NCBI GenBank assembly: GCA_902790475.1
Contig: CADASG010000002.1
Coordinates: 1-57,664 of the forward strand
Source of the DNA: an uncultured Ruminococcus sp.
GTDB taxonomy: Bacteria; Bacillota; Clostridia; Oscillospirales; Acutalibacteraceae
Reading direction: 5' to 3'
DNA: 57,664 nucleotides
Shown here: positions 1 through 57,664 of the stretch, piece after piece
Layout: each line of letters starts with the position of its first letter
Numbering within the stretch: the stretch's first letter is position 1
The notes under the pieces: model-generated
What the model saw: only the letters and a program-made list of their open reading frames with translations
The model's database searches: none
Told to the model about the DNA's origin: nothing
Position numbers and translations under genes: made by a program

Positions 1-23
1 CGGCTTCCATTATACCGCCAAAG

Positions 24-88
24 ACTTACCTATGTGCTGAACCTCCACTTACCGATGTGCTGACACTCCCGACTTACCTATGTGCTGA
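24..88. repeat. Three short direct repeats at the window edge
   Basis: Three imperfect copies of a 17-base word (ACTTACCTATGTGCTGA) begin at 24, 47 and 72, so they are spaced 23 and 25 bases apart. The middle copy has one substitution (CGATG for CTATG). No open frame accompanies them. Several ordered roughly 20-bp repeats near one end are a known feature of IS21-family insertion sequences, so this could be the end of an element that continues outside the window. No transposase is visible, so that is only a possibility. Confidence 0.5.
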
Positions 89-232
89 ACCCGGACAGAC
101 AGATCGGAGCATCTCCGGCGTCGTGTTCCCGACCGGATAGATAGAAATTTAAATCCCTTTCATTTTCACGAAAAATACCAATTTTTAGCATAAGGACGCG
201 AATCGCGCGTTAATAGGATCAAGCAAAATAGA

Positions 233-482
233 AATAGGGAAGTGCTGCAAAGATGAAACACTTCCCGCGAAACACCCACGTAAAGATCAATAACAGACGT
301 TAAGTACGCGAGCTGAAAAAAACGCGAGCTGGAAAAACGTGAACTGAAAAAACGTAAAAGAGGAAATAGGGAAGTGCTGTAAAGATGATGCCCTTCCCGC
401 GAAACACCCATACAAGAATAATAACGGACGTTAAGTACGCGAGCTAAAAATAATAACGGACGTTAAGTACGCGAGCTAAAAA
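233..482 (+). repeat. Dispersed hairpin-plus-tail repeat, two copies and a tandem remnant, before gdpP
   Basis: Copy A (233-317) and copy B (365-445) share the order AATAGGGAAGTGC, a short loop, a CTTCCC arm, GCGAAACACCCA, and the core GACGTTAAGTACGCGAGCT. GGGAAGTG pairs perfectly with CACTTCCC in copy A and partly in copy B. Copy A is followed by a degenerate series of ACGCGAGCTGAAAA-like units. The end of copy B is tandemly duplicated with a 32-base period (417-448 and 449-480), and the duplication runs straight into the ATG of gdpP. A related copy lies at 24643-24760 before divIB. No protein-coding signal is convincing here. Confidence 0.8.
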
Positions 483-484
483 TA

Positions 485-2461
485 ATGAAGAAGAAACATT
501 GGATGTTGACGCCTTGGTTTATCATTTTCGGCGTGGCTATGCTGCTGATGACAACGTTCATGAGCAGCTACAGCTTACCCTTGTTTTATGTCGATCTGGT
601 CATAACCGTGGCTTCATTCGCGGTGGTGCTGGTGCTGACGCTGACCTTTCGCAATTACATCAAGCGAACGGTAAAGGGAGCTGCCGAACGAATCAAGGAC
701 TTCAACTCGGATTATCTGGAAAAATATAAATATCCCGTGGCTATTGCGGGGGAAGAAGGCGACATCATCTGGTGTAACGCCCGCTTCCGCAAAAGCCTGT
801 GTAACGGCCGCAGCCCCGAGGGCGACGATATCAACGCCTATTTGTCGGGACATAATGTGTTCGATATCCTCGACGGCGAGGGTGTTGATATCGCGGTAGA
901 CGGAAAGGAATTCACTGCCTACTGCATAACGACGGGCGACGGCTCTGTTATAGTGTGCCATTTTATCGAGAACACCTACTATAAAAATATGGTGCGCGAA
1001 TATAACGCAGGTCTGCCCTGCGTGGCGCTTGTTACCTTTGATAACGCAGAGGATTTCTACGCTGATTCCGACGAATCCTTCTCTACCGTCATGATTTCGC
1101 TGGAAGCGAATCTGCAGCGCTGGGCGCTTGAATACAACGCGCTCTATAAACGGATAACAAACAACCGGTTCATGATAATCTTCCGCGATGCTGATGTGGA
1201 TAAGATGATCGTGCAGAAGTTTCCGATTTTAAAGGACGTTCGGTCGATCAGCTCCGCGCGTTTGGTCGCTACTATTTCGGTAGGACTGAGCCGAGGCTGC
1301 AAAACCGTGAAGGAAAGTGAATTGAACGCACGCAAGGCGCTTGAAATGGCGCTCGGCAGAGGCGGCGATCAGGTGGCGCTTATCAAGGACAATACGTATG
1401 AGTTCTTCGGCGGCACGGCTGTTGCGACCGAAAAGCTCAGCAAGGTGCGCATGAGGGTCATCGCCAACGCCCTTACCAGAGCGATCAGCGACTCCGATAA
1501 GGTGTATATCATGGGTCACCGCTTTTCGGATCTGGACTGCATCGGTGCAGCGATCGGCTTGCAGTGCGTGGTGGAAAAGTCCTGCAAGCGTTACTGCAAA
1601 ATTGTGGTGGATCGTCTCAGCTCCATGTCAAAGCAGCTCATAGACTACACCGACGAGCGTTTGGAAAACAATATTTTCATTTCTCCCGAAGAAGCGCTGA
1701 AGGGCGTGACCTCGCGTTCGCTGCTGATAGTGGTGGATACGCATATCAAAAGCTCGCTGGAAAGCCCGGCGCTGTTTGATAAGTGCAAGCGCTGTGTGGT
1801 CATTGACCACCACCGCAAATCAGTCAGACATATAGATTCGGCGCTGGTGTTCTGCCATGAGCCTTCCGCGTCCTCCGCGTCGGAGATGTGCGCGGAGATC
1901 ATCAGCTATATGGACGACAAGCCTCTGGGTTATGTCCAGGCTGACGCGCTGCTCAGCGGTATTATGCTCGATACCAAGAACTTTGTGCTTAAAACAGGCG
2001 TGCGCACCTTTGAGGCAGCGGCATATCTGAGGCGCAAGGGTGCGAATACGCTGACAGTAAAGGAGATGTTCTCCGGCAGCATAGATACATACCGCGAAAA
2101 GGTCGAAATAGTGTGCCGCAGCGAAATGCACCGCGGCTGCGCGATCTCTCGCACCGATCTGAACGCGGACGATATTCGCCTTGCCGCAGCGCAGGCAGCG
2201 GACGAAATGCTCACGCTGACAGGCGTTACCGCGTCGTTTGTGCTGTTTAACAGCGGAAACCAGATTAACGTTTCCGCACGCAGTTACGGCAGGGTCAACG
2301 TGCAGCTTATTATGGAAAAGTTAGGCGGCGGCGGTCACCAGACAATGGCGGCTTCTCAATTGTCAGGCAAAACCAAGGATGAGGTGTACGAGCTTTTGAT
2401 CAAAGCGATCGACGAAACGCTTGACGAAGCCGAGGACGAAGAAAAGGAAAATCACTCGTAA
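485..2461 (+). CDS. gdpP: c-di-AMP phosphodiesterase GdpP (DHH/DHHA1 family)
   Basis: Membrane-bound phosphodiesterase that hydrolyses cyclic di-AMP, a regulator of potassium, osmotic and cell-wall homeostasis. The 658-residue length fits the family. Two membrane segments lie at about 7-30 and 34-56, followed by a PAS-like region, a degenerate GGDEF domain (about 175-305), a DHH domain with the metal motifs GHRFSDLD (about 343), VDTH and VIDHH, and a C-terminal DHHA1 domain with GGGGHQTMAAS (about 620). Only 13 bases separate the stop from the ATG of rplI, and gdpP-rplI-dnaB is the usual Firmicutes order. The start is uncertain: no Shine-Dalgarno sequence precedes this ATG, which abuts a dispersed repeat. 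An in-frame ATG at 503 is the nearest alternative. Confidence 0.93.
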   Translation: MKKKHWMLTPWFIIFGVAMLLMTTFMSSYSLPLFYVDLVITVASFAVVLVLTLTFRNYIKRTVKGAAERIKDFNSDYLEKYKYPVAIAGEEGDIIWCNARFRKSLCNGRSPEGDDINAYLSGHNVFDILDGEGVDIAVDGKEFTAYCITTGDGSVIVCHFIENTYYKNMVREYNAGLPCVALVTFDNAEDFYADSDESFSTVMISLEANLQRWALEYNALYKRITNNRFMIIFRDADVDKMIVQKFPILKDVRSISSARLVATISVGLSRGCKTVKESELNARKALEMALGRGGDQVALIKDNTYEFFGGTAVATEKLSKVRMRVIANALTRAISDSDKVYIMGHRFSDLDCIGAAIGLQCVVEKSCKRYCKIVVDRLSSMSKQLIDYTDERLENNIFISPEEALKGVTSRSLLIVVDTHIKSSLESPALFDKCKRCVVIDHHRKSVRHIDSALVFCHEPSASSASEMCAEIISYMDDKPLGYVQADALLSGIMLDTKNFVLKTGVRTFEAAAYLRRKGANTLTVKEMFSGSIDTYREKVEIVCRSEMHRGCAISRTDLNADDIRLAAAQAADEMLTLTGVTASFVLFNSGNQINVSARSYGRVNVQLIMEKLGGGGHQTMAASQLSGKTKDEVYELLIKAIDETLDEAEDEEKENHS

Positions 2462-2474
2462 AGGAGTTATCAAT

Positions 2475-2921
2475 ATGAAAGTTATTTTGTTACAGGATAT
2501 CAAGGCGCTCGGAAAAAAAGGAGAGCTTTGCGAGGTGTCCGAGGGTTACGGACGCAACTACCTTCTGCCCAAAAAGCTTGCAAAGGAAGCAAACGCTCAG
2601 GCTATGAATGAGTATAAGAACGCCGAAAATTCCAAAAACTTCAAAATCGCTTCCGCCAAAGCTCAGGCGGAGGGCTACAAAAAGCAGCTTGAGGGAAAAA
2701 CCTTCAAGATGACAGCCAAAGCCGGCAAGGGCGGCAAGCTGTTCGGCAGTATTACCGCCAAGCAGGTCGCCGACGAGATCAAAAAGCAGTACAATATCGC
2801 GGTAGACAAACGCAAGGTAGTGCTTGAGTGCGACATCAAGGAGTACGGTACCTATAAGGCGGAGGTCAAGCTCTATACGGGTATTTCCGCCGATATCGAC
2901 ATTCAGGTGAGCGAAGAGTAA
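2475..2921 (+). CDS. rplI: 50S ribosomal protein L9
   Basis: Structural protein of the large ribosomal subunit that binds 23S rRNA at the base of the L1 stalk. The 148-residue product starts MKVILLQDIKALGKKG and contains GYGRNYLLPKKLA, the classic L9 N-terminal signature, followed by the long connecting helix and the C-terminal domain (about 75-148). I place the start at the ATG at 2475, preceded by AAGGAG at 2461-2466, which overlaps the gdpP stop. A longer reading from 2421 lies inside gdpP and is not needed. It is probably co-transcribed with gdpP. A MITE-like element begins one base after the stop codon. Confidence 0.97.
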   Translation: MKVILLQDIKALGKKGELCEVSEGYGRNYLLPKKLAKEANAQAMNEYKNAENSKNFKIASAKAQAEGYKKQLEGKTFKMTAKAGKGGKLFGSITAKQVADEIKKQYNIAVDKRKVVLECDIKEYGTYKAEVKLYTGISADIDIQVSEE

Positions 2922-3082
2922 AGGCAACACCGCACAATTCAAGGCGCGCGGCTTGCTTGAATCTTATTCCGTCAGCTTGCCCAAAAAATCTCGGCAAGGC
3001 GACAGCCTTACCTCAATATTTGTGCAACCTGACGAAAAATTTTGCTGCGCAATCCGCACACCTGAATTATGCGGTATTGCCT
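2922..3082 (-). mobile_element. MITE-like element, long copy (161 bp)
   Basis: The segment starts AGGCAACACCGCACAATTCA and ends TGAATTATGCGGTATTGCCT, so its ends are near-perfect 20-bp inverted repeats. Its reverse complement matches the element at 6346-6464 over most of its length: the GTGTGCGGATTGCGCAG block, TTTTTCGTCAGGTTG, and GAGGTAAGGCTGTCGCC. It carries about 42 extra bases near the rplI-proximal end. It has no coding capacity of its own. Size, terminal inverted repeats and repeated occurrence suit a miniature inverted-repeat element. No clear target duplication is visible, because the left end abuts the rplI stop codon. Confidence 0.75.
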
Positions 3083-3138
3083 AAAGGCAATTTTACGCAA
3101 AAACGCGTCGTTCATCATTATTTTGATAAGACAAAACT

Positions 3139-4506
3139 ATGGATAATAATTTTAACGGCGAAATCACTTCATCCGTCATGCCCTACAGTCCGGAGGCGGA
3201 ACAGGCGGTGCTGGGCGCCATAATCAAGGACAATTCCGTTTTTGACAAGGTGCTCGACCATGTTCAGACTCCCGACTATTTCTATGTGTCCCTGCACAGG
3301 CAAATATACGCTCAGATGCAGGAGATGATGAACTTCGGGCAGGCGATCGATTTTGTTACGCTGCTTAACAGGCTACAACAGAATAATACCTTTGACGAGG
3401 CGACGGGCAAAACCTATCTGTTTGATTTGACGGAAAACTGTCCGTCGGTTTCAAACGCGCCTGCCTACGCCAAGATCATCGAGGATAAATACAGGCTTCG
3501 CCGCCTGATACAGGCGTCAAGGGAGATCATTGACGACGCTTCCTCGGCTGACGATGAGCCGTCTATCCTTATCGACGCCGCCGAGCAAAAGATTTTTGAT
3601 ATCCGCAGCGGCAACGAAAAGGGCGGCTTGGAGCGGTTAAGCTCCGTTATTTTGCAGACGTTTGACCGTCTGGATTCACTCAACCGAGACGCTGACGACA
3701 ACGTTAAGCCCGTTGCGACGGGTATCGGCGATCTTGACAGGGTGATCACGGGACTTAACCGAAGCGACCTTATCATTCTCGCTGCGCGTCCCGGTATGGG
3801 AAAGACGAGCTTTGCGCTCAATATCGCGCGCAACGTGTCGGTAACAGCCAAAAAAACCGTCGCTTTCTTTTCGCTGGAAATGTCGCGCGAGCAGCTTGCC
3901 AGCCGTCTGCTGTCCTCCGAGGCGCTTGTCAGCGGTACCAAGCTGCGCTCGGGAAACCTCAGCGACGAGGAATGGAGCCGCATGATCCCGGCAAGCGACG
4001 TGCTGAAAAATGCAGAGATGTATATTGACGATACGCCGGGTATCACGATCACCGAAATGAAGTCAAAGCTGCGCAGACTGCGCAACATAGATCTGGTGGT
4101 CGTGGACTACTTGCAGCTTATGTCCAGCACGCGGCGTATCGACAGCCGCGTAAACGAGATCTCCGAGATCACGAGAAGCCTGAAAATTTTGGCGAAGGAG
4201 CTGAATGTTCCCGTCATTACGCTGTCTCAGCTTTCGCGTGCGTCCGAACAGCGCCCCGATCACCGACCTCAGCTATCCGACCTGCGCGATTCGGGTTCGA
4301 TCGAGCAGGACGCGGATATCGTGCTGTTCCTGTACCGCGAAGGCTATTACGACAAGGGCGGCGGCGATGAAGCCGCGCCTCAGGCTGACGTCAATTCGGG
4401 AGAGTGTATAGTAGCCAAAAACCGTCACGGAGAAATGAGCACCGTAAAGTTGCACTGGCAGGGTGAGTTTATGCGCTTTACCAACGTGGAGAACCGCTAT
4501 GGTTGA
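3139..4506 (+). CDS. dnaB: Replicative DNA helicase DnaB (DnaC in Bacillus)
   Basis: Hexameric 5'-3' helicase that unwinds DNA at the replication fork and interacts with primase. The 455 residues comprise an N-terminal DnaB domain (MPYSPEAEQAVLGAII, about 13-115), a linker, and a RecA-like C-terminal ATPase domain with Walker A AARPGMGKTS (about 214-223), the SLEMS segment, Walker B LVVVDYLQLM, and a GSIEQDAD region near the end. The ATG at 3139 lacks a strong Shine-Dalgarno sequence, perhaps because the upstream 217 bases are mostly the MITE-like element. The last codons overlap the start of tilS by 8 bases, which implies translational coupling. Confidence 0.97.
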   Translation: MDNNFNGEITSSVMPYSPEAEQAVLGAIIKDNSVFDKVLDHVQTPDYFYVSLHRQIYAQMQEMMNFGQAIDFVTLLNRLQQNNTFDEATGKTYLFDLTENCPSVSNAPAYAKIIEDKYRLRRLIQASREIIDDASSADDEPSILIDAAEQKIFDIRSGNEKGGLERLSSVILQTFDRLDSLNRDADDNVKPVATGIGDLDRVITGLNRSDLIILAARPGMGKTSFALNIARNVSVTAKKTVAFFSLEMSREQLASRLLSSEALVSGTKLRSGNLSDEEWSRMIPASDVLKNAEMYIDDTPGITITEMKSKLRRLRNIDLVVVDYLQLMSSTRRIDSRVNEISEITRSLKILAKELNVPVITLSQLSRASEQRPDHRPQLSDLRDSGSIEQDADIVLFLYREGYYDKGGGDEAAPQADVNSGECIVAKNRHGEMSTVKLHWQGEFMRFTNVENRYG

Positions 4507-5788
4507 TCGCGTATTGCAGTTTGCGCAGGCGCACAGCCTGTGGCGTACAGGCGATTCGGTAGTGGTCGCGCTGTCGGGCGGCGCGGATTCCGTATCGCTG
4601 CTGCATATTTTTTATTCGATAAAAGAAAAATACAACTTAAATATATATGCCGCCCACCTCAATCACGGTATCAGGGGAGAGGAAGCGGCAAGAGACGAAA
4701 ATTTCTGCAAAATTCTCTGTGAGAAATATAATGTTCCGCTTTTGGTTCATCACGCTGATATTCCGAAGCTTGCACGCGAGCGCCGAATCAGTGAGGAGCT
4801 TTGCGGACGCGACGAGCGATACGCATTTTTGCACCGCGCGGCGGCTGAAAGAAACGCCGTGATCGCCACGGCTCACAATGCCGACGACAACGCCGAAACG
4901 CTCATTTTTAATCTGACGCGAGGCACGGCGCTGACAGGCGCGGCAGGTATCCCTCCAAAACGCGGGGATATTATCCGTCCGCTGCTTACGCAGACCCGTG
5001 CGCAAATCGAGGTTTACTGCCGTGAAAACGGTTTGGATCACGTGACCGACAGCACAAACCTCAGCGACGATTATACGCGCAATAAGATCCGTCATCAGAT
5101 CACTCCGAGACTGCGCGAGCTTAACCCGAGGTGGGAGGCGGCGGCTTACCGCTTCACCCAAAGCGCTGCGGAGGCGCGCGACTACCTGAACGCACAGGCG
5201 CGTAAAGCGCTTGACGAGAGCCGAACTGCCTACGGCTACAGCGCTGAAATTCTTTTAAAGAATCATAATGCTGTTTTGTTTACAGCGCTTTCGCTGTTGT
5301 GCGACGGCTGCGCCCAACGCGCTCACCTTGAGCTGATCGTAAATATCCTGCACGACGGCGGCGCGGTCAGTCTGTCGGGAGAAAAAACAGCTGTTTGCCG
5401 TCAGGGTGTTTTTCGCGTTAAAACAAATTCTGATTCAAAATTTTTATTGGAAATTCCCCTTAACGGTGAAATTTCCTTTGATTTTGGCGACACTATGATA
5501 TGTGCCGCTGTAGATAATTCTAAATTAGAAAATAAAACCCCTGTTTTTCGCTTCAGGCAAAGCGGCGACCGCTTTACTTACCCCAAACGAGGCGTGACCA
5601 AACCGATTCGCAAAATGATGAACGAACAGAAAATACCCTCGGAGTTGCGCGACAGCGTTTTGCTGCTGTGTCTTGACGATACCGTTTTATGGTGTGAGGG
5701 CGTCGGTTTTTCGGCTCAGGGCGAGGAGCTGCGAGCGCAGGCAGGACTTGACATACAAATGAAAAAGCTGGAGGCACCAAATGCATAA
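4499..5788 (+). CDS. tilS: tRNA(Ile)-lysidine synthetase TilS
   Basis: Converts cytidine 34 of the tRNA-Ile CAU anticodon to lysidine using ATP and lysine, so that AUA codons are read as isoleucine. The PP-loop motif VVALSGGADSVSLL sits at about residues 19-32 and YAAHLNHGIRGEEA follows, both characteristic of TilS. The C-terminal substrate-recognition region includes FRFRQSGDRFTYPKRGVTK. I start at the ATG at 4499, preceded by GTGGAG at 4486-4491 and overlapping the dnaB stop, giving 429 residues. The longer frame from 4463 lies inside dnaB. The gene order tilS-hpt-ftsH matches Bacillus and other Firmicutes. Confidence 0.95.
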   Translation: MVDRVLQFAQAHSLWRTGDSVVVALSGGADSVSLLHIFYSIKEKYNLNIYAAHLNHGIRGEEAARDENFCKILCEKYNVPLLVHHADIPKLARERRISEELCGRDERYAFLHRAAAERNAVIATAHNADDNAETLIFNLTRGTALTGAAGIPPKRGDIIRPLLTQTRAQIEVYCRENGLDHVTDSTNLSDDYTRNKIRHQITPRLRELNPRWEAAAYRFTQSAAEARDYLNAQARKALDESRTAYGYSAEILLKNHNAVLFTALSLLCDGCAQRAHLELIVNILHDGGAVSLSGEKTAVCRQGVFRVKTNSDSKFLLEIPLNGEISFDFGDTMICAAVDNSKLENKTPVFRFRQSGDRFTYPKRGVTKPIRKMMNEQKIPSELRDSVLLLCLDDTVLWCEGVGFSAQGEELRAQAGLDIQMKKLEAPNA

Positions 5789-6317
5789 GGATATTGAAAC
5801 CGTACTGATTTCACAAAAGAAACTTGAAAATATTGTGAACAGACTTGCAAAACAGATTGAAAAAGATTATAATGACAAAGAGTTTATTATGGTCGGACTG
5901 CTCAAGGGCAGCGTTGCCTTTATGGCTGATCTGATGAAAAAGATCGATTTGGATTTTTGCATCGACTTTATGGCGGCTTCAAGCTACGGCAGCGGAACCG
6001 AAAGCTCAGGCAAGGTCAAGATCACCAAGGATACCACCTTCGACGTCAGGGACAAGCATATCCTGCTCGTGGAGGACATTGTGGATTCGGGCAATACGCT
6101 CAACTTTATCTGCAACTATCTGATGACCCGCGGCGCTGCAAGCGTCAGGGTGGCAACCCTGTGCGACAAGCCCGCAAGAAGAAAGGTGCCGTTTGATCCC
6201 GAATATGTCGGCGAACAGATACCCGACGAGTTCATCGTAGGCTACGGCATGGACTATGACGAAAAATACCGCAATCTGCCTTATATCGGTATATTGAAGC
6301 GTTCGGTATATGAATAA
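5781..6317 (+). CDS. hpt: Hypoxanthine phosphoribosyltransferase
   Basis: Purine-salvage enzyme that joins hypoxanthine or guanine to PRPP to make IMP or GMP in the cytoplasm. The 178-residue protein shows the PRPP-binding signature ILLVEDIVDSGNTL (about 93-106), the early MVGLLKGSVAFMADL segment, and the C-terminal DEFIVGYGMDYDEKYRNLP motif typical of bacterial HPRT. The ATG at 5781 overlaps the tilS stop by 8 bases and is preceded by GGAGG at 5770-5774, so expression is coupled to tilS. A MITE-like element follows 28 bases after the stop and separates it from ftsH. Confidence 0.96.
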   Translation: MHKDIETVLISQKKLENIVNRLAKQIEKDYNDKEFIMVGLLKGSVAFMADLMKKIDLDFCIDFMAASSYGSGTESSGKVKITKDTTFDVRDKHILLVEDIVDSGNTLNFICNYLMTRGAASVRVATLCDKPARRKVPFDPEYVGEQIPDEFIVGYGMDYDEKYRNLPYIGILKRSVYE

Positions 6318-6345
6318 TATACGAATAATATTGCGGATTTCATAA

Positions 6346-6464
6346 AGGCAATACCGCATAATTCAGGTGTGCGGATTGCGCAGTAAGATTTTTCGTCAGG
6401 TTGTACAAATAAATTGAGGTAAGGCTGTCGCCTTGCCGAGACCTTGAATTGTGCGGTGTTGCCT
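6346..6464 (+). mobile_element. MITE-like element, short copy (119 bp)
   Basis: It starts AGGCAATACCGCATAATTCA and ends TGAATTGTGCGGTGTTGCCT, so the termini are inverted repeats. The body matches the reverse complement of 2922-3082, but about 42 bases near one end are absent here, so the two copies are related by an internal deletion or insertion. It contains the pairing words AAGGCTGTCGCCTT, so an RNA copy could fold. It sits between hpt and ftsH and ends 32 bases before the ftsH start. No reading frame is carried. Confidence 0.78.
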
Positions 6465-6495
6465 AAACATCATTCATCAAAAGGAGTGACAGCGA

Positions 6496-8463
<1,968 letters not shown>

Positions 8464-8490
8464 GATTCAGAGTAAAATTCAAATTTGTAC

Positions 8491-8523
8491 GGCGGATAGG
8501 TTTATTTCCTATCCGCCTTTTTT
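8491..8523 (+). terminator. Rho-independent terminator after ftsH
   Basis: GGCGGATAGG (8491-8500) pairs perfectly with CCTATCCGCC (8508-8517) around a 7-base loop, followed by six T residues. Confidence 0.93.
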
Positions 8524-8585
8524 ACCGGTTATTACGTTGAATAGTGTGCTGTTGTACGGCAAGGCTGCCGACGTGAGCTTCGGCT

Positions 8586-8614
8586 GCATATTCTTTCTTC
8601 CGAATTCCATAATA
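8586..8614 (+). promoter_or_regulatory. Candidate forespore (sigma-G/sigma-F type) promoter of gpr
   Basis: GCATA at 8586-8590 and CATAATA at 8608-8614 are separated by 17 bases. These fit the Bacillus sigma-G consensus as I recall it (GNATR and CATNNTA with 17-18 bases between). The position, 40 bases before the gpr start, and the known forespore control of gpr in Bacillus support the reading. There is no good sigma-A promoter in the same gap. Confidence 0.6.
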
Positions 8615-8653
8615 AAGTATATGGCATATATACTACTATAAGGAGTTGAGCAT

Positions 8654-9529
8654 ATGCAGCTTAGAACCGATTTGGCGATAGAAGCACGGGAGATCGCAGG
8701 GGAGAGCGTAGGCGGAGTTGATTTTCATGAATACCGCTCCTGCGGAATGAAGATTTCGAGGCTGAATGTCAAAACCGAACAGGGAAAGCAGACGCTGGGC
8801 AAGGATATCGGCACTTATATCACCGTGGAGCTGCCCTCTCTGACGGACAACTTCACCGAAACGGACGACCGCGTTCGGGTAATCGGCAGAGAGATACGCC
8901 GTTTGCTGCCTGTCAACGGAACGGTGCTCGTCGCAGGACTGGGTAACCGCGAGGTAACGCCGGATTCGCTCGGACCGAAGGCAGGCGCAAGGGTGTTGGC
9001 GACCAGGCACATCGGCGGCGAGCTGGCGCGCGCATCGGGACTCGACCGCCTGCGTCCCGTGGCTGTGGTCCAAACGGGCGTTACGGGTCAGACGGGCATA
9101 GAAACTGCCGAGTTTCTCACAAGCATAGTGCAGAAGATCCGCCCCGGCGCGGTCGTGGCTATCGACGCGCTCGCCTCGCGCAGACTGCAGCGGCTGGGCT
9201 GTACCATTCAAATCAGTGACGCCGGAGTATCGCCCGGCGCAGGTGTCGGAAATCACCGGCTCAGACTTTGCCGCGAGACCATGGGCGTTCCCGTAATCGC
9301 CGTAGGAGTGCCGACCGTTGTGGACGCGCGCACCCTTGCAGGCGATTTGCTTGGCAACCGCGCCTATGAACGCGACCTTTCCGCGCTCGGCTCAGACGGA
9401 AGACAGATGATAGTCATTCCGAGGGAGATCGATCTGCTCACCGAACGCGCCGCGCGGCTGATAGCCCTTTCGCTCAACTCAGCTCTTCAAAGCAGCTGTA
9501 CGCCTGAGGAGCTTATGGCTCTGACATAA
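8654..9529 (+). CDS. gpr: Spore germination protease GPR
   Basis: Endopeptidase (peptidase family A25) that degrades small acid-soluble spore proteins during germination, releasing DNA and amino acids. The 291-residue product starts MQLRTDLAIEARE and has the GVDFHEY and GMKISRLNV segments found around the propeptide cleavage region in GPR zymogens; GNREVTPDSLGPKA and AIDALASR are core motifs. AGGAG at 8641-8645 sets the ATG at 8654. It is followed 53 bases later by spoIIP, the same order as in Bacillus. A forespore-type promoter is predicted upstream, so expression should be limited to sporulation. Confidence 0.95.
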   Translation: MQLRTDLAIEAREIAGESVGGVDFHEYRSCGMKISRLNVKTEQGKQTLGKDIGTYITVELPSLTDNFTETDDRVRVIGREIRRLLPVNGTVLVAGLGNREVTPDSLGPKAGARVLATRHIGGELARASGLDRLRPVAVVQTGVTGQTGIETAEFLTSIVQKIRPGAVVAIDALASRRLQRLGCTIQISDAGVSPGAGVGNHRLRLCRETMGVPVIAVGVPTVVDARTLAGDLLGNRAYERDLSALGSDGRQMIVIPREIDLLTERAARLIALSLNSALQSSCTPEELMALT

Positions 9530-9582
9530 GCTAACCATTGATAATTATCCCTGCCTGTGCATATAATTAATCAGGTGATAGT

Positions 9583-10671
9583 TTGAAAAGATCAAGGAAG
9601 ATACTGAAAAAACTGAAAACCGTATTCGCGCTGTCACTGACGGCCTTGGCGGTGTATTGTGTGGCGACGCGTCTGCCACGGGCGCTGGGCGACGGAGACA
9701 GCGCGGCACTTGCGGCGGCAGCCTTTACCCTTACGGACGGCAGGTATCGCGTGGAAGCTGACAGCTCCTCCACACAGCCGACCGTGCTGAAAGAGGAGCA
9801 GCCGGTCAAGCCGGCGGCAAATATGCTCGCTGACGAAACGCCTGCGCGCGACAAAAGCGGCTACTACGATTCCTATGGCAGTCATGAGGGAGAGGAACAG
9901 TACACCGTCGTTTCAAAGACGATAACGGACGACGGCACGTGGATAAGAAACTGCTTTGTGAAGGACAAGACGGGGCTTGGGCTTGATCTGGCAAATATCA
10001 TGGACGCGCCGCTGACCTTTAACGTGCGCAAAAACGATACTTCCCCTCAGGTGCTTATTTACCATACTCATACAAGCGAGGGCTATCTTGACGAAAGCGT
10101 GGATTACTTTTACGAAAGCTACTATTCACGCACCCAGAACGAAGCCTTTAACGTTGTGGCGGTGGGCAACCGTATCGCACGCGTGCTTGAAAACAGGGGC
10201 ATAAAAACCCTGCATGACAAAACGGTGCATGACTCCACCTACAACGGCGCGTATGACCGCAGTGCTCAGACCGCACGCGAGGATATGCGTCAGAATGAGG
10301 GTATACGGGTGGTGCTCGATATCCACCGCGACGCGCTGGGTACGGAAGAATGCAAGGTAAAGCCCGTATTTGAGCACAACGGAAAGCAGGCTGCGCAGAT
10401 TATGATCCTTGCAGGCTGCGACCCCGACAACGAGCGCGGCTTTTCAAACTGGCAGAACAACCTCAGCTTTGCCCTGAAGCTTCAAAGCAAGGCGGAGGAG
10501 TTGTATCCCGGAATGACGCGACCGCTTGATTTTGACTATTTCGCCTACAACGAATATCTCTGCGACGGTTCACTGCTGATCGAGGTGGGCTCCGATGCAA
10601 ATTCAATAGATGAGGTCGAGACCACGGGAGAGCTTCTCGGCGAGGTGCTCGCCCAAGTTCTCGGAGCGTAA
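9583..10671 (+). CDS. spoIIP: Stage II sporulation protein P (peptidoglycan hydrolase)
   Basis: Membrane-anchored amidase/endopeptidase that, with SpoIID and SpoIIM, thins septal peptidoglycan so that the mother cell can engulf the forespore. The 362 residues carry an N-terminal membrane segment (about 10-26), a low-complexity stretch, and the hydrolase domain with LIYHTHTSEGYLD (about 156) and VVLDIHRDALG (about 244), both SpoIIP hallmarks, plus SLLIEVGSDANS near the C-terminus. The start is TTG at 9583 after AGGTGA at 9573-9578; no closer ATG exists. It pairs with gpr, together showing that the organism encodes endospore functions. Confidence 0.93.
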   Translation: MKRSRKILKKLKTVFALSLTALAVYCVATRLPRALGDGDSAALAAAAFTLTDGRYRVEADSSSTQPTVLKEEQPVKPAANMLADETPARDKSGYYDSYGSHEGEEQYTVVSKTITDDGTWIRNCFVKDKTGLGLDLANIMDAPLTFNVRKNDTSPQVLIYHTHTSEGYLDESVDYFYESYYSRTQNEAFNVVAVGNRIARVLENRGIKTLHDKTVHDSTYNGAYDRSAQTAREDMRQNEGIRVVLDIHRDALGTEECKVKPVFEHNGKQAAQIMILAGCDPDNERGFSNWQNNLSFALKLQSKAEELYPGMTRPLDFDYFAYNEYLCDGSLLIEVGSDANSIDEVETTGELLGEVLAQVLGA

Positions 10672-10693
10672 TTGAAAAATTTTGCGATAACTA

Positions 10694-10722
10694 TTGAAAA
10701 AGGTCGGATTATTTGATATAAT
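10694..10722 (+). promoter_or_regulatory. Vegetative (sigma-A type) promoter
   Basis: TTGAAA at 10694-10699 and TATAAT at 10717-10722 are separated by exactly 17 bases. It should drive the surface-protein gene at 10797 and the coupled dusB. Confidence 0.85.
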
Positions 10723-10747
10723 AACGATATATGTGCAAATTACTAAA

Positions 10748-10773
10748 GCTAAACTCCGTGCGGATCGTTTAGC
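10748..10773 (+). promoter_or_regulatory. Leader hairpin before the surface-protein gene
   Basis: GCTAAAC (10748-10754) pairs with GTTTAGC (10767-10773), and an inner CCG can pair with CGG. The hairpin lies in the untranslated leader, 10 bases before the AAGGG ribosome-binding site. There is no T-run, so it is not a terminator. Its role is unknown. Confidence 0.5.
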
Positions 10774-10796
10774 ATTACTGCGTAAGGGTGTTGTAC

Positions 10797-11318
10797 ATGA
10801 AGCAAAAAAAGTTTAGTATGATCGTATCGGCGATACTGCTGACAGTGCTTATGACATTGTTCGCGTCGCAGACGGTTTTCGCGGAGGATATACCGGAGCC
10901 CTACGACCATGTGATAGTGGAAACCGAACCCGTTCAGACCGAAGAGCCTGCCTACACCGAGCCTGTTTACACTGAGCCTGTCTATACGGACGAGCCCGTT
11001 TACACGGAGGAACCGGTTTATACCGAAGAACCTCCCGAGTACACTGAGCCTGTCACCGAGCCTCAGCCCGAGGAAACGCAGGCGCCGACGGAATACGCGG
11101 CTCCGATCGAAAATGATAACAACAACAGCGGCAATATCGCTCCCACAGAGTTTTTTGAGCCGCCTACGCTGCCGAAAACCGTCAGCCAAAAAACCTACTC
11201 CACCAACTACACTGCCGGGATCGTGTCGTGGATCTGCGTGGGCATCGGCATTATCGTTATGGCGGTAGTGCTTATCAGCAACAAGATTAGCGGCAGACGC
11301 AGGATGGGCGGAATATGA
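10797..11318 (+). CDS. Secreted, membrane-anchored protein with YTEP repeats
   Basis: No family recognised. The 173-residue product has a signal peptide or N-terminal membrane segment (about 7-28, with a possible cut after VFA), then a stretch of about 55 residues built from tandem PVYTEE/PVYTEP-like units, an acidic Pro/Glu/Thr linker, an Asn-rich spacer, and a C-terminal membrane helix (about 138-160) followed by SNKISGRRR. An LPKTV word precedes the helix by about 15 residues; it resembles a sortase site but lacks the final Gly. I chose the ATG at 10797, eight bases after AAGGG; a GTG at 10788 is also in frame. The stop overlaps the dusB start (ATGA), an odd partner for a tRNA-modification enzyme. 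Confidence 0.75.
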   Translation: MKQKKFSMIVSAILLTVLMTLFASQTVFAEDIPEPYDHVIVETEPVQTEEPAYTEPVYTEPVYTDEPVYTEEPVYTEEPPEYTEPVTEPQPEETQAPTEYAAPIENDNNNSGNIAPTEFFEPPTLPKTVSQKTYSTNYTAGIVSWICVGIGIIVMAVVLISNKISGRRRMGGI

Positions 11319-12283
11319 TACGCCCTGAAATCGGCGGCGTTAAGCTGAACTCACGCGTGCTGCTCGCCCCTATGGCAGGTCTGACCGACCGAGCCTACCG
11401 CGAGTTGTGTATGCGCCACGGTGCGGCGTGCTGTTTCAGCGAGATGGTCAGCGCGAAGGCGCTGTCTTTCCGCAGCAAAAAGAGTGAGGAGCTAATGGCG
11501 CTTTCCGACTGTGAGCGCCCCTGCGGAGTGCAGTTGTTTGGGGACGATCCCGACTGCATAGCCGAGGCGGCGGTACACGCGCTTAAAAACTCCCCGGATT
11601 TTATCGACGTAAACATGGGCTGTCCCGCCCCAAAAATCAGCGGCAACGGCAGCGGAAGCGCGCTTATGCGCGATCCTGATCTTTGCGGTGATATCGTGAG
11701 AGCGGTGAAGCGCGTAAGTACGGTGCCGGTCACGGTCAAAATACGCAAGGGCTGGGACGACGCTTCGGTAAACGCCGTGGAGGTCGCTGTGATCTGCGAG
11801 CAGGCAGGCGCGTCGGCGATAACCGTACACGGAAGGACGCGTCAGCAGTTTTACAAGCCGCCTGTGGATTACGAGATCATCCGTCAGGTCAGGGAAGCGG
11901 TAAGCGTTCCCGTGATAGCCAACGGCGATATCGACAGTCCGCAAAAGGCAAAAGCCGTCATGGAGCAAACAGGCTGTGAGCTGGTGATGGTCGGCAGGGC
12001 GAGCATGGGCAACCCGTGGATATTTGAACAGATAAACGATTATCTGGAGGATCCCGGTGCGGTTTTGCATAAGCCCTCGTTGGACGAAAAGCTCGATACC
12101 ATGGTGCGGCAGGTCAGCGACATGGTGCGCTACAAGGGCGAGTACATCGCCATTCGTCAGGCGCGAAAGCTGGTCGTCGGCTATTTTAAAGGCATGAAGG
12201 GAGCGGCGGCGCTGCGAAATGAGGCAGGACGCATAGAAACAATTGACGATCTGATCCGTCTGCGCAGCCGCGTTAATACATAG
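11315..12283 (+). CDS. dusB: tRNA-dihydrouridine synthase (DusB/NifR3 family)
   Basis: FMN-dependent enzyme that reduces specific uridines in the tRNA D-loop to dihydrouridine with NADPH. The 322 residues begin with LLAPMAGLTDRAYREL, contain the catalytic Cys in DVNMGCPAPKISGNGSG (about 96-112), and have ITVHGRTRQQFY and PVIANGDIDSP, as expected for a DUS TIM barrel. The ATG at 11315 overlaps the preceding stop by four bases, so it is translationally coupled to the surface-protein gene and shares the promoter at 10694. In Bacillus, dus genes lie near lysS or ftsH, so this is a comparable neighbourhood. Confidence 0.95.
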   Translation: MIRPEIGGVKLNSRVLLAPMAGLTDRAYRELCMRHGAACCFSEMVSAKALSFRSKKSEELMALSDCERPCGVQLFGDDPDCIAEAAVHALKNSPDFIDVNMGCPAPKISGNGSGSALMRDPDLCGDIVRAVKRVSTVPVTVKIRKGWDDASVNAVEVAVICEQAGASAITVHGRTRQQFYKPPVDYEIIRQVREAVSVPVIANGDIDSPQKAKAVMEQTGCELVMVGRASMGNPWIFEQINDYLEDPGAVLHKPSLDEKLDTMVRQVSDMVRYKGEYIAIRQARKLVVGYFKGMKGAAALRNEAGRIETIDDLIRLRSRVNT

Positions 12284-12359
12284 ATTTTATTACATAGTTT
12301 TTATTACAAAGTTTTTAATAAAAAGCATATAGAAATAAGGAAAAAAGGGGAAGTCAAAA

Positions 12360-13616
12360 ATGAGTGAATTAACCAATATCGCAGCGCTGAATTATCTTTT
12401 GGAGTATGATCCTGCCGTGGGAGCAGCCATGGAGGACGAGCTGAAAAGACAGCGCCGCAACCTTGAGCTGATTGCCAGCGAAAACATTGTAACGCCTGCG
12501 GTCATGGCGGCAATGGGCAGCCACCTCACCAACAAATACGCCGAGGGCTATCCCGGCAAGCGCTATTACGGCGGCTGTCAGTGCGTAGACGTGGTGGAGG
12601 AGATCGCCCGTCAGCGCGCATGCGAGTTGTTCGGTGCTGAGCACGCCAACGTTCAGCCTCACTCGGGCGCACAGGCTAACACAGCGGTTTATTTTGCAAT
12701 GCTCGAGCCGGGCGATACCGTAATGGGTATGAACCTCAACGAAGGCGGTCATTTGACCCACGGTTCACCCGTTAATATTTCAGGTAAGTATTTCAACTTT
12801 GTTCCTTACGGTGTGGACAGCGAAACCCACCGAATAGATTACGATAAGGTCATGGAGCTTGCCAAGGAGTGCAAGCCCAAGATGATCGTTGCCGGTGCGT
12901 CCGCGTACCCCAGGATCATCGACTTCGCAAAGCTTCGTGAGATCGCAGACGCTGTCGGCGCGTATCTGATGGTAGATATGGCTCATATCGCAGGTCTTGT
13001 TGCTGCGGGCGTTCATCCCAACCCCGTCCCTTACTGCGAGTTTGTCACCACCACTACTCACAAAACCCTGCGCGGTCCCAGAGGCGGTATGATCCTTTGC
13101 CGCGAGGAGTTCGCTAAGGCGATCGACAAGGCGATCTTCCCCGGTACTCAGGGCGGTCCGCTGATGCACACTATCGCTGCAAAGGCTGTTTGCTTCGGTG
13201 AAGCTCTCAAGCCCGAGTTCAAGGAATACGGCAAGCAGATCGTGGCAAACTGCAAGGCGCTTGCGGACGGTTTGATGAAGCGCGGCGTAAAGCTTGTTTC
13301 AGGCGGTACCGACAACCATGTTATGCTGCTTGACCTTCGCGATACCGACGTGACCGGCAAGGAGCTTGAGGCGCGTCTGGACGACTGCTACATCACTGTA
13401 AACAAGAATACGATCCCCGGCGAGCCGCGTTCACCCTTTGTTACCAGCGGCGTTCGCATCGGTACTGCGGCGGTGACCACCAGAGGTCTGAAGGAGGACG
13501 ATATGGACTTGATCGCCGAGTACATCACTCTCGTGCTCAACGATTACGAGAACAGCAAGGAAAAGGTAAGAGCAGGCGTTGAAGCTATCTGCAAAAAATA
13601 TCCTCTCTACGAATAA
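12360..13616 (+). CDS. glyA: Serine hydroxymethyltransferase
   Basis: PLP enzyme that interconverts serine and glycine while charging tetrahydrofolate with a one-carbon unit, feeding purine, thymidylate and methionine synthesis. The 418-residue length is standard. Visible motifs are [37 protein letters not shown], and the PLP-lysine region [14 protein letters not shown] (Lys about 228). AAGGGG lies about nine bases before the ATG. The 76-base upstream gap is A/T-rich with three imperfect 14-base repeats of TTTTTATTACAAAG type and no confident promoter. A hairpin after the stop probably ends the transcript. Confidence 0.97.
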
Positions 13617-13629
13617 TCGTATCATTTTG

Positions 13630-13650
13630 GGGAGACCCGCGCGGTCTCCC
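13630..13650 (+). terminator. Probable terminator after glyA
   Basis: GGGAGACC (13630-13637) pairs with GGTCTCCC (13643-13650) around CGCGC. The following T-run is interrupted (TTCATTTTT), so termination may be partial. Confidence 0.7.
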
Positions 13651-13700
13651 TTCATTTTTCAACACAAACCGAACATTTGATTGATACAGAAGGTGAAATG

Positions 13701-14975
13701 ATGAACAAGCCGCTCGCCGACCGCTTCCGTCCGCAAACGCTCGACGACATTGTGGGGCAAACGCATTTGATCGCCGAGGGCAAGCCGCTGCGAAAAATCA
13801 TTGAGAGCGGTCAGATCCCCAACCTCATTTTCTACGGTCCGTCGGGTGTGGGCAAAACCACTCTCGCTTCCTACATCGCGAATAAAACCAAAAAGACCCT
13901 GAAAAAGCTAAACGGCACCACAGCGTCCACAGCGGATATCAAGGCGATCGTGGCGCAGCTTGATACCTTTTCGGGTATTAACGGTATTTTGCTCTACCTT
14001 GACGAGATCCAGTATTTCAATAAAAAGCAGCAGCAAACCCTGCTCGAATACATTGAAAACGGTAGAATAACGCTCATTGCCTCCACCACGGAAAATCCGT
14101 ATTTCTATGTTTATAATGCGATTTTAAGCCGTTCGACAGTGTTTGAGTTCAAGTCCGTTCCGCCCGAAGAAACTGCAAAGGCGGTCAGACGCGCCGTATC
14201 GCTGCTGGAGGAGGAACAGGGTATAACTGTAGAGATTTCCGACAGCTGCGTAAGAAAAATCGCGCTCGGCTGCGGCGGCGACGTGCGCAAGGCGATGAAC
14301 GCGGTTGAGCTTTCCGTGCTTGCCGCCGACGGAGACGGAACACACAGGATCGTCACCGAAGAGGCTGTAGAGCAGCTGGTGCAAAAAAGCGCCATGCGCT
14401 ACGACAGAGACGGCGACGAGCACTATGATATTCTGTCAGCCTATCAAAAGAGTATGCGCGGAAGCGACCCCGATGCAGCTCTCCATTATCTGGGACGGCT
14501 GCTTGAAGCAGGCGATCTGCCCGGAGCATGCAGAAGGCTGATGGTTTGCGCCTGCGAGGACGTGGGGCTTGCCTATCCGCAGATAATCCCCATCGTCAAA
14601 TCGTGCGTGGATATTGCGCAGGCTGTAGGGCTTCCCGAGGCGAGGATCCCGTTGGCTGACGCTGTGGTCATGGTCTGCACCGCGCCAAAGTCCAATTCCG
14701 CGTACAAGGCGATCGACAAGGCGCTCAGCGATATCCGCCGAGGAAACGTCGGACCTGTGCCGCGTCAGCTTCAAAACATGCATTACGACGGCGAGGACAA
14801 TCCCGACAAGGGGCAGCATTATCTCTACCCTCACGATTATCCCAACCACTATATCCCGCAGCAGTACCTGCCCGACGAAATACGGGACCGGGTTTACTAT
14901 AACTTCGGCGACAATAAAAACGAGCAGGCATTCAAGGCGTACTGGGATAAAATCAAAGAAAACTCAAAGAACTGA
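13701..14975 (+). CDS. rarA: Replication-associated recombination protein RarA (MgsA)
   Basis: AAA+ ATPase of the clamp-loader clade that acts at stalled replication forks. The 424 residues open with NKPLADRFRPQTLDDIVGQ, followed by Walker A YGPSGVGKTT (about 48), Walker B LYLDEIQYFNK, sensor ASTTENPYF, and the C-terminal MgsA tetramerisation region with RLMVCACEDVGLAYPQ and PHDYPNHYIPQQYLP, diagnostic of RarA. GAAGGTG at 13689-13695 favours the second of two adjacent ATGs (13701) as start. It is flanked by terminators and appears to be monocistronic. Confidence 0.95.
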   Translation: MNKPLADRFRPQTLDDIVGQTHLIAEGKPLRKIIESGQIPNLIFYGPSGVGKTTLASYIANKTKKTLKKLNGTTASTADIKAIVAQLDTFSGINGILLYLDEIQYFNKKQQQTLLEYIENGRITLIASTTENPYFYVYNAILSRSTVFEFKSVPPEETAKAVRRAVSLLEEEQGITVEISDSCVRKIALGCGGDVRKAMNAVELSVLAADGDGTHRIVTEEAVEQLVQKSAMRYDRDGDEHYDILSAYQKSMRGSDPDAALHYLGRLLEAGDLPGACRRLMVCACEDVGLAYPQIIPIVKSCVDIAQAVGLPEARIPLADAVVMVCTAPKSNSAYKAIDKALSDIRRGNVGPVPRQLQNMHYDGEDNPDKGQHYLYPHDYPNHYIPQQYLPDEIRDRVYYNFGDNKNEQAFKAYWDKIKENSKN

Positions 14976-14982
14976 TCACGCT

Positions 14983-15025
14983 CGTGAAGAAGCAAAGCCT
15001 CTGACTGCTTCTTCACGGCGTTTTT
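14983..15025 (+). terminator. Rho-independent terminator after rarA
   Basis: CGTGAAGAAGCA (14983-14994) pairs perfectly with TGCTTCTTCACG (15006-15017), followed by GCG and five T residues. It isolates rarA from the dcw cluster. Confidence 0.88.
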
Positions 15026-15104
15026 GTTTTCCGGAGTACCATATACCATATATTGTGTGTAATAAAAAACCTGTAACTAAAATGAAATATTTGCAAACTT
15101 TTCC

Positions 15105-15133
15105 TTGATTTTTTCTTTATCATGCGTTATAAT
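15105..15133 (+). promoter_or_regulatory. Sigma-A type promoter of the dcw cluster
   Basis: TTGATT at 15105-15110 and TATAAT at 15128-15133 have 17-base spacing. Transcription would start near 15140, just before the MraZ-type repeats. Confidence 0.82.
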
Positions 15134-15144
15134 ATTACCACATG

Positions 15145-15184
15145 GTGTCAGAAAGTGTCAAAACGGGACTTTCAGTGACACAAA
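15145..15184 (+). promoter_or_regulatory. Probable MraZ operator: four 10-base direct repeats
   Basis: Four consecutive decamers begin at 15145, 15155, 15165 and 15175: GTGTCAGAAA, GTGTCAAAAC, GGGACTTTCA and GTGACACAAA. MraZ is known to repress its own operon by binding several short direct repeats in 10-bp phase upstream of mraZ. Position and phasing fit, but the exact word differs from published boxes, so the assignment is inference. Confidence 0.6.
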
Positions 15185-15218
15185 AATGATAATTATCGAA
15201 TGAATCGGAGGTGGGCAA

Positions 15219-15638
15219 ATGTTCTCGGGTATGTCAAATCATTCCATTGACGCTAAGGGAAGAATAGTTTTGCCCGCCAAATTCCGCGAAGAGCTGGGAG
15301 AAAGCTTCTATCTTGCACGCGGTTTCGGCAACCGCTGTGTTCAGGTGCTTTCAAAGGAGCAGTTTGACGCGATTTCCGCCAAGATCATGGCGCTGCCTGC
15401 CGACAAGGCGATGGCGCTGCAGTATGTTTTCACCGCGACCGCCGTTGAGGTCGTTCCCAACGCGCAGGGAAGGGTGATCATTCCGCAGACGCTGCGCGAG
15501 TTCGCTTCTCTCGAGGGCGACGCGCTGGTTATCGGCATGAACACCAGGCTGGAAATCTGGAGCAAGGAGCAGTTCGACAGTTTCATGAATTCGCAGAACG
15601 ATGTGATCGGCGAGGCGCTGAGCCTGCTGACATTGTAG
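15219..15638 (+). CDS. mraZ: Transcriptional regulator MraZ
   Basis: DNA-binding protein that forms a ring and regulates the division and cell-wall cluster, often by self-repression. The 139 residues contain two SpoVT-AbrB-like half domains with paired motifs DAKGRIVLPAKFRE (about 11-24) and NAQGRVIIPQTLREFA (about 80-95). GGAGGTG lies just before the ATG. It is the first gene of the cluster and is followed 10 bases later by rsmH, the near-universal mraZ-rsmH pair. Four 10-base repeats upstream are its likely operator. Confidence 0.96.
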   Translation: MFSGMSNHSIDAKGRIVLPAKFREELGESFYLARGFGNRCVQVLSKEQFDAISAKIMALPADKAMALQYVFTATAVEVVPNAQGRVIIPQTLREFASLEGDALVIGMNTRLEIWSKEQFDSFMNSQNDVIGEALSLLTL

Positions 15639-15648
15639 GGAGGACGTT

Positions 15649-16572
15649 ATGGATTTTGAGCACATTCCGGTTCTCCTCAACGAGACTATTCAGGGTCTCA
15701 ATATAAAGGAAAACGGAATTTATGTTGACTGCACGGCAGGCGGCGGCGGTCACAGCGGCGAGATTTTGAAGCATCTGACCACAGGCAAGCTTATTTCGAT
15801 TGACCAGGATCCCGACGCAATCAAAACGCTGACCGAAAAATTTAAGAAAAACGAAAATTCCATCATCGTTATGGGCAACTTCGGCAACATGAAGGACTTG
15901 CTGGAGCTGCGCGGAGTGGGGAGGATCGACGGCGCGCTGTTTGATATCGGCGTTTCGTCTCACCAGCTCGATACGGCTTCAAGGGGATTTTCGTTCCACG
16001 AGGACGCGCCGCTTGATATGCGCATGAGTCAAAGCGGAGTTACCGCCGAGGAGCTGATAAACACACTTCCGTTTGAAGAGCTGAGAAGGATCATCTATGA
16101 GTACGGCGAGGAAAAATACGCCAACTCGATCGTGCGCGCGATCGTGGCGCACCGTGAAAAGGAGCCGATCACTTCCACACTTACCCTCGCGGAGATAGTC
16201 AAGGAAAACGTGCCCCAAAGGATCCGGCGCGACGGACATCCCGCACGAAAAACCTTCCAGGCTATCCGAATCGCGGTAAACGACGAGCTTACCGTGCTGG
16301 AAAAAGGGCTTGACGACGCTTTTTCGATGCTGGGCAAGGGCGGCAGGCTTGCTGTCATCACCTTCCACTCTCTCGAGGACAGGATCGTTAAACAGAAGAT
16401 GGCGTCATGGTGTCAGGGCTGTACCTGTCCCAAGGATTTCCCCGTTTGCGTGTGCGGAAACAAGCCGAAAGCGCGTTTGGTAAATAAAAAACCTGTTTGT
16501 GCAAATGAAACAGAATTGACTCAAAACCCCAGAGCAAGGAGTGCAAAGTTGAGAATCTGCGAAAAAATTTAA
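15649..16572 (+). CDS. rsmH: 16S rRNA (cytosine-1402-N4)-methyltransferase
   Basis: SAM-dependent methyltransferase (MraW) that modifies C1402 in the decoding centre of 16S rRNA. The 307-residue protein starts with HIPVLLNETIQGL, has the SAM-binding YVDCTAGGGGHS motif (about 24-35), GALFDIGVSSHQLD, and near the end VITFHSLEDRIVKQ, all standard for RsmH. Four Cys residues between about 257 and 275 (CQGCTC, CVCG) form the small Cys-rich patch seen in clostridial members. GGGAGG sets the ATG. A 279-base gap with a possible promoter follows. Confidence 0.96.
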   Translation: MDFEHIPVLLNETIQGLNIKENGIYVDCTAGGGGHSGEILKHLTTGKLISIDQDPDAIKTLTEKFKKNENSIIVMGNFGNMKDLLELRGVGRIDGALFDIGVSSHQLDTASRGFSFHEDAPLDMRMSQSGVTAEELINTLPFEELRRIIYEYGEEKYANSIVRAIVAHREKEPITSTLTLAEIVKENVPQRIRRDGHPARKTFQAIRIAVNDELTVLEKGLDDAFSMLGKGGRLAVITFHSLEDRIVKQKMASWCQGCTCPKDFPVCVCGNKPKARLVNKKPVCANETELTQNPRARSAKLRICEKI

Positions 16573-16762
16573 ACTTTTTTCTTCTCAGCACTGGACAAAT
16601 GAAGAAACTTGTAGTAAAATTATAACAAAGTTGTAAAGAATATTACAGTACAACAAATAGTATTTATTATCTTTGAAATCACTATATATTCGATAAATTG
16701 TCAAAAATGCCGTTAATACGGACAGATTGTGTGCTAAATGGTTGAAACAAATTGTTAAAATT

Positions 16763-16790
16763 TTGAAACTTTTTTGCTTTATGGAATAAT
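16763..16790 (+). promoter_or_regulatory. Candidate internal promoter before the ftsL-like gene
   Basis: TTGAAA at 16763-16768 and AATAAT at 16785-16790 are 16 bases apart, inside the A/T-rich 279-base gap between rsmH and the ftsL-like gene. The rest of that gap shows no gene or strong structure. Confidence 0.4.
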
Positions 16791-16851
16791 AGCAAGGGTT
16801 TCGCCGTGTGTTTTATGAAAATTTTGTATAGAGAAAGGCCAGGGTATAAAC

Positions 16852-17394
16852 ATGGCATATGATAATCACAACGCTGCTTACGATTTGAGCTTGTTTGACG
16901 AGGAGCTTACATACTCTTCTGCGGCTCCAAAGCGTAATCAGGAGGAGAGCTCCGAAAGAAAAGCTCGCAAAAAACAAAAAAACAAGGTAGTTTCCTTACC
17001 CGAAAATGAGTTAAATAAAATCAGACGCCGCAAGCACAACCCCTTTAAAATCGCGGTCGGAACGCTCAGCGCGGCGATTGTAACCTTTGTGATCGGCGTG
17101 ATCATCGTCGGACAGGTCCAGCTCACCGAGCTTAACCAGGAAATCATTACCGCGCAGTCCACTTTAGCGGATACCGAGAGCATTTATACTCAGAACCAAA
17201 TGAAAGTTGAGGCTAACCTCTCAAATGCGGAAATCGAAAAGTACGCGGTCGAAACGCTTGGAATGACCAAAGCTTCCGGAGCGCAAAAAGAATTCGTCGC
17301 AATTGAGGAAGGCGATAAGGCGGAAGTATCTGCCTCGGATAACGGAAATATTTTTACAAGATTTTTTGAATCTATCTTTAACCTTTGGTCATAA
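16852..17394 (+). CDS. ftsL: FtsL/DivIC-like cell-division protein
   Basis: Small bitopic protein of the divisome that forms a complex with DivIC and DivIB and supports septal PBP activity. The 180 residues show a charged, Lys/Arg-rich cytoplasmic N-terminus of about 65 residues, a single membrane helix (about 69-90, VGTLSAAIVTFVIGVIIVGQV), a short coiled-coil region (about 92-125), and an acidic C-terminal tail. The segment AEIEKYAVETLGMTK is typical of FtsL/DivIC. Sequence identity in this family is low, so the assignment rests on topology and on position between rsmH and the septal PBP. Confidence 0.82.
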   Translation: MAYDNHNAAYDLSLFDEELTYSSAAPKRNQEESSERKARKKQKNKVVSLPENELNKIRRRKHNPFKIAVGTLSAAIVTFVIGVIIVGQVQLTELNQEIITAQSTLADTESIYTQNQMKVEANLSNAEIEKYAVETLGMTKASGAQKEFVAIEEGDKAEVSASDNGNIFTRFFESIFNLWS

Positions 17395-17431
17395 CATTCA
17401 TTTCAATTTAATAACATGTAATGAAAAGAAT

Positions 17432-17462
17432 GAGAGTTAAGACTGAGTCTTGACTCTCTTTT
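17432..17462 (+). terminator. Intergenic terminator or attenuator between the ftsL-like gene and pbpB
   Basis: GAGAGTTAAGAC (17432-17443) pairs with GTCTTGACTCTC (17447-17458) with one G-T wobble and a 3-base loop, followed by TTTT. No promoter is evident between it and the TTG of pbpB, so read-through must supply pbpB. Confidence 0.75.
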
Positions 17463-17492
17463 ACGTCTATATCCGGCAAAGGGAGTTATTAT

Positions 17493-19778
17493 TTGGCAGT
17501 GAACGAAAAAAAACCGACACCAAAACCAAAAAAGAAGCATGTGGAAAAGGGTCCCAACCAGCGGCTCAGACAGCGCGCGGCGGTGCTGATTATCATTATT
17601 TTGGTAATCGGCTTCGGCGCGGTATTGACGCGCCTTGCGTGCCTGACGCTCATAGACGGCAGCAAGCTCCAGGAGCGCGCGGTGGGTCAGCAGCTTCGCG
17701 ATACGACCCTGACCGCAAAGCGCGGAACCATTTATGACGCCAAGGGCACCGTTCTTGCGGAAAGCGCCTCGGTGTGGCAGGTGGTCATGGCGCCCATCAA
17801 CTTTGAAAACGACGAACAGCGCGAGGCGTGCGCCAAGGGCTTGTCTGATATTCTAAAGCTCGACTATAAAAACGTGCTTGAAAAAACCAAGCAGGAAAGC
17901 TACTACGTTGTTGTAAAGCGTAAGATCGAGGTCGAACAGCGCGACAAGGTAATTAAGCTTCAGGAAGAGCTCACAAAGGAATACAAATGCGGCAACGTCA
18001 TTACTCTTCTCGACGACTATAAGCGCTACTATCCCCACGATTCCCTCGCTTCCTGCGTTATCGGCTTCACCGGCGCGGATGAACAGGGTCTTGAGGGCGT
18101 AGAGTACAAATACGACAGCTACCTTTCGGGCAAGCCGGGACGCATAATCACCGCGATCAACGCGCGCGGCGCAAATATGCCTTTCCAGTATGAGCAAAAT
18201 GTTGAGAGCGAGGACGGCAACAACATCTATCTCACCATCGACAAAAATATCCAGTCTATCTGCGAGAAATACATGGCTGAGGGTATCGTCAACAACAATG
18301 TTCTCAACCGCGGCGTGTGTATCGCCATGGACGTCAACACAGGCGCGGTTCTGGCAATGGTTACAGCCAACGGCTACAATCTGAACGACCCGTATACTCT
18401 TCCTGCCGAAACAATGGAAAAGATCAAGGAGCTTCCCCAAAAGGAGCAGGCAACGGCGGAAAGCGAGGCGCTCAGCGCTATGTGGCGTAACAAAGCGGTC
18501 GCCGACACCTATATGCCCGGTTCGGTATTCAAGATGTGTACCGCTTCCATGGCGCTTGAAGAGGGAAAAATCACCGATTCAAGCAGCTTTTTCTGCGGCG
18601 GTGCGGTAACCTTCGGAAAGGATGTTATCCACTGTCACGATACAGGCGGTCACGGCAGCCAGAGCTTTGTGCAGGCGATCTGCAACTCCTGCAACCCTGC
18701 CTTTGTGCAGATCGGACAGCTGGTGGGAGCCGAAAAATTCCGCGACTACTACGCAGGCTTCGGCTTTGCGGAGAAGTCCGGTATCGACCTTCCCGGTGAG
18801 GCGGAGGACACCTTCTGGCCGGAAGGTCAGATGAGCGAGGTCGACTTCGCGGTTGCATCCTTCGGACAGAACTTCCAGATCACCCCCGTAAGCATGATCA
18901 CCGCCTGCGCGGCGGTCGCCAACGGCGGCTATGTTTTGCAGCCCTATGTGGTGCAGAAGATAACCGATAATAAGGGCAACGTAATAAAGAACGTTGAAAA
19001 GAAAGTCAAGCGGCAGGTCATCTCCAAGGAGACCTCCGATAAAATGAACGAGATCCTCGGCTATAACACCGAAACAGCCGGAGCAACGGCAGGCTATATC
19101 GCAGGCTACAAGGTAGCAGGTAAAACCGGTACCTCCGAGAAGATCGGCGTAAAGAAAAAGCTGAGTACCTTTGACGAGGACTACATCGCCTCATTCTGCG
19201 GCTATGCTCCTGCCGACGATCCGCAAATCGCAATGCTGGTGTTCTTTGATACGCCCAGCGGCGGCGCTTATTACGGTTCGCAGGTAAGCTCCCCCGTATT
19301 TATCAATATCATGTCTGAGGTGCTTCCGTATCTCGAGGTCAAGACCAGCTACAATAAAGATGAGCTGGCGTATCTGGATACTCCTGCGGGAGATTACACA
19401 GGTATGAGTGTTGCGGACGCGCAGGCGGCGGTGGAAAAGGACGGCTTTACCGCTACCGTTTACGGAATGGGCAACAAGGTCGTGTCCCAGATCCCGCCGG
19501 TTTCCGCGAATCTTGTGTCGGGCGGCAGCATAGTGCTCTACACCGATGAGGAAACAAAGAACAATACAAAGGTTACCGTGCCTGACTTCACGGGCAATTC
19601 GGTCGTCGAGGCAAACGGACTTGCGTCAAGCTACGGGCTGAACGTCAGCTTCAAGGGCGCGGTCAGCTCGGGCGGCACCTGCTCAGCTCAGGATGTCAAG
19701 GAAGGAACAGAGGTTCCTGCCGGCACCGTAGTGACCCTCACCTTCTCGGCAGCGTCGAGCGGCGGCTTCAACGATTAG
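17493..19778 (+). CDS. Septal penicillin-binding protein (class B, FtsI/SpoVD type) with PASTA domains
   Basis: Peptidoglycan D,D-transpeptidase that cross-links septal or spore-cortex wall. The 761 residues have a basic cytoplasmic N-terminus, one membrane helix (about 30-50), a dimerisation domain with KRGTIYDAKGTVLAESASVW, and the transpeptidase domain with the active-site SVFK (about 344), SCN (about 402) and KTGTS (about 543). Two PASTA repeats occupy about 630-690 and 695-755, an architecture shared by clostridial SpoVD and PbpB. The start is TTG at 17493, seven bases after GGGAG; a GTG at 17499 is possible. It is likely the only class B PBP of this cluster and may serve both division and sporulation. 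Confidence 0.93.
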   Translation: MAVNEKKPTPKPKKKHVEKGPNQRLRQRAAVLIIIILVIGFGAVLTRLACLTLIDGSKLQERAVGQQLRDTTLTAKRGTIYDAKGTVLAESASVWQVVMAPINFENDEQREACAKGLSDILKLDYKNVLEKTKQESYYVVVKRKIEVEQRDKVIKLQEELTKEYKCGNVITLLDDYKRYYPHDSLASCVIGFTGADEQGLEGVEYKYDSYLSGKPGRIITAINARGANMPFQYEQNVESEDGNNIYLTIDKNIQSICEKYMAEGIVNNNVLNRGVCIAMDVNTGAVLAMVTANGYNLNDPYTLPAETMEKIKELPQKEQATAESEALSAMWRNKAVADTYMPGSVFKMCTASMALEEGKITDSSSFFCGGAVTFGKDVIHCHDTGGHGSQSFVQAICNSCNPAFVQIGQLVGAEKFRDYYAGFGFAEKSGIDLPGEAEDTFWPEGQMSEVDFAVASFGQNFQITPVSMITACAAVANGGYVLQPYVVQKITDNKGNVIKNVEKKVKRQVISKETSDKMNEILGYNTETAGATAGYIAGYKVAGKTGTSEKIGVKKKLSTFDEDYIASFCGYAPADDPQIAMLVFFDTPSGGAYYGSQVSSPVFINIMSEVLPYLEVKTSYNKDELAYLDTPAGDYTGMSVADAQAAVEKDGFTATVYGMGNKVVSQIPPVSANLVSGGSIVLYTDEETKNNTKVTVPDFTGNSVVEANGLASSYGLNVSFKGAVSSGGTCSAQDVKEGTEVPAGTVVTLTFSAASSGGFND

Positions 19779-19817
19779 TATTATCAGCATGTACCAATAA
19801 GGAAAGGATGACGAAAA

Positions 19818-20849
19818 ATGATAGTTTACGGCATATGGACCTTCTGCGCGGCGATACTCGCCTTTGCGATATCGGCAGTCACCGGCAAATTCTTGATCCC
19901 GTATCTTCAAAAGCTCCACTTCGGTCAAACCATTTTGGAGGACGGCCCGAGCTGGCACAAGGGAAAACAGGGTACGCCCATTATGGGAGGCATCATGTTC
20001 ATCGCCGCGATCGTCATCGTAGGCGTTCTGAGCACTGTCATCTATATTCTTACAGGCAGCGAGTTTATTAACACCTACCGCGCCGATCTCCACCATGAAG
20101 TGATCTACATCTTTGCCGGACTTGGTCTTGCTTTGGCAAACGGTCTGATAGGATTTTTTGACGATTACACAAAAGCGATAAAAAAGCGCAATCTGGGACT
20201 GACCGCAAAGCAAAAGCTCGTGCTCCAGTTCGCGGCGGCTGTCGTGTATCTGGCTGTGCTGGGATTTTCCGGCTGCGGAACCTCCACAATGATCCCCTTT
20301 GTGGGCAAGGTTGACCTCGGATTCTTCTATTATATCATTTCAGCCGTGGTCATAGTGGGCGTGGTCAACGCCGTAAATCTCACCGACGGTATCGACGGAC
20401 TGGACGGCTCTATCACATTTTTTGCAGCTGTCACATTTATGCTTATCGGCAGCGCCACCTATGCGCTCGGACTCACCGCGCTGAGTGCGGCGGTCGCAGG
20501 CGGCTGTCTGGGCTTTTTGGTTTGGAATTTCCACCCTGCAAAGGTGTTTATGGGAGACACAGGCTCCCTGTTTTTGGGCGGCATCGTCTGCGCGCTCGCA
20601 TTTGCCACGGGAATGCCGATACTTCTGCTCCCGATCGGTATCGTTTACTTGTGCGAAATGTTCTCGGTTATGCTCCAGGTCAGCTACTTCAAGCTTACCC
20701 ACGGCAAGCGTCTGTTTAAAATGTCGCCCATTCACCACCATTTTGAAATGTGCGGCTGGAGCGAAGTGAAGATCGTCGGCGTGTTCAGTTTGGTAACGGC
20801 GATTTTCGGTGCGATTTCATTTTTGTTAGTGATGTTCGGCACGAAGTAA
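19818..20849 (+). CDS. mraY: Phospho-N-acetylmuramoyl-pentapeptide-transferase MraY
   Basis: Integral membrane enzyme that transfers phospho-MurNAc-pentapeptide to undecaprenyl phosphate, giving lipid I. The 343 residues form about ten membrane helices. Diagnostic motifs are GLIGFFDDYTKAIKKRNLGL (about 111-130), NLTDGIDGLDG with the catalytic Asp (about 191-201), FMGDTGSLFLGG, and PIHHHFEMCGWSE. The frame upstream of ATG 19818 is closed and GAAAGGATG provides a modest ribosome-binding site. It lies between the PBP gene and ftsW; murF and murD, often on either side, are absent. Confidence 0.97.
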   Translation: MIVYGIWTFCAAILAFAISAVTGKFLIPYLQKLHFGQTILEDGPSWHKGKQGTPIMGGIMFIAAIVIVGVLSTVIYILTGSEFINTYRADLHHEVIYIFAGLGLALANGLIGFFDDYTKAIKKRNLGLTAKQKLVLQFAAAVVYLAVLGFSGCGTSTMIPFVGKVDLGFFYYIISAVVIVGVVNAVNLTDGIDGLDGSITFFAAVTFMLIGSATYALGLTALSAAVAGGCLGFLVWNFHPAKVFMGDTGSLFLGGIVCALAFATGMPILLLPIGIVYLCEMFSVMLQVSYFKLTHGKRLFKMSPIHHHFEMCGWSEVKIVGVFSLVTAIFGAISFLLVMFGTK

Positions 20850-20873
20850 TATAATTTGAAAGGGGTTCCTGTT

Positions 20874-22133
20874 TTGGCTCCCAACAAAAAAATGCTGCTG
20901 CGTGGCGATATAAACCGTATTTATGACGACGAGTACCGCGCTGAGCAAAATGCGAAAAAAGAAAAATTATTTATACGGCGACCCAGGCAGAGAAAGATGA
21001 AGAACGCTAAGTGGTTCGACGTCGGCATGGGCATAGACCTGCCGTTCTGCGTTATTATCTTTGTTCTGCTCACCGTCGGAACGATAATGATGTTTTCCGC
21101 CAGCTACGCCTTTGCGTACTATACGCAGGATGACAGCTATTACTATTTGATACGTCAGCTGATTTTTATAGGATTAGGCGTGGCGGCAATGGCGGTTATG
21201 TCGCTGTTCAACTATAATAAGCTTCACCAGGTTGCTCCCGTAGTCTTGATTATTGCTTATGCTGCTTTGCTGCTGGTATTGCTTTTGCCGTCGGGAGACG
21301 GAGGCGTAAAGCGCTGGATCCCTCTGGGCATGTTTAATATCCAGCCGTCGGAGATAGCGAAGTTCGCGGTCATCCTGTTTTTCGCTCACTGGTGCAGCAA
21401 ATACTACAACAAAATGCAGCTTCCGAAATTCAGCGTGCTTCCGGGCGCCGCTGTGTTCGGCAGCATAGCGCTGCTTCTGTTTTTGGAGCCGCACTACTCG
21501 GGCATCGTTATTATCGGAATGCTCACCGTCCTCATGCTGTATATCGGCGGTATGAAAACAAAATACCTCGCTGTGGGCGGTATCCTGCTGATCGGTTTGG
21601 TGCTTGTGCTGGCTGTGACAGGCGGCTTGACCTACGCTATGAGCCGTATGGACGGCTGGGGTCAGTCGCTGGAATACACGACCGAGGAAATGTGGCAGAC
21701 CACCTGGCAGACCAGAAACTCGCTGTACGCCATAGGAAGCGGCGGCTTATGGGGGCTGGGTCTCGGTCAGTCACGTCAAAAATACCTCTATTTGCCCGAA
21801 CCTCAGAACGACTTTATTTTCGCTATCGTGGTCGAGGAGCTCGGACTAATCGGCGCGGCTATAATCCTGCTGATCTTTGCCCTGCTGGTGTGGAGAGGGA
21901 TCACCCTTTCGCTGCGCGCCAAGGATAAATTCGGAAAGCTGCTTGGTATCGGACTGACCTCGCAGATCGGTATACAGGTGGTTCTCAATATATTGGTTAT
22001 CACCGACTGGCTGCCGAATACGGGTATCAGTCTGCCGTTTTTCAGCTACGGCGGTTCGTCGCTTATCATGCTGCTGGCGCAGATGGGCATAGTGCTTTCC
22101 ATTTCGCGCACGGCAAATATCGAACGGCAATAA
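20874..22133 (+). CDS. ftsW: Peptidoglycan glycosyltransferase FtsW (SEDS family)
   Basis: SEDS-family polymerase that builds glycan strands at the septum with its class B PBP partner. The 419-residue product has ten predicted membrane helices and the motifs FNIQPSEIAKFAV (about 161), YLPEPQNDFIFAIVVEELG, and PNTGISLPFFSYGGSS near the C-terminus. I choose the TTG at 20874 because AAAGGGG (20859-20865) lies eight bases before it; an in-frame TTG at 20856 would place the start on the ribosome-binding site. A basic cytoplasmic extension of about 45 residues precedes the first helix. SpoVE-type function is equally possible. Confidence 0.94.
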   Translation: MAPNKKMLLRGDINRIYDDEYRAEQNAKKEKLFIRRPRQRKMKNAKWFDVGMGIDLPFCVIIFVLLTVGTIMMFSASYAFAYYTQDDSYYYLIRQLIFIGLGVAAMAVMSLFNYNKLHQVAPVVLIIAYAALLLVLLLPSGDGGVKRWIPLGMFNIQPSEIAKFAVILFFAHWCSKYYNKMQLPKFSVLPGAAVFGSIALLLFLEPHYSGIVIIGMLTVLMLYIGGMKTKYLAVGGILLIGLVLVLAVTGGLTYAMSRMDGWGQSLEYTTEEMWQTTWQTRNSLYAIGSGGLWGLGLGQSRQKYLYLPEPQNDFIFAIVVEELGLIGAAIILLIFALLVWRGITLSLRAKDKFGKLLGIGLTSQIGIQVVLNILVITDWLPNTGISLPFFSYGGSSLIMLLAQMGIVLSISRTANIERQ

Positions 22134-22151
22134 TAACCGGGGAGACGACAT

Positions 22152-23270
22152 ATGAAAGTATTGCTCGCTGGCGGCGGCACGGCAGGACACATCAATCCTG
22201 CGCTTGCCATCGCCGAAACAATTAAACACCACCGTCCCGATACCGAGTTTTTGTTTATCGGTAATCGCGGCGGTATGGAGCAGCGCCTCGTTAAGCAGGC
22301 AGGCTACGATATAGAATCTATAACTATCAGCGGCTTTCAGCGCAGTCTTGCTCCGAAAAGCTTTGTTGAAAACGTAAAAACGGTAAACCGAACCGTTGCT
22401 TCGTCTGTTGAGGCAAAGAAGATCATCGCGGAGTTCCAACCTGATCTGTGCGTAGGTACGGGCGGCTATGTTTCGGGTCCCGTTGTCAGGACTGCGGCAA
22501 AAATGGGAGTACCGTGCCTTATTCATGAACAAAACGCCTATCCGGGCGTTACCAATAAAATGCTTGCAAGACGCGTCAGAAAGGTAATGGTCGCGGTCGA
22601 GGAGGCAAAAAAATACTTTAAGGATTGTGATGTTGTTGTCACGGGCAACCCCGTGCGCGACGAGATACTGACCGCCGACAAGGCGGAGAGCCGCAAAAAG
22701 CTCGGCTTGGATCAGCGCCCCGTTGTGCTGTCGTTCGGCGGCAGTCTGGGTGCGCAAAGGGTCAACGAGGCTATGGCGGATTTCATCGCGCGAAGCGGCA
22801 AAGACGGCAGATATCAGCATATCCATGCCTACGGCAGCTATGGCGACTGGTTTCCCGGGCTGGTAAAGGAGAAGGGCGCGGATATCGAAGCCTGCCCGAA
22901 TTTGGACGTCAGACCCTATATCGACAATATGCCCGTGTGCATGGCGGCTGCGGATCTGGTTATCAGCCGCGCAGGAGCGATCACCCTCAGCGAGATACAG
23001 GCGCTTGGAAAGCCCTCGATTTTGATCCCGTCTCCAAACGTAGCGGAGAATCATCAGTTCCACAACGCGATGGCGCTGGTCAAGGCGGGTGCGGCGGACA
23101 TCATTGAGGAAAAAGACCTCAGCGGAGCTCTGCTTATCGAGAAGGCGGACGCCATGCTGTCAAGCCCCGAAACGCTTGCACATTATACCGACAACGCCGG
23201 CAAAATGGCGATAACCAACGCAAGCGAGCGGATCTGGTCGGTAATTAAAAAGGTATTGGGCAATACCTGA
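22152..23270 (+). CDS. murG: Lipid II synthase MurG
   Basis: Peripheral membrane glycosyltransferase (GT28) that adds GlcNAc from UDP-GlcNAc to lipid I, making lipid II. The 372 residues show GGGTAGHINPALAIAE at the N-terminus (about 7-22), HEQNAYPGVTNK (about 125), SFGGSLGAQRVNEA, and the donor-binding ISRAGAITLSEIQALGKP. GGGGAGA precedes the ATG at 22152. It follows ftsW by 18 bases, consistent with one transcript. A 9-bp inverted repeat that covers the murA ribosome-binding site begins just after its stop. Confidence 0.97.
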   Translation: MKVLLAGGGTAGHINPALAIAETIKHHRPDTEFLFIGNRGGMEQRLVKQAGYDIESITISGFQRSLAPKSFVENVKTVNRTVASSVEAKKIIAEFQPDLCVGTGGYVSGPVVRTAAKMGVPCLIHEQNAYPGVTNKMLARRVRKVMVAVEEAKKYFKDCDVVVTGNPVRDEILTADKAESRKKLGLDQRPVVLSFGGSLGAQRVNEAMADFIARSGKDGRYQHIHAYGSYGDWFPGLVKEKGADIEACPNLDVRPYIDNMPVCMAAADLVISRAGAITLSEIQALGKPSILIPSPNVAENHQFHNAMALVKAGAADIIEEKDLSGALLIEKADAMLSSPETLAHYTDNAGKMAITNASERIWSVIKKVLGNT

Positions 23271-23285
23271 TCTATCACAATTATT

Positions 23286-23325
23286 ACCCTCTTACATACT
23301 ATAAACTGAGTTTGTTTAAGAGGGT
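23286..23325 (+). promoter_or_regulatory. Inverted repeat covering the murA ribosome-binding site
   Basis: ACCCTCTTA (23286-23294) is perfectly complementary to TAAGAGGGT (23317-23325), with a smaller AAAC-TGA-GTTT hairpin inside the loop. The 3' arm contains the GAGGG ribosome-binding site of murA, whose GTG lies at 23332. No T-run follows, so translational masking is more likely than termination. Confidence 0.6.
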
Positions 23326-23331
23326 GTTAGT

Positions 23332-24585
23332 GTGTCAAAGCTTATTGTGGCAGGACGGCAAAAACTCAGCGGAGCGACGGAGATCCAGGGCGCGAAAAAC
23401 AGCGCTCTGCCGATTTTGGCGGCTTCACTGCTTGCCAAAGGCGAAAATGTGTTATATAATTGTCCTGTATTGTCAGACGTGGAGGCTTCCTGCCGCGTTT
23501 TGAGATACTTAGGCTGCACGGTCAGCCGCACGGCTCATACGCTGGTGATAAAAACCGACGGCGTAACACGCGGAGAGATCCCCGAGGAGCTGATGCGAAA
23601 AACACGCAGCTCGATTTTGTTTTTGGGAGCGATGCTTGCGGCAGGCGGCAGCGTTCGGCTTTCTCTCCCGGGAGGCTGTGAGATCGGCAGACGTCCCATA
23701 GACTGGCACCTCAAGGGACTGCGTGAGTTGGGCGCACTGATCACCGAGCGCCACGGCAGACTTGAATGTCAGGCTCCCTACGGCTTGACGGGAGCGCGTA
23801 TCTCACTGTCGTTCCCCAGCGTGGGAGCAACAGAGAATATAATGATAGCCGCAAGCAAAGCCAACGGAACCACTACCATCATCAACGCGGCACGCGAGCC
23901 TGAAATCACCGACCTTGCCGATTATCTGAATAAATGCGGCGCGAAAATCGACGGCGCAGGCGAAGGGATCGTGGTGATAGAAGGCGTTAAAGAGCTTCGC
24001 GCGTGCAGTCACACGGTGATCCCCGACCGCATTGCGGCGGCGACTTTGATGAGCTGCGCGGCGGTCACAGGTTCCCGAATTTGTATAAAGAATATCATAG
24101 GAAGTCATCTCGGCGCGGTTATTCCCGTGTTTGAGGAAGCAGGCTGCCAAATCGAATGCCGCGACGGAGAGCTGTGCTTTGCAGCGCCTAAGCGGTTAAA
24201 GGCGTTCAAAACCGTGCGCACAATGCCGTATCCGGGTTTTCCCACCGACGCTCAGGCTCCGCTGCTGGCGGCAGCATGTACGGCAAAGGGAACCGCGGTT
24301 TTTGTGGAAAATATCTTTGAAAACCGATACCGTCACGTCAGCGAGCTGGCGCGTATGGGAGCAAATATAAAAACCGAGGGCAGAGTTTGCGTAGTTGAGG
24401 GCGTGCCTGCGCTGTACGGCGCAAGGGTCGAGGCGACCGACCTGCGCGGAGCCGCTGCATTGGTGGCGGCAGGCTTGTGCGCCGAATCAGTTACGACGAT
24501 CGGCGGTGTTCAGTATCTCGAACGCGGTTACGAAAGCCTTGAACAAACACTGTGCTCTCTCGGAGCAAATGTAAAAAAGATCTGA
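23332..24585 (+). CDS. murA: UDP-N-acetylglucosamine 1-carboxyvinyltransferase MurA
   Basis: Catalyses the first committed step of peptidoglycan synthesis: transfer of enolpyruvate from PEP to UDP-GlcNAc, the target of fosfomycin. The 417 residues have IQGAKNSALPILAAS at the N-terminus, the PEP-reactive Cys in PGGCEIGRRPID (about residue 116), and PYPGFPTDAQAPLLAA (about 301). The Cys (not Asp) predicts fosfomycin sensitivity of this enzyme. The start is GTG at 23332, whose ribosome-binding site lies inside an inverted repeat. Its place between murG and divIB is typical of Clostridia. Confidence 0.95.
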   Translation: MSKLIVAGRQKLSGATEIQGAKNSALPILAASLLAKGENVLYNCPVLSDVEASCRVLRYLGCTVSRTAHTLVIKTDGVTRGEIPEELMRKTRSSILFLGAMLAAGGSVRLSLPGGCEIGRRPIDWHLKGLRELGALITERHGRLECQAPYGLTGARISLSFPSVGATENIMIAASKANGTTTIINAAREPEITDLADYLNKCGAKIDGAGEGIVVIEGVKELRACSHTVIPDRIAAATLMSCAAVTGSRICIKNIIGSHLGAVIPVFEEAGCQIECRDGELCFAAPKRLKAFKTVRTMPYPGFPTDAQAPLLAAACTAKGTAVFVENIFENRYRHVSELARMGANIKTEGRVCVVEGVPALYGARVEATDLRGAAALVAAGLCAESVTTIGGVQYLERGYESLEQTLCSLGANVKKI

Positions 24586-24642
24586 TTTTATGAGTTGAAA
24601 GTGAACAAAGAAATATAGAAACAAACAAACGCAGAAACAAAA

Positions 24643-24760
24643 AATAGGGAAGTGCCGAAAAGATGAATCACTTCCCGCGAAACGCCCGCGTGAGTATTAT
24701 TGCGGACGTTAAGTACGCGAAGTGAAAAACGCGAAGTAAAAAACGCGGATTAAAATAAAA
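24643..24760 (+). repeat. Dispersed hairpin-plus-tail repeat before divIB
   Basis: The block AATAGGGAAGTGC, loop, CACTTCCCGCGAAACGCCC, and GCGGACGTTAAGTACGCGA match the copies at 233-445. GGGAAGTG pairs perfectly with CACTTCCC. It is followed by the iterated words ACGCGAAGTGAAAA, ACGCGAAGTAAAAA and ACGCGGATTAAAA, ending just before the AGGAGG of divIB. Both loci carry the repeat on the same strand as the downstream gene. Confidence 0.78.
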
Positions 24761-24771
24761 AGGAGGTGACC

Positions 24772-26280
24772 GTGGGGTTGGATTCTAAGGATAAAAAGGA
24801 ACTGGCAAAAAAGCGCCGCGACGCTGCAAAACAGGCGCAGCAGTACCACAGAAATCAGGAGAAGCAGAAGAGAGCGTCTGAAAAAACAAAGAAGCCAAAG
24901 AAGGGCAAAACTAAAAAGGTCAGTGAAAAAAGACCCCAAAATGTCAGCAAAATCACTGAGGCGGTCAATTCCGGAAAAGCGTCTACCTACGAAAACATCA
25001 GCCGTGAGGAAAAATACCTTAGAGAAAGCGATGAAAAAATCCGCAACCTCAAACCGCAGGATTTTAAGGACGGTTATTACATAGATGAGTACGCTGCAAA
25101 ACAGCGTCAAAAAAAGAAACTGAAAACTATCCGTAAACAGGAACGCGAGGTTATCAAGCGCAACAAAAAGCCGCTTACGCAAAAACAGATCCGCAACCGC
25201 AGGATCATCGTTTCCGCCGCGCTGCTATTGGCAGTGCTTATCGTCGGTGCGATACTGAGCCTGACCGTACTTTTTAAAACGGAAAAAATAGATATCGAGG
25301 GAAATAAGTATTATTACGACGATCAGATAATAGGCTTTTCAAATGTTGAGCTGCAGCAAAATATTTTTATGTCGGCGCTGAACAGCACTCCGGAAGATAT
25401 AAGCAAGAATCTCCCGTATATAGAAAAGGCTGAGATCGGCGTGGCAGTTCCCGATACGGTCACGATCAAGCTGACTAACGCGGTTCCGAGCTATGCGGTG
25501 AAGGATGGAAACGGTTATTTGATAGTCAGCTCAAAAGGCAGGATCCTGGATAAAGCAAATGCAAACAATGATAACCTTACAGAGCTGATTTGCTCCGAGA
25601 TCGCGACCAAGGAGCCCGGAGCGTTTGTTGAGTTCACCGACAGCAACGTTCCCGAGATCCTCGAAAGCGTTGCCAAGAGCCTCAGCGACAACGGCGTGAA
25701 AAACGTTACCGCGCTCAACGTTAAGGATCTTAGCAATATAACCTTTAACTACGATAATCATATCACGGTCAAGCTCGGACTGCCCGAGGATCTGGACTAT
25801 AAGATCCGCACGGCTATGAAGATAATCACGGAAAAGCTCGACCCGAATAAGACCGGCGCGATCTACGGCACGCTTGATGTGTCCACCTGCGCCAAAAATA
25901 AAATGTCCCACTATAAGCCTGCGGAAACCGAACCGCCCACCACATCGCCGTCTTCGGCTGACGCGGCAACTCAGCCTTCTTCCTCTGCATCTGCGGAAGG
26001 CGGAAATAACGAGAACGGCGTCAATAACGGTGAGAATATTTACGATAACGGAGGCGTATACGACAACGGCGAATACGGCGGCGGAGAGTATGATTACGGC
26101 GCCTATGACAACGGCGCTTATGACGGCGGATACGACAACGGAACGTATGACGACGGAGGCTACGGTGACGGCGCGTACAGCGACTACAACGCCGGCGAAG
26201 ATACCTACGATTACGGCGCCGACGGCGGTTACGACTGGAACGCAGGTTACGACACCTACGGCGATAATCAGTGGGAATAA
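24772..26280 (+). CDS. divIB: Cell-division protein DivIB/FtsQ with a Tyr/Gly/Asp-rich tail
   Basis: Bitopic divisome protein that bridges FtsL/DivIC and the septal PBP. The 502 residues have a very basic cytoplasmic region of about 145 residues, one membrane helix (about 149-170), and an extracellular POTRA and beta domain (about 175-375) opening with LFKTEKIDIEGNKYYYDDQI. The last 115 residues are unusual: a Pro/Ser/Thr linker followed by about 85 residues made almost only of Tyr, Gly, Asp, Asn and Ala. GTG at 24772 is five bases after AGGAGG; TTG at 24778 is an alternative. A dispersed repeat fills the upstream gap. Confidence 0.87.
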   Translation: MGLDSKDKKELAKKRRDAAKQAQQYHRNQEKQKRASEKTKKPKKGKTKKVSEKRPQNVSKITEAVNSGKASTYENISREEKYLRESDEKIRNLKPQDFKDGYYIDEYAAKQRQKKKLKTIRKQEREVIKRNKKPLTQKQIRNRRIIVSAALLLAVLIVGAILSLTVLFKTEKIDIEGNKYYYDDQIIGFSNVELQQNIFMSALNSTPEDISKNLPYIEKAEIGVAVPDTVTIKLTNAVPSYAVKDGNGYLIVSSKGRILDKANANNDNLTELICSEIATKEPGAFVEFTDSNVPEILESVAKSLSDNGVKNVTALNVKDLSNITFNYDNHITVKLGLPEDLDYKIRTAMKIITEKLDPNKTGAIYGTLDVSTCAKNKMSHYKPAETEPPTTSPSSADAATQPSSSASAEGGNNENGVNNGENIYDNGGVYDNGEYGGGEYDYGAYDNGAYDGGYDNGTYDDGGYGDGAYSDYNAGEDTYDYGADGGYDWNAGYDTYGDNQWE

Positions 26281-26321
26281 ATTATTATGCAAAATTATGG
26301 TTAAAAATCCTTGCAAAACCA

Positions 26322-26350
26322 TTGATATTTTTTTAAAAGTGTGATAAGAT
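26322..26350 (+). promoter_or_regulatory. Candidate ftsZ promoter
   Basis: TTGATA at 26322-26327 and TAAGAT at 26345-26350 are separated by 17 bases, about 80 bases before the ftsZ start. The -10 element matches the consensus at four of six positions. Confidence 0.5.
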
Positions 26351-26428
26351 ACTTACTATAAGTGTGTATTATACGGAACTATGTGTCTTAATAATAGATT
26401 CTTTACAGAATTAAGGAGGATGTAAAAA

Positions 26429-27532
26429 ATGGCTTTTGAACTGGAACTGGAAAATGAGTATATGCCTAAGATCAAAGTAATCGGCGTTGGCGGCGGCGGC
26501 GGCAACGCAGTAAACCGCATGGTCGCGATGGAGGTAAAAAACGTTGAGTTTATCGCGATCAATACAGATGAACATGTTTTAAGGCTGTCAAAGGCTTCTC
26601 AGAAGATTCAGATCGGCGAAAAGCTGACCCGCGGCAAGGGCGCAGGCTCCATGCCTTCCATCGGTCAGAGCGCTGCGGAAGAAAGCAAGGACGAGATCGC
26701 CGATTTGCTTAAGGATACCGACATGGTGTTCGTTACCGCAGGTATGGGCGGCGGCACCGGTACGGGCGCGGCTCCCGTTGTTGCTAAAATCGCCAAGGAT
26801 ATGGGCATCCTCACTGTCGGCGTGGTAACCAAGCCGTTTGCTTTCGAGGGCAAAAGAAGAATGACTCAGGCAGAGCAGGGCATTGCCGAGCTTTCCGCTT
26901 GTGTTGATTCGCTTATCATCGTTCCCAACGAAAGACTTAAATATGTTTCCGACACCAGCATTACCCTTCAAAACGCTTTCGCAATCGCTGACGACGTGCT
27001 CAGACAGGGTGTTCAGAGTATTTCCGACCTCATTTTGCTGCCCGGTCTTGTAAACCTCGACTTCGCAGATGTTACCGCTGTTATGAAGGACGCAGGCTAT
27101 GCTCACATGGGTATGGGCAGCGCAAGCGGCAAGGATAAGGCTACCACTGCTGCTGACAAGGCTATCTCCAGTCCGCTGCTTGAAACCTCTATCGACGGCG
27201 CTAAGGGCTTGATCATCAATATCACCGCTTCTTCCGATGTATCCCTCGAGGATATCGACGCGGCTTCCACAATGATCAAGGACAAGGTATCAGAGGACGC
27301 AAACATTATCTGGGGTGCTGTTATCGACGATAAGATGGAAGATCAGATCAGCGTGACCGTTATCGCTACAGGCTTTGGCACAGGTGTTGAACCCCACAGA
27401 CCTCAGCCCGTTGATAACGTGATCGTCGATACTCCCGTACAGCAAACTTCCGCTCCTTCAAGGGCAACAAAGGACACTACCGACGACGAGGACGATACAT
27501 TCTACGACATTATGTCGATTTTCAATAAGTAA
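26429..27532 (+). CDS. ftsZ: Cell-division GTPase FtsZ
   Basis: Tubulin homologue that polymerises into the Z ring and recruits the divisome. The 367 residues include [16 protein letters not shown] (about 15-30), the tubulin signature [13 protein letters not shown] (about 108-120), and NVDFADV-like [13 protein letters not shown] (about 207). A variable linker precedes a C-terminal peptide ending [19 protein letters not shown] lies eight bases before the ATG. A terminator follows, so ftsZ ends the cluster. No ftsA is present beside it, and sepF is not in the window either. Confidence 0.98.
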
Positions 27533-27548
27533 GTTTTATACCGAGATC

Positions 27549-27579
27549 AAGCTCCCAAGGGTCATCCTTGGGAGCTTTT
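27549..27579 (+). terminator. Rho-independent terminator after ftsZ
   Basis: AAGCTCCCAAGG (27549-27560) pairs perfectly with CCTTGGGAGCTT (27566-27577) around GTCAT, followed by a short T-run. Confidence 0.88.
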
Positions 27580-27596
27580 AAACTTGAAAAAAGATA

Positions 27597-27625
27597 TTGA
27601 CAACACCTGTAAAAAATTGTATAAT
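27597..27625 (+). promoter_or_regulatory. Consensus sigma-A promoter
   Basis: TTGACA at 27597-27602 and TATAAT at 27620-27625 are separated by 17 bases: a perfect match to the vegetative consensus. It should strongly transcribe the zinc-ribbon gene at 27664. Confidence 0.9.
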
Positions 27626-27663
27626 TACGATAATAAAATAACTAATTGCTTGGAGGTTATTTG

Positions 27664-28137
27664 ATGAATTGTAATAATTGCGGGGCAAATCTGCCCGAAG
27701 GAGTAAAATTCTGTCCTCGTTGCGGCAGCGCTGTGGAGACTTCGTATGAAGCGAATCCCTACGATTACGGCAGCGCCCGTTCTGCGTCTGATAACTATCA
27801 GGGAGGAAGCCAGCCGCCTTATCCGCCTCAGCCTGAGCCTATCAACTACGGGGCATATCAGCAGCCGGTGAACACTTACCAGTCGCAGCCGCAGACCGAT
27901 CTTACCGATTTGCCGGTGACAGTCGGCTCGTGGATCGGTGTGTTCCTGATCTCATGTTTGCCTTTGGTTAATCTGATAATGCTATTTGTGTGGGCGTTCA
28001 GCTCTTCCACAAAAAAATCCCTGAAAAACTACGCCCGTGCCATGCTGATCATGTCGCTCATCGGAATAGTTCTCGGTATAATTATTGCTGTAATCGTGTC
28101 GATTATCGGAGCAAACGTTCATACTTATCGCTATTAA
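27664..28137 (+). CDS. Zinc-ribbon membrane protein
   Basis: A 157-residue protein with an N-terminal zinc ribbon (CNNCGANLPEGVKFCPRCGS, two CxxC knuckles at about 3-22), a Pro/Gln/Tyr-rich linker (about 30-75), and two hydrophobic helices (about 86-108 and 121-148) joined by a basic loop (SSTKKSLKNYAR). This architecture is common in Clostridia and has no assigned function. GGAGG at 27652-27656 supports the ATG at 27664. It is monocistronic: a perfect sigma-A promoter lies before it and a bidirectional terminator after it, so strong vegetative expression is expected. Confidence 0.85.
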   Translation: MNCNNCGANLPEGVKFCPRCGSAVETSYEANPYDYGSARSASDNYQGGSQPPYPPQPEPINYGAYQQPVNTYQSQPQTDLTDLPVTVGSWIGVFLISCLPLVNLIMLFVWAFSSSTKKSLKNYARAMLIMSLIGIVLGIIIAVIVSIIGANVHTYRY

Positions 28138-28152
28138 AATTTTGACTTGATC

Positions 28153-28196
28153 AAAAAAAGCATCTCTCCGCTTTGTTTCGGAAGAGATGCTTTTTT
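28153..28196. terminator. Bidirectional terminator between convergent genes
   Basis: A7-GCATCTCT-CCG pairs with CGG-A-AGAGATGC-T6 around an 8-base loop. A-run and T-run on opposite sides let it stop both the plus-strand zinc-ribbon gene and the minus-strand hflX-PAP2 transcript. Confidence 0.9.
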
Positions 28197-28208
28197 GAGT
28201 TTTCCAAT

Positions 28209-28766
28209 TTAGTTTTGATGCTTTTTAGCGCCGAGACGGTTTTCTATTCCTGTTTTGCGGATCGCCCAGCAAACGAACAGAGCGCAGAGTATACCGAGTA
28301 TTATTCCGCAAATTACGTCGGAAGGGTAGTGAACGAAGTTATAAAGGCGTGAAAACGCGATAAGCGCAGCTAATATCAACGCAGGAATCCCAAGCTTTCG
28401 GAAATAGATCATCAGGCTGGTTGCGGCGGAAAAGCCCAAAGAGGAATGAGCCGAGGGGAAGCTGTATCCGTGAGGCGGTTTTATATTCATTACTATTTGA
28501 TGCTCCTGAAAAGGACGCGGACGCGCCACTATATTCTTGATGATCAGCTCGCCGGTGATAACGCTGAGCGCGACCGACGCGAGTACAGCTATGCCTGCTA
28601 CGCGTGTTTTGCGGAAAAACAGAAGCACAATCCCCAATATTATCCAAACAGCGCCTGCCTCGCCCAAATAACTCAAAACCTTCATCACCGCGTCCCAAAA
28701 CTCACAGCGCATAAGTTTTTGGATACCGTCCAGTATCGCAAAATCAATTGATGTTATCCATTCCAT
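28209..28766 (-). CDS. PAP2-family membrane phosphatase
   Basis: Integral membrane lipid phosphatase, possibly acting on undecaprenyl pyrophosphate or phosphatidic acid. The 185 residues form five or six helices and carry the three PAP2 motifs: KNIVARPRPF (about 85-94), PSAHSSLGFS with the catalytic His (about 111-120), and SRLYNFVHYPSDVICG (about 147-162). Motif 2 has Ala instead of the common Gly. GAGGTG precedes the ATG. It lies 18 bases downstream of hflX on the same strand and probably shares its transcript. The substrate cannot be told from sequence; UppP-type activity is only one option. Confidence 0.9.
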   Translation of the reverse strand: MEWITSIDFAILDGIQKLMRCEFWDAVMKVLSYLGEAGAVWIILGIVLLFFRKTRVAGIAVLASVALSVITGELIIKNIVARPRPFQEHQIVMNIKPPHGYSFPSAHSSLGFSAATSLMIYFRKLGIPALILAALIAFSRLYNFVHYPSDVICGIILGILCALFVCWAIRKTGIENRLGAKKHQN

Positions 28767-28784
28767 TTATCATCACCTCATTTA

Positions 28785-30026
28785 TTATTTTATATACGCC
28801 TTGACCGCGGCGTACAGTTTTTCGTCAACGATCGCTTCTGCCAAGATGCCGTCGGGCGTATATTCTTCGCTGAGCAGTGTGCAGCTTTGTCTGATTTCGT
28901 TTATCAGACCCGCCTGCGGGAAAGGGATCAGCAGCTCGACTCGCTGCATTCGCAGCGGCAGATTGTCCTCGACCGCTTTCAGCAGACGGTCGATGCCCTC
29001 CCCGGTTTTGGCGCTGATTTTAATGCAGCTTTCAAATTCCTGTGACAATACGCTTCCGTCGAGCAGGTCGCATTTGTTGAGCACCGTGAGTATCGGGGTG
29101 TCGCCGCAGCCCAGAGATTCGAGCAGATCGTTGGTTACGTCCAAATGCAGCCGCGCTTCTTCATCAGATGCATCGCACAGGTTGATAATGATATCCGAAC
29201 GAGCCGCTTCCTCCAGTGTGGAGCGGAACGCCTCAACCAGATGGTGCGGAAGTCTGCGAACCAGTCCTACCGTGTCGATCAGCATAACGCTCACGCCGTT
29301 TGGCAGCTTCAAGGCACGGGAGGTGGGGTCGAGAGTGGCAAAGAGCTTGTCCTGAGCCAGTACTCCCGCGTCGGTCAGCGTGTTCATCAGCGTGCTTTTG
29401 CCTGCGTTTGTGTAGCCCACGATCGCACAGGTGATCACTCCGTCCTTCTCACGGCGCTTTCTGAGCCGTTCGCGGTGCCGCTCCACTTCGGCAAGCTCCT
29501 CTTTGAGAGCGTCTATGCGTCTGCGGATATGTCGGCGGTCGGTTTCGATTTTGGTTTCGCCGGGACCTCTGGTTCCGATACCGCCGCCGAGTCGCGACAT
29601 CTCGATTCCCTTGCCCGTCAGACGCGGCAGCATGTATTTAAGCTGTGCCAGCTCGACCTGAAGCTTGCCCTCCTTGCTTCGGGCGCGCAGCGCAAAGATA
29701 TCCAGGATCAAGGTGGTGCGGTCGATCACGCGCACGTCGGTCGCCTGTTCAATATTGCGGATCTGAGTAGGGCTCAATTCACTGTCCGCCACGATCAGGT
29801 TGATCTCCTGCTCGGCGCATAGGTGTGATACCTCATCAAGCTTGCCGCTGCCCACAAAGGTCGCGGTCTCGGGTCGGCTGAGCTTTTGCAGAACGGCGGC
29901 GACAGGCTCCGCGCCTGCGCTTTTTACAAGCTCGTGCAGCTCGTCCAGCGACGATTCCGCGTCAAAATCTCCCGTGTCTACGCTGATAAGCATTGCGCGC
30001 GGAATTCTTTGTTCGTTGTCAATCAT
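28785..30026 (-). CDS. hflX: Ribosome-associated GTPase HflX
   Basis: GTPase that splits stalled or hibernating 70S ribosomes, especially after heat stress. The 413 residues have an N-terminal HflX domain with FVGSGKLDEV and RSKEGKLQVELAQLKYMLPR, the GxGGIGTRGPGETKIE linker motif, and a G domain with P-loop IVGYTNAGKSTL (about 202), DTVGLVRRLPHHLVEAF and NKCD. GAGGA lies six bases before the ATG at 30026; an upstream TTG (30032) is too close to it. Its promoter overlaps that of the divergent nadB. Confidence 0.95.
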   Translation of the reverse strand: MIDNEQRIPRAMLISVDTGDFDAESSLDELHELVKSAGAEPVAAVLQKLSRPETATFVGSGKLDEVSHLCAEQEINLIVADSELSPTQIRNIEQATDVRVIDRTTLILDIFALRARSKEGKLQVELAQLKYMLPRLTGKGIEMSRLGGGIGTRGPGETKIETDRRHIRRRIDALKEELAEVERHRERLRKRREKDGVITCAIVGYTNAGKSTLMNTLTDAGVLAQDKLFATLDPTSRALKLPNGVSVMLIDTVGLVRRLPHHLVEAFRSTLEEAARSDIIINLCDASDEEARLHLDVTNDLLESLGCGDTPILTVLNKCDLLDGSVLSQEFESCIKISAKTGEGIDRLLKAVEDNLPLRMQRVELLIPFPQAGLINEIRQSCTLLSEEYTPDGILAEAIVDEKLYAAVKAYIK

Positions 30027-30067
30027 AGGCAATCCTCGCTTTTTATTGTGAAAATCAAAATTAGTTA

Positions 30068-30096
30068 TTTACTAATCCGCTTATTTATAGTATAAT
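30068..30096 (+). promoter_or_regulatory. nadB promoter
   Basis: TTTACT at 30068-30073 and TATAAT at 30091-30096 are separated by 17 bases. The -10 element overlaps that of the divergent hflX promoter. Confidence 0.75.
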
Positions 30097-30117
30097 GGAA
30101 AAAGATTCATTTGTAAA
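30089..30117 (-). promoter_or_regulatory. hflX promoter, overlapping the nadB promoter
   Basis: On the minus strand TTTACA (30117-30112) and TATACT (30094-30089) are separated by 17 bases. Four base pairs (30091-30094) belong to the -10 elements of both promoters, so the two should not be occupied at once. Confidence 0.7.
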
Positions 30118-30134
30118 TGTTTGTTTTTTGAATC
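30104..30134. promoter_or_regulatory. Inverted repeats in the nadB leader (candidate operator)
   Basis: GATTCA (30104-30109) and TGAATC (30129-30134) form one inverted repeat whose 3' arm ends at the nadB ribosome-binding site. Nested in it is the CATTT-GT-AAATG palindrome (30108-30119), which also covers the hflX -35 box. NAD operons of Firmicutes are often repressed by NiaR; whether this is such a site is not known. Confidence 0.45.
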
Positions 30135-30147
30135 GAGGAAGATTTTT

Positions 30148-31617
30148 ATGGATAAACGATACGATGTTGTGATTATCGGCACAGGCGCGGCAGGCTTATA
30201 CGCGGCGCTTAACTTTCCCGGGGACGTCAGCGTGCTGCTGGTGTCCAAGCGTGAGCTGAGCCTTTCCAACAGCTCTCTCGCGCAGGGCGGCGTTGCCTGT
30301 GTACTGGACACTATTCACGATAACTACAAGCTGCATATCACCGATACACTTGTGGCAGGCAAGTATAAAAACCGCCTTCCCGCAGTTGAAAAGCTGGTTA
30401 AGGAGGGTCCTGCCGACGTGCTGAAAATACGGGAGCTGGGCGTGGATTTTGACGAGAATCCCGACGGCACGCTGTGTAAAACGCTTGAGGCAGGTCACAG
30501 CCGCCACCGTATCGTTCATCACAAGGACAGCACGGGACAGGCTATTACCGACGGTCTGATCGCAGCGGTAAAGCGCAGTCCCAACGTCGATATCATGGAA
30601 AACGCTTTGCTTTATTCCATGCACAAGGTGCTCGGAGGCTTCTATCTCAGCATTTTGCAAAACGGAAAAAGCTTATATTACGGCTGCAATTACTGCATTT
30701 TATGCACCGGAGGTATCGGCAGAGTCTACCAATACACCACAAATTCCGCGATAGCAACGGGCGACGGCATCGCCTTTGCCTACATGCTCGGCGCCAAGAT
30801 ACGTCATCTGTCGCGCATACAGTTCCACCCGACCGCTTTTGCCGCAGAGAAAAACCGCGAGCGCTTTTTGATAAGCGAGGCGGTGCGCGGAGAGGGCGCG
30901 GTGCTGCTCAACTGTTACGGAGAGCGGTTTGCCCACAACTACGACAAGCGCGGCGAGCTTGCGCCCAGAGACGTGGTTTCAAACGCCGTTGCGCGTGAGG
31001 CTATCCGCACCGGCAGCGAAAAGTTCTATCTTGACATAACCCACAAGCCTGCGGACTTTGTGCGCGAACGCTTTCCGCTGATCTACAGCCGCTGTCTGGA
31101 GGAGGGCGTGGACATCACCAAGGACAGGATCCCGGTATTTCCCTGTCAGCATTACCTGATGGGCGGTATCGACACCGACCTTCACGCGCGAACCTCGATC
31201 GACGGCTTATATGCCGCCGGAGAATGCGCTCACACGGGAGTTCACGGCGCCAACCGTCTTGCCAGTAACTCACTGCTCGAGGCGCTGGTGTTCTCGCGTA
31301 CCGCGGCGCAGGACATCACTCAAAAGCTATGGAAATACGGCAGAAAACCGTTGGGACTTGAGCCTGCGCACCGACCGATCACAGGCAAAAAAATGCCCGG
31401 CGGCTACCGTTCTCGCATCAGGGCTATTCTTCAGGACACGTATTTTGTGCTGCCGAAGCCCGAAAAATATGAGGAAAGCTACCGCAGCGTTGAGGAGATA
31501 ATCCGCGCATTGTTCTGCGAGAGCTACGAAATATCCTACGATTTGGTCGAAGCAAAGAGCATAGCCGTTATGGCAAGCATTATTTTGGACGAAGTAAGGG
31601 AGGGTAACCATGATTAA
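30148..31617 (+). CDS. nadB: L-aspartate oxidase
   Basis: Flavoprotein that oxidises L-aspartate to iminoaspartate, the first step of de novo NAD synthesis; in anaerobes fumarate can be the acceptor. The 489 residues contain the FAD motif YDVVIIGTGAAGLYAAL (about 5-21), SLAQGGVACVL, the active-site region FHPTAF and GEGAVLLN, and GANRLASNSLLEALVF near the C-terminus. I start at the ATG at 30148 after GAGGAA (30135-30140); an upstream TTG is in frame but inside the leader. The stop overlaps nadC by 8 bases. NadA, which uses the product, is not in this window. Confidence 0.94.
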   Translation: MDKRYDVVIIGTGAAGLYAALNFPGDVSVLLVSKRELSLSNSSLAQGGVACVLDTIHDNYKLHITDTLVAGKYKNRLPAVEKLVKEGPADVLKIRELGVDFDENPDGTLCKTLEAGHSRHRIVHHKDSTGQAITDGLIAAVKRSPNVDIMENALLYSMHKVLGGFYLSILQNGKSLYYGCNYCILCTGGIGRVYQYTTNSAIATGDGIAFAYMLGAKIRHLSRIQFHPTAFAAEKNRERFLISEAVRGEGAVLLNCYGERFAHNYDKRGELAPRDVVSNAVAREAIRTGSEKFYLDITHKPADFVRERFPLIYSRCLEEGVDITKDRIPVFPCQHYLMGGIDTDLHARTSIDGLYAAGECAHTGVHGANRLASNSLLEALVFSRTAAQDITQKLWKYGRKPLGLEPAHRPITGKKMPGGYRSRIRAILQDTYFVLPKPEKYEESYRSVEEIIRALFCESYEISYDLVEAKSIAVMASIILDEVREGNHD

Positions 31618-32446
31618 CCCCATCTATATAGATAATATCATCAAAACCGCACTGCTCGAGGACATCAACTATCTTGATGTCACTACAGACTTACTGATTG
31701 ACGCTCAGCAGGAGAATACCGCACGGTTTTTAGCTAAAAGCGACGGCGTACTGTGCGGCATCGACGCGGCGCTGCGCGTGTTTGAGATACTGCAGCCTCA
31801 GGGCTTTACCGCCGAGGTTTACAGACACGACGGCGACGCGCTTAAAAAGGGCGATATCATCGCCGAGATCCACGGCAAAACCCGGGCGCTGTTAAAGGGC
31901 GAGCGCACCGCGCTCAATCTTGTGCAGCATATGAGCGGAATAGCCACCGCCGCAAACCGCGCTGTCAAGATCATTGAGGGAACCAACGCCTCTATCGCCG
32001 ATACGCGCAAGACCCTTCCCGGTCTGAGACCTCTGCAAAAATACGCGGTGACTGTGGGCGGCGGCAAAAACCACCGCTACAACCTCAGCGACGCCGCAAT
32101 GCTCAAGGACAATCACGTTGACGCAGGCGGCGGGATCGAAAACGCTGTCAAAAAGCTTAGAGCCAAGCTCGGTCATATGACTAAGGTAGAGCTTGAGGTG
32201 CGCACCCTTGACGAGCTGCGTCAGGCGCTTGACGCAGGCGTGGATGTTATCATGCTCGATAATATGAGCTGTGAGATGATGAAAGAGGCTGTAGCCATCA
32301 CCGACGGAAGAGCGCTGCTTGAAGCAAGCGGAAACGTTACGGATAAAACCCTTCGCCAAATCGCCGAAACAGGCGTGGACATCATTTCCATGGGTGCGCT
32401 GACCCATTCGGTAACGGCGTTTGATATAAGCTTAAAAATCATATAA
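31610..32446 (+). CDS. nadC: Nicotinate-nucleotide pyrophosphorylase (carboxylating)
   Basis: Quinolinate phosphoribosyltransferase: converts quinolinate and PRPP to nicotinate mononucleotide and CO2. The 278 residues include ALLEDINYLDVTTDLL at the N-terminus, the substrate-binding TRKTLPGLRPLQKYAVTVGG (about 131-150) and NHRYNLSDAAMLKDNH, then VELEVRTLDEL, VDVIMLDNMS and LLEASGNV, all standard for NadC. Its ATG at 31610 overlaps the end of nadB, indicating translational coupling, and the ribosome-binding site GGGAGGG lies within nadB. Confidence 0.96.
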   Translation: MINPIYIDNIIKTALLEDINYLDVTTDLLIDAQQENTARFLAKSDGVLCGIDAALRVFEILQPQGFTAEVYRHDGDALKKGDIIAEIHGKTRALLKGERTALNLVQHMSGIATAANRAVKIIEGTNASIADTRKTLPGLRPLQKYAVTVGGGKNHRYNLSDAAMLKDNHVDAGGGIENAVKKLRAKLGHMTKVELEVRTLDELRQALDAGVDVIMLDNMSCEMMKEAVAITDGRALLEASGNVTDKTLRQIAETGVDIISMGALTHSVTAFDISLKII

Positions 32447-32483
32447 TCTGTTGCATGGCAACTTAATTTAGGAGGAATCACAC

Positions 32484-33461
32484 ATGATAAGAATCGGTAT
32501 TTTGGGTTACGGCAACCTCGGCAGAGGCGTTGAGGCTGCCATTCGGAAAAACGACGATATGACGCTTGCGGCGGTATATTCCCGGCGCGACCCCTCGACC
32601 CTGAATATCAACACACCCGGCGTGCCTGTCAAGAGCGCCGCTGTACTTGACGAGGGCAACGAAGAAATTGACGTGCTCATCATCTGCGGAGGCAGCGCCA
32701 CCGACCTGCCCGGAATGACTCCGAAATACGCGGCGATGTACAACGTTATAGACTCCTTTGACACCCACGCAAAGATCCCCGAGCATTTCGGCAATGTGGA
32801 CGAAGCTGCAAAATCGGCAGGCAATATCGGCATCATCTCCTGCGGCTGGGATCCCGGAATGTTCTCGCTCAACCGCGTGTATGCCACGGCGGTTCTGCCC
32901 GACGGCGAGGCTTACACCTTCTGGGGCAAGGGCGTGAGTCAGGGACACTCCGACGCGGTTCGCCGCATTGAGGGAGTCGTTGACTGCCGTCAGTACACCA
33001 TTCCCGTGCCTGCAGCGCTTGATAAGGTGAGAAGCGGAGAGAATCCCGAGCTGACCACCCGTGAGAAGCATACACGCGAGTGCTTTGTAGTAGTTGAGGA
33101 GGGCGCGGATAAGGCGCGTATCGAAAACGAGATCAAAACCATGCCGAACTATTTTTCCGATTACGACACCACCGTACACTTTATCTCAGCCGAGGAAATG
33201 AAGCGTGATCACAGCGGACTTCCCCACGGCGGCTCGGTGATCTATTCCGGAACGACAAGCGACAACACAAAGCATGTTATCGAATACAGCCTTACGCTTG
33301 ATTCAAACCCCGAATTCACAGGTTCCGTGCTTGCGGCATACGCCAGAGCAGCGGCAAGACTCAACAGCGAGGGTGTGTGCGGCGCGAAAACCGTGCTTGA
33401 TATCGCTCCTGCTTACCTCTGTAAGCAAGACGGCGATTTCCTCAGAGCTCATCTGCTGTAA
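32484..33461 (+). CDS. ddh: meso-Diaminopimelate D-dehydrogenase
   Basis: NADPH-dependent enzyme that makes meso-diaminopimelate directly from tetrahydrodipicolinate and ammonia, bypassing the succinylase or acetylase branches of lysine synthesis. meso-DAP is also the peptidoglycan cross-linking residue. The 325 residues start IRIGILGYGNLGRGVEAAI (Rossmann fold) and include VYSRRDP, ISCGWDPGMFSLNRV (about 131-145), FWGKGVSQGHSDAVRRIEGV and the REKHTRECFVV stretch, characteristic of Ddh. AGGAGG sets the ATG. It follows nadC by 37 bases without a terminator, so it may share the nad transcript. Confidence 0.93.
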   Translation: MIRIGILGYGNLGRGVEAAIRKNDDMTLAAVYSRRDPSTLNINTPGVPVKSAAVLDEGNEEIDVLIICGGSATDLPGMTPKYAAMYNVIDSFDTHAKIPEHFGNVDEAAKSAGNIGIISCGWDPGMFSLNRVYATAVLPDGEAYTFWGKGVSQGHSDAVRRIEGVVDCRQYTIPVPAALDKVRSGENPELTTREKHTRECFVVVEEGADKARIENEIKTMPNYFSDYDTTVHFISAEEMKRDHSGLPHGGSVIYSGTTSDNTKHVIEYSLTLDSNPEFTGSVLAAYARAAARLNSEGVCGAKTVLDIAPAYLCKQDGDFLRAHLL

Positions 33462-33530
33462 GGACAGCCTTTGGTTGATCACCGGTCTGTCTGCATAGTC
33501 TGAACTATTCAATAATACATTAATAAAACA

Positions 33531-34256
33531 ATGGACAGAAACAAAAAAACACGGCGCAATACCATTATCACGCTTGCGATAGGATTGCCGATATACACCT
33601 TCATATTTTTGATGCTCTTTTTTAACCATGAGCGCGGCGCAAGCTGGCATATCGACATGCTGGTTGATTTGCTGTGCCTGTCGCTGATACCGATCGCGGT
33701 TATCGTTTTGATGATCATTATACCGATCTGCGTTGACGGAGCGCGTTACAAGAGCATCGAGGACGAGGTGAACGATGAAAAAAGCGAGAATCCGGAAACC
33801 GCTCACGATGTGCTTGCGATTCTAAAGGACGATGAAAAAGAGACCTTTGTGCTTGCCTATTACTATCTGGACGATATGATACGTCCGGCGGTATATAATA
33901 AATACGGCAAACGTATCACCTCCATTGATTTGCATACCTCGCTTTTCAGCTATCAAAAAATCTATCCTCTCGCAAATATCCGCAACCGGGAAGCGAATGT
34001 GCGCATAATGCGGATCCGCAACAAGCACACGAAAAAGCAGATGATTTTCTTCGCTACAAAGCTCGCCAACGCGAATATCCTGTTTAACGGCAGAACTCCG
34101 GAGCGCTTTGAATGTGATGCGTTAGGTGAATTTTCGCTGTTTGGCTGCGAATACAATGAGGAGGATAAGCACGAGGTCGTGATAAACGGCGTAACCTATC
34201 CGCTCAGGGAAACGCTGGTGGACTTTATGTTCATATCAAAAATAGAAACAGTCTGA
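33531..34256 (+). CDS. Membrane protein of unknown function
   Basis: I do not recognise this 241-residue protein. After a short basic N-terminus it has two membrane helices (about 10-30 and 44-64) separated by a short loop, then a cytoplasmic or extracellular soluble domain of about 175 residues with mixed charge and no obvious catalytic motif. The start ATG at 33531 has no clear Shine-Dalgarno sequence (A/T-rich ACATTAATAAAACA upstream), which is unusual in this window. It lies between ddh and a rubredoxin gene on the same strand; no promoter was seen in the 69-base gap before it. Confidence 0.7.
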   Translation: MDRNKKTRRNTIITLAIGLPIYTFIFLMLFFNHERGASWHIDMLVDLLCLSLIPIAVIVLMIIIPICVDGARYKSIEDEVNDEKSENPETAHDVLAILKDDEKETFVLAYYYLDDMIRPAVYNKYGKRITSIDLHTSLFSYQKIYPLANIRNREANVRIMRIRNKHTKKQMIFFATKLANANILFNGRTPERFECDALGEFSLFGCEYNEEDKHEVVINGVTYPLRETLVDFMFISKIETV

Positions 34257-34295
34257 CAAGGCTGTGGAAATAATACTATGAAAGGAGAAACCGAC

Positions 34296-34457
34296 ATGAA
34301 ATATATGTGCGAGCCCTGCGGCTATATCTATGACCCCGCAGAGGGCGATCCCGACGGCGGTATCGCTCCCGGCACCGCGTTTGAGGATATCCCCGACGAT
34401 TGGTGCTGCCCCGTTTGCGGAATAGGCAAAGAGGACTTCGTTCCCTACGAGGAATAA
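34296..34457 (+). CDS. Rubredoxin
   Basis: A 53-residue iron protein carrying one electron through a single Fe(Cys)4 site, used in anaerobes for oxidative-stress defence and other electron transfers. The sequence begins [20 protein letters not shown] and continues with [20 protein letters not shown] and GIGKEDF: the two CxxC pairs (Cys 5, 8 and about 38, 41) and the aromatic core are all present. AAAGGAG lies nine bases before the ATG. It ends in a strong terminator and may be read through from the preceding gene. Its electron partners are not in this window, although the hydrogenase genes lie about 12 kb away. Confidence 0.96.
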
Positions 34458-34477
34458 TGATTTTAACAGGCTTTTAT

Positions 34478-34510
34478 AAACGGACAGACGGCACCCCGCC
34501 TGTCCGTTTT
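34478..34510 (+). terminator. Rho-independent terminator after rubredoxin
   Basis: AAACGGACAG (34478-34487) pairs with CTGTCCGTTT (34500-34509), followed by further T residues. Confidence 0.88.
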
Positions 34511-34515
34511 ATTTA

Positions 34516-34544
34516 TTGACTTTTTTCTGTTTATGTAGTAGAAT
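34516..34544 (+). promoter_or_regulatory. Sigma-A type promoter with a long leader
   Basis: TTGACT at 34516-34521 and TAGAAT at 34539-34544 are 17 bases apart. Transcription would begin near 34551, leaving a leader of about 178 bases before the gene at 34729. I found no riboswitch or strong hairpin in that leader. Confidence 0.72.
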
Positions 34545-34728
34545 ACAATTGTTCATAAACTGAATTCAAAAATCTCCGCAATCCCGGGAAAAAGAGAAAA
34601 CTATTACCGAAAGATTAGATTGAAATATCGAAAATAGACCGCAAAGGCTGTTTGCATTTTATTAGGTATCAGTATTATGGCGCTTGTGACATACACAATC
34701 GCCGTTGAGTATGTTTTAGGAGGGTTAT

Positions 34729-35487
34729 ATGAAAGAAAAAATTTCATTAAGATGGTTCTTTATAAAACTTGCAGGCGTCTTTTTCGCGGTTTATTCCGTG
34801 TACTGTGTTTTTATCATTTTTAATGGTATCAGCAATGATTTAACTACTGAAGGAGTAGTTACCAATGTGCTCTATGCGGTTTTTTATGCTGTGTTCTCAT
34901 TTTTCGCTTTTACCTCGGAAGTAAAGGATATCCGATTTCTTACAGTGCGAAGAATAATATTTATCGCTGCTTTGCTCGCTGAATTATTGCTAAGATTACG
35001 TTCATTCCGCCTTGTTATTTATATTATTAATTTTTCAAATCCTCTTACCGTTTTATTGGGAGCAACCTATATAATGCCGATTGTGGGAATGCTGATTATA
35101 TTAGCGAATTTTGCTTTTTTAAGCAAAAACCTCCTGCAGCACCCTAAGTCGTCTGTTTTACTGCCGTTATCCGCAATGTTGTTATTTTTGTGCAGTGTTG
35201 TTTTGGAAATGATCCAATTATTCAAATACAGTAGCGGATCAAACGGAATTACTCTGAGATCAATAATAATCACACCTGTGTTTTATCTCGGATGGATTTG
35301 CTTGTCGGTTTACTTTATGTATCCTCCGAAAAGTATAGAGGATCCCGTTAATTTTCTTACCCCAAACGACGATGATTTTATCGTGCAGAGCGATTCAGGC
35401 GAATATATCCCGCCTGACGGAAGTGAACCGATTATTACAATCGATACCGACTTGATTATTCCTGACGACACGTCAAACGAACCATAA
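34729..35487 (+). CDS. Polytopic membrane protein of unknown function
   Basis: No family recognised. The 252 residues give about six membrane helices (near 12-32, 45-63, 75-92, 103-126, 141-162 and 178-197) and an acidic, soluble C-terminal tail of about 50 residues rich in Asp, Pro, Ile and Ser. AGGAGGG precedes the ATG by seven bases. Codon third positions are visibly richer in A and T (AAA, ATT, TTA, GAA) than in neighbouring genes, which suggests a different history. It has its own promoter and terminator, so it is a single-gene unit. Confidence 0.78.
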   Translation: MKEKISLRWFFIKLAGVFFAVYSVYCVFIIFNGISNDLTTEGVVTNVLYAVFYAVFSFFAFTSEVKDIRFLTVRRIIFIAALLAELLLRLRSFRLVIYIINFSNPLTVLLGATYIMPIVGMLIILANFAFLSKNLLQHPKSSVLLPLSAMLLFLCSVVLEMIQLFKYSSGSNGITLRSIIITPVFYLGWICLSVYFMYPPKSIEDPVNFLTPNDDDFIVQSDSGEYIPPDGSEPIITIDTDLIIPDDTSNEP

Positions 35488-35506
35488 GTAATCAAATATC
35501 CCCAAA

Positions 35507-35539
35507 AAGGCCGGCTCAAAAGTGAAATGAGCCGGCCTT
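35507..35539 (+). terminator. Rho-independent terminator
   Basis: AAGGCCGGCTCA (35507-35518) pairs perfectly with TGAGCCGGCCTT (35528-35539), followed by GATTGTTTT. The gap up to thyX (35540-35807) holds a small CTCACG-TC-CGTGAG hairpin at 35663-35676 and the thyX promoter; I see nothing else in it. Confidence 0.85.
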
Positions 35540-35705
35540 GATTGTTTTCTGCCGTTATGATTGATTATAGGCGACGATGAAAAAGTGTAATGCAATTAGC
35601 ATGACAGGATATCAATGCTCTGTGGTGAATATCCATCGAGAAGTGGTTACCTCCGATACACCCTCACGTCCGTGAGATTATGTCAAAAAAAGTATGGTTT
35701 TACTA

Positions 35706-35734
35706 TTGAAAAATCAGTTGTAAAATGCTATAAT
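35706..35734 (+). promoter_or_regulatory. thyX operon promoter
   Basis: TTGAAA at 35706-35711 and TATAAT at 35729-35734 are separated by 17 bases, about 75 bases before the thyX start. It should drive thyX, tmk and the two downstream genes. Confidence 0.85.
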
Positions 35735-35807
35735 ACTTTTAATTATGTAACTTAGAATAGCCGAACTGCGCGAATCGGCGGATCAACGGCAGAAAAGAGG
35801 AAAAATC

Positions 35808-36623
35808 ATGGCAATTAAAGTCACTTTGCTGACATATACACCCGATCCCGAACAAACTGTGGCAATGGCGGCAAAGCTTTGTTACTCACCTTCGGGGATC
35901 GAGGATATCCGCGACGGTCTCACAGAGGAAAAAACCGCCTCGTTTATAGACATGATAGTTGACCTCGGACACGCCAGTACCGTTGAGCACGCGTCCTTTA
36001 CCTTTGGCATAGAGGGGATTTCCCGCGCCTGCTCTCATCAGCTGGTTCGCCATCGTATCGCTTCCTACAGCCAGCAGTCGCAGCGCTATGTGGACGGTTC
36101 GAATTTTGACTTTGTTACTCCGCCCGAGATCGCCGAAAATGAAACGGCGCGAGCCGCCTATGAAAATGCCCTTGCGGTTCAGGCTCATGCTTACACTGAG
36201 ATCCGCGACGCGCTTGTGACGGGCTATATCGAAAAAGCGCTCGGACAAAAATGCAGCGGCGACCCAAAAGCCTTTGCACAGGCTTTCCGCGAATCCGACA
36301 AAAAGCGGTACGCCGCAATGGTGAAAAAGGCAAACGAGGACGCGCGGTTTATTTTGCCGAACGCCTGCACTACAAAGATCGTCTGCACCTTCAACGCACG
36401 CAGCCTTCACAATTTCTTCGCGCACCGTTGCTGCAACCGCGCACAGTGGGAGATCCGCGAGGTCGCCGAGCAAATGCTGATGCAGTGTCTGGCTGTCGCG
36501 CCGCATTTGTTTAAAAACTGCGGACCGTCATGCCTGTTCGGTCCCTGTCCCGAGGGCAATATGTCCTGCGGAAAACAAAAGGAAATGCGCGATAAATACA
36601 AAAAATTTCGGGAGGGCGCATGA
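35808..36623 (+). CDS. thyX: FAD-dependent thymidylate synthase ThyX
   Basis: Makes dTMP from dUMP with methylene-tetrahydrofolate, using FAD and NADPH, and leaves tetrahydrofolate rather than dihydrofolate. The 271 residues carry the ThyX motif RHRIASYSQQSQRY (about 82-95), the preceding HASTVEHASFTF segment, and NARSLHNFFAHRCCNRAQWEIR (about 196-217, given for position). AGAGGA precedes the ATG. It overlaps tmk by four bases (ATGA), so synthesis and phosphorylation of dTMP are coupled. The C-terminus has a Cys cluster (CGPSCLFGPCPEGNMSCG) typical of clostridial members. Confidence 0.96.
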   Translation: MAIKVTLLTYTPDPEQTVAMAAKLCYSPSGIEDIRDGLTEEKTASFIDMIVDLGHASTVEHASFTFGIEGISRACSHQLVRHRIASYSQQSQRYVDGSNFDFVTPPEIAENETARAAYENALAVQAHAYTEIRDALVTGYIEKALGQKCSGDPKAFAQAFRESDKKRYAAMVKKANEDARFILPNACTTKIVCTFNARSLHNFFAHRCCNRAQWEIREVAEQMLMQCLAVAPHLFKNCGPSCLFGPCPEGNMSCGKQKEMRDKYKKFREGA

Positions 36624-37288
36624 AAAGCAAGATAATCGTTATAGAGGGGCTTGACGGCAGCGGAAAAGCGACCCAAGCCAAGATCCTCACCGACGCGCTC
36701 GCAGCTAAAGGCGTGCCTGTGCGCAAGCTGGAATTTCCCGACTATAAAAGCCCTGCCTCAGCGCCCGTAAGGATGTATCTCGGCGGCGAATTCGGCAGTG
36801 CTCCCGAGGACGTGAACGCCTACGCCGCGTCCGCGTTTTACGCGGTCGATCGCATAGCGAGCTATTTGAGCAGCTGGAAGCTCGATTATGAACAGGGCGC
36901 GGTGCTTATCAGCGACCGCTACGCCACCTCCAATATAATCTACCAGATGCCCAAGCTAAGCGACGGTGAGCGCGACGCGTATATCAGCTGGCAGTCGGAT
37001 TTTGAGTATGATAAGCTCGGACTGCCCAAACCGGATGCGGTGATCTACTTGGACGTTGCTCCCGAGGTTTCTCAGCGCCTTATGGAACGACGCTACGGCG
37101 GTGATAACTCCAAAAAAGACTTGCACGAAAGCAATCTTCGCTTTTTGCTAAGCTGCCGGCGAGCCGCTGTTTACGCTGCGGAACGCTGCGGCTGGCATGT
37201 GATAGACTGCTGCCGTGACGGTGATATCCGACCCGTTGAGGAGATCGCCCGAGATATTGAAAAGGTTGTAACATCAATTTTATGTTGA
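36620..37288 (+). CDS. tmk: Thymidylate kinase
   Basis: P-loop kinase that phosphorylates dTMP to dTDP with ATP. The 222 residues show the P-loop VIEGLDGSGKATQAKIL (about 7-23), the DRx motif ISDRYATSNIIYQMPK (about 97-112), DAVIYLDVAP, and a lid segment with MERRYGGDNSKKDLHE. The P-loop has Ala before Thr (GKAT), where many Tmk proteins have Ser or Thr. The start overlaps thyX and the stop overlaps the DUF2156 gene by 7 bases. A second, holB-linked tmk may exist elsewhere, as in other Clostridia. Confidence 0.92.
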   Translation: MKSKIIVIEGLDGSGKATQAKILTDALAAKGVPVRKLEFPDYKSPASAPVRMYLGGEFGSAPEDVNAYAASAFYAVDRIASYLSSWKLDYEQGAVLISDRYATSNIIYQMPKLSDGERDAYISWQSDFEYDKLGLPKPDAVIYLDVAPEVSQRLMERRYGGDNSKKDLHESNLRFLLSCRRAAVYAAERCGWHVIDCCRDGDIRPVEEIARDIEKVVTSILC

Positions 37289-38169
37289 GTTTCAGAAAAA
37301 TACAAAAATCCGACGTACCCGTGCTCAGTCGTATTTATCATGATGAAAACGCGGTCGGATGTGAAAACAACGCTGTTTCGGCTTATCTGTGGAGCAGTGA
37401 ATACGATTTGAGGATAGCAGAATACGGCGAAGCAGTGATAAAAGCTTACTATCGAGGCGACGGCTCTGTTTGGGGCTACTGCCTGCCGCGAGGAGGAAAT
37501 ACCGCCGAAGCGGTGGAGGCGGTTCTGCGCCATGCCGTAGAGCAGGGTGGTAATGCCGCGTTCGACTACCTTTCGCGACATGAACGCGACGCCTTGGAGC
37601 AGCTGTTTCCAAACCGTTTTACTTATTATCCGCGTGAGGATGCGCAGGATTATATCTATGAAACCGAGGCGCTGGCAACGCTCTCGGGCAATAAATATCA
37701 CGCCAAGCGAAACCATGTGTCGAAGTTCTACCGCACATATTCCGATTCCGAAATCAAGCCTATAAACGCCGACACTGCCCCCGACGCTCTCAAGGTCGTG
37801 TGCCGGTGGTACAGCGAGCGCGGCATTGATTTTTCCGAATACGGCGAGTACGGAGTGATACGGGACGCGCTTAACGGGTTGGAGGAGTTCGACATGAAGG
37901 GCGCGGTTCTGTATGTCGGTGATACGCCTGTAGCGATGACGCTGGGGAGCGAGATATCACCGCTTTGCTTTGACGTTATGTTTGAAAAGGCGCTGCGTGA
38001 CTACGAGGGCAGTTACGCGGTCATAAATATGGAATTCGCCAAAACGCTGACTGCTTACCGCTATCTAAACCGCGAAGAGGACATGGGGATAGAAGGACTT
38101 CGCAAGGCGAAGCTCTCATATCATCCTGCCATGATCTACGACCGTTTTCGCGCGGAGTTAAAGCCGTGA
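37282..38169 (+). CDS. DUF2156 protein (phosphatidylglycerol lysyltransferase-like fold)
   Basis: A 295-residue protein resembling the DUF2156 family, which shares its double-GNAT fold with the C-terminal domain of MprF and with FemX-type aminoacyl transferases. Recognisable segments are SAYLWSSEYDL near the N-terminus, LSGNKYHAKRNHVSKFYRTY (about 134-153) and INMEFAKTL with YRYLNREEDMGIEGLRKAK near the C-terminus. No membrane helices are present. The biochemical function of the family is not established. Start and stop overlap both neighbours (7 and 4 bases), so it is part of the thyX operon, presumably for expression rather than pathway reasons. Confidence 0.85.
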   Translation: MLSFRKIQKSDVPVLSRIYHDENAVGCENNAVSAYLWSSEYDLRIAEYGEAVIKAYYRGDGSVWGYCLPRGGNTAEAVEAVLRHAVEQGGNAAFDYLSRHERDALEQLFPNRFTYYPREDAQDYIYETEALATLSGNKYHAKRNHVSKFYRTYSDSEIKPINADTAPDALKVVCRWYSERGIDFSEYGEYGVIRDALNGLEEFDMKGAVLYVGDTPVAMTLGSEISPLCFDVMFEKALRDYEGSYAVINMEFAKTLTAYRYLNREEDMGIEGLRKAKLSYHPAMIYDRFRAELKP

Positions 38170-38972
38170 GCGTGCTTTACCGCGCAGCCTCTCCAAGCGA
38201 TCATCCTCAGCTGATTTCGCTGTGGGAAAAGGTGTTTGAAGAGCCGCGTGAGGCGGTAGAATTATTCTTTAAAAGAAATTTATCAATTCACGGCTATCTG
38301 GCGCAGTATGATAACTTGCCGATCGCCGCAGTTTATCTGACAGATGCGACACTCAACGGTCAGCAGGCTCATTACCTGTGCGGCGCAGCGACCTTGCCTG
38401 AGTTTCGATGCCGCGGAATTATGAGCGAGTTGATCGAATACGCTCTGAACGACGCGAAGTCAAGGGGAGACAGCTATTCGCTGCTTTTCCCGGCGAACGA
38501 AGGACTGTACCGCTTTTATGAGCGGTTAAGTTATCGAGCCGTCTGCCAAAACGCGGTGCTCAGACTTAGCCGCGGAGAATTGGCGGCAGACTCTGCGGAG
38601 CCGAAGAGCACAACTGACGCTCCCGATTACGAGGCGATGCAGCGCGCTTGCTTAAAAGATGATTTTCTTTTGCAGAATAATAATTTCATTTCCTTCGCCA
38701 TAGAATATTATCGCTTCTATGGTACCCATACGATAGCGACCCCTCGCTGTCTTGCGTTTTGGGAAGAGGAAAACGGTATTGCCGACGTGTTTTATTCGAT
38801 TTATTATGATATAAAAGAATTAAAATATTTACTATTGCGGCACAGTACCGCACGGGAGTTTGTTTTTTACGGCAAAAACGGAGAACTGAGGTCACGCAGC
38901 GGAATGCTTCGCGTTTTGACCTCTTCCGACGGGGAATACCCTCGCCCGTACATCGGTATTACTCTGCAATAG
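38166..38972 (+). CDS. GNAT-family acetyltransferase
   Basis: Predicted cytoplasmic acetyl-CoA-dependent N-acetyltransferase of 268 residues. The GNAT core lies in the N-terminal half, with YLCGAATLPEFRCRGIMSEL (about 77-96) holding the acetyl-CoA binding R-C-R-G-I motif and ANEGLYRFYERLSYRAVC as motif B. The C-terminal half (about 150-268) resembles the second domain of Eis-like two-domain enzymes. The start is GTG at 38166, overlapping the previous stop (GTGA). DUF2156-GNAT pairs recur in Clostridia; substrate unknown. Confidence 0.85.
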   Translation: MSVLYRAASPSDHPQLISLWEKVFEEPREAVELFFKRNLSIHGYLAQYDNLPIAAVYLTDATLNGQQAHYLCGAATLPEFRCRGIMSELIEYALNDAKSRGDSYSLLFPANEGLYRFYERLSYRAVCQNAVLRLSRGELAADSAEPKSTTDAPDYEAMQRACLKDDFLLQNNNFISFAIEYYRFYGTHTIATPRCLAFWEEENGIADVFYSIYYDIKELKYLLLRHSTAREFVFYGKNGELRSRSGMLRVLTSSDGEYPRPYIGITLQ

Positions 38973-39031
38973 CATAATAAGAAAAACCAATACAGCATAT
39001 AGTTTTCAGGCAACGCCTGAAGGAGGATCAA

Positions 39032-39568
39032 ATGTATTATCTATTTTTAGCAGATGGTTTTGAAGAAACCGAGGCGCTCGCCGCTTTGGATGTTATGCGC
39101 CGCGCGGGAATGAACGTGCAGACCGTGGGCGTGACCGGTGAAGTTGTTACAAGCTCTCACAACGTTACGGTTAAGGCGGACGTCACCATAGATCAAATCA
39201 ACCCCAAGGCAGCCGACGGCGCGGTACTGCCCGGCGGTCCAGGCACTATCAATCTGGAGCAGTGCGGCAGGGTGCTTGACTGCGTGACTTACTGCTACGA
39301 AAACAAGCTGCCCGTATGCGCGATTTGCGCGGCTCCGTCGATTTTGGGACATTTGGGCATTCTTGAAGGCAGAACCGCTACCTGCTTCCCCGGTTTTGAA
39401 ACCGAGCTCAAGGGAGCGACCTGCACAGGCGCTCACGTTGAAACCGACGGTCATGTTATCACCGCCAAGGGCGCAGGCTGCGCCGTTGAGTTCGGTCACG
39501 CGATCGTATCGCTGGCTGTATCCAAGGAAGCGGCGGATAAGGTGATCAGTGACATGCAATGCCTGTGA
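39032..39568 (+). CDS. DJ-1/PfpI family protein
   Basis: Class I glutamine-amidotransferase-like protein of the DJ-1 group; members include protein or nucleotide deglycases, chaperones and redox sensors. The 178 residues show FLADGFEETEALAALDVMRR at the N-terminus with the conserved Glu (about 15) and the nucleophile-elbow Cys in VCAICAAPSILG (about 103). AGGAGG precedes the ATG, and a small TTCAGGC-AAC-GCCTGAA hairpin (39005-39021) touches that site. The gene overlaps the cyclo-ligase gene by 10 bases. The YajL/ThiJ subgroup is likely from the sequence, but the exact activity is not. Confidence 0.9.
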   Translation: MYYLFLADGFEETEALAALDVMRRAGMNVQTVGVTGEVVTSSHNVTVKADVTIDQINPKAADGAVLPGGPGTINLEQCGRVLDCVTYCYENKLPVCAICAAPSILGHLGILEGRTATCFPGFETELKGATCTGAHVETDGHVITAKGAGCAVEFGHAIVSLAVSKEAADKVISDMQCL

Positions 39569-40164
39569 TCAACATCCGCGAGCAAAAAAACGCCCTGCGC
39601 GCCCGCTGTAAAAAGCTGAGAGAAAGCTGTCCGCCGAAGGTCAGGCAGGAGCTTGACAAAAAGCTGAGTGAAAGCTTTTTGTCGCTGCCCGAATACAAAG
39701 CTTGCGAAACGCTGTTTACCTTTGTGTCAGGCCCGATCGAGTGCGACACCCGCGCCATTATAGAGCAGGCTTTTCGCGACGGAAAGCGCGTGGCTGTTCC
39801 AAAGTGTATCAATCGCAGCGGAGACATGGAGTTTTTTTACATACGCTCCTTTGACGATACCGCCGCCGGCGCGTTTGGGATAACCGAGCCTGTAGAAGAG
39901 CGCTGCGAGCGTGTGACGGAGTATTCCAAGGCGCTGTGCATCGTTCCGGGTCTGTGCTTTGATTTGCAGCACTACCGTGTAGGCTTCGGCAAGGGCTATT
40001 ACGACCGTTTTTTGCAGGATTTTCAGGGGTTGAGCGTCGGCATTTGCTATTCAAAATATACGCTTTCCAAGGTTCCGCACGGTGCCTTTGACAGACGCAC
40101 CGATATATTGGTAACAGAGAAATTCATTGATCGCGACGCGATAAGGAATGGTGACTATGAGTAA
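39559..40164 (+). CDS. 5-Formyltetrahydrofolate cyclo-ligase
   Basis: Converts 5-formyl-THF to 5,10-methenyl-THF with ATP, returning stored folate to one-carbon metabolism. The 201 residues include the substrate segment REQKNALRARCKKLRE, TLFTFVSGPIECDTR, and the ATP/substrate loop VGFGKGYYDRFL (about 141-152), diagnostic for the MTHFS family. The start ATG at 39559 lies within the end of the DJ-1 gene, with AAGGTGATC somewhat far upstream, so translation is probably coupled. It overlaps mltG by 8 bases. glyA and thyX in this window act in the same folate pool. Confidence 0.94.
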   Translation: MPVINIREQKNALRARCKKLRESCPPKVRQELDKKLSESFLSLPEYKACETLFTFVSGPIECDTRAIIEQAFRDGKRVAVPKCINRSGDMEFFYIRSFDDTAAGAFGITEPVEERCERVTEYSKALCIVPGLCFDLQHYRVGFGKGYYDRFLQDFQGLSVGICYSKYTLSKVPHGAFDRRTDILVTEKFIDRDAIRNGDYE

Positions 40165-41464
40165 CGAAATCAATAACGACGAATTGAACGAGCAGCGGCG
40201 TAAAAAAGCGGAAAACTTTCACATGGAGATCCAAGACGACTCCTTTGGCGGCGCTGAGGAGATCAACTCCTACAGCGGTCAGGACGTCAAGGAGCAGATA
40301 GCCAGAGAAAGCAAACGCTCGCTGAAAAAGAAAATAAAGGCTGAGAAAAAAGAGCTGAAAAAACGCAATAAGCACAACCGCAGGATGTTCCGCTGGATGT
40401 GGATAGTTTCCGTGCTTATCGTCGGTTCGGCTTTGGGTATCTATGTGGTGACCGGCGTAAACGACTTGCTTGCGATAAACCGCACCGAATCAGCCGTGGT
40501 AAACGTCAAGCTCCCTAAGAATCCCGATCTGGATACGGTGACTGCCGCGCTTACAAAAAGCGGCGTTATCAAGGAGCCTTCATATTTCAAGATGTATGCC
40601 TACCTCACCAAATCGGGTGACGATTTCTCGCAGGGTGATTACGAGCTGCGCAAAAACATGGACTATCAGGCGATCATCACCAATCTGATGGGCAATTCCA
40701 GCCGTACCGACAGTGTGGAGGTCACCATTATCGAGGGTCAAAGCGTGCTGGAGATCGCCAACACACTTGAGAAAAAAGGCGCTCTCAGCAGCAAGGACAA
40801 GTTCCTGGAGCTGTGCAACTCCGATAAATTCGACGAGGACTTCGACTTTATCAAGGAGCAGAAGAACAACAGCAAGCGCTACTACCGCCTCGAGGGATAT
40901 CTGTATCCCGATAAATACGAGTTTTACGTAAACGACGACCCGACCAATATCATCTATAAATTCCTCAACAACTACGAGATCCGTCTGCACTCAAAGCAGG
41001 CGTACGAGGGCTACGACAAGCTATATACGATCAAAAAGATGATGAAGAAAACGGGCACTAACCTAAGTTTGGACGAGATCATGACCATCGCCTCGATCGT
41101 ACAGGCGGAGGCGGCGAATACAGAGGACATGTATTATGTTTCTTCGATTCTCCACAATCGTCTGAATTCTGACGCAAGCATGGGTGTTAAGCACCTCGGT
41201 CTTGATTCCACCAAGTTTTATCCTTACCGCAGCGCGGACAAGGTTCCTGCGTCCGCAGGCAAAAACTATAAGAGCCGTTACGATACATATACGCTCGAGG
41301 GACTTCCCTACGGTCCTATCTGTAATCCGGGTATGGACGCGATCAAAGCGGCGCTTTGTCCGAACGACACAAGCTATTACTACTTCTGCCATGATAAGGA
41401 CGGCAATCCCTACTACGCCTCCACTATTTATGAGCACGAGGCAAATTTGGAGCAGATCAAATGA
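40157..41464 (+). CDS. mltG: Endolytic murein transglycosylase MltG
   Basis: Membrane-anchored lytic transglycosylase (YceG-like) that cuts nascent glycan strands and sets their length. The 435 residues have a long charged cytoplasmic N-terminus (about 1-75, very Lys/Glu-rich), one membrane helix (about 79-100), a LysM-like region, and the YceG catalytic domain with IASIVQAEAANTEDMYYVSS containing the catalytic Glu (about 316), LGLDSTKFYPY, and the terminal YGPICNPGMDAIKAAL. AAGGA sets the ATG at 40157; an ATG at 40148 is in frame but too close. It is coupled to the U32 gene by ATGA. Confidence 0.94.
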   Translation: MSNEINNDELNEQRRKKAENFHMEIQDDSFGGAEEINSYSGQDVKEQIARESKRSLKKKIKAEKKELKKRNKHNRRMFRWMWIVSVLIVGSALGIYVVTGVNDLLAINRTESAVVNVKLPKNPDLDTVTAALTKSGVIKEPSYFKMYAYLTKSGDDFSQGDYELRKNMDYQAIITNLMGNSSRTDSVEVTIIEGQSVLEIANTLEKKGALSSKDKFLELCNSDKFDEDFDFIKEQKNNSKRYYRLEGYLYPDKYEFYVNDDPTNIIYKFLNNYEIRLHSKQAYEGYDKLYTIKKMMKKTGTNLSLDEIMTIASIVQAEAANTEDMYYVSSILHNRLNSDASMGVKHLGLDSTKFYPYRSADKVPASAGKNYKSRYDTYTLEGLPYGPICNPGMDAIKAALCPNDTSYYYFCHDKDGNPYYASTIYEHEANLEQIK

Positions 41465-42678
41465 TAAAACCGGAAATTCTCTCGCCTGCGGGCGATATGG
41501 AAGCGCTGGACGCCGCGCTGAGCTTCGGAGCGGACGCGGTGTTCTTAGCCGGCAAGATGTTCGGTATGCGCTCGGCTCCCAAAAACTTTGACCGAGACGA
41601 TTTAAAGCTCGCGTGTGAAAAGGCGCACGCCGCAGGCAAGCACATCCACCTCACCTGCAATATCCTTCCGCGCAACGACGAGTTGCCGATGCTTCCCGAT
41701 TTCCTCAGCTACGCTCAGGAAGTCGGAGTAGACGCGCTGATAGTTGCCGATATAGGCGTAATGGAAGCGGCGAAGCGCTACGCGCCTAAGGTCGCTCTGC
41801 ATGTATCCACTCAGGCAGGCGTTACCAATTACGCCACAGCCAACGCGCTGCACAGTCTCGGAGCGTCGCGCGTGGTCATGGCGCGCGAGATACCTCTCGA
41901 TCAGATCGCCGAGATCCGCGCAAAAACGCCGAAGGAGCTTGAGATAGAGTGCTTTGTTCACGGCGCGATGTGCGTTTCGTTTTCGGGCAGATGTCTGATT
42001 TCAAGCTACCTCACGGGACGCGACGCCAATCACGGTGACTGTGCGCAGCCCTGCCGCTGGAAATATCACCTCTTTGAAGAAAACCGCGAAGGTCAGTTTT
42101 TCCCGGTAGAGGAGGAAAAAGACGGCACTTATCTGTATAATTCAAGGGATTTGTGCATGATCGAGCATATCCCCGAGCTGGTTAAGGCAGGGGTCACGAG
42201 CTTTAAAATAGAGGGCAGAGCAAAATCCGCCTACTACACAGCCGTTACCACCAACGCATACCGTCACGCGGTGGATGATTATTTTGCTCACGGAGATCCG
42301 TATACCCTTCCTGCGTGGATGCGAGAGGAGCTTGAAAAAATCAGCCACCGAGCCTACAGCACCGGCTTTTACTTCGGATATGAGCCGGGGCAGACTACAG
42401 ATGACGGAGGCTATATTCGCCGCTATGACGCGGCGGCGGTGTGCGAGTCTCAGCTTGACGAGCATACCTGCACGGTGAGCCAGCGCAACAAGTTTTGGAC
42501 GGGCGATACGCTCGACGTGCTGCCGCCGGGCGGAGTGCCGTTTAACGTAGTCTGTCAAAAGCTTATGAACGCCGACGGGGAAGAGGTGCCATCGGCGCCG
42601 CACCCCACCGAGCTGCTCACAATGACGACCGACCTTCCCGTTCCTGCCGGCTCTGTGCTGCGCAGGAAGAGGGTTTAA
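41461..42678 (+). CDS. U32 peptidase-like protein (TrhP/YrrN type)
   Basis: Member of the U32 'peptidase' family; several members are now known to take part in tRNA or rRNA hydroxylation, including TrhP in 5-hydroxyuridine formation. The 405 residues start PEILSPAGDMEALDAAL and carry the U32 signature region with FVHGAMCVSFSGRCLISSYL (about 160-179) and HGDCAQPCRW, whose Cys residues are conserved. In Bacillus the mltG homologue is followed by trmR and trhP1, so the mltG linkage supports a tRNA role; trmR is missing here. The ATG overlaps the mltG stop. Confidence 0.88.
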   Translation: MIKPEILSPAGDMEALDAALSFGADAVFLAGKMFGMRSAPKNFDRDDLKLACEKAHAAGKHIHLTCNILPRNDELPMLPDFLSYAQEVGVDALIVADIGVMEAAKRYAPKVALHVSTQAGVTNYATANALHSLGASRVVMAREIPLDQIAEIRAKTPKELEIECFVHGAMCVSFSGRCLISSYLTGRDANHGDCAQPCRWKYHLFEENREGQFFPVEEEKDGTYLYNSRDLCMIEHIPELVKAGVTSFKIEGRAKSAYYTAVTTNAYRHAVDDYFAHGDPYTLPAWMREELEKISHRAYSTGFYFGYEPGQTTDDGGYIRRYDAAAVCESQLDEHTCTVSQRNKFWTGDTLDVLPPGGVPFNVVCQKLMNADGEEVPSAPHPTELLTMTTDLPVPAGSVLRRKRV

Positions 42679-42723
42679 TAATAATTTTTGTATAGCAAAT
42701 GTCAATATAAAGGAGTAATCACA

Positions 42724-45357
42724 ATGCAATGGACAGGATTGAATGAATTAAGAGAAAAGTTTCTCTCGTTCTTTGAAACAAAGGGCTGCCTGCGTTTGCC
42801 GAGCTTTTCCCTTGTTCCAAAGGATGACAACAGCCTGCTGCTTATCAACAGCGGTATGGCTCCCATGAAAAAATACTTCACCGGCGAGGTCACTCCTCCG
42901 CGCAAGAGAGTGACCACCTGCCAAAAATGCATCCGTACCCCCGACATCGAGCGCGTGGGTATAACCGCCCGTCACGGCACCTTTTTTGAGATGCTGGGCA
43001 ACTTTTCCTTCGGAGACTATTTCAAGCACGAGGCAACTGCCTGGGCTTGGGAATTCTTCACAAAGGTTTTGGAAATGCCCGTGGATAAGCTCTACGTTTC
43101 CATCTATCAGGACGACGACGAGGCTTACGATATCTGGACAAAAGAAGTCGGCGTGGATCCCTCTCACATGGTTCGTTTAGGCAAGGAGGACAACTTCTGG
43201 GAGCACGGCTCAGGACCCTGCGGCCCCTGCTCGGAAATCTACTTTGACCGCGGACCGGAAAAGGGCTGCGGCAGTCCCGACTGTCATGTTGGCTGTGAAT
43301 GCGACCGCTTCGTAGAGGTGTGGAACCTCGTTTTCACCCAGTTTGAAAGCGACGGCAAGGGAAATTACACTCCGCTGGAGCACCCCAACATCGACACCGG
43401 AATGGGTCTGGAGCGTTTGGCATGTGTTATCCAGGGTGTGGACAACCTGTTTTTGGTTGACACTGTTCAGAACATCATGAAGCATATTTCCGCCATCACC
43501 GGCGTAGAATACGGTAAGGACGACAAGAGCGACGTTTCGCTCCGCGTCATCACCGACCATATCCGCAGCACCACCTTTATGATAGGCGACGGCGTTATGC
43601 CTTCCAACGAGGGCAAGGGCTACGTGCTGCGCCGACTGCTCAGAAGAGCTGCGCGTCACGGCAGACTGCTGGGTTATAAGGAGCCCTTCCTCTATAAGGT
43701 TTGCGATACCGTTATCAAGGAAAACCTCACCGCTTATCCCGAATTGAAGGAGAAGCAGGAGTTCATCACCAAGGTCATCCGCGTGGAGGAGGAAAGCTTC
43801 GCCAAAACCATTGATCAGGGCTTCAAGATGCTTCAAAGCCTGATCGAGCAGAAGGACATCACCGAGATCTCGGGTGAGGACGCGTTCAAGCTCAACGATA
43901 CCTACGGTTTCCCCATCGACCTGACCCGCGAGATTTTGGAGGAAAAAGGCATAAAGGTCAACGTAGAGCGCTTCCATGAGCTGTTAAAGGAACAGAAGGC
44001 GCGTTCACGCAGCGCGCGCAAGAACGCGGGCGCCGACGCTTGGATCAGCGAAAGTACCGACCTTTCCGATCTCGACGACACCGTTTTTGAGGGCTACACT
44101 CAATTCAAATGTGATTCCGAGGTGCTGGCGATAATCCGCGACGGCGAGCGTGTTGAGACCGCCGGCGAAGGTGATTCCGTAGTGCTGGTGCTGGATAAAA
44201 CGCCCTTTTATGCCGAGAGCGGCGGTCAGGTGGGCGACTTAGGTACCCTCAGCGGCGAGGGCTTCTCCGCCGAGGTCGATAACACCACCAAGGATCCCTC
44301 GGGCAAGATATATCTGCACGCCGTGACTGTCAAAGAGGGAGGAATAACGGTCGGCTCTGCTGTTCACGCCGAGATCGACACATCCCGCAGAGAGGACATC
44401 ATGCGCAACCACACTGCGGCGCATCTGCTGCAAAGCGCACTCCGTCAGGTTCTGGGCAACCATGTTCAGCAGGCAGGTCAGCTCGTCAGCGAGGACTATC
44501 TTCGCTTTGACTTCACGCATTTTGAAGCTATGACCGCGAAAGAGCTGATCGAAGTAGAACAGCTCGTCAACGAAAAGATACTCGAGGGCATCAAGGTTGA
44601 AACCAGAGAAATGCCCATTGAGGAAGCCAAAAAGCTCGGAGCAATGGCTCTGTTCGGTGAAAAATACGGCGACGTGGTTCGCGTAGTCAGCGCAGGTGAT
44701 TTCTCGGTAGAGTTCTGCGGCGGTACTCATGTAGCGAACACCTCCAATATAGGTTTGTTTAAAATCCGTCAGGAGGGTTCCGTTGCCGCAGGCGTAAGAA
44801 GGATCGAGGCGCTCACCGGAATGGGCGTGCTTAATTACATCAATAAGGCTAATCAGCTTATCATGTCCGTTGCAGGCGCTTTGAAGATCACAAATCCGAA
44901 AATGATGCTTGAGGCGGCGTTAAAAGCGGAAGCTACTATCCGCGCACAGCAAAAGGAGATCGACGAGCTCAACGCCAAGCTTGCGGCTTCAAAAATCGAC
45001 GAGTACCTCAAAAACTCAACCGATGTATGCGGCGTGAAGGTAGTTACCGCCAATGTCGGAGACTCCGGAGCTGACGCGCTGCGCACTATGTGCGAAAAGG
45101 CTAAGAGCATTGCGCCCGATACTGCTATCGTACTTGCCTCTGTCAGCGACGGAAAGGTGACCTTTGCGGCAGGTTGCGGCAAACAGGCGATTTCTCTGGG
45201 CGCCAACGCCGGCAAGATCGTAAAAGCGGTCGCGCAGGCGGCAGGCGGCAACGGCGGCGGCAAGCCCGACTTTGCTATGGCAGGCGCGAAGGAAGCGGAC
45301 AAAGTATCCGCAGCGCTTGCTTCTGCGGTTGATGCAGTAAGAGATTTGCTGAGCTGA
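42724..45357 (+). CDS. alaS: Alanyl-tRNA synthetase
   Basis: Class II synthetase that charges tRNA-Ala and edits mischarged Ser and Gly. The 877 residues begin WTGLNELREKFLSFFETKGC, show motif 2 around TARHGTFFEMLGNFSFGDY, and motif 3 near GLERLACVIQGVDN. The editing domain has HTAAHLLQSAL (about 563) and CGGTH (about 664) for zinc, and a C-Ala domain (DHHA1-like) ends the protein. AGGAG at 42711-42715 gives the ATG at 42724. The 45-base upstream gap is too short for a T-box leader, common before clostridial synthetase genes. Confidence 0.98.
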   Translation: MQWTGLNELREKFLSFFETKGCLRLPSFSLVPKDDNSLLLINSGMAPMKKYFTGEVTPPRKRVTTCQKCIRTPDIERVGITARHGTFFEMLGNFSFGDYFKHEATAWAWEFFTKVLEMPVDKLYVSIYQDDDEAYDIWTKEVGVDPSHMVRLGKEDNFWEHGSGPCGPCSEIYFDRGPEKGCGSPDCHVGCECDRFVEVWNLVFTQFESDGKGNYTPLEHPNIDTGMGLERLACVIQGVDNLFLVDTVQNIMKHISAITGVEYGKDDKSDVSLRVITDHIRSTTFMIGDGVMPSNEGKGYVLRRLLRRAARHGRLLGYKEPFLYKVCDTVIKENLTAYPELKEKQEFITKVIRVEEESFAKTIDQGFKMLQSLIEQKDITEISGEDAFKLNDTYGFPIDLTREILEEKGIKVNVERFHELLKEQKARSRSARKNAGADAWISESTDLSDLDDTVFEGYTQFKCDSEVLAIIRDGERVETAGEGDSVVLVLDKTPFYAESGGQVGDLGTLSGEGFSAEVDNTTKDPSGKIYLHAVTVKEGGITVGSAVHAEIDTSRREDIMRNHTAAHLLQSALRQVLGNHVQQAGQLVSEDYLRFDFTHFEAMTAKELIEVEQLVNEKILEGIKVETREMPIEEAKKLGAMALFGEKYGDVVRVVSAGDFSVEFCGGTHVANTSNIGLFKIRQEGSVAAGVRRIEALTGMGVLNYINKANQLIMSVAGALKITNPKMMLEAALKAEATIRAQQKEIDELNAKLAASKIDEYLKNSTDVCGVKVVTANVGDSGADALRTMCEKAKSIAPDTAIVLASVSDGKVTFAAGCGKQAISLGANAGKIVKAVAQAAGGNGGGKPDFAMAGAKEADKVSAALASAVDAVRDLLS

Positions 45358-45440
45358 CCGTTTGAGGAATCTTGTTAAAACATTACAAAGTTCAAAATAT
45401 ATTATTGTATAATTGTACAGATAAAATTTTTTGAAAAGGC

Positions 45441-45469
45441 TTGAAGTTTTTTCGTGTTTATTGTATAAT
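45441..45469 (+). promoter_or_regulatory. Sigma-A type promoter of the CBM26-like surface protein
   Basis: TTGAAG at 45441-45446 and TATAAT at 45464-45469 are separated by 17 bases, about 75 bases before the ATG at 45544. A second TATAAT-like word (TGTATAATTG) occurs near 45405. Confidence 0.82.
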
Positions 45470-45543
45470 TAGGTTACTGAGATATTGAGATAATAGGTAA
45501 ATCTATGTCTCGGAAAATATATTTTTTTAGGAGGCTAAAAAAA

Positions 45544-46683
45544 ATGTTCAAAAAATTGGCAAGTATTGCGCTTGCCGCTTTGATGGTTACCGGTACTGCT
45601 TCGATCGCGAACGCTGCCGTTGCCGAAGAAGCGGTTGCCGCTCCCGCTGAGGAGGCAGTTGTTGGCGCAAACGATGACAGCGCTGTAGGAGCAAATGCGG
45701 GTTCCGATACCGGCGCCGGTTCAAAAATTTACTTTGAGGTTCCTTCTTTCTGGAACAACTACCAGGACATCCGCATTTATCTCTATGAGGTTGGCGGCGA
45801 TCCTATTATCAAATGGAATTCCAAAAAGGGTAAGATGACCGACGAAGGCGGCAATAAGGTTTCCTTTGATATGTCAAAGTATCCTATGTCCGACAGCAAG
45901 AACTACGCTTGTATCTTCCTGACAAATACAGAAGCACAGACATGCGACCTGTTTATCGGTAATCCCTGTATCGGCGATACAGCTTACTGCACAGGTGAGA
46001 ATAATAAGATCGAGAACACCGAGGACTCCAACAAAAAGAGTTGGGAGGTTAAGTGGAGAAACGCTGATCCCAACAGATGGGGCGTGCCTCTCGCAATCAC
46101 TTCCATCGGTAACATCGTAGGTTCTGCTCTTCCTCCGGGACAGACCAAGTATGACCTCTTCCTGACCTTCCTTAAGGATACAGGTAAGAAGGGCGTTGAC
46201 AACGCTGTTAAGTTCAACCACAAGAGCAAGCAGCAGACTATCGACGAGGCTGCAAAAACTCTCGGCTTAGGTAAAGACGACGTTAAAAAGGCTATTGAGG
46301 AGTCCGGCAGAAAAGCTCAGCTTGATTGGGATGAGAGAAAGTCCAGTCTTCCCGGCGGTTCCTCCGCAGGCAGCGGCGGCAGCTCAAACGGCGGCGGTAG
46401 CTCAAACGGCGGCAGCAGCTCAAACGGCGGCAGCAGCTCAAACGGCGGCAGCAGCACCACAGGCGGCGGCAGCAGCACTACAGGCGGCGGCAGCAGCACT
46501 ACTGGCGGCAGCAGCACTTCAGGCGGCGGCAGCAGCACTTCAGGCGGCGGCTCCTCTACAGCAGGCGGCAGCACCGGTTCCGTAACTTCCGGTCAGGAAA
46601 CCACTATCTTCTTCGTATTCGGCGGCGTAATGCTCGCAGCAGCAGGCGTTATCTTCCTCGCAAGAAAGAGAAGAGAGTTCTAA
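45544..46683 (+). CDS. Secreted surface protein with a CBM26-like domain and C-terminal anchor
   Basis: A 379-residue protein with a signal peptide (about 1-24, cut near ANA), an acidic Ala-rich spacer, and a domain at about 60-140 opening KIYFEVPSFWNNYQDIRIYL and ending QTCDLFIG. That order of aromatic residues resembles starch-binding CBM26 modules. A helical Lys-rich region follows, then about 75 residues of SSNGG and SSTTGGG repeats, a membrane helix (about 352-372) and the terminal RKRREF. There is no LPxTG motif. Binding of starch or another glucan is inference. AGGAGG lies nine bases before the ATG. It is a single-gene unit. Confidence 0.8.
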   Translation: MFKKLASIALAALMVTGTASIANAAVAEEAVAAPAEEAVVGANDDSAVGANAGSDTGAGSKIYFEVPSFWNNYQDIRIYLYEVGGDPIIKWNSKKGKMTDEGGNKVSFDMSKYPMSDSKNYACIFLTNTEAQTCDLFIGNPCIGDTAYCTGENNKIENTEDSNKKSWEVKWRNADPNRWGVPLAITSIGNIVGSALPPGQTKYDLFLTFLKDTGKKGVDNAVKFNHKSKQQTIDEAAKTLGLGKDDVKKAIEESGRKAQLDWDERKSSLPGGSSAGSGGSSNGGGSSNGGSSSNGGSSSNGGSSTTGGGSSTTGGGSSTTGGSSTSGGGSSTSGGGSSTAGGSTGSVTSGQETTIFFVFGGVMLAAAGVIFLARKRREF

Positions 46684-46701
46684 TCAATCTTAGACAAATC
46701 A

Positions 46702-46734
46702 AAATCCATCGGTTTTTTGCCGGTGGATTTTTTT
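46702..46734 (+). terminator. Terminator after the CBM26-like surface protein
   Basis: AATCCATCGG pairs with CCGGTGGATT (one T-G wobble and one unpaired base), followed by a run of T residues. Confidence 0.78.
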
Positions 46735-46784
46735 ATGCTTGTATTATGATAACAGTATTTGTTTTATATATGTTGTTATCCGAT

Positions 46785-46815
46785 AAAACAAAGGCTGCCC
46801 GGATGGACAGCCTTT
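46785..46815 (-). terminator. Terminator of the hydrogenase operon
   Basis: On the minus strand AAAGGCTG (46815-46808) pairs with CAGCCTTT (46797-46790), followed by GTTTT. It lies 17 bases after the hydA stop. Confidence 0.82.
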
Positions 46816-46831
46816 TGATTAGCAGTTATGA

Positions 46832-48571
46832 TTATCTCTTTCTTTCAACGTATGAGGTGTGGAGCAGTTCGTGTGCTAAGTGTGAACCGGGCTTCTCCAG
46901 ATACTCGTCGTAGATAGCCTTGATCTCGGGATTCTCGTGGGACTTTCTGTAGGTAAGAGCCAAATCATCCTCATACAGCGCCTTTGCACGCAGTGCCTTG
47001 AGATCGGTGAAGTTGCGAACGTGACCGGGCTGAATGGGCTGACCGCCGCCGTTTACGCAGCCGCCGGGACAGCACATGACCTCGATGAACTGATAGGGAG
47101 ACTCGCCTGCTCTGATCTGATCAAGCAGCTTTGCAGCGTTCTTCAAGCCTGAGGTTACAGCAACCTTGACTTCCTTGCCTGCGATGTTGTAGGTAGCTTC
47201 CTTGATGTCCTCGGTGCCGCGGACTTCCTTGTAGTCCACATCCTTCAGATCCTCGCCTGTAAGAACGTCGGCAACTGTACGGAGAGCAGCCTCCATAACG
47301 CCGCCTGTCGCGCCGAAGATGGTACCCGCGCCGGTGCCGATGCCCATGATGGGATCAAAGTCCTCGTCGGGAAGATCGGTGAACTGGATACCTGCGGTTT
47401 TGATCATCTTTGCAAGCTCGCGTGTGGAGATCGAAATATCGTTATCGGGCATACCGTCGCGTCCCTGGTCGTCACGCTTGATCTCAAACTTCTTTGCGAT
47501 ACAGGGCATTACAGATACTACAACTATATCCTTGGGGTTGATGCCGGTTTTCTCTGCATAATAGGATTTGATCATAGCGCCCTGCATCTGCTGGGGTGAC
47601 TTACAGGTTGACAGATGCGGGATCAAATCGGGATAGTAGTACTCACAGAACTTGATCCAGCCGGGTGAGCACGAGGTGATCATCGGCAGAGTACCGCCGT
47701 TCTGAACACGCTGAATGAACTCGGTGCCCTCTTCCATAATTGTGAGGTCGGCGCCGAAGTTGGTGTCGAATACCTTGTCAAAGCCGAGCATTTTGAGCGC
47801 TGCAACCATCTTGCCCTTAACGTTAGAGCCGATGGGCATATCAAAGCATTCGCCCAGAGTTGCGCGGATAGAGGGAGCGGTGTGAACAACGACGTGCTTG
47901 GTGGGATCGGCGATAGCCTCGAATACCTTATCGGTGTCGTCGCGCTCAACCAAAGCGCCTGTGGGACATACAACTGTACACTGACCGCAGCTTACGCAGG
48001 CAACGTTGTCCAGTTCCTGATCGAACGCACAGCCGATCATGGAGTCAAAGCCGCGGTTGTTAGCGCCGATGACGGAAACATACTGCTGCTTACAAGCTGC
48101 TACGCAGCGACGGCAAAGGATACACTTGTTGTTGTTGCGCACCAGATGAAGAGTGCTGTGATCCTCTTTGCGGATGGGATCCTCTCCGCCCAAATACTTC
48201 TTCTCGTTAACGCCGTACTCAACGCAGAGCTTCTGCAGCTCGCAGTTGGTGTTTTTGGGGCAGGACAGGCATTTTTTATCGTGATTTGAGAGCAAAAGCT
48301 CCAGATTCATCTTTCTGTATTTGCGGATCTGAGGTGTATTTGTAAAGATTTCTGTACCCTCGCGGTCGATGGGATATACACAGGCAGCTACAAGGCTTCT
48401 CGCGCCCTTGACCTCGCACAGACACATACGGCAAGCGCCGATTTCGTTGATTTCTTTTAAATAGCAAAGGGTCGGAACTCTGATACCGAATTTGTGGCAG
48501 GCTTCAAGGATAGTGGTGTTTTTCTCGACCTGATAGTCTTTGCCGTTGATTTTAATATTCAACATTTCCAT
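46832..48571 (-). CDS. hydA: [FeFe] hydrogenase catalytic subunit HydA (HndD type)
   Basis: Catalytic subunit of an NAD(P)- and ferredoxin-linked hydrogenase making or using H2. The 579 residues comprise an N-terminal [2Fe-2S] domain (CYLKEIGACRMC-type Cys pattern, about 36-65), a His-Cys3 cluster region, two [4Fe-4S] motifs (CILCRRC and CVSCGQCTVVCPTGA, about 150-210), and the H-cluster domain with L1 ITSCSPGWIKF (about 297), L2 MPCIAKKFE and L3 CCPGGCVNGGGQP. L1 has Ser after the Cys where many enzymes have CysCys. The size matches the M3 architecture. AAAGGAG precedes the ATG. It is the last gene of a five-gene operon. Confidence 0.96.
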   Translation of the reverse strand: MEMLNIKINGKDYQVEKNTTILEACHKFGIRVPTLCYLKEINEIGACRMCLCEVKGARSLVAACVYPIDREGTEIFTNTPQIRKYRKMNLELLLSNHDKKCLSCPKNTNCELQKLCVEYGVNEKKYLGGEDPIRKEDHSTLHLVRNNNKCILCRRCVAACKQQYVSVIGANNRGFDSMIGCAFDQELDNVACVSCGQCTVVCPTGALVERDDTDKVFEAIADPTKHVVVHTAPSIRATLGECFDMPIGSNVKGKMVAALKMLGFDKVFDTNFGADLTIMEEGTEFIQRVQNGGTLPMITSCSPGWIKFCEYYYPDLIPHLSTCKSPQQMQGAMIKSYYAEKTGINPKDIVVVSVMPCIAKKFEIKRDDQGRDGMPDNDISISTRELAKMIKTAGIQFTDLPDEDFDPIMGIGTGAGTIFGATGGVMEAALRTVADVLTGEDLKDVDYKEVRGTEDIKEATYNIAGKEVKVAVTSGLKNAAKLLDQIRAGESPYQFIEVMCCPGGCVNGGGQPIQPGHVRNFTDLKALRAKALYEDDLALTYRKSHENPEIKAIYDEYLEKPGSHLAHELLHTSYVERKR

Positions 48572-48589
48572 AGTATTCTCTCCTTTCCC

Positions 48590-50398
48590 TTAGCCTTTAT
48601 AAATTGCTTTGAACTTACATGTATCAATACAAGCGCCGCACTTGATGCACTTGTTGGTGTCGATTTCGTAAGCTTCTTTCTTCTTTCCGGGAGCTACGTA
48701 GTCTGTTACGTGGATAGCGCCCGCGGGACACTTCTTAGCGCACATTCCGCAGCCGAAGCACTTGTCCTTCTCGATCGTGTAGGACAGCAGCTCCTTACAT
48801 ACGCCTGCAGGACACTTCTTGTCTACAACGTGAGCGATGTACTCGTCGCGGAAATAGTGCAGGGTGGACAGAACGGGGTTGGGAGCTGTCTGACCCAAGC
48901 CGCACAGCGAGTTTGCCTTGATGAAGTTGCTCAGCTCTTCCATCTCGTCGAGCATCTCGAGGGTGCCCTGACCCTTGGTGATCTTGTCGAGCATTTCAAG
49001 CAGTCTCTTGGTTCCTACACGGCAGGGAGTACACTTGCCGCAGCTCTCGTCAACGGTGAATTCAAGATAGAACTTGGCGATATCGACCATACAGTTGTCC
49101 TCGTCCATAACGATCAGACCGCCGGAGCCCATCATTGAGCCGATAGCCAGCAGGTTATCGTAGTCGATCGGAACGTCAAGGTGCTGCTCGGGGATACATC
49201 CGCCGGAGGGACCGCCTGTCTGAGCTGCCTTGAATTTTTTGCCGTTGGGGATACCGCCGCCGATCTCAAATACGATCTCGCGAAGTGTGGTACCCATGGG
49301 GATCTCAACCAGACCTGTGTGATTGATCTTGCCGCCGAGCGCGAATACCTTGGTACCCTTGCTCTTCTCGGTACCCATGGAAGCGAACCAGTCGGCTCCC
49401 TTGAGGATGATCTGTGCGATATTGGCGTAGGTTTCTACGTTGTTGAGGATAGTGGGCTTCTGATACAGACCCTTGACCGCAGGGAACGGGGGACGGGGAC
49501 GGGGCTCGCCGCGCTTGCCCTCGATGGAGGTCATCAGCGCTGTTTCCTCGCCGCATACGAACGCGCCTGCGCCGAGACGAAGCTCTAAATCAAAGTCAAA
49601 GCCGGTGCCGAAGATGTCCTTGCCCAAAAGTCCGTATTCACGTGCCTGGTCGATAGCGATCTGCAGACGCTCTACGGCGATGGGGTACTCCGCACGAACG
49701 TATACACGACCCTGATTTGCGCCGATCGCGTAGCCTGCGATAGCCATTGCTTCGATCAGGGAGTGGGGGTCGCCCTCGAGTACGGAACGATCCATGAACG
49801 CGCCGGGGTCGCCCTCGTCGGCGTTACAGCATACATATTTTTGATCTGCGTCATTAGCCGCAGCAAATTTCCACTTTAAGCCGGTGGGGAAGCCCGCGCC
49901 GCCTCTGCCGCGCAAGCCGGAATCGAGGATAGTCTGGATGACCTCGTCGGGGGTCATTTCGGTGAGTACCTTTCCCAGAGCGGCGTAACCGTCCTGAGCG
50001 ATGTAATCCTCGATCTTTTCGGGATCGATAACGCCGCAGTTGCGCAGAGCTACACGGCACTGCTTCTCATAGAAAGCAGTTTTGTTCAGGGACTTGATGG
50101 TGTTGTCCTCTACGGTCTCCTGATAGAGCAGACGGGTAACGATCCTGCCCTTTAACAGGTGCTCCTCAACGATCTCGGGGATATCGTCCACCTTAACCAT
50201 TGAATAGAAGCTGCCCTCGGGATAAACGACCATGATGGGACCGAGCGCGCACAGACCGAAGCAGCCTGTGGTGATAACGTTGACCTCGTCCTTCAAGCCC
50301 TGTCTTTCGATCTCTTCCTTGAGCTTATTAACAATTGTCAAGCTGTTTGAGGAGGTACAACCTGTTCCGCCGCAAACCAGTACATTAGAACGATACAT
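48590..50398 (-). CDS. hydB: NuoF-like hydrogenase subunit HydB (HndC type)
   Basis: Flavin subunit that binds FMN and NAD(H) and is the proposed bifurcation site in trimeric hydrogenases. The 602 residues have an N-terminal thioredoxin-like [2Fe-2S] domain (VLVCGGTGCTSS, about 7-18), the FMN/NADH motifs GLRGRGGAGFPTGLKW (about 170) and CNADEGDPGAFMDR, a [4Fe-4S] site at ESCGKCTPCRVG (about 465), and a C-terminal two-cluster ferredoxin domain (CFGCGMCAKKCPAGA, CIKCGACIDTC). This fused layout matches HydB/HndC. AAGGAGG sets the ATG. It sits directly before hydA. Confidence 0.96.
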   Translation of the reverse strand: MYRSNVLVCGGTGCTSSNSLTIVNKLKEEIERQGLKDEVNVITTGCFGLCALGPIMVVYPEGSFYSMVKVDDIPEIVEEHLLKGRIVTRLLYQETVEDNTIKSLNKTAFYEKQCRVALRNCGVIDPEKIEDYIAQDGYAALGKVLTEMTPDEVIQTILDSGLRGRGGAGFPTGLKWKFAAANDADQKYVCCNADEGDPGAFMDRSVLEGDPHSLIEAMAIAGYAIGANQGRVYVRAEYPIAVERLQIAIDQAREYGLLGKDIFGTGFDFDLELRLGAGAFVCGEETALMTSIEGKRGEPRPRPPFPAVKGLYQKPTILNNVETYANIAQIILKGADWFASMGTEKSKGTKVFALGGKINHTGLVEIPMGTTLREIVFEIGGGIPNGKKFKAAQTGGPSGGCIPEQHLDVPIDYDNLLAIGSMMGSGGLIVMDEDNCMVDIAKFYLEFTVDESCGKCTPCRVGTKRLLEMLDKITKGQGTLEMLDEMEELSNFIKANSLCGLGQTAPNPVLSTLHYFRDEYIAHVVDKKCPAGVCKELLSYTIEKDKCFGCGMCAKKCPAGAIHVTDYVAPGKKKEAYEIDTNKCIKCGACIDTCKFKAIYKG

Positions 50399-50412
50399 GC
50401 TTTTCCTCCTTA

Positions 50413-50796
50413 TTACTCTTTCATGTCATCCATGGCGCCGATCGTGTACTCGGTCACCACGTTTTTATTTACAAGGTGGTCGTTCACGATCTTGGGAACC
50501 ATCTCGGGAGCCACCTTGACATAAGTAACCTTTTCCTGACCCGGTATCTCAACCTCAACGACCGGCTCAAACTGACAGATGCCTATGCAGCCTGTCTGGG
50601 TTACGGTGATATCTTCCGTTAAGCCGCGCTTGGATATCTCTTCAACAAACGCGTTAAGCACGGGTCTTGCGCCCGCCGCGATTCCGCAGGTCGCCATGCC
50701 GACAAGCACGCGCGCTGCGTTGGGTTTTTCTTTTCTAAGATCGAGATCTGCTCTTGCCTTATCTCTGATTGCCTTTAATTCGGCTAAAGATTTCAT
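50413..50796 (-). CDS. [2Fe-2S] thioredoxin-like hydrogenase subunit (HndB type)
   Basis: A 127-residue protein with a basic N-terminal helix (MKSLAELKAIRDKARADL) and a thioredoxin-like ferredoxin fold binding one [2Fe-2S] cluster through Cys in VGMATCGIAAGARP (about 38) and TQTGCIGICQFEP (about 85-97). This is the HndB arrangement in NADP-reducing and bifurcating hydrogenases, where it is thought to pass electrons among subunits. The ATG overlaps the stop of the upstream ATPase gene by four bases (ATGA), so stoichiometric, coupled expression is expected. Confidence 0.9.
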   Translation of the reverse strand: MKSLAELKAIRDKARADLDLRKEKPNAARVLVGMATCGIAAGARPVLNAFVEEISKRGLTEDITVTQTGCIGICQFEPVVEVEIPGQEKVTYVKVAPEMVPKIVNDHLVNKNVVTEYTIGAMDDMKE

Positions 50797-51347
50797 AATT
50801 TCGCACCTCCGTATAATAATTGGGTTTGTTCTTCTAAATAGCTACCGATCCATTCCAGCACATCGGGGTTATCCAGACTGACGTCCTCCAGCACCTGCCT
50901 CAGCTCGCGAGTGTCAAGCGTAAAGGAATGCTCGTCGTTTGAGCGGATAAACACAAAGTCGATATCGGGATTGCACCTGATCAATATGGTGATCGTAGAG
51001 TTTATGTCCCCCAAAGGGGTCATATCCACATGGCTTTTCACGTAGCGGGCAGTGGTGGTCGTACCCTTGCCCGGTTCGGATTCAATGCTGAAGCTGCCGC
51101 CGGTTTGTTCGGCGCTGAGCTTGAACAGCGGAACACCCAGACCAACCTTGCGGGTGGTTCGTGTGGTAAAAAACGGATCGATCACCTGACTGACCTGCTC
51201 AGCAGTCATGCCGCAGCCGTCGTCTGCGATGGATATGGTCAGTGAATCGCTGCGCTCGCTTTCAGTCACCGTTATTGTTATCAAACGCGCGTCGGCTCTG
51301 ACAGAGTTCTGCGCAACGTCCATAACGTTCAATGACAATTCACGCAT
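50793..51347 (-). CDS. GHKL-type ATPase inside the hydrogenase operon
   Basis: A 184-residue ATP-binding protein with the histidine-kinase-like ATPase fold: N box DVAQNSVRA (about 10-18), G1 box ADDGCGM (about 42-48), the FFTTRTTRKVGLGVPLFKL F/G2 region (about 58-76) and GKGTTTT. There is no HisKA phospho-acceptor domain and no sensor or membrane part. A C-terminal extension of about 70 residues (RCNPDIDFVFIRSNDEHSF) has no clear match. It could be an anti-sigma-factor-like or unusual kinase. It shares one base with the upstream hydC stop (TAATG) and overlaps the HndB-type gene. A gene at this position recurs, as I recall, in C. thermocellum. Confidence 0.87.
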   Translation of the reverse strand: MRELSLNVMDVAQNSVRADARLITITVTESERSDSLTISIADDGCGMTAEQVSQVIDPFFTTRTTRKVGLGVPLFKLSAEQTGGSFSIESEPGKGTTTTARYVKSHVDMTPLGDINSTITILIRCNPDIDFVFIRSNDEHSFTLDTRELRQVLEDVSLDNPDVLEWIGSYLEEQTQLLYGGAKL

Positions 51348-51847
51348 TACGATTTTTGATATTTGTTAAGAATGTAGGGAACATCCTCTACAGTCAGTCT
51401 TCCGTAAACGTCGTCGTTGACGGTGATTACGGGAGCCAGACCGCACGCGCCAATGCAGCGGCAGGCTGTGAGCGAGAATTTTCCGTCGGGGGTGCATTCC
51501 TCCGCGCCGATACCAAGCTGCTCGGAAATCTTGTTAAGGATTTCGCCGGAGCCCTTTACGTAGCAGGCGGTGCCCAAACAAACCGAAATGTTGTATTTGC
51601 CTTTAGGTGAAAGCGCAAACTGTGAATAGAAGGTGGATACTCCGTATACCTCCTCAACAGATACGCCCAGTCCCTCTGCTACCATTGTCTGCACTTCAAG
51701 CGGCAGATAACCGTAGATCTCCTGAGCTTCCTGCAAAACAGGCATTACAGCGCCGGGATCGTCCTTGTGACGGGCGATGGCTTCTTTCAGCTTTGCTTCC
51801 TGCTCAGGTGTTCCCGCAAAGGGAATGTTACTGATTTTCTTTTGCAT
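51347..51847 (-). CDS. hydC: NuoE-like hydrogenase subunit HydC (HndA type)
   Basis: A 166-residue subunit with an N-terminal helical domain and a thioredoxin-like fold carrying one [2Fe-2S] cluster. The four ligands are visible in VCLGTACYVKG (about 90-100) and TACRCIGACGLAP (about 130-142). GVSTFYSQFALSPKGKY is the usual NuoE segment. It transfers electrons between the NAD-linked HydB and HydA. GGGAGG precedes the ATG. It is the first gene of the operon hydC-ATPase-hndB-hydB-hydA, transcribed from a promoter at 51967-51995. Confidence 0.95.
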   Translation of the reverse strand: MQKKISNIPFAGTPEQEAKLKEAIARHKDDPGAVMPVLQEAQEIYGYLPLEVQTMVAEGLGVSVEEVYGVSTFYSQFALSPKGKYNISVCLGTACYVKGSGEILNKISEQLGIGAEECTPDGKFSLTACRCIGACGLAPVITVNDDVYGRLTVEDVPYILNKYQKS

Positions 51848-51966
51848 CGTTTTTCCTCCCTGAATAAGTTTTGTGCAGTTTGTATTATCCTGATATTTGA
51901 AAAAAATCCTGCGTTTTATCCGAGAATTCTAAAAGGTCTAAAACAATCGCACAACTATCAATCTGT

Positions 51967-51995
51967 ATTATACCATGAATTCGTTTAAATGTCTA
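51967..51995 (-). promoter_or_regulatory. Promoter of the hydCBA operon
   Basis: On the minus strand TAGACA (51995-51990) and TATAAT (51972-51967) are separated by 17 bases. The leader to the hydC ATG is about 110 bases. No further structure is evident in it. Confidence 0.75.
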
Positions 51996-52036
51996 CAATT
52001 AATTTACCTTTTTAATCCGAAATATTGACAAAATTT

Positions 52037-52067
52037 AAGGAAACGCGGATTATCCGGAGGTTTCCTT
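52037..52067 (-). terminator. Terminator between the two hydrogenase operons
   Basis: AAGGAAAC (52037-52044) pairs with GTTTCCTT (52060-52067), and CGGAT pairs with ATCCG inside, followed on the minus strand by AAATTTT. It separates the sensory operon from the hydCBA promoter. Confidence 0.72.
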
Positions 52068-52109
52068 GTGTGTTTTTTATACTATTTTTATATTCTGAAA
52101 AACAAGCTC

Positions 52110-52832
52110 TCAGCTGCTTATCCGGGCGTCAAGAGCTTTGATGACCGCTTCGGCAGTGAGCTCGTCGAGCGTCAGCGTGTTCTCCGCGTCGCGCATGTTT
52201 TCAAGGTAATGCGCGTCGGAGCAGCTGACGATATTCATATCATTCAGTACGGGGTGCTTTTTCAGCAAATCCGGGAGCTTTGTTTTGTCCGCGACCTCGG
52301 CGGTGACAAAGCCGCAGGCAGGGTCTATCTCTCCGAGCACTGCGAGTATCGAGAGGCTGTCGCGGTCGATGTGCGCAGGATAGCATATGCCGCCGAAGCG
52401 CTTTACCTCGCGGTAAACCTCCGTGATCGGAATAAAGCTTGCCGGCAGCAGCAGGTGCTCGATCTCTCCGACTTCTTCATCAAGCTCGTTCATAATGACC
52501 TGTCTGCCGTAGATCTCTTCTTTATTTTTGATTTTGATTCGGTGTGAGTCAACATATTCATTCCACTCCAGCGCCGCTTCAAGGCAGGGGAACAGGCAGA
52601 CCGCGTGGATATCCTCGGCGGTAGTCAGCTCCATGCCCGGAATGACCAGCACTCCGTTTTTTTCGCCTGCTCGCATGGTCGCTTCGCAGTTCAGACAGGT
52701 GTTGTGGTCAGTGAGGGCGATCACGTCAAGCCCGAGGAGGCTCGCCATTCCCGTGATGTTGTTTGGAGTCATGTCCATGTCGCCGCAGGGTGACAGGCAG
52801 GAGTGAAGATGAAGGTCGTAATAGTATGACAT
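52110..52832 (-). CDS. PHP-domain phosphoesterase
   Basis: A 240-residue metal-dependent phosphoesterase of the PHP superfamily (histidinol phosphatase / DNA polymerase III PHP type). Metal-binding motifs are DLHLHSCLSP (about 6-15), ALTDHNT (about 39-45), IPGMELTT, YPAHIDRDS and SCSDAHYLEN (about 205). The substrate cannot be read from sequence; nucleotide or small-phosphoester substrates are typical. It lies four bases after a DRTGG gene on the minus strand and ends the operon holding the divergent H-cluster protein. That linkage suggests a signalling or regulatory role rather than histidine synthesis. Confidence 0.88.
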   Translation of the reverse strand: MSYYYDLHLHSCLSPCGDMDMTPNNITGMASLLGLDVIALTDHNTCLNCEATMRAGEKNGVLVIPGMELTTAEDIHAVCLFPCLEAALEWNEYVDSHRIKIKNKEEIYGRQVIMNELDEEVGEIEHLLLPASFIPITEVYREVKRFGGICYPAHIDRDSLSILAVLGEIDPACGFVTAEVADKTKLPDLLKKHPVLNDMNIVSCSDAHYLENMRDAENTLTLDELTAEAVIKALDARISS

Positions 52833-52836
52833 CGGC

Positions 52837-53163
52837 TTACAGCAAATTGCTCAGACTCGCCGCGACCTCGTAGGCGGTAGCGTCGGTGGTGAGGATATTC
52901 ACTCCGTGGATCTCAGCCTTGCGTCTCGCTTCTTCATCGAGGGGCGCGTTCTCAACCAGCACGATGCAGCTGACGTCGGCAAGCGTAGCTACGGCGATCG
53001 AGTTGATGTTGCCCATCACGGTCAGCCATGCGCTGTCGGCAGGAGCTCTGCTCATTACCCAGCTTAGCAGATCGCCGATGTAGCAGTCCCTGATCTCGCG
53101 GTCCGGCTCGTCGCCGTTAAGGATTTTCATATCAAATCTTTTAGCGAATTCCTGTACTGTCAT
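52837..53163 (-). CDS. DRTGG-domain protein (second copy)
   Basis: A 108-residue single-domain protein resembling the DRTGG domain found between the ATPase and catalytic domains of some phosphotransacetylase-like proteins and in CBS-DRTGG proteins. Segments VQEFAKRFDMKILNGDEPD, DCYIGDLLSWVM and CIVLVENAPLDEEARRKAE fit the family; the DRTGG word itself is not present. Function is unknown, with small-ligand binding a common guess. It follows the divergent H-cluster gene by 12 bases and precedes the PHP gene by four. A paralogue sits at 54885. Confidence 0.8.
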   Translation of the reverse strand: MTVQEFAKRFDMKILNGDEPDREIRDCYIGDLLSWVMSRAPADSAWLTVMGNINSIAVATLADVSCIVLVENAPLDEEARRKAEIHGVNILTTDATAYEVAASLSNLL

Positions 53164-53175
53164 AATAAAACCTCT

Positions 53176-54450
53176 TTATATCGTGTTTTTCAGTTGATCG
53201 TAAACGTTTTGGATCTTGGCTTTAAGGCGGTGGATACAGTCGCTTTCCTTAGCCTTGCCGCGCACCATATCCTCAGCCATGGCGCGGCAGGTGGGAGCGC
53301 CGCAGGAGCCGCAGTCCAGCCCGGGCAGACCTGCCAGTATCCCCTCCATCTCGGACATCATGCTCATCGCTTTAACGATGTCCTCGTCGAGGCGGTAAAT
53401 GTCCGCGTCATATTCAAGCTCGTTTTCCCACATCATCTTGCTTATCTGATCTTCTTCGAGGTGGTTCATCGAAACGGGCAGGTATTTTCTCAGAGTGCTG
53501 ATGCGTGCTCTGGCGACATATGGATTTTCCACAGTGAGAACACCGCCCACGCAGCCGCCGGAGCAGGCGTTAAGCTCGATGAATTCCACGTCGCGGATAT
53601 GCTCGTCCTCAAGCTCCTCGAGCACGCGGATGACGTTTTCGATGCCGTCGGCAGCTAAGTATTTATCGCCGAGCATCGCCGCCGCTTCTCCGCCCGAGGT
53701 CGCCCAGCCTATGCCGATCAAGCCCGACTGCGAGATGTTTTCCACCTCGGTGAGGTGATCCATGGCAAGGGTCAGCTCAGGATAGATTTTTGATATCGCG
53801 ATCGCGCCGTCAACTGCGGAGGATTCCGAGTAGTTGGGCGAATGGATCTCCGTTACCTTTGCGGGGCAGGGGGTTATGAAAAATACGCCGATCTCTTCCG
53901 AGGACAGTCCTGTTTTTTTCATTGCCTCACGGCGTGCGATCCTCGCGGTGACCTCCATGGGCGCTTTAAGCGGCATAACGTTGTCGCACAGCTCGGGGAA
54001 ACGGGTTTTGATCAGCCTGACCACAGCCGGGCAGGCTGAACTGATTATCGGCTTGTTCAGCTTGTTTTCCTTTATGAGCTTGCGTGTAGCTTCGCTGACA
54101 AGCTCCGCTCCGCGCGAAACCTCAAACACGTCGTCAAAGCCGATTTTTTTAAGCCCCGTCAGTACGATGTCTACGTTGTCCAGACGGTTGAACTGTCCGA
54201 ACAGCGCCGGGGCAGGGATAGCTACCTTGTATTTGTAGCCCTGTATTTCTTCAAGGGTCGAGGTGTGCGCCTTCTTTGCGTGATGAGGGCAGATCCTGAT
54301 ACACTCGCCGCAGTCTATACACCGCTCGGAAAGGATCTTTGCCTTGCCCCCGTGTACCCTGATAGCCTCCGTGGGGCAGCGCTTCAAGCAGTTTGTGCAG
54401 CCGCAGCAAAGATCGGCCTCCAGCTCGACCGAGTGAAAGTATTTATTCAT
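53176..54450 (-). CDS. Divergent H-cluster protein (sensory-type [FeFe] hydrogenase, group C/D-like)
   Basis: A 424-residue protein with an N-terminal two-[4Fe-4S] ferredoxin domain (CCGCTNCLKRCPTEA and CIDCGECIRICPHHA, about 15-60) and an [FeFe]-hydrogenase-like domain with L1 SSACPAVVRL (about 136), L2 TPCPAKVTE and L3 NACSGGCVGG. L1 has Ala where catalytic enzymes carry the proton-relay Cys, as described for sensory HydS proteins. The C-terminus has a further Fe-S motif, DCGSCGAPTCRAMAEDM (about 381-397). No PAS domain is present. The RsbW-like and DRTGG neighbours suggest H2 or redox sensing; this is inference. Confidence 0.88.
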   Translation of the reverse strand: MNKYFHSVELEADLCCGCTNCLKRCPTEAIRVHGGKAKILSERCIDCGECIRICPHHAKKAHTSTLEEIQGYKYKVAIPAPALFGQFNRLDNVDIVLTGLKKIGFDDVFEVSRGAELVSEATRKLIKENKLNKPIISSACPAVVRLIKTRFPELCDNVMPLKAPMEVTARIARREAMKKTGLSSEEIGVFFITPCPAKVTEIHSPNYSESSAVDGAIAISKIYPELTLAMDHLTEVENISQSGLIGIGWATSGGEAAAMLGDKYLAADGIENVIRVLEELEDEHIRDVEFIELNACSGGCVGGVLTVENPYVARARISTLRKYLPVSMNHLEEDQISKMMWENELEYDADIYRLDEDIVKAMSMMSEMEGILAGLPGLDCGSCGAPTCRAMAEDMVRGKAKESDCIHRLKAKIQNVYDQLKNTI

Positions 54451-54459
54451 GCTTACTCC

Positions 54460-54888
54460 TTATTGCGGAACATTGACCGTCAGATACAGCTTTGTTCCCT
54501 CGCCTATGGTGGTGTCTATGCGCATGCTGTCGGTGTATTTTTTGATATTGGGCAGTCCCATTCCGGCGCCGAAGCCCAGTGTGCGCACGTTGTCGGGCGC
54601 TGTGGAAAAGCCTTCCTGCATCGCCTTGTCAACGTCGGGTATGCCCGGTCCCTTGTCGGCGAGCAGGACCTCGATACGGTCGGGATAGATATCAACGTCG
54701 CAGTAACCGCCCTCGGCGTGGATGACCATGTTGATTTCCGCTTCATACATGGCGATAGCCACACGGCGGATAACGTCTCCGTTGAATCCGAGAGATTTCA
54801 GGCGCTTTTTGACCGAGCCGCTCGCTTCGCCGGCGCGGGTAAAATCCTCGCTTGAAACCTCATAGTGAAGATGAATTGCGTTGCTCAT
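54460..54888 (-). CDS. RsbW-like ATP-binding protein (anti-sigma-factor/kinase fold)
   Basis: A 142-residue GHKL-fold protein of the RsbW/SpoIIAB type, which elsewhere bind sigma factors or phosphorylate anti-anti-sigma proteins. The N box is EAEINMVIHAEGG (about 50-62), the G1 box LADKGPGIPDVDKAM (about 76-90) and the G2 region GFGAGMGLPNIKKYTDSM (about 105-122). No partner sigma factor or anti-anti-sigma gene lies in the window. It overlaps the upstream DRTGG gene by four bases (ATGA) and precedes the divergent H-cluster gene by nine bases, so the three are likely made together. Confidence 0.9.
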   Translation of the reverse strand: MSNAIHLHYEVSSEDFTRAGEASGSVKKRLKSLGFNGDVIRRVAIAMYEAEINMVIHAEGGYCDVDIYPDRIEVLLADKGPGIPDVDKAMQEGFSTAPDNVRTLGFGAGMGLPNIKKYTDSMRIDTTIGEGTKLYLTVNVPQ

Positions 54889-55232
54889 ACCTTTGTTCCT
54901 CCCGACAGTCCGTTTGTGTACAGAAGACCGCAGGCGGTAAACATTCTATAGCGAGTTTTCAGCAGGGTGATACCGCGGCTCTTTGCCAGATCGACTATAC
55001 CTTTGTCGGGATCCTTGCCGCGCACGAACACGATGCACGCCATGTCCATCATCTCGGCGGTGCGCACCACCTGAGGGTTTACAAGTCCGGTCAAAAGCAC
55101 GGACTGATCCTTAACGAATGCGAGCACGTCGCTCATCATGTCGGAACCGCAGGCGGTTTTGATCTCCTGTTGCAGATCGCCTTCGCAAATAACGTCTCCT
55201 TCAAGAATATCAATAATGTCTTTTACAATCAT
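54885..55232 (-). CDS. DRTGG-domain protein (first copy)
   Basis: A 115-residue protein with the DRTGG-like fold: MIVKDIIDILEGDVICEGDL at the N-terminus, ACGSDMMSDVLAFVKDQSVL in the middle, and CIVFVRGKDPDKGIVDLAKS later, aligning with the paralogue at 52837. The LLTGLVNPQVVRTAEMMDM segment is typical. It is the first gene of the operon. GAAAGGAAG precedes the ATG. Function is not established; ligand binding that modulates the neighbouring ATPase is a guess from context. Confidence 0.82.
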   Translation of the reverse strand: MIVKDIIDILEGDVICEGDLQQEIKTACGSDMMSDVLAFVKDQSVLLTGLVNPQVVRTAEMMDMACIVFVRGKDPDKGIVDLAKSRGITLLKTRYRMFTACGLLYTNGLSGGTKV

Positions 55233-55314
55233 ATAATTACTTCCTTTCCGAGCAGATAGTCAAAGGTTTCTTGATAACCGACAAAAGCCGAAAACGGCGC
55301 GGTATCTCCAAATA

Positions 55315-55343
55315 ATTATATCATATTTGTTTGACAAGTACAA
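55315..55343 (-). promoter_or_regulatory. Promoter of the sensory operon
   Basis: On the minus strand TGATATAAT (an extended -10 box, 55323-55315) lies 17 bases after TTGTAC (55343-55338), a poor -35 box. The extended -10 may compensate. The rest of the gap 55233-55538 holds only this promoter and the terminator of the next gene. Confidence 0.6.
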
Positions 55344-55469
55344 TTAGCAATATTTATATAATAATCGGATTTTTTTGACATATTTGTCATATGGGAAACG
55401 GCAGGGGATTTATTTATCGAATAATCATTTTCGCTTACTATAGCTTTCGGAAAATTCAAAATATGCAGA

Positions 55470-55509
55470 CTAAAACGGTCAGGCAGGAGAAGTACCCTGT
55501 CTGACCGTT
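55470..55509 (-). terminator. Terminator after the dockerin LRR gene
   Basis: AACGGTCAGGCAGG (55474-55487) pairs with CCTGTCTGACCGTT (55496-55509) with one mismatch or wobble; on the minus strand it ends in TTTTAG. Confidence 0.82.
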
Positions 55510-55538
55510 GTGTTATTTATCAATAACCGGTTTCTAAA

Positions 55539-56852
55539 TCACTTTGTCACCGTTTGAATGTATTTGTCATAGCCTGTCCAGCCGGAGGTGTAGCGGTTCA
55601 GGATACCGGCGTCGGCGCCGTTCACCTTACCGTCGCGGTTAAGGTCTGCGGCGTCCATGTCCTTGATCTTATCGGCGTAGCCTTCCCAACCCGAGGTATA
55701 GCGGTTGAGCAGACCCGCGTCCGCGCCGTTTACCTTGTCGTCACCGTTCACGTCGCCGGTAACAACCGTTTGGGATTCTGTCTCTATAAAGGCAAAACCA
55801 TTTTCGTTGGCATAGGCTTCCGCCGCGCTGCCTTTCTTACCGTAAATGGTGAAAGAATCAACTTTTTTATATTTATAATTATCAATGTCAAAGTAGTAGC
55901 CAAACGCTTTTTCGCCGATGTTAGTCACACTGTCGGGGATGGTGACGCTTGTCAGTCCCGTGCAGTCGTTAAACGCATTATTGCCAATGCTTGTCACACT
56001 GTCGGGGATGGTGACGCTTGACAGTCCTGTGCAGCCACAAAACGCAAAAGAACCAATGCTTGTCACACTGTCGGGGATGGTGACGCTTGTCAGTCCCGTG
56101 CAGCCGGGAAACGCACAATCGCCAATACTTGTCACGCTGTCGGGAATGACTAAATCAGTAACAAGTTCATTATTCAAATAGAGCTTATTCGCATTGTATA
56201 AGGGATTTGCAGAACTGTCACCAAATGAAATACTGCACCACGCGGCAAGATCACGGATGTATACGCCGGTCAACTCCCAGCAGCCGGTAAACGCTTCATA
56301 GCCGATACTCGTCACGCTTTCGGGGATGGTAACGCTTGTCAGTTCCGAGCAGTTGCAAAACGTTTGAAAAGCGATACTTGTCACGCCGTCGGGGATAGTG
56401 ACGCTTGTCAGTCCCGTACAGTCGCTAAACGCTTGTTCGCCGATATACGTCACGCTGTCGGGGATTGTGACGCTTTTCAGTCCCGTGCAGTATTCAAACG
56501 CATTGTTGCCAATGTTCGTCACGCTGTCGGGGATTGTAACGCTTGTCAGTTTCTTGCAATCGTAAAATGCATAACTGCCAACGCTCGTCACGCCGTCCTC
56601 AATAACAACGCTTGTGACCCGATCGCCCCACGGAGTCTCACGATAGAAATAATTCCCCATGATACCGCTGCCGCTGACAGTCAGTGTGCCGTCATCATCC
56701 AGCGTCCAAGTGCAATCGCCTGTGGTGCCGCTTTCACCGACGTCGCTGTTTGTTTCCGCCGCGAACGCAGTTACGGGTAAGGATGTCACCGCACTGCAAC
56801 ACAGCAGCACGGACAGCAGTATCGCCGTGATTTTTCTCATTGCTTTTGTCAT
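55539..56852 (-). CDS. Secreted BspA-type leucine-rich-repeat protein with type I dockerin
   Basis: A 437-residue secreted protein. A signal peptide (about 1-32, with a cut near AFA) leads to a short beta region (TGDCTWTLDDDGTLTVSGSG), then about nine 23-residue LRR_5 units of LTSVTIPDSVTSIGxxAFxxC type (about 75-340), interrupted by the island RDLAAWCSISFGDSS. The C-terminus is a two-repeat dockerin: DVNGDDKVNGADAGLLNRYT and DLNRDGKVNGADAGILNRYT, each with a calcium loop. That predicts docking to a cohesin scaffold. I start at ATG 56852 after AGGTGGAG; a longer frame to 56918 adds a non-signal N-terminus. Confidence 0.9.
   Translation of the reverse strand: MTKAMRKITAILLSVLLCCSAVTSLPVTAFAAETNSDVGESGTTGDCTWTLDDDGTLTVSGSGIMGNYFYRETPWGDRVTSVVIEDGVTSVGSYAFYDCKKLTSVTIPDSVTNIGNNAFEYCTGLKSVTIPDSVTYIGEQAFSDCTGLTSVTIPDGVTSIAFQTFCNCSELTSVTIPESVTSIGYEAFTGCWELTGVYIRDLAAWCSISFGDSSANPLYNANKLYLNNELVTDLVIPDSVTSIGDCAFPGCTGLTSVTIPDSVTSIGSFAFCGCTGLSSVTIPDSVTSIGNNAFNDCTGLTSVTIPDSVTNIGEKAFGYYFDIDNYKYKKVDSFTIYGKKGSAAEAYANENGFAFIETESQTVVTGDVNGDDKVNGADAGLLNRYTSGWEGYADKIKDMDAADLNRDGKVNGADAGILNRYTSGWTGYDKYIQTVTK
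55915..56600 (-). repeat. Tandem 69-base repeats encoding LRR units
   Basis: The word CACTGTCGGGGATGGTGACG and close variants recur roughly every 69 bases. The period equals 23 codons, matching the LRR_5 unit of the encoded protein. High base identity between units suggests recent duplication and possible copy-number variation. Confidence 0.85.
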
Positions 56853-56924
56853 ATGATCTCCACCTTTTGAATTATGCGCGGCGTTTTGTAAATGCCGCAT
56901 AGGTATGGTATATTCCATGCTTTT

Positions 56925-56953
56925 ATAATATCACATTAATGTCATGTACGCAA
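56925..56953 (-). promoter_or_regulatory. Candidate promoter of the dockerin LRR gene, with a palindrome in the spacer
   Basis: On the minus strand TTGCGT (56953-56948) and TATTAT (56930-56925, preceded by TG as an extended -10) are 17 bases apart. The spacer holds the palindrome ACATTAATGT, extended imperfectly to AT(C/G)ACATT on both sides, which could be an operator. Confidence 0.45.
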
Positions 56954-57100
56954 TCCAAATTTTAGTCATGATTTTTGGTGGATTTATACAAATAGGTGCG
57001 GTTGTCGCTTGATTTTAGTGTTTGATGAACATTTCTCTTATCATGTTGGGGCGAACCCATGTGTTCGCCCTCTGCGCCGACGCTGGTTCCCCGTTCGTAC

Positions 57101-57217
57101 GTCGATAGGAGCAGAATCGTTTGTTCTGCGCACAACGGCGCACACGCAGCCGCACCCCTACAAAATCAGTGAAATGTTTGTTGAAGAAACTACGGTAAGG
57201 CGGTGAACAAAAAGGCT
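57101..57217 (+). repeat. Intergenic dispersed repeat, copy 1
   Basis: Similar to 57446-57559 over about 115 bases: GTCGATA, GAACAGA-like and CAACGGCGCAC-like words, then CCCTACAAAA, GTGAAATGTTT, AAACTAC and GTAAGGCGGTGAAC in the same order. A reading frame crosses it on the minus strand (57015-57335), but it has no ribosome-binding site or recognisable domain and I do not call it a gene. Confidence 0.65.
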
Positions 57218-57406
57218 CCTTTAATAAAGGAGCTGTCAGCGCAGCTGACTGAGGATTCCTGAGCCGCTTTTTCACTAACGTCCGTTTTGTCCTAATGGAT
57301 TTTGACGTTAGGTAATATCGAATATTGTTCAACATAAAGATAACCTTCTGCCGTGTAAATCCTCCGTCGCGCCTTTAGGGCGCGCCACCTCCTTTGACAA
57401 AGGAGG
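57215..57406. repeat. Two short palindromes in the gene-free right end
   Basis: GCTCCTTT-AAT-AAAGGAGC (57215-57233) and CCTCCTTT-GAC-AAAGGAGG (57388-57406) share the CTCCTTT arm. GTCAGC-GCA-GCTGAC follows the first (57235-57249). Similar hairpins often flank intergenic repeats in Ruminococcus-like genomes, as I recall. From 56853 to 57664 I see no gene. Confidence 0.55.
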
Positions 57407-57445
57407 CTTTCGGTGCGGCGACATACGTTTTTTTCTTGTCCGCAT

Positions 57446-57559
57446 GTCGATAAGAACAGACCGTTTAGCGTAACAACCGCGGACGCGCAATGCGCGCCTC
57501 TACAAAACCAATGAAATGTTTATTTTAAAACTACTGTAAGGCGGTGAACCAAAAAGCCT
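57446..57559 (+). repeat. Intergenic dispersed repeat, copy 2
   Basis: Second copy of the element at 57101-57217. The best-conserved part is CTACAAAACCAATGAAATGTTT followed by ACTACTGTAAGGCGGTGAAC. It lies in the same orientation about 345 bases downstream. Confidence 0.65.
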
Positions 57560-57664
57560 TCTCTTGGGAGCAATGTCAACAACTTAAGCTCTATCGTTTT
57601 GATGGTATTTAACAGAATGATGTTTTTTAGTGCGTGGGAAAGAGCGGTTGGGTCTAATGGGAAC

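What the first reader, a model, noticed from the sequence alone, without database searches (positions are those of the whole stretch)
46832..55232. Paired hydrogenase operons: a possible H2/redox sensing module beside the enzyme it may control
Seen in sequence: five genes (DRTGG, RsbW-like ATPase, divergent H-cluster protein, DRTGG, PHP phosphoesterase) form one minus-strand operon with 4-12-base spacing or overlaps, followed by a terminator and a promoter, then hydC-ATPase-hndB-hydB-hydA. Established: sensory [FeFe]-hydrogenase-like proteins and RsbW-type kinases exist. Inference: the upstream operon senses H2 or redox state and signals through ATP-binding proteins, possibly to a sigma or anti-sigma system, with the PHP enzyme acting on a small signal. 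Similar blocks occur, as I recall, in C. thermocellum, but their function is not settled.
Basis: partly seen in the sequence, partly recalled or inferred. Interest (0 to 1): 0.75.

Follow-up and report, generated by a model that had tools for sequence, protein, structure and literature searches.

The report
Hydrogen-sensing gene block beside hydrogenase genes
A block of five small genes, one of them an odd hydrogenase-like protein thought to sense hydrogen, travels as a unit through fermenting bacteria next to the enzymes that balance their electrons, and gene fusions now suggest which of its proteins work in pairs.

Summary
On the minus strand, DRTGG (DrA), RsbW-like ATPase, a group D [FeFe]-hydrogenase-like protein (HydS), a second DRTGG (DrB) and a PHP phosphoesterase form a tight operon (55232-52110). 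A hairpin and a promoter-like site follow, then hydC-HATPase-hndB-hydB-hydA. A group D HydS upstream of a bifurcating hydrogenase is already in print. In the papers I could search I found no account of the other four genes as one module, nor of its link to Rnf.

In 291 genomes of the class, HydS, PHP and DrA co-occur almost perfectly: 138, 135 and 138 genomes, 132 with all three. The exact order DrA-RsbW-HydS-DrB-PHP holds in 75 of 80 fetched loci. The module lies upstream of, divergent from, or nested inside the hyd operon. In another order it sits before rnfCDGEAB, usually without HydS. Natural fusions (DrA-RsbW, HydS-DrB) name physical pairs, and rex heads the operon in some genomes. H-cluster ligands, ATP sites and PHP metal-type residues are conserved.

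Best reading: a six-protein H2/redox signalling module that tunes ferredoxin/NADH enzymes (HydABC, Rnf). A sigma-factor output is not supported. The signal chemistry is untested.

The parts
54885..55232 (-). DrA, first DRTGG-domain protein, 115 aa
   Evidence: PF07085 34.4 bits; D31 and S34 in 79 of 79, T48 in 78 of 79; fused to the RsbW-like protein in L253, L259, L261
54460..54888 (-). RsbW/SpoIIAB-like ATPase, 142 aa
   Evidence: PF13581/PF02518; best solved relative anti-sigma F factor 1til E 1.2e-7; E49, N53, D78, G80, G82 and G105-FGAGMG 79 of 79
53176..54450 (-). HydS, group D (M2e) [FeFe]-hydrogenase-like protein, 424 aa
   Evidence: H-cluster ligands C140, C195, C296, C300 in 81 of 81 and C380, C383, C388 in 81 of 81, C405 in 80 of 81
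52837..53163 (-). DrB, second DRTGG-domain protein, 108 aa
   Evidence: PF07085 29.6 bits; homologous to DrA (hhalign 97.4 %); fused to the C-terminus of HydS in L263, L264
52110..52832 (-). PHP-type metal-dependent phosphoesterase, 240 aa
   Evidence: PF02811; H8, H10, D42, H43, E68, H76, H154, D206, H208 in 76 of 76
52037..52067 (-). terminator-like hairpin after the module
   Evidence: z -3.65; weak U run; not listed by the scan
51967..51995 (-). promoter-like site TAGACA-17-TATAAT, extended -10, before hydC
   Evidence: scan total not above shuffles
51347..51847 (-). hydC, NuoE-like subunit
   Evidence: PF01257 176.8 bits
50793..51347 (-). HATPase-2 (labelled HydE in my scripts), kinase-type ATPase without a phosphoacceptor domain, 184 aa; sixth member of the module
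   Evidence: PF02518; D10, N14, D42, G44, G46, G69, G71 in 63 of 63; single copy in 16 of 16 genomes
50413..50796 (-). hndB/HydD-like thioredoxin-fold subunit
   Evidence: PF01257 23.7 bits, just below cut-off 24.8
48590..50398 (-). hydB, NADH/FMN-binding subunit
   Evidence: PF01512, PF10589
46832..48571 (-). hydA, catalytic subunit of a bifurcating-type hydrogenase
   Evidence: NF040763 887.5 bits; best solved relative 7q4v HydA1 E 8e-214 (that 7q4v is A. woodii is recalled)
46790..46815 (-). terminator-like hairpin after hydA

Best explanation
The upstream operon plus the ATPase gene in the hyd operon is a six-protein H2/redox signalling module (DrA, RsbW-like ATPase, HydS, DrB, PHP, HATPase-2) that adjusts the enzymes balancing ferredoxin, NADH and H2. 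Proposed steps. (1) HydS reads H2 or electron pressure at its H-cluster and changes shape. (2) DrB, which is fused to HydS in one lineage, sits on HydS and passes the state on. (3) DrA, which is fused to the RsbW-like ATPase in another, is that ATPase's partner or substrate. (4) The RsbW-like ATPase and HATPase-2 give the output, on HydABC or, in other lineages, on Rnf, more likely on the enzyme or its assembly than on a sigma factor. (5) PHP removes the phosphate or small phosphorylated ligand that carries the signal. Shown here: gene content, order, co-occurrence, fusions, conserved active sites, Rnf and Rex linkage. Inferred: every functional step.
For: Co-occurrence in 291 genomes: HydS 138, PHP 135, DrA 138, all three 132 (compared). 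Five-gene order in 75 of 80 class loci, from 37 families and 62 genera. The module nests between hydC and HATPase-2/hndB/hydB/hydA in 9 of those 75 and lies divergent from the hyd operon in 3; on the HydS tree nested needs 2 changes and divergent 3 (FastTree). Fusions DrA-RsbW (3 loci, one family) and HydS-DrB (2 loci, one family). Module upstream of rnfC and on: L107, L244 with HydS; L198, L199, L268-L273 without it. HATPase-2 single copy in 16 of 16 genomes, found with rnf or with hyd. rex upstream in 5 of 100 loci (domains checked for one). Active-site residues invariant. Published: Tam HydS (group D) interconverts H+ and H2 with raised H2 affinity (PMC8163306 passages); H2 is reported to change its secondary structure, and its partners are unknown (PMC13104023 passages).
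Against: Adjacency to an enzyme is not obligatory: 14 of the 75 ordered class loci show no hyd or rnf gene in the fetched stretch, and in only 3 of these 14 does the stretch end within 2 kb after PHP. In single-contig genomes G025, G193 and G278 the best hydA lies over 300 kb from HydS. A3 hydrogenase occurs without HydS in 109 of 153 genomes. Genome-level exceptions: HydS without PHP in 4 and without DrA in 2, PHP without HydS in 1, DrA without HydS in 2. HydS is absent from the module in 8 rnf-linked loci (L198, L199, L268-L273), so the rest may work without it. No phosphoacceptor, substrate or DNA-binding output was found. Each fusion type comes from a single family. The C-terminal cluster is reported not to be reduced by H2 (PMC13104023 passages).
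Confidence: 0.55

Rival explanations
1. Assembly or repair module: the two kinase-fold ATPases act as chaperone-like switches and HydS as a scaffold or quality probe for building or activating HydABC and Rnf, with no signalling.
For: Nested inside the hyd operon in 9 of 75 ordered class loci; goes with two different flavin/Fe-S enzyme complexes; no transcriptional regulator in the module itself.
Against: HydS keeps all H-cluster cubane ligands and a sensor-type active site. A3 enzymes exist without HydS in 109 of 153 genomes.
Confidence: 0.2
2. Transcriptional partner-switching: the RsbW-like protein is an anti-sigma or sequestering factor released by the HydS signal.
For: Full-length similarity to SpoIIAB (E 1.2e-7); intact ATP site; the PAS-type HydS of R. 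albus appears to regulate synthesis of HydA2 (PMC11837493 passages); rex heads the operon in 5 of 100 loci, so some transcriptional control is likely there.
Against: Far below the SpoIIAB and RsbW family cut-offs; no sigma factor or STAS antagonist among the 22 commonest neighbour clusters of 100 loci, read by eye; the fusion partner is a DRTGG protein. A partner encoded far away was not looked for.
Confidence: 0.12
3. HydS is mainly a catalytic side subunit (an H2 valve for ferredoxin) and the other proteins regulate it, rather than HydS reporting to them.
For: The group D enzyme from T. mathranii turns over H2 (PMC8163306 passages); HydS occurs without the other module genes in one lineage, in 6 loci with nqrBCDEF in the stretch.
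Against: Published rates are low and the proton-transfer residues of group A are missing (PMC8163306 passages); 132 of 138 HydS genomes also hold both DrA and PHP.
Confidence: 0.1

Closest known systems
Group D (M2e) [FeFe]-hydrogenase upstream of a bifurcating hydrogenase (Tam HydS, Cthe_0335, Athe_1292)
   Same: Same protein class, same position and, from the published locus tags, the same spacing to hndB/hydB/hydA as here (my inference from PMC3561251 passages).
   Different: The passages I read name kinases (PMC3561251, PMC3608648), phosphatases, kinases and PAS sensors in general (PMC3492117) and, for T. [quoted passage not shown] The two DRTGG proteins, the PHP enzyme, the fusions and the Rnf link were not in them.
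PAS-type (group C, M2f) HydS of T. maritima and R. albus
   Same: Putative H2 sensor beside other hydrogenase genes; proton-transfer cysteine replaced (A131 in TmHydS, PMC10055695 passages).
   Different: It carries a PAS domain; this one has none and is surrounded by DRTGG, RsbW-like and PHP proteins.
SpoIIAB/RsbW partner-switching kinases
   Same: Small ATPase of that fold with a small partner protein encoded next to it.
   Different: The partner is a DRTGG protein, not STAS; no sigma factor seen nearby; below family cut-offs.
DRTGG domain of a manganese-dependent pyrophosphatase (3l2b, 3l31) and AF_1212 (2ioj)
   Same: The DrA profile matches them (E 0.0007 to 0.0017).
   Different: Here the domain stands alone and in two copies; the AMP/Ap4A ligands of 3l31/3l2b are recalled, not from a call.

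Membership tests
Group D (M2e) [FeFe]-hydrogenase | Four cysteine ligands of the H-cluster cubane | tested here: met
   C140, C195, C296, C300 in 81 of 81; which cysteines are ligands is recalled
Group D (M2e) [FeFe]-hydrogenase | C-terminal Cx2Cx4Cx16C cluster motif, no PAS domain | tested here: met
   C380, C383, C388 in 81 of 81, C405 in 80 of 81; PF04060 and no PAS in Pfam for the window protein; definition from PMC8163306 passages
Group D (M2e) [FeFe]-hydrogenase | Proton-transfer cysteine (C299) lost, M353 replaced by S or T | tested here: met
   ISSACP gives A139, ITPC gives T193 in the window; alignment to CpI numbering by motif, recalled
Group D (M2e) [FeFe]-hydrogenase | Assembles an H-cluster and reacts with H2 | not testable with these tools
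   needs purified protein
Group A3 electron-bifurcating hydrogenase HydABC | HydA over family cut-off with HydB and HydC in one operon | tested here: met
   NF040763 (NCBI calls it A6; equivalence to A3 recalled) 887.5 vs 765; PF01512, PF01257
Group A3 electron-bifurcating hydrogenase HydABC | Couples ferredoxin and NADH to H2 | not testable with these tools
   needs enzyme assay
SpoIIAB/RsbW anti-sigma kinase | Score over the curated cut-off | tested here: not met
   TIGR01925 50.7 vs 135; TIGR01924 24 vs 155
SpoIIAB/RsbW anti-sigma kinase | Sigma factor or STAS antagonist encoded nearby | tested here: not met
   the 22 commonest neighbour clusters in 100 loci, read by eye, show none; rarer neighbours not examined
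Sensor histidine kinase (HATPase-2) | Phosphoacceptor (HisKA-type) domain beside the ATPase | tested here: not met
   only HATPase_c families match in Pfam
PHP phosphoesterase | Metal-ligand residues of the PHP site | tested here: met
   nine His/Asp/Glu positions 76 of 76; which ones bind metal is recalled
DRTGG domain | Score over Pfam gathering threshold | tested here: met
   34.4 and 29.6 vs 25.2 bits

The most novel reading that the evidence does not exclude
One control device serves both great ferredoxin/NADH enzymes of anaerobes. The HydS-DrB sensor and the DrA-RsbW switch, with HATPase-2 as the part that touches the target and PHP as the off-step, set the activity of bifurcating hydrogenase in most lineages and of the ion pump Rnf in others. 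The carrier is a nucleotide or phosphate bound by the two DRTGG proteins at their shared D31-S34-T48 site. This would be a new class of post-translational redox signalling in fermenters.
Probability: 0.25. Interest if true: 0.82.

Novelty: new variant of a known kind. Interest (0 to 1): 0.6.

Why it matters
A 2026 study of group D HydS closes by saying that its interaction partners must be found to clarify the signalling mechanism (PMC13104023 passages). Here gene order, co-occurrence and natural fusions nominate those partners (DrB for HydS, DrA for the RsbW-like ATPase, plus PHP and HATPase-2) across 132 sampled genomes, so the question becomes a short list of pull-downs. If the module tunes both HydABC and Rnf, it is a candidate dial for H2, ethanol and acetate yields in rumen and gut fermenters and in biofuel strains.

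Tried and rejected
Sigma/anti-sigma output: looked for sigma factors and STAS proteins among the 22 commonest neighbour clusters of 100 loci, none seen. Rex control of this window: the best Rex-box-like matches in the two intergenic regions have 4 and 5 mismatches, so no Rex site is claimed here. RNA element: no Rfam match at gathering threshold in 44000-57664. HydS as a true NqrA replacement: six loci hold nqrBCDEF near a HydS without the other module genes and no NqrA passes the family cut-off in those six genomes, but the gap runs from 80 to 3977 bases, other genes intervene in some, and 13 further HydS genes of this kind have no nqr in the stretch, so I did not keep it as an explanation. 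Apparent 273-307 aa RsbW frames in L120, L129 and L144 overlapped DrA in another frame; only proteins with both domains in one reading frame were counted as fusions. Structure prediction of DrA and HATPase-2 was not available. Counts that rest on my typing handle lists from tables: (HydS at 298 bits or more, PHP at 87 bits or more, DrA without the two weak rows G242 and G243) and the A3 comparison, retyped and recounted.
Full report
What is in the window. Reading 5' to 3' on the minus strand the genes are DrA (55232-54885), RsbW-like ATPase (54888-54460), HydS (54450-53176), DrB (53163-52837) and PHP (52832-52110), with overlaps or gaps of -4, 9, 12 and 4 bases. After 262 bases with a hairpin (z -3.65) and a good promoter-like site come hydC, a second kinase-type ATPase (HATPase-2), an hndB-like gene, hydB and hydA. 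Family scans place every protein. HydA scores 887.5 bits against NCBI's NADH-dependent 'A6' model with cut-off 765; I call this type A3, the name used elsewhere (equivalence recalled). The closest named record is an uncultured Ruminococcus MAG (L118, HydS 87 % identical).

What HydS is. HydS has two ferredoxin-type clusters, an H-cluster domain and a C-terminal Cx2Cx4Cx16C motif, and no PAS domain. In the window plus 80 class loci the four cubane cysteines are invariant (81 of 81). The proton-relay cysteine is an alanine and the M353 position is a threonine in the window. These are the traits given for group D (M2e) in PMC8163306 (passages). It meets the sequence tests for group D; its H2 binding is likely but untested.

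The pairing with bifurcating hydrogenase is known. PMC3561251 (passages) states that sensory hydrogenases, including D M2e types such as Cthe_0335 and Athe_1292, usually lie upstream of trimeric bifurcating ones, often separated by a kinase. PMC3608648 says much the same for Thermoanaerobacter (passages), and PMC3492117 speaks of upstream phosphatases, kinases and PAS sensors (passages). The published tag numbers fit my gene order (HydS +5, +6, +7 for hndB, hydB, hydA); that is my inference. [quoted passage not shown] In the ordered loci here HydS is flanked by the RsbW-like ATPase and DrB, and the window's DrB has no helix-turn-helix match, so I suspect the AraC label is DrB misnamed; I did not test it.

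The genes come together. In 291 genomes of the class (sets typed and compared), HydS at 298 bits or more occurs in 138, the PHP protein in 135 and DrA in 138, and 132 have all three. Exceptions: HydS without PHP in 4 genomes and without DrA in 2, PHP without HydS in 1, DrA without HydS in 2. Of those last two, G132 ends at a contig edge, while G196 has a DrA-RsbW pair in mid-contig with no HydS after it. Group A3 hydrogenase is present in 132 of the 138 HydS genomes and in 109 of the other 153 (compared; Fisher p 1.4e-8). So HydS nearly always has an A3 hydrogenase in the genome, but not the reverse. Of 80 fetched class loci (80 of the 138 genomes, picked for diversity and contig length), 75 keep the exact five-gene order, from 37 families and 62 genera. 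The five exceptions are L046 and L075 (module split), L098 (no PHP), and L110 and L111 (HydS without the module). Of 80 named loci from genome contigs 71 are complete in order; 7 of the 9 others lie under 3.5 kb from a locus end and the other 2 are overlapping-frame calls. These named loci were the best matches, so they are close kin, and some repeat the class genomes. Of 20 loci from the phylum search, 10 have the five in order; the other 10 include the five fusion loci and loci with the module cut or with PHP or DrA not found.

Layouts. Among the 75 ordered class loci the module lies just upstream of hydC-HATPase-2 in 44, nested between hydC and HATPase-2/hndB/hydB/hydA in 9, divergent in 3, before HATPase-2 and rnf in 1, before HATPase-2 otherwise in 2, with hyd placed otherwise in the locus in 2 (in L068 the whole hyd operon ends 55 bases before it), and with no hyd or rnf in the fetched stretch in 14; in 11 of these 14 more than 4 kb after PHP was held, so most are real separations. 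On a FastTree tree of 121 HydS proteins the nested layout needs 2 changes, divergent 3, rnf 2. The same partnership in several rearranged forms argues for function.

Fusions. In three genomes of one family DrA and the RsbW-like protein are one 269-270 aa protein (L253, L259, L261). In two genomes of another family HydS and DrB are one 563-570 aa protein (L263, L264). Both domains are in one frame by my profiles. Pfam sees DRTGG at 455-555 of the HydS fusion but, at E 1e-5, not in the DrA half of the L253 fusion, where my DrA profile gives 140 bits. These may be two single events, but they name the pairs HydS-DrB and DrA-RsbW.

Rnf. In the order of G211 half of the sampled genomes have a HydS at E 1e-60 or better (59 of 118). 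Twenty-four of these were tested for the PHP protein and all 24 have it (two were known beforehand). Nine of their module loci were fetched (L198, L199, L244, L268-L273), and all nine run into HATPase-2 and rnfC (rnfC confirmed by NCBIfam for L198). In eight of the nine HydS is missing from the module and is encoded elsewhere. In 22 HydS loci fetched from this order the gene follows directly after an NAD-kinase-like gene in 5 (family checked for L231), and in L238 and L239 it is paired with a DrA alone. L107, from a different family, has the whole module, HATPase-2 and rnfCDGEAB in a row (rnfC confirmed). Seven of the 80 class loci have rnfC in the fetched stretch, six of them beyond the hyd genes. 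HATPase-2 is single copy in 16 of 16 genomes tested; it sits with rnf where the module does, although 9 of 10 such genomes also hold A3 hydrogenase elsewhere (G294 holds none at that threshold), and it stays with hyd in three genomes where the module lies elsewhere. It thus behaves as the module's sixth member.

Redox context. The commonest unrelated neighbour family occurs in 11 of 100 loci. rex, the NADH-responsive repressor (role recalled; domains checked for L253), occurs in 5 of 100, all among the 20 phylum loci and upstream of the module, with a 4-base overlap in three and gaps of 46 and 272 bases in the others. No Rex site is visible in this window.

Conserved chemistry. The RsbW-like and HATPase-2 ATP sites are invariant at the residues listed under parts (79 of 79 and 63 of 63), as are nine PHP metal-type residues (76 of 76). 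DrA and DrB are homologues and share an aspartate and a serine at 31 and 34 in every sequence (79 of 79, 78 of 78), and a threonine at 48 in 78 of 79 and 78 of 78. DrA's profile matches the DRTGG part of pyrophosphatase structures 3l2b and 3l31 and AF_1212. Whether the shared site binds a nucleotide or takes a phosphate cannot be told here.

How it most likely works. HydS senses H2 or electron pressure, DrB relays, the DrA-RsbW pair switches, HATPase-2 acts at the enzyme, PHP resets. Only gene-level facts are shown. I put 0.55 on the sensing-and-tuning model as a whole and much less on each step.

Novelty. Ten paper searches in an open-access library listed no paper on the DRTGG/RsbW-like/PHP set as HydS partners or on its Rnf link, as far as titles, abstract starts and the passages I opened show. 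One paper held both DRTGG and hydrogenase (PMC10102598, passages), about another protein. Subscription papers, including Calusinska 2010 which others cite for this layout, were not readable, so earlier notice cannot be excluded.

Noticed in passing
L110, L111, L228, L229, L230, L237: A HydS without the other module genes lies upstream of nqrBCDEF, and no nqrA passes the family cut-off in those genomes (G211, G269, G370, G347, G332, G294); the gap runs from 80 bases (L237) to 3977 (L230), with other genes between in some. A hydrogenase-linked Nqr pump is conceivable but unproven.
   Followed up: partly
window 48571-46832 (HydA) and 111 HydA in fetched loci: The window's HydA and 109 of 111 others read TSCSPGW where two read TSCCP: the cysteine recalled as the cubane ligand is a serine. 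The solved 7q4v HydA1 shares it, 8a6t does not.
   Followed up: partly
L263, L264, L266, L267: HydB of 1008-1020 aa; in L263 its C-terminal part matches Pyr_redox_2 and Fer4_20 flavoprotein domains.
   Followed up: partly
L200 (G226): RsbW-like, DrB, PHP, then hydC, HATPase-2, hndB, hydB and rnf genes in a row, with neither HydS nor DrA found.
   Followed up: partly
L201 (G196): A DrA-RsbW pair in mid-contig followed by unrelated genes, with no HydS, DrB or PHP in the stretch.
   Followed up: no
L053, L054; G021 (L046, L204): In one family the module is split between HydS and DrB by unrelated metabolic genes, or onto two contigs, leaving DrA-RsbW-HydS and DrB-PHP-hyd halves.
   Followed up: no
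window 55539-56918 and 45505-46683: Flanking genes look like a leucine-rich-repeat protein with a dockerin-like C-terminus and a Gly/Ser-repeat surface protein with a C-terminal anchor (by eye).
   Followed up: no
G000 C15:3785-5056: The window's own genome has one rnfC over cut-off on another contig, so it probably holds an Rnf complex besides hydABC.
   Followed up: no
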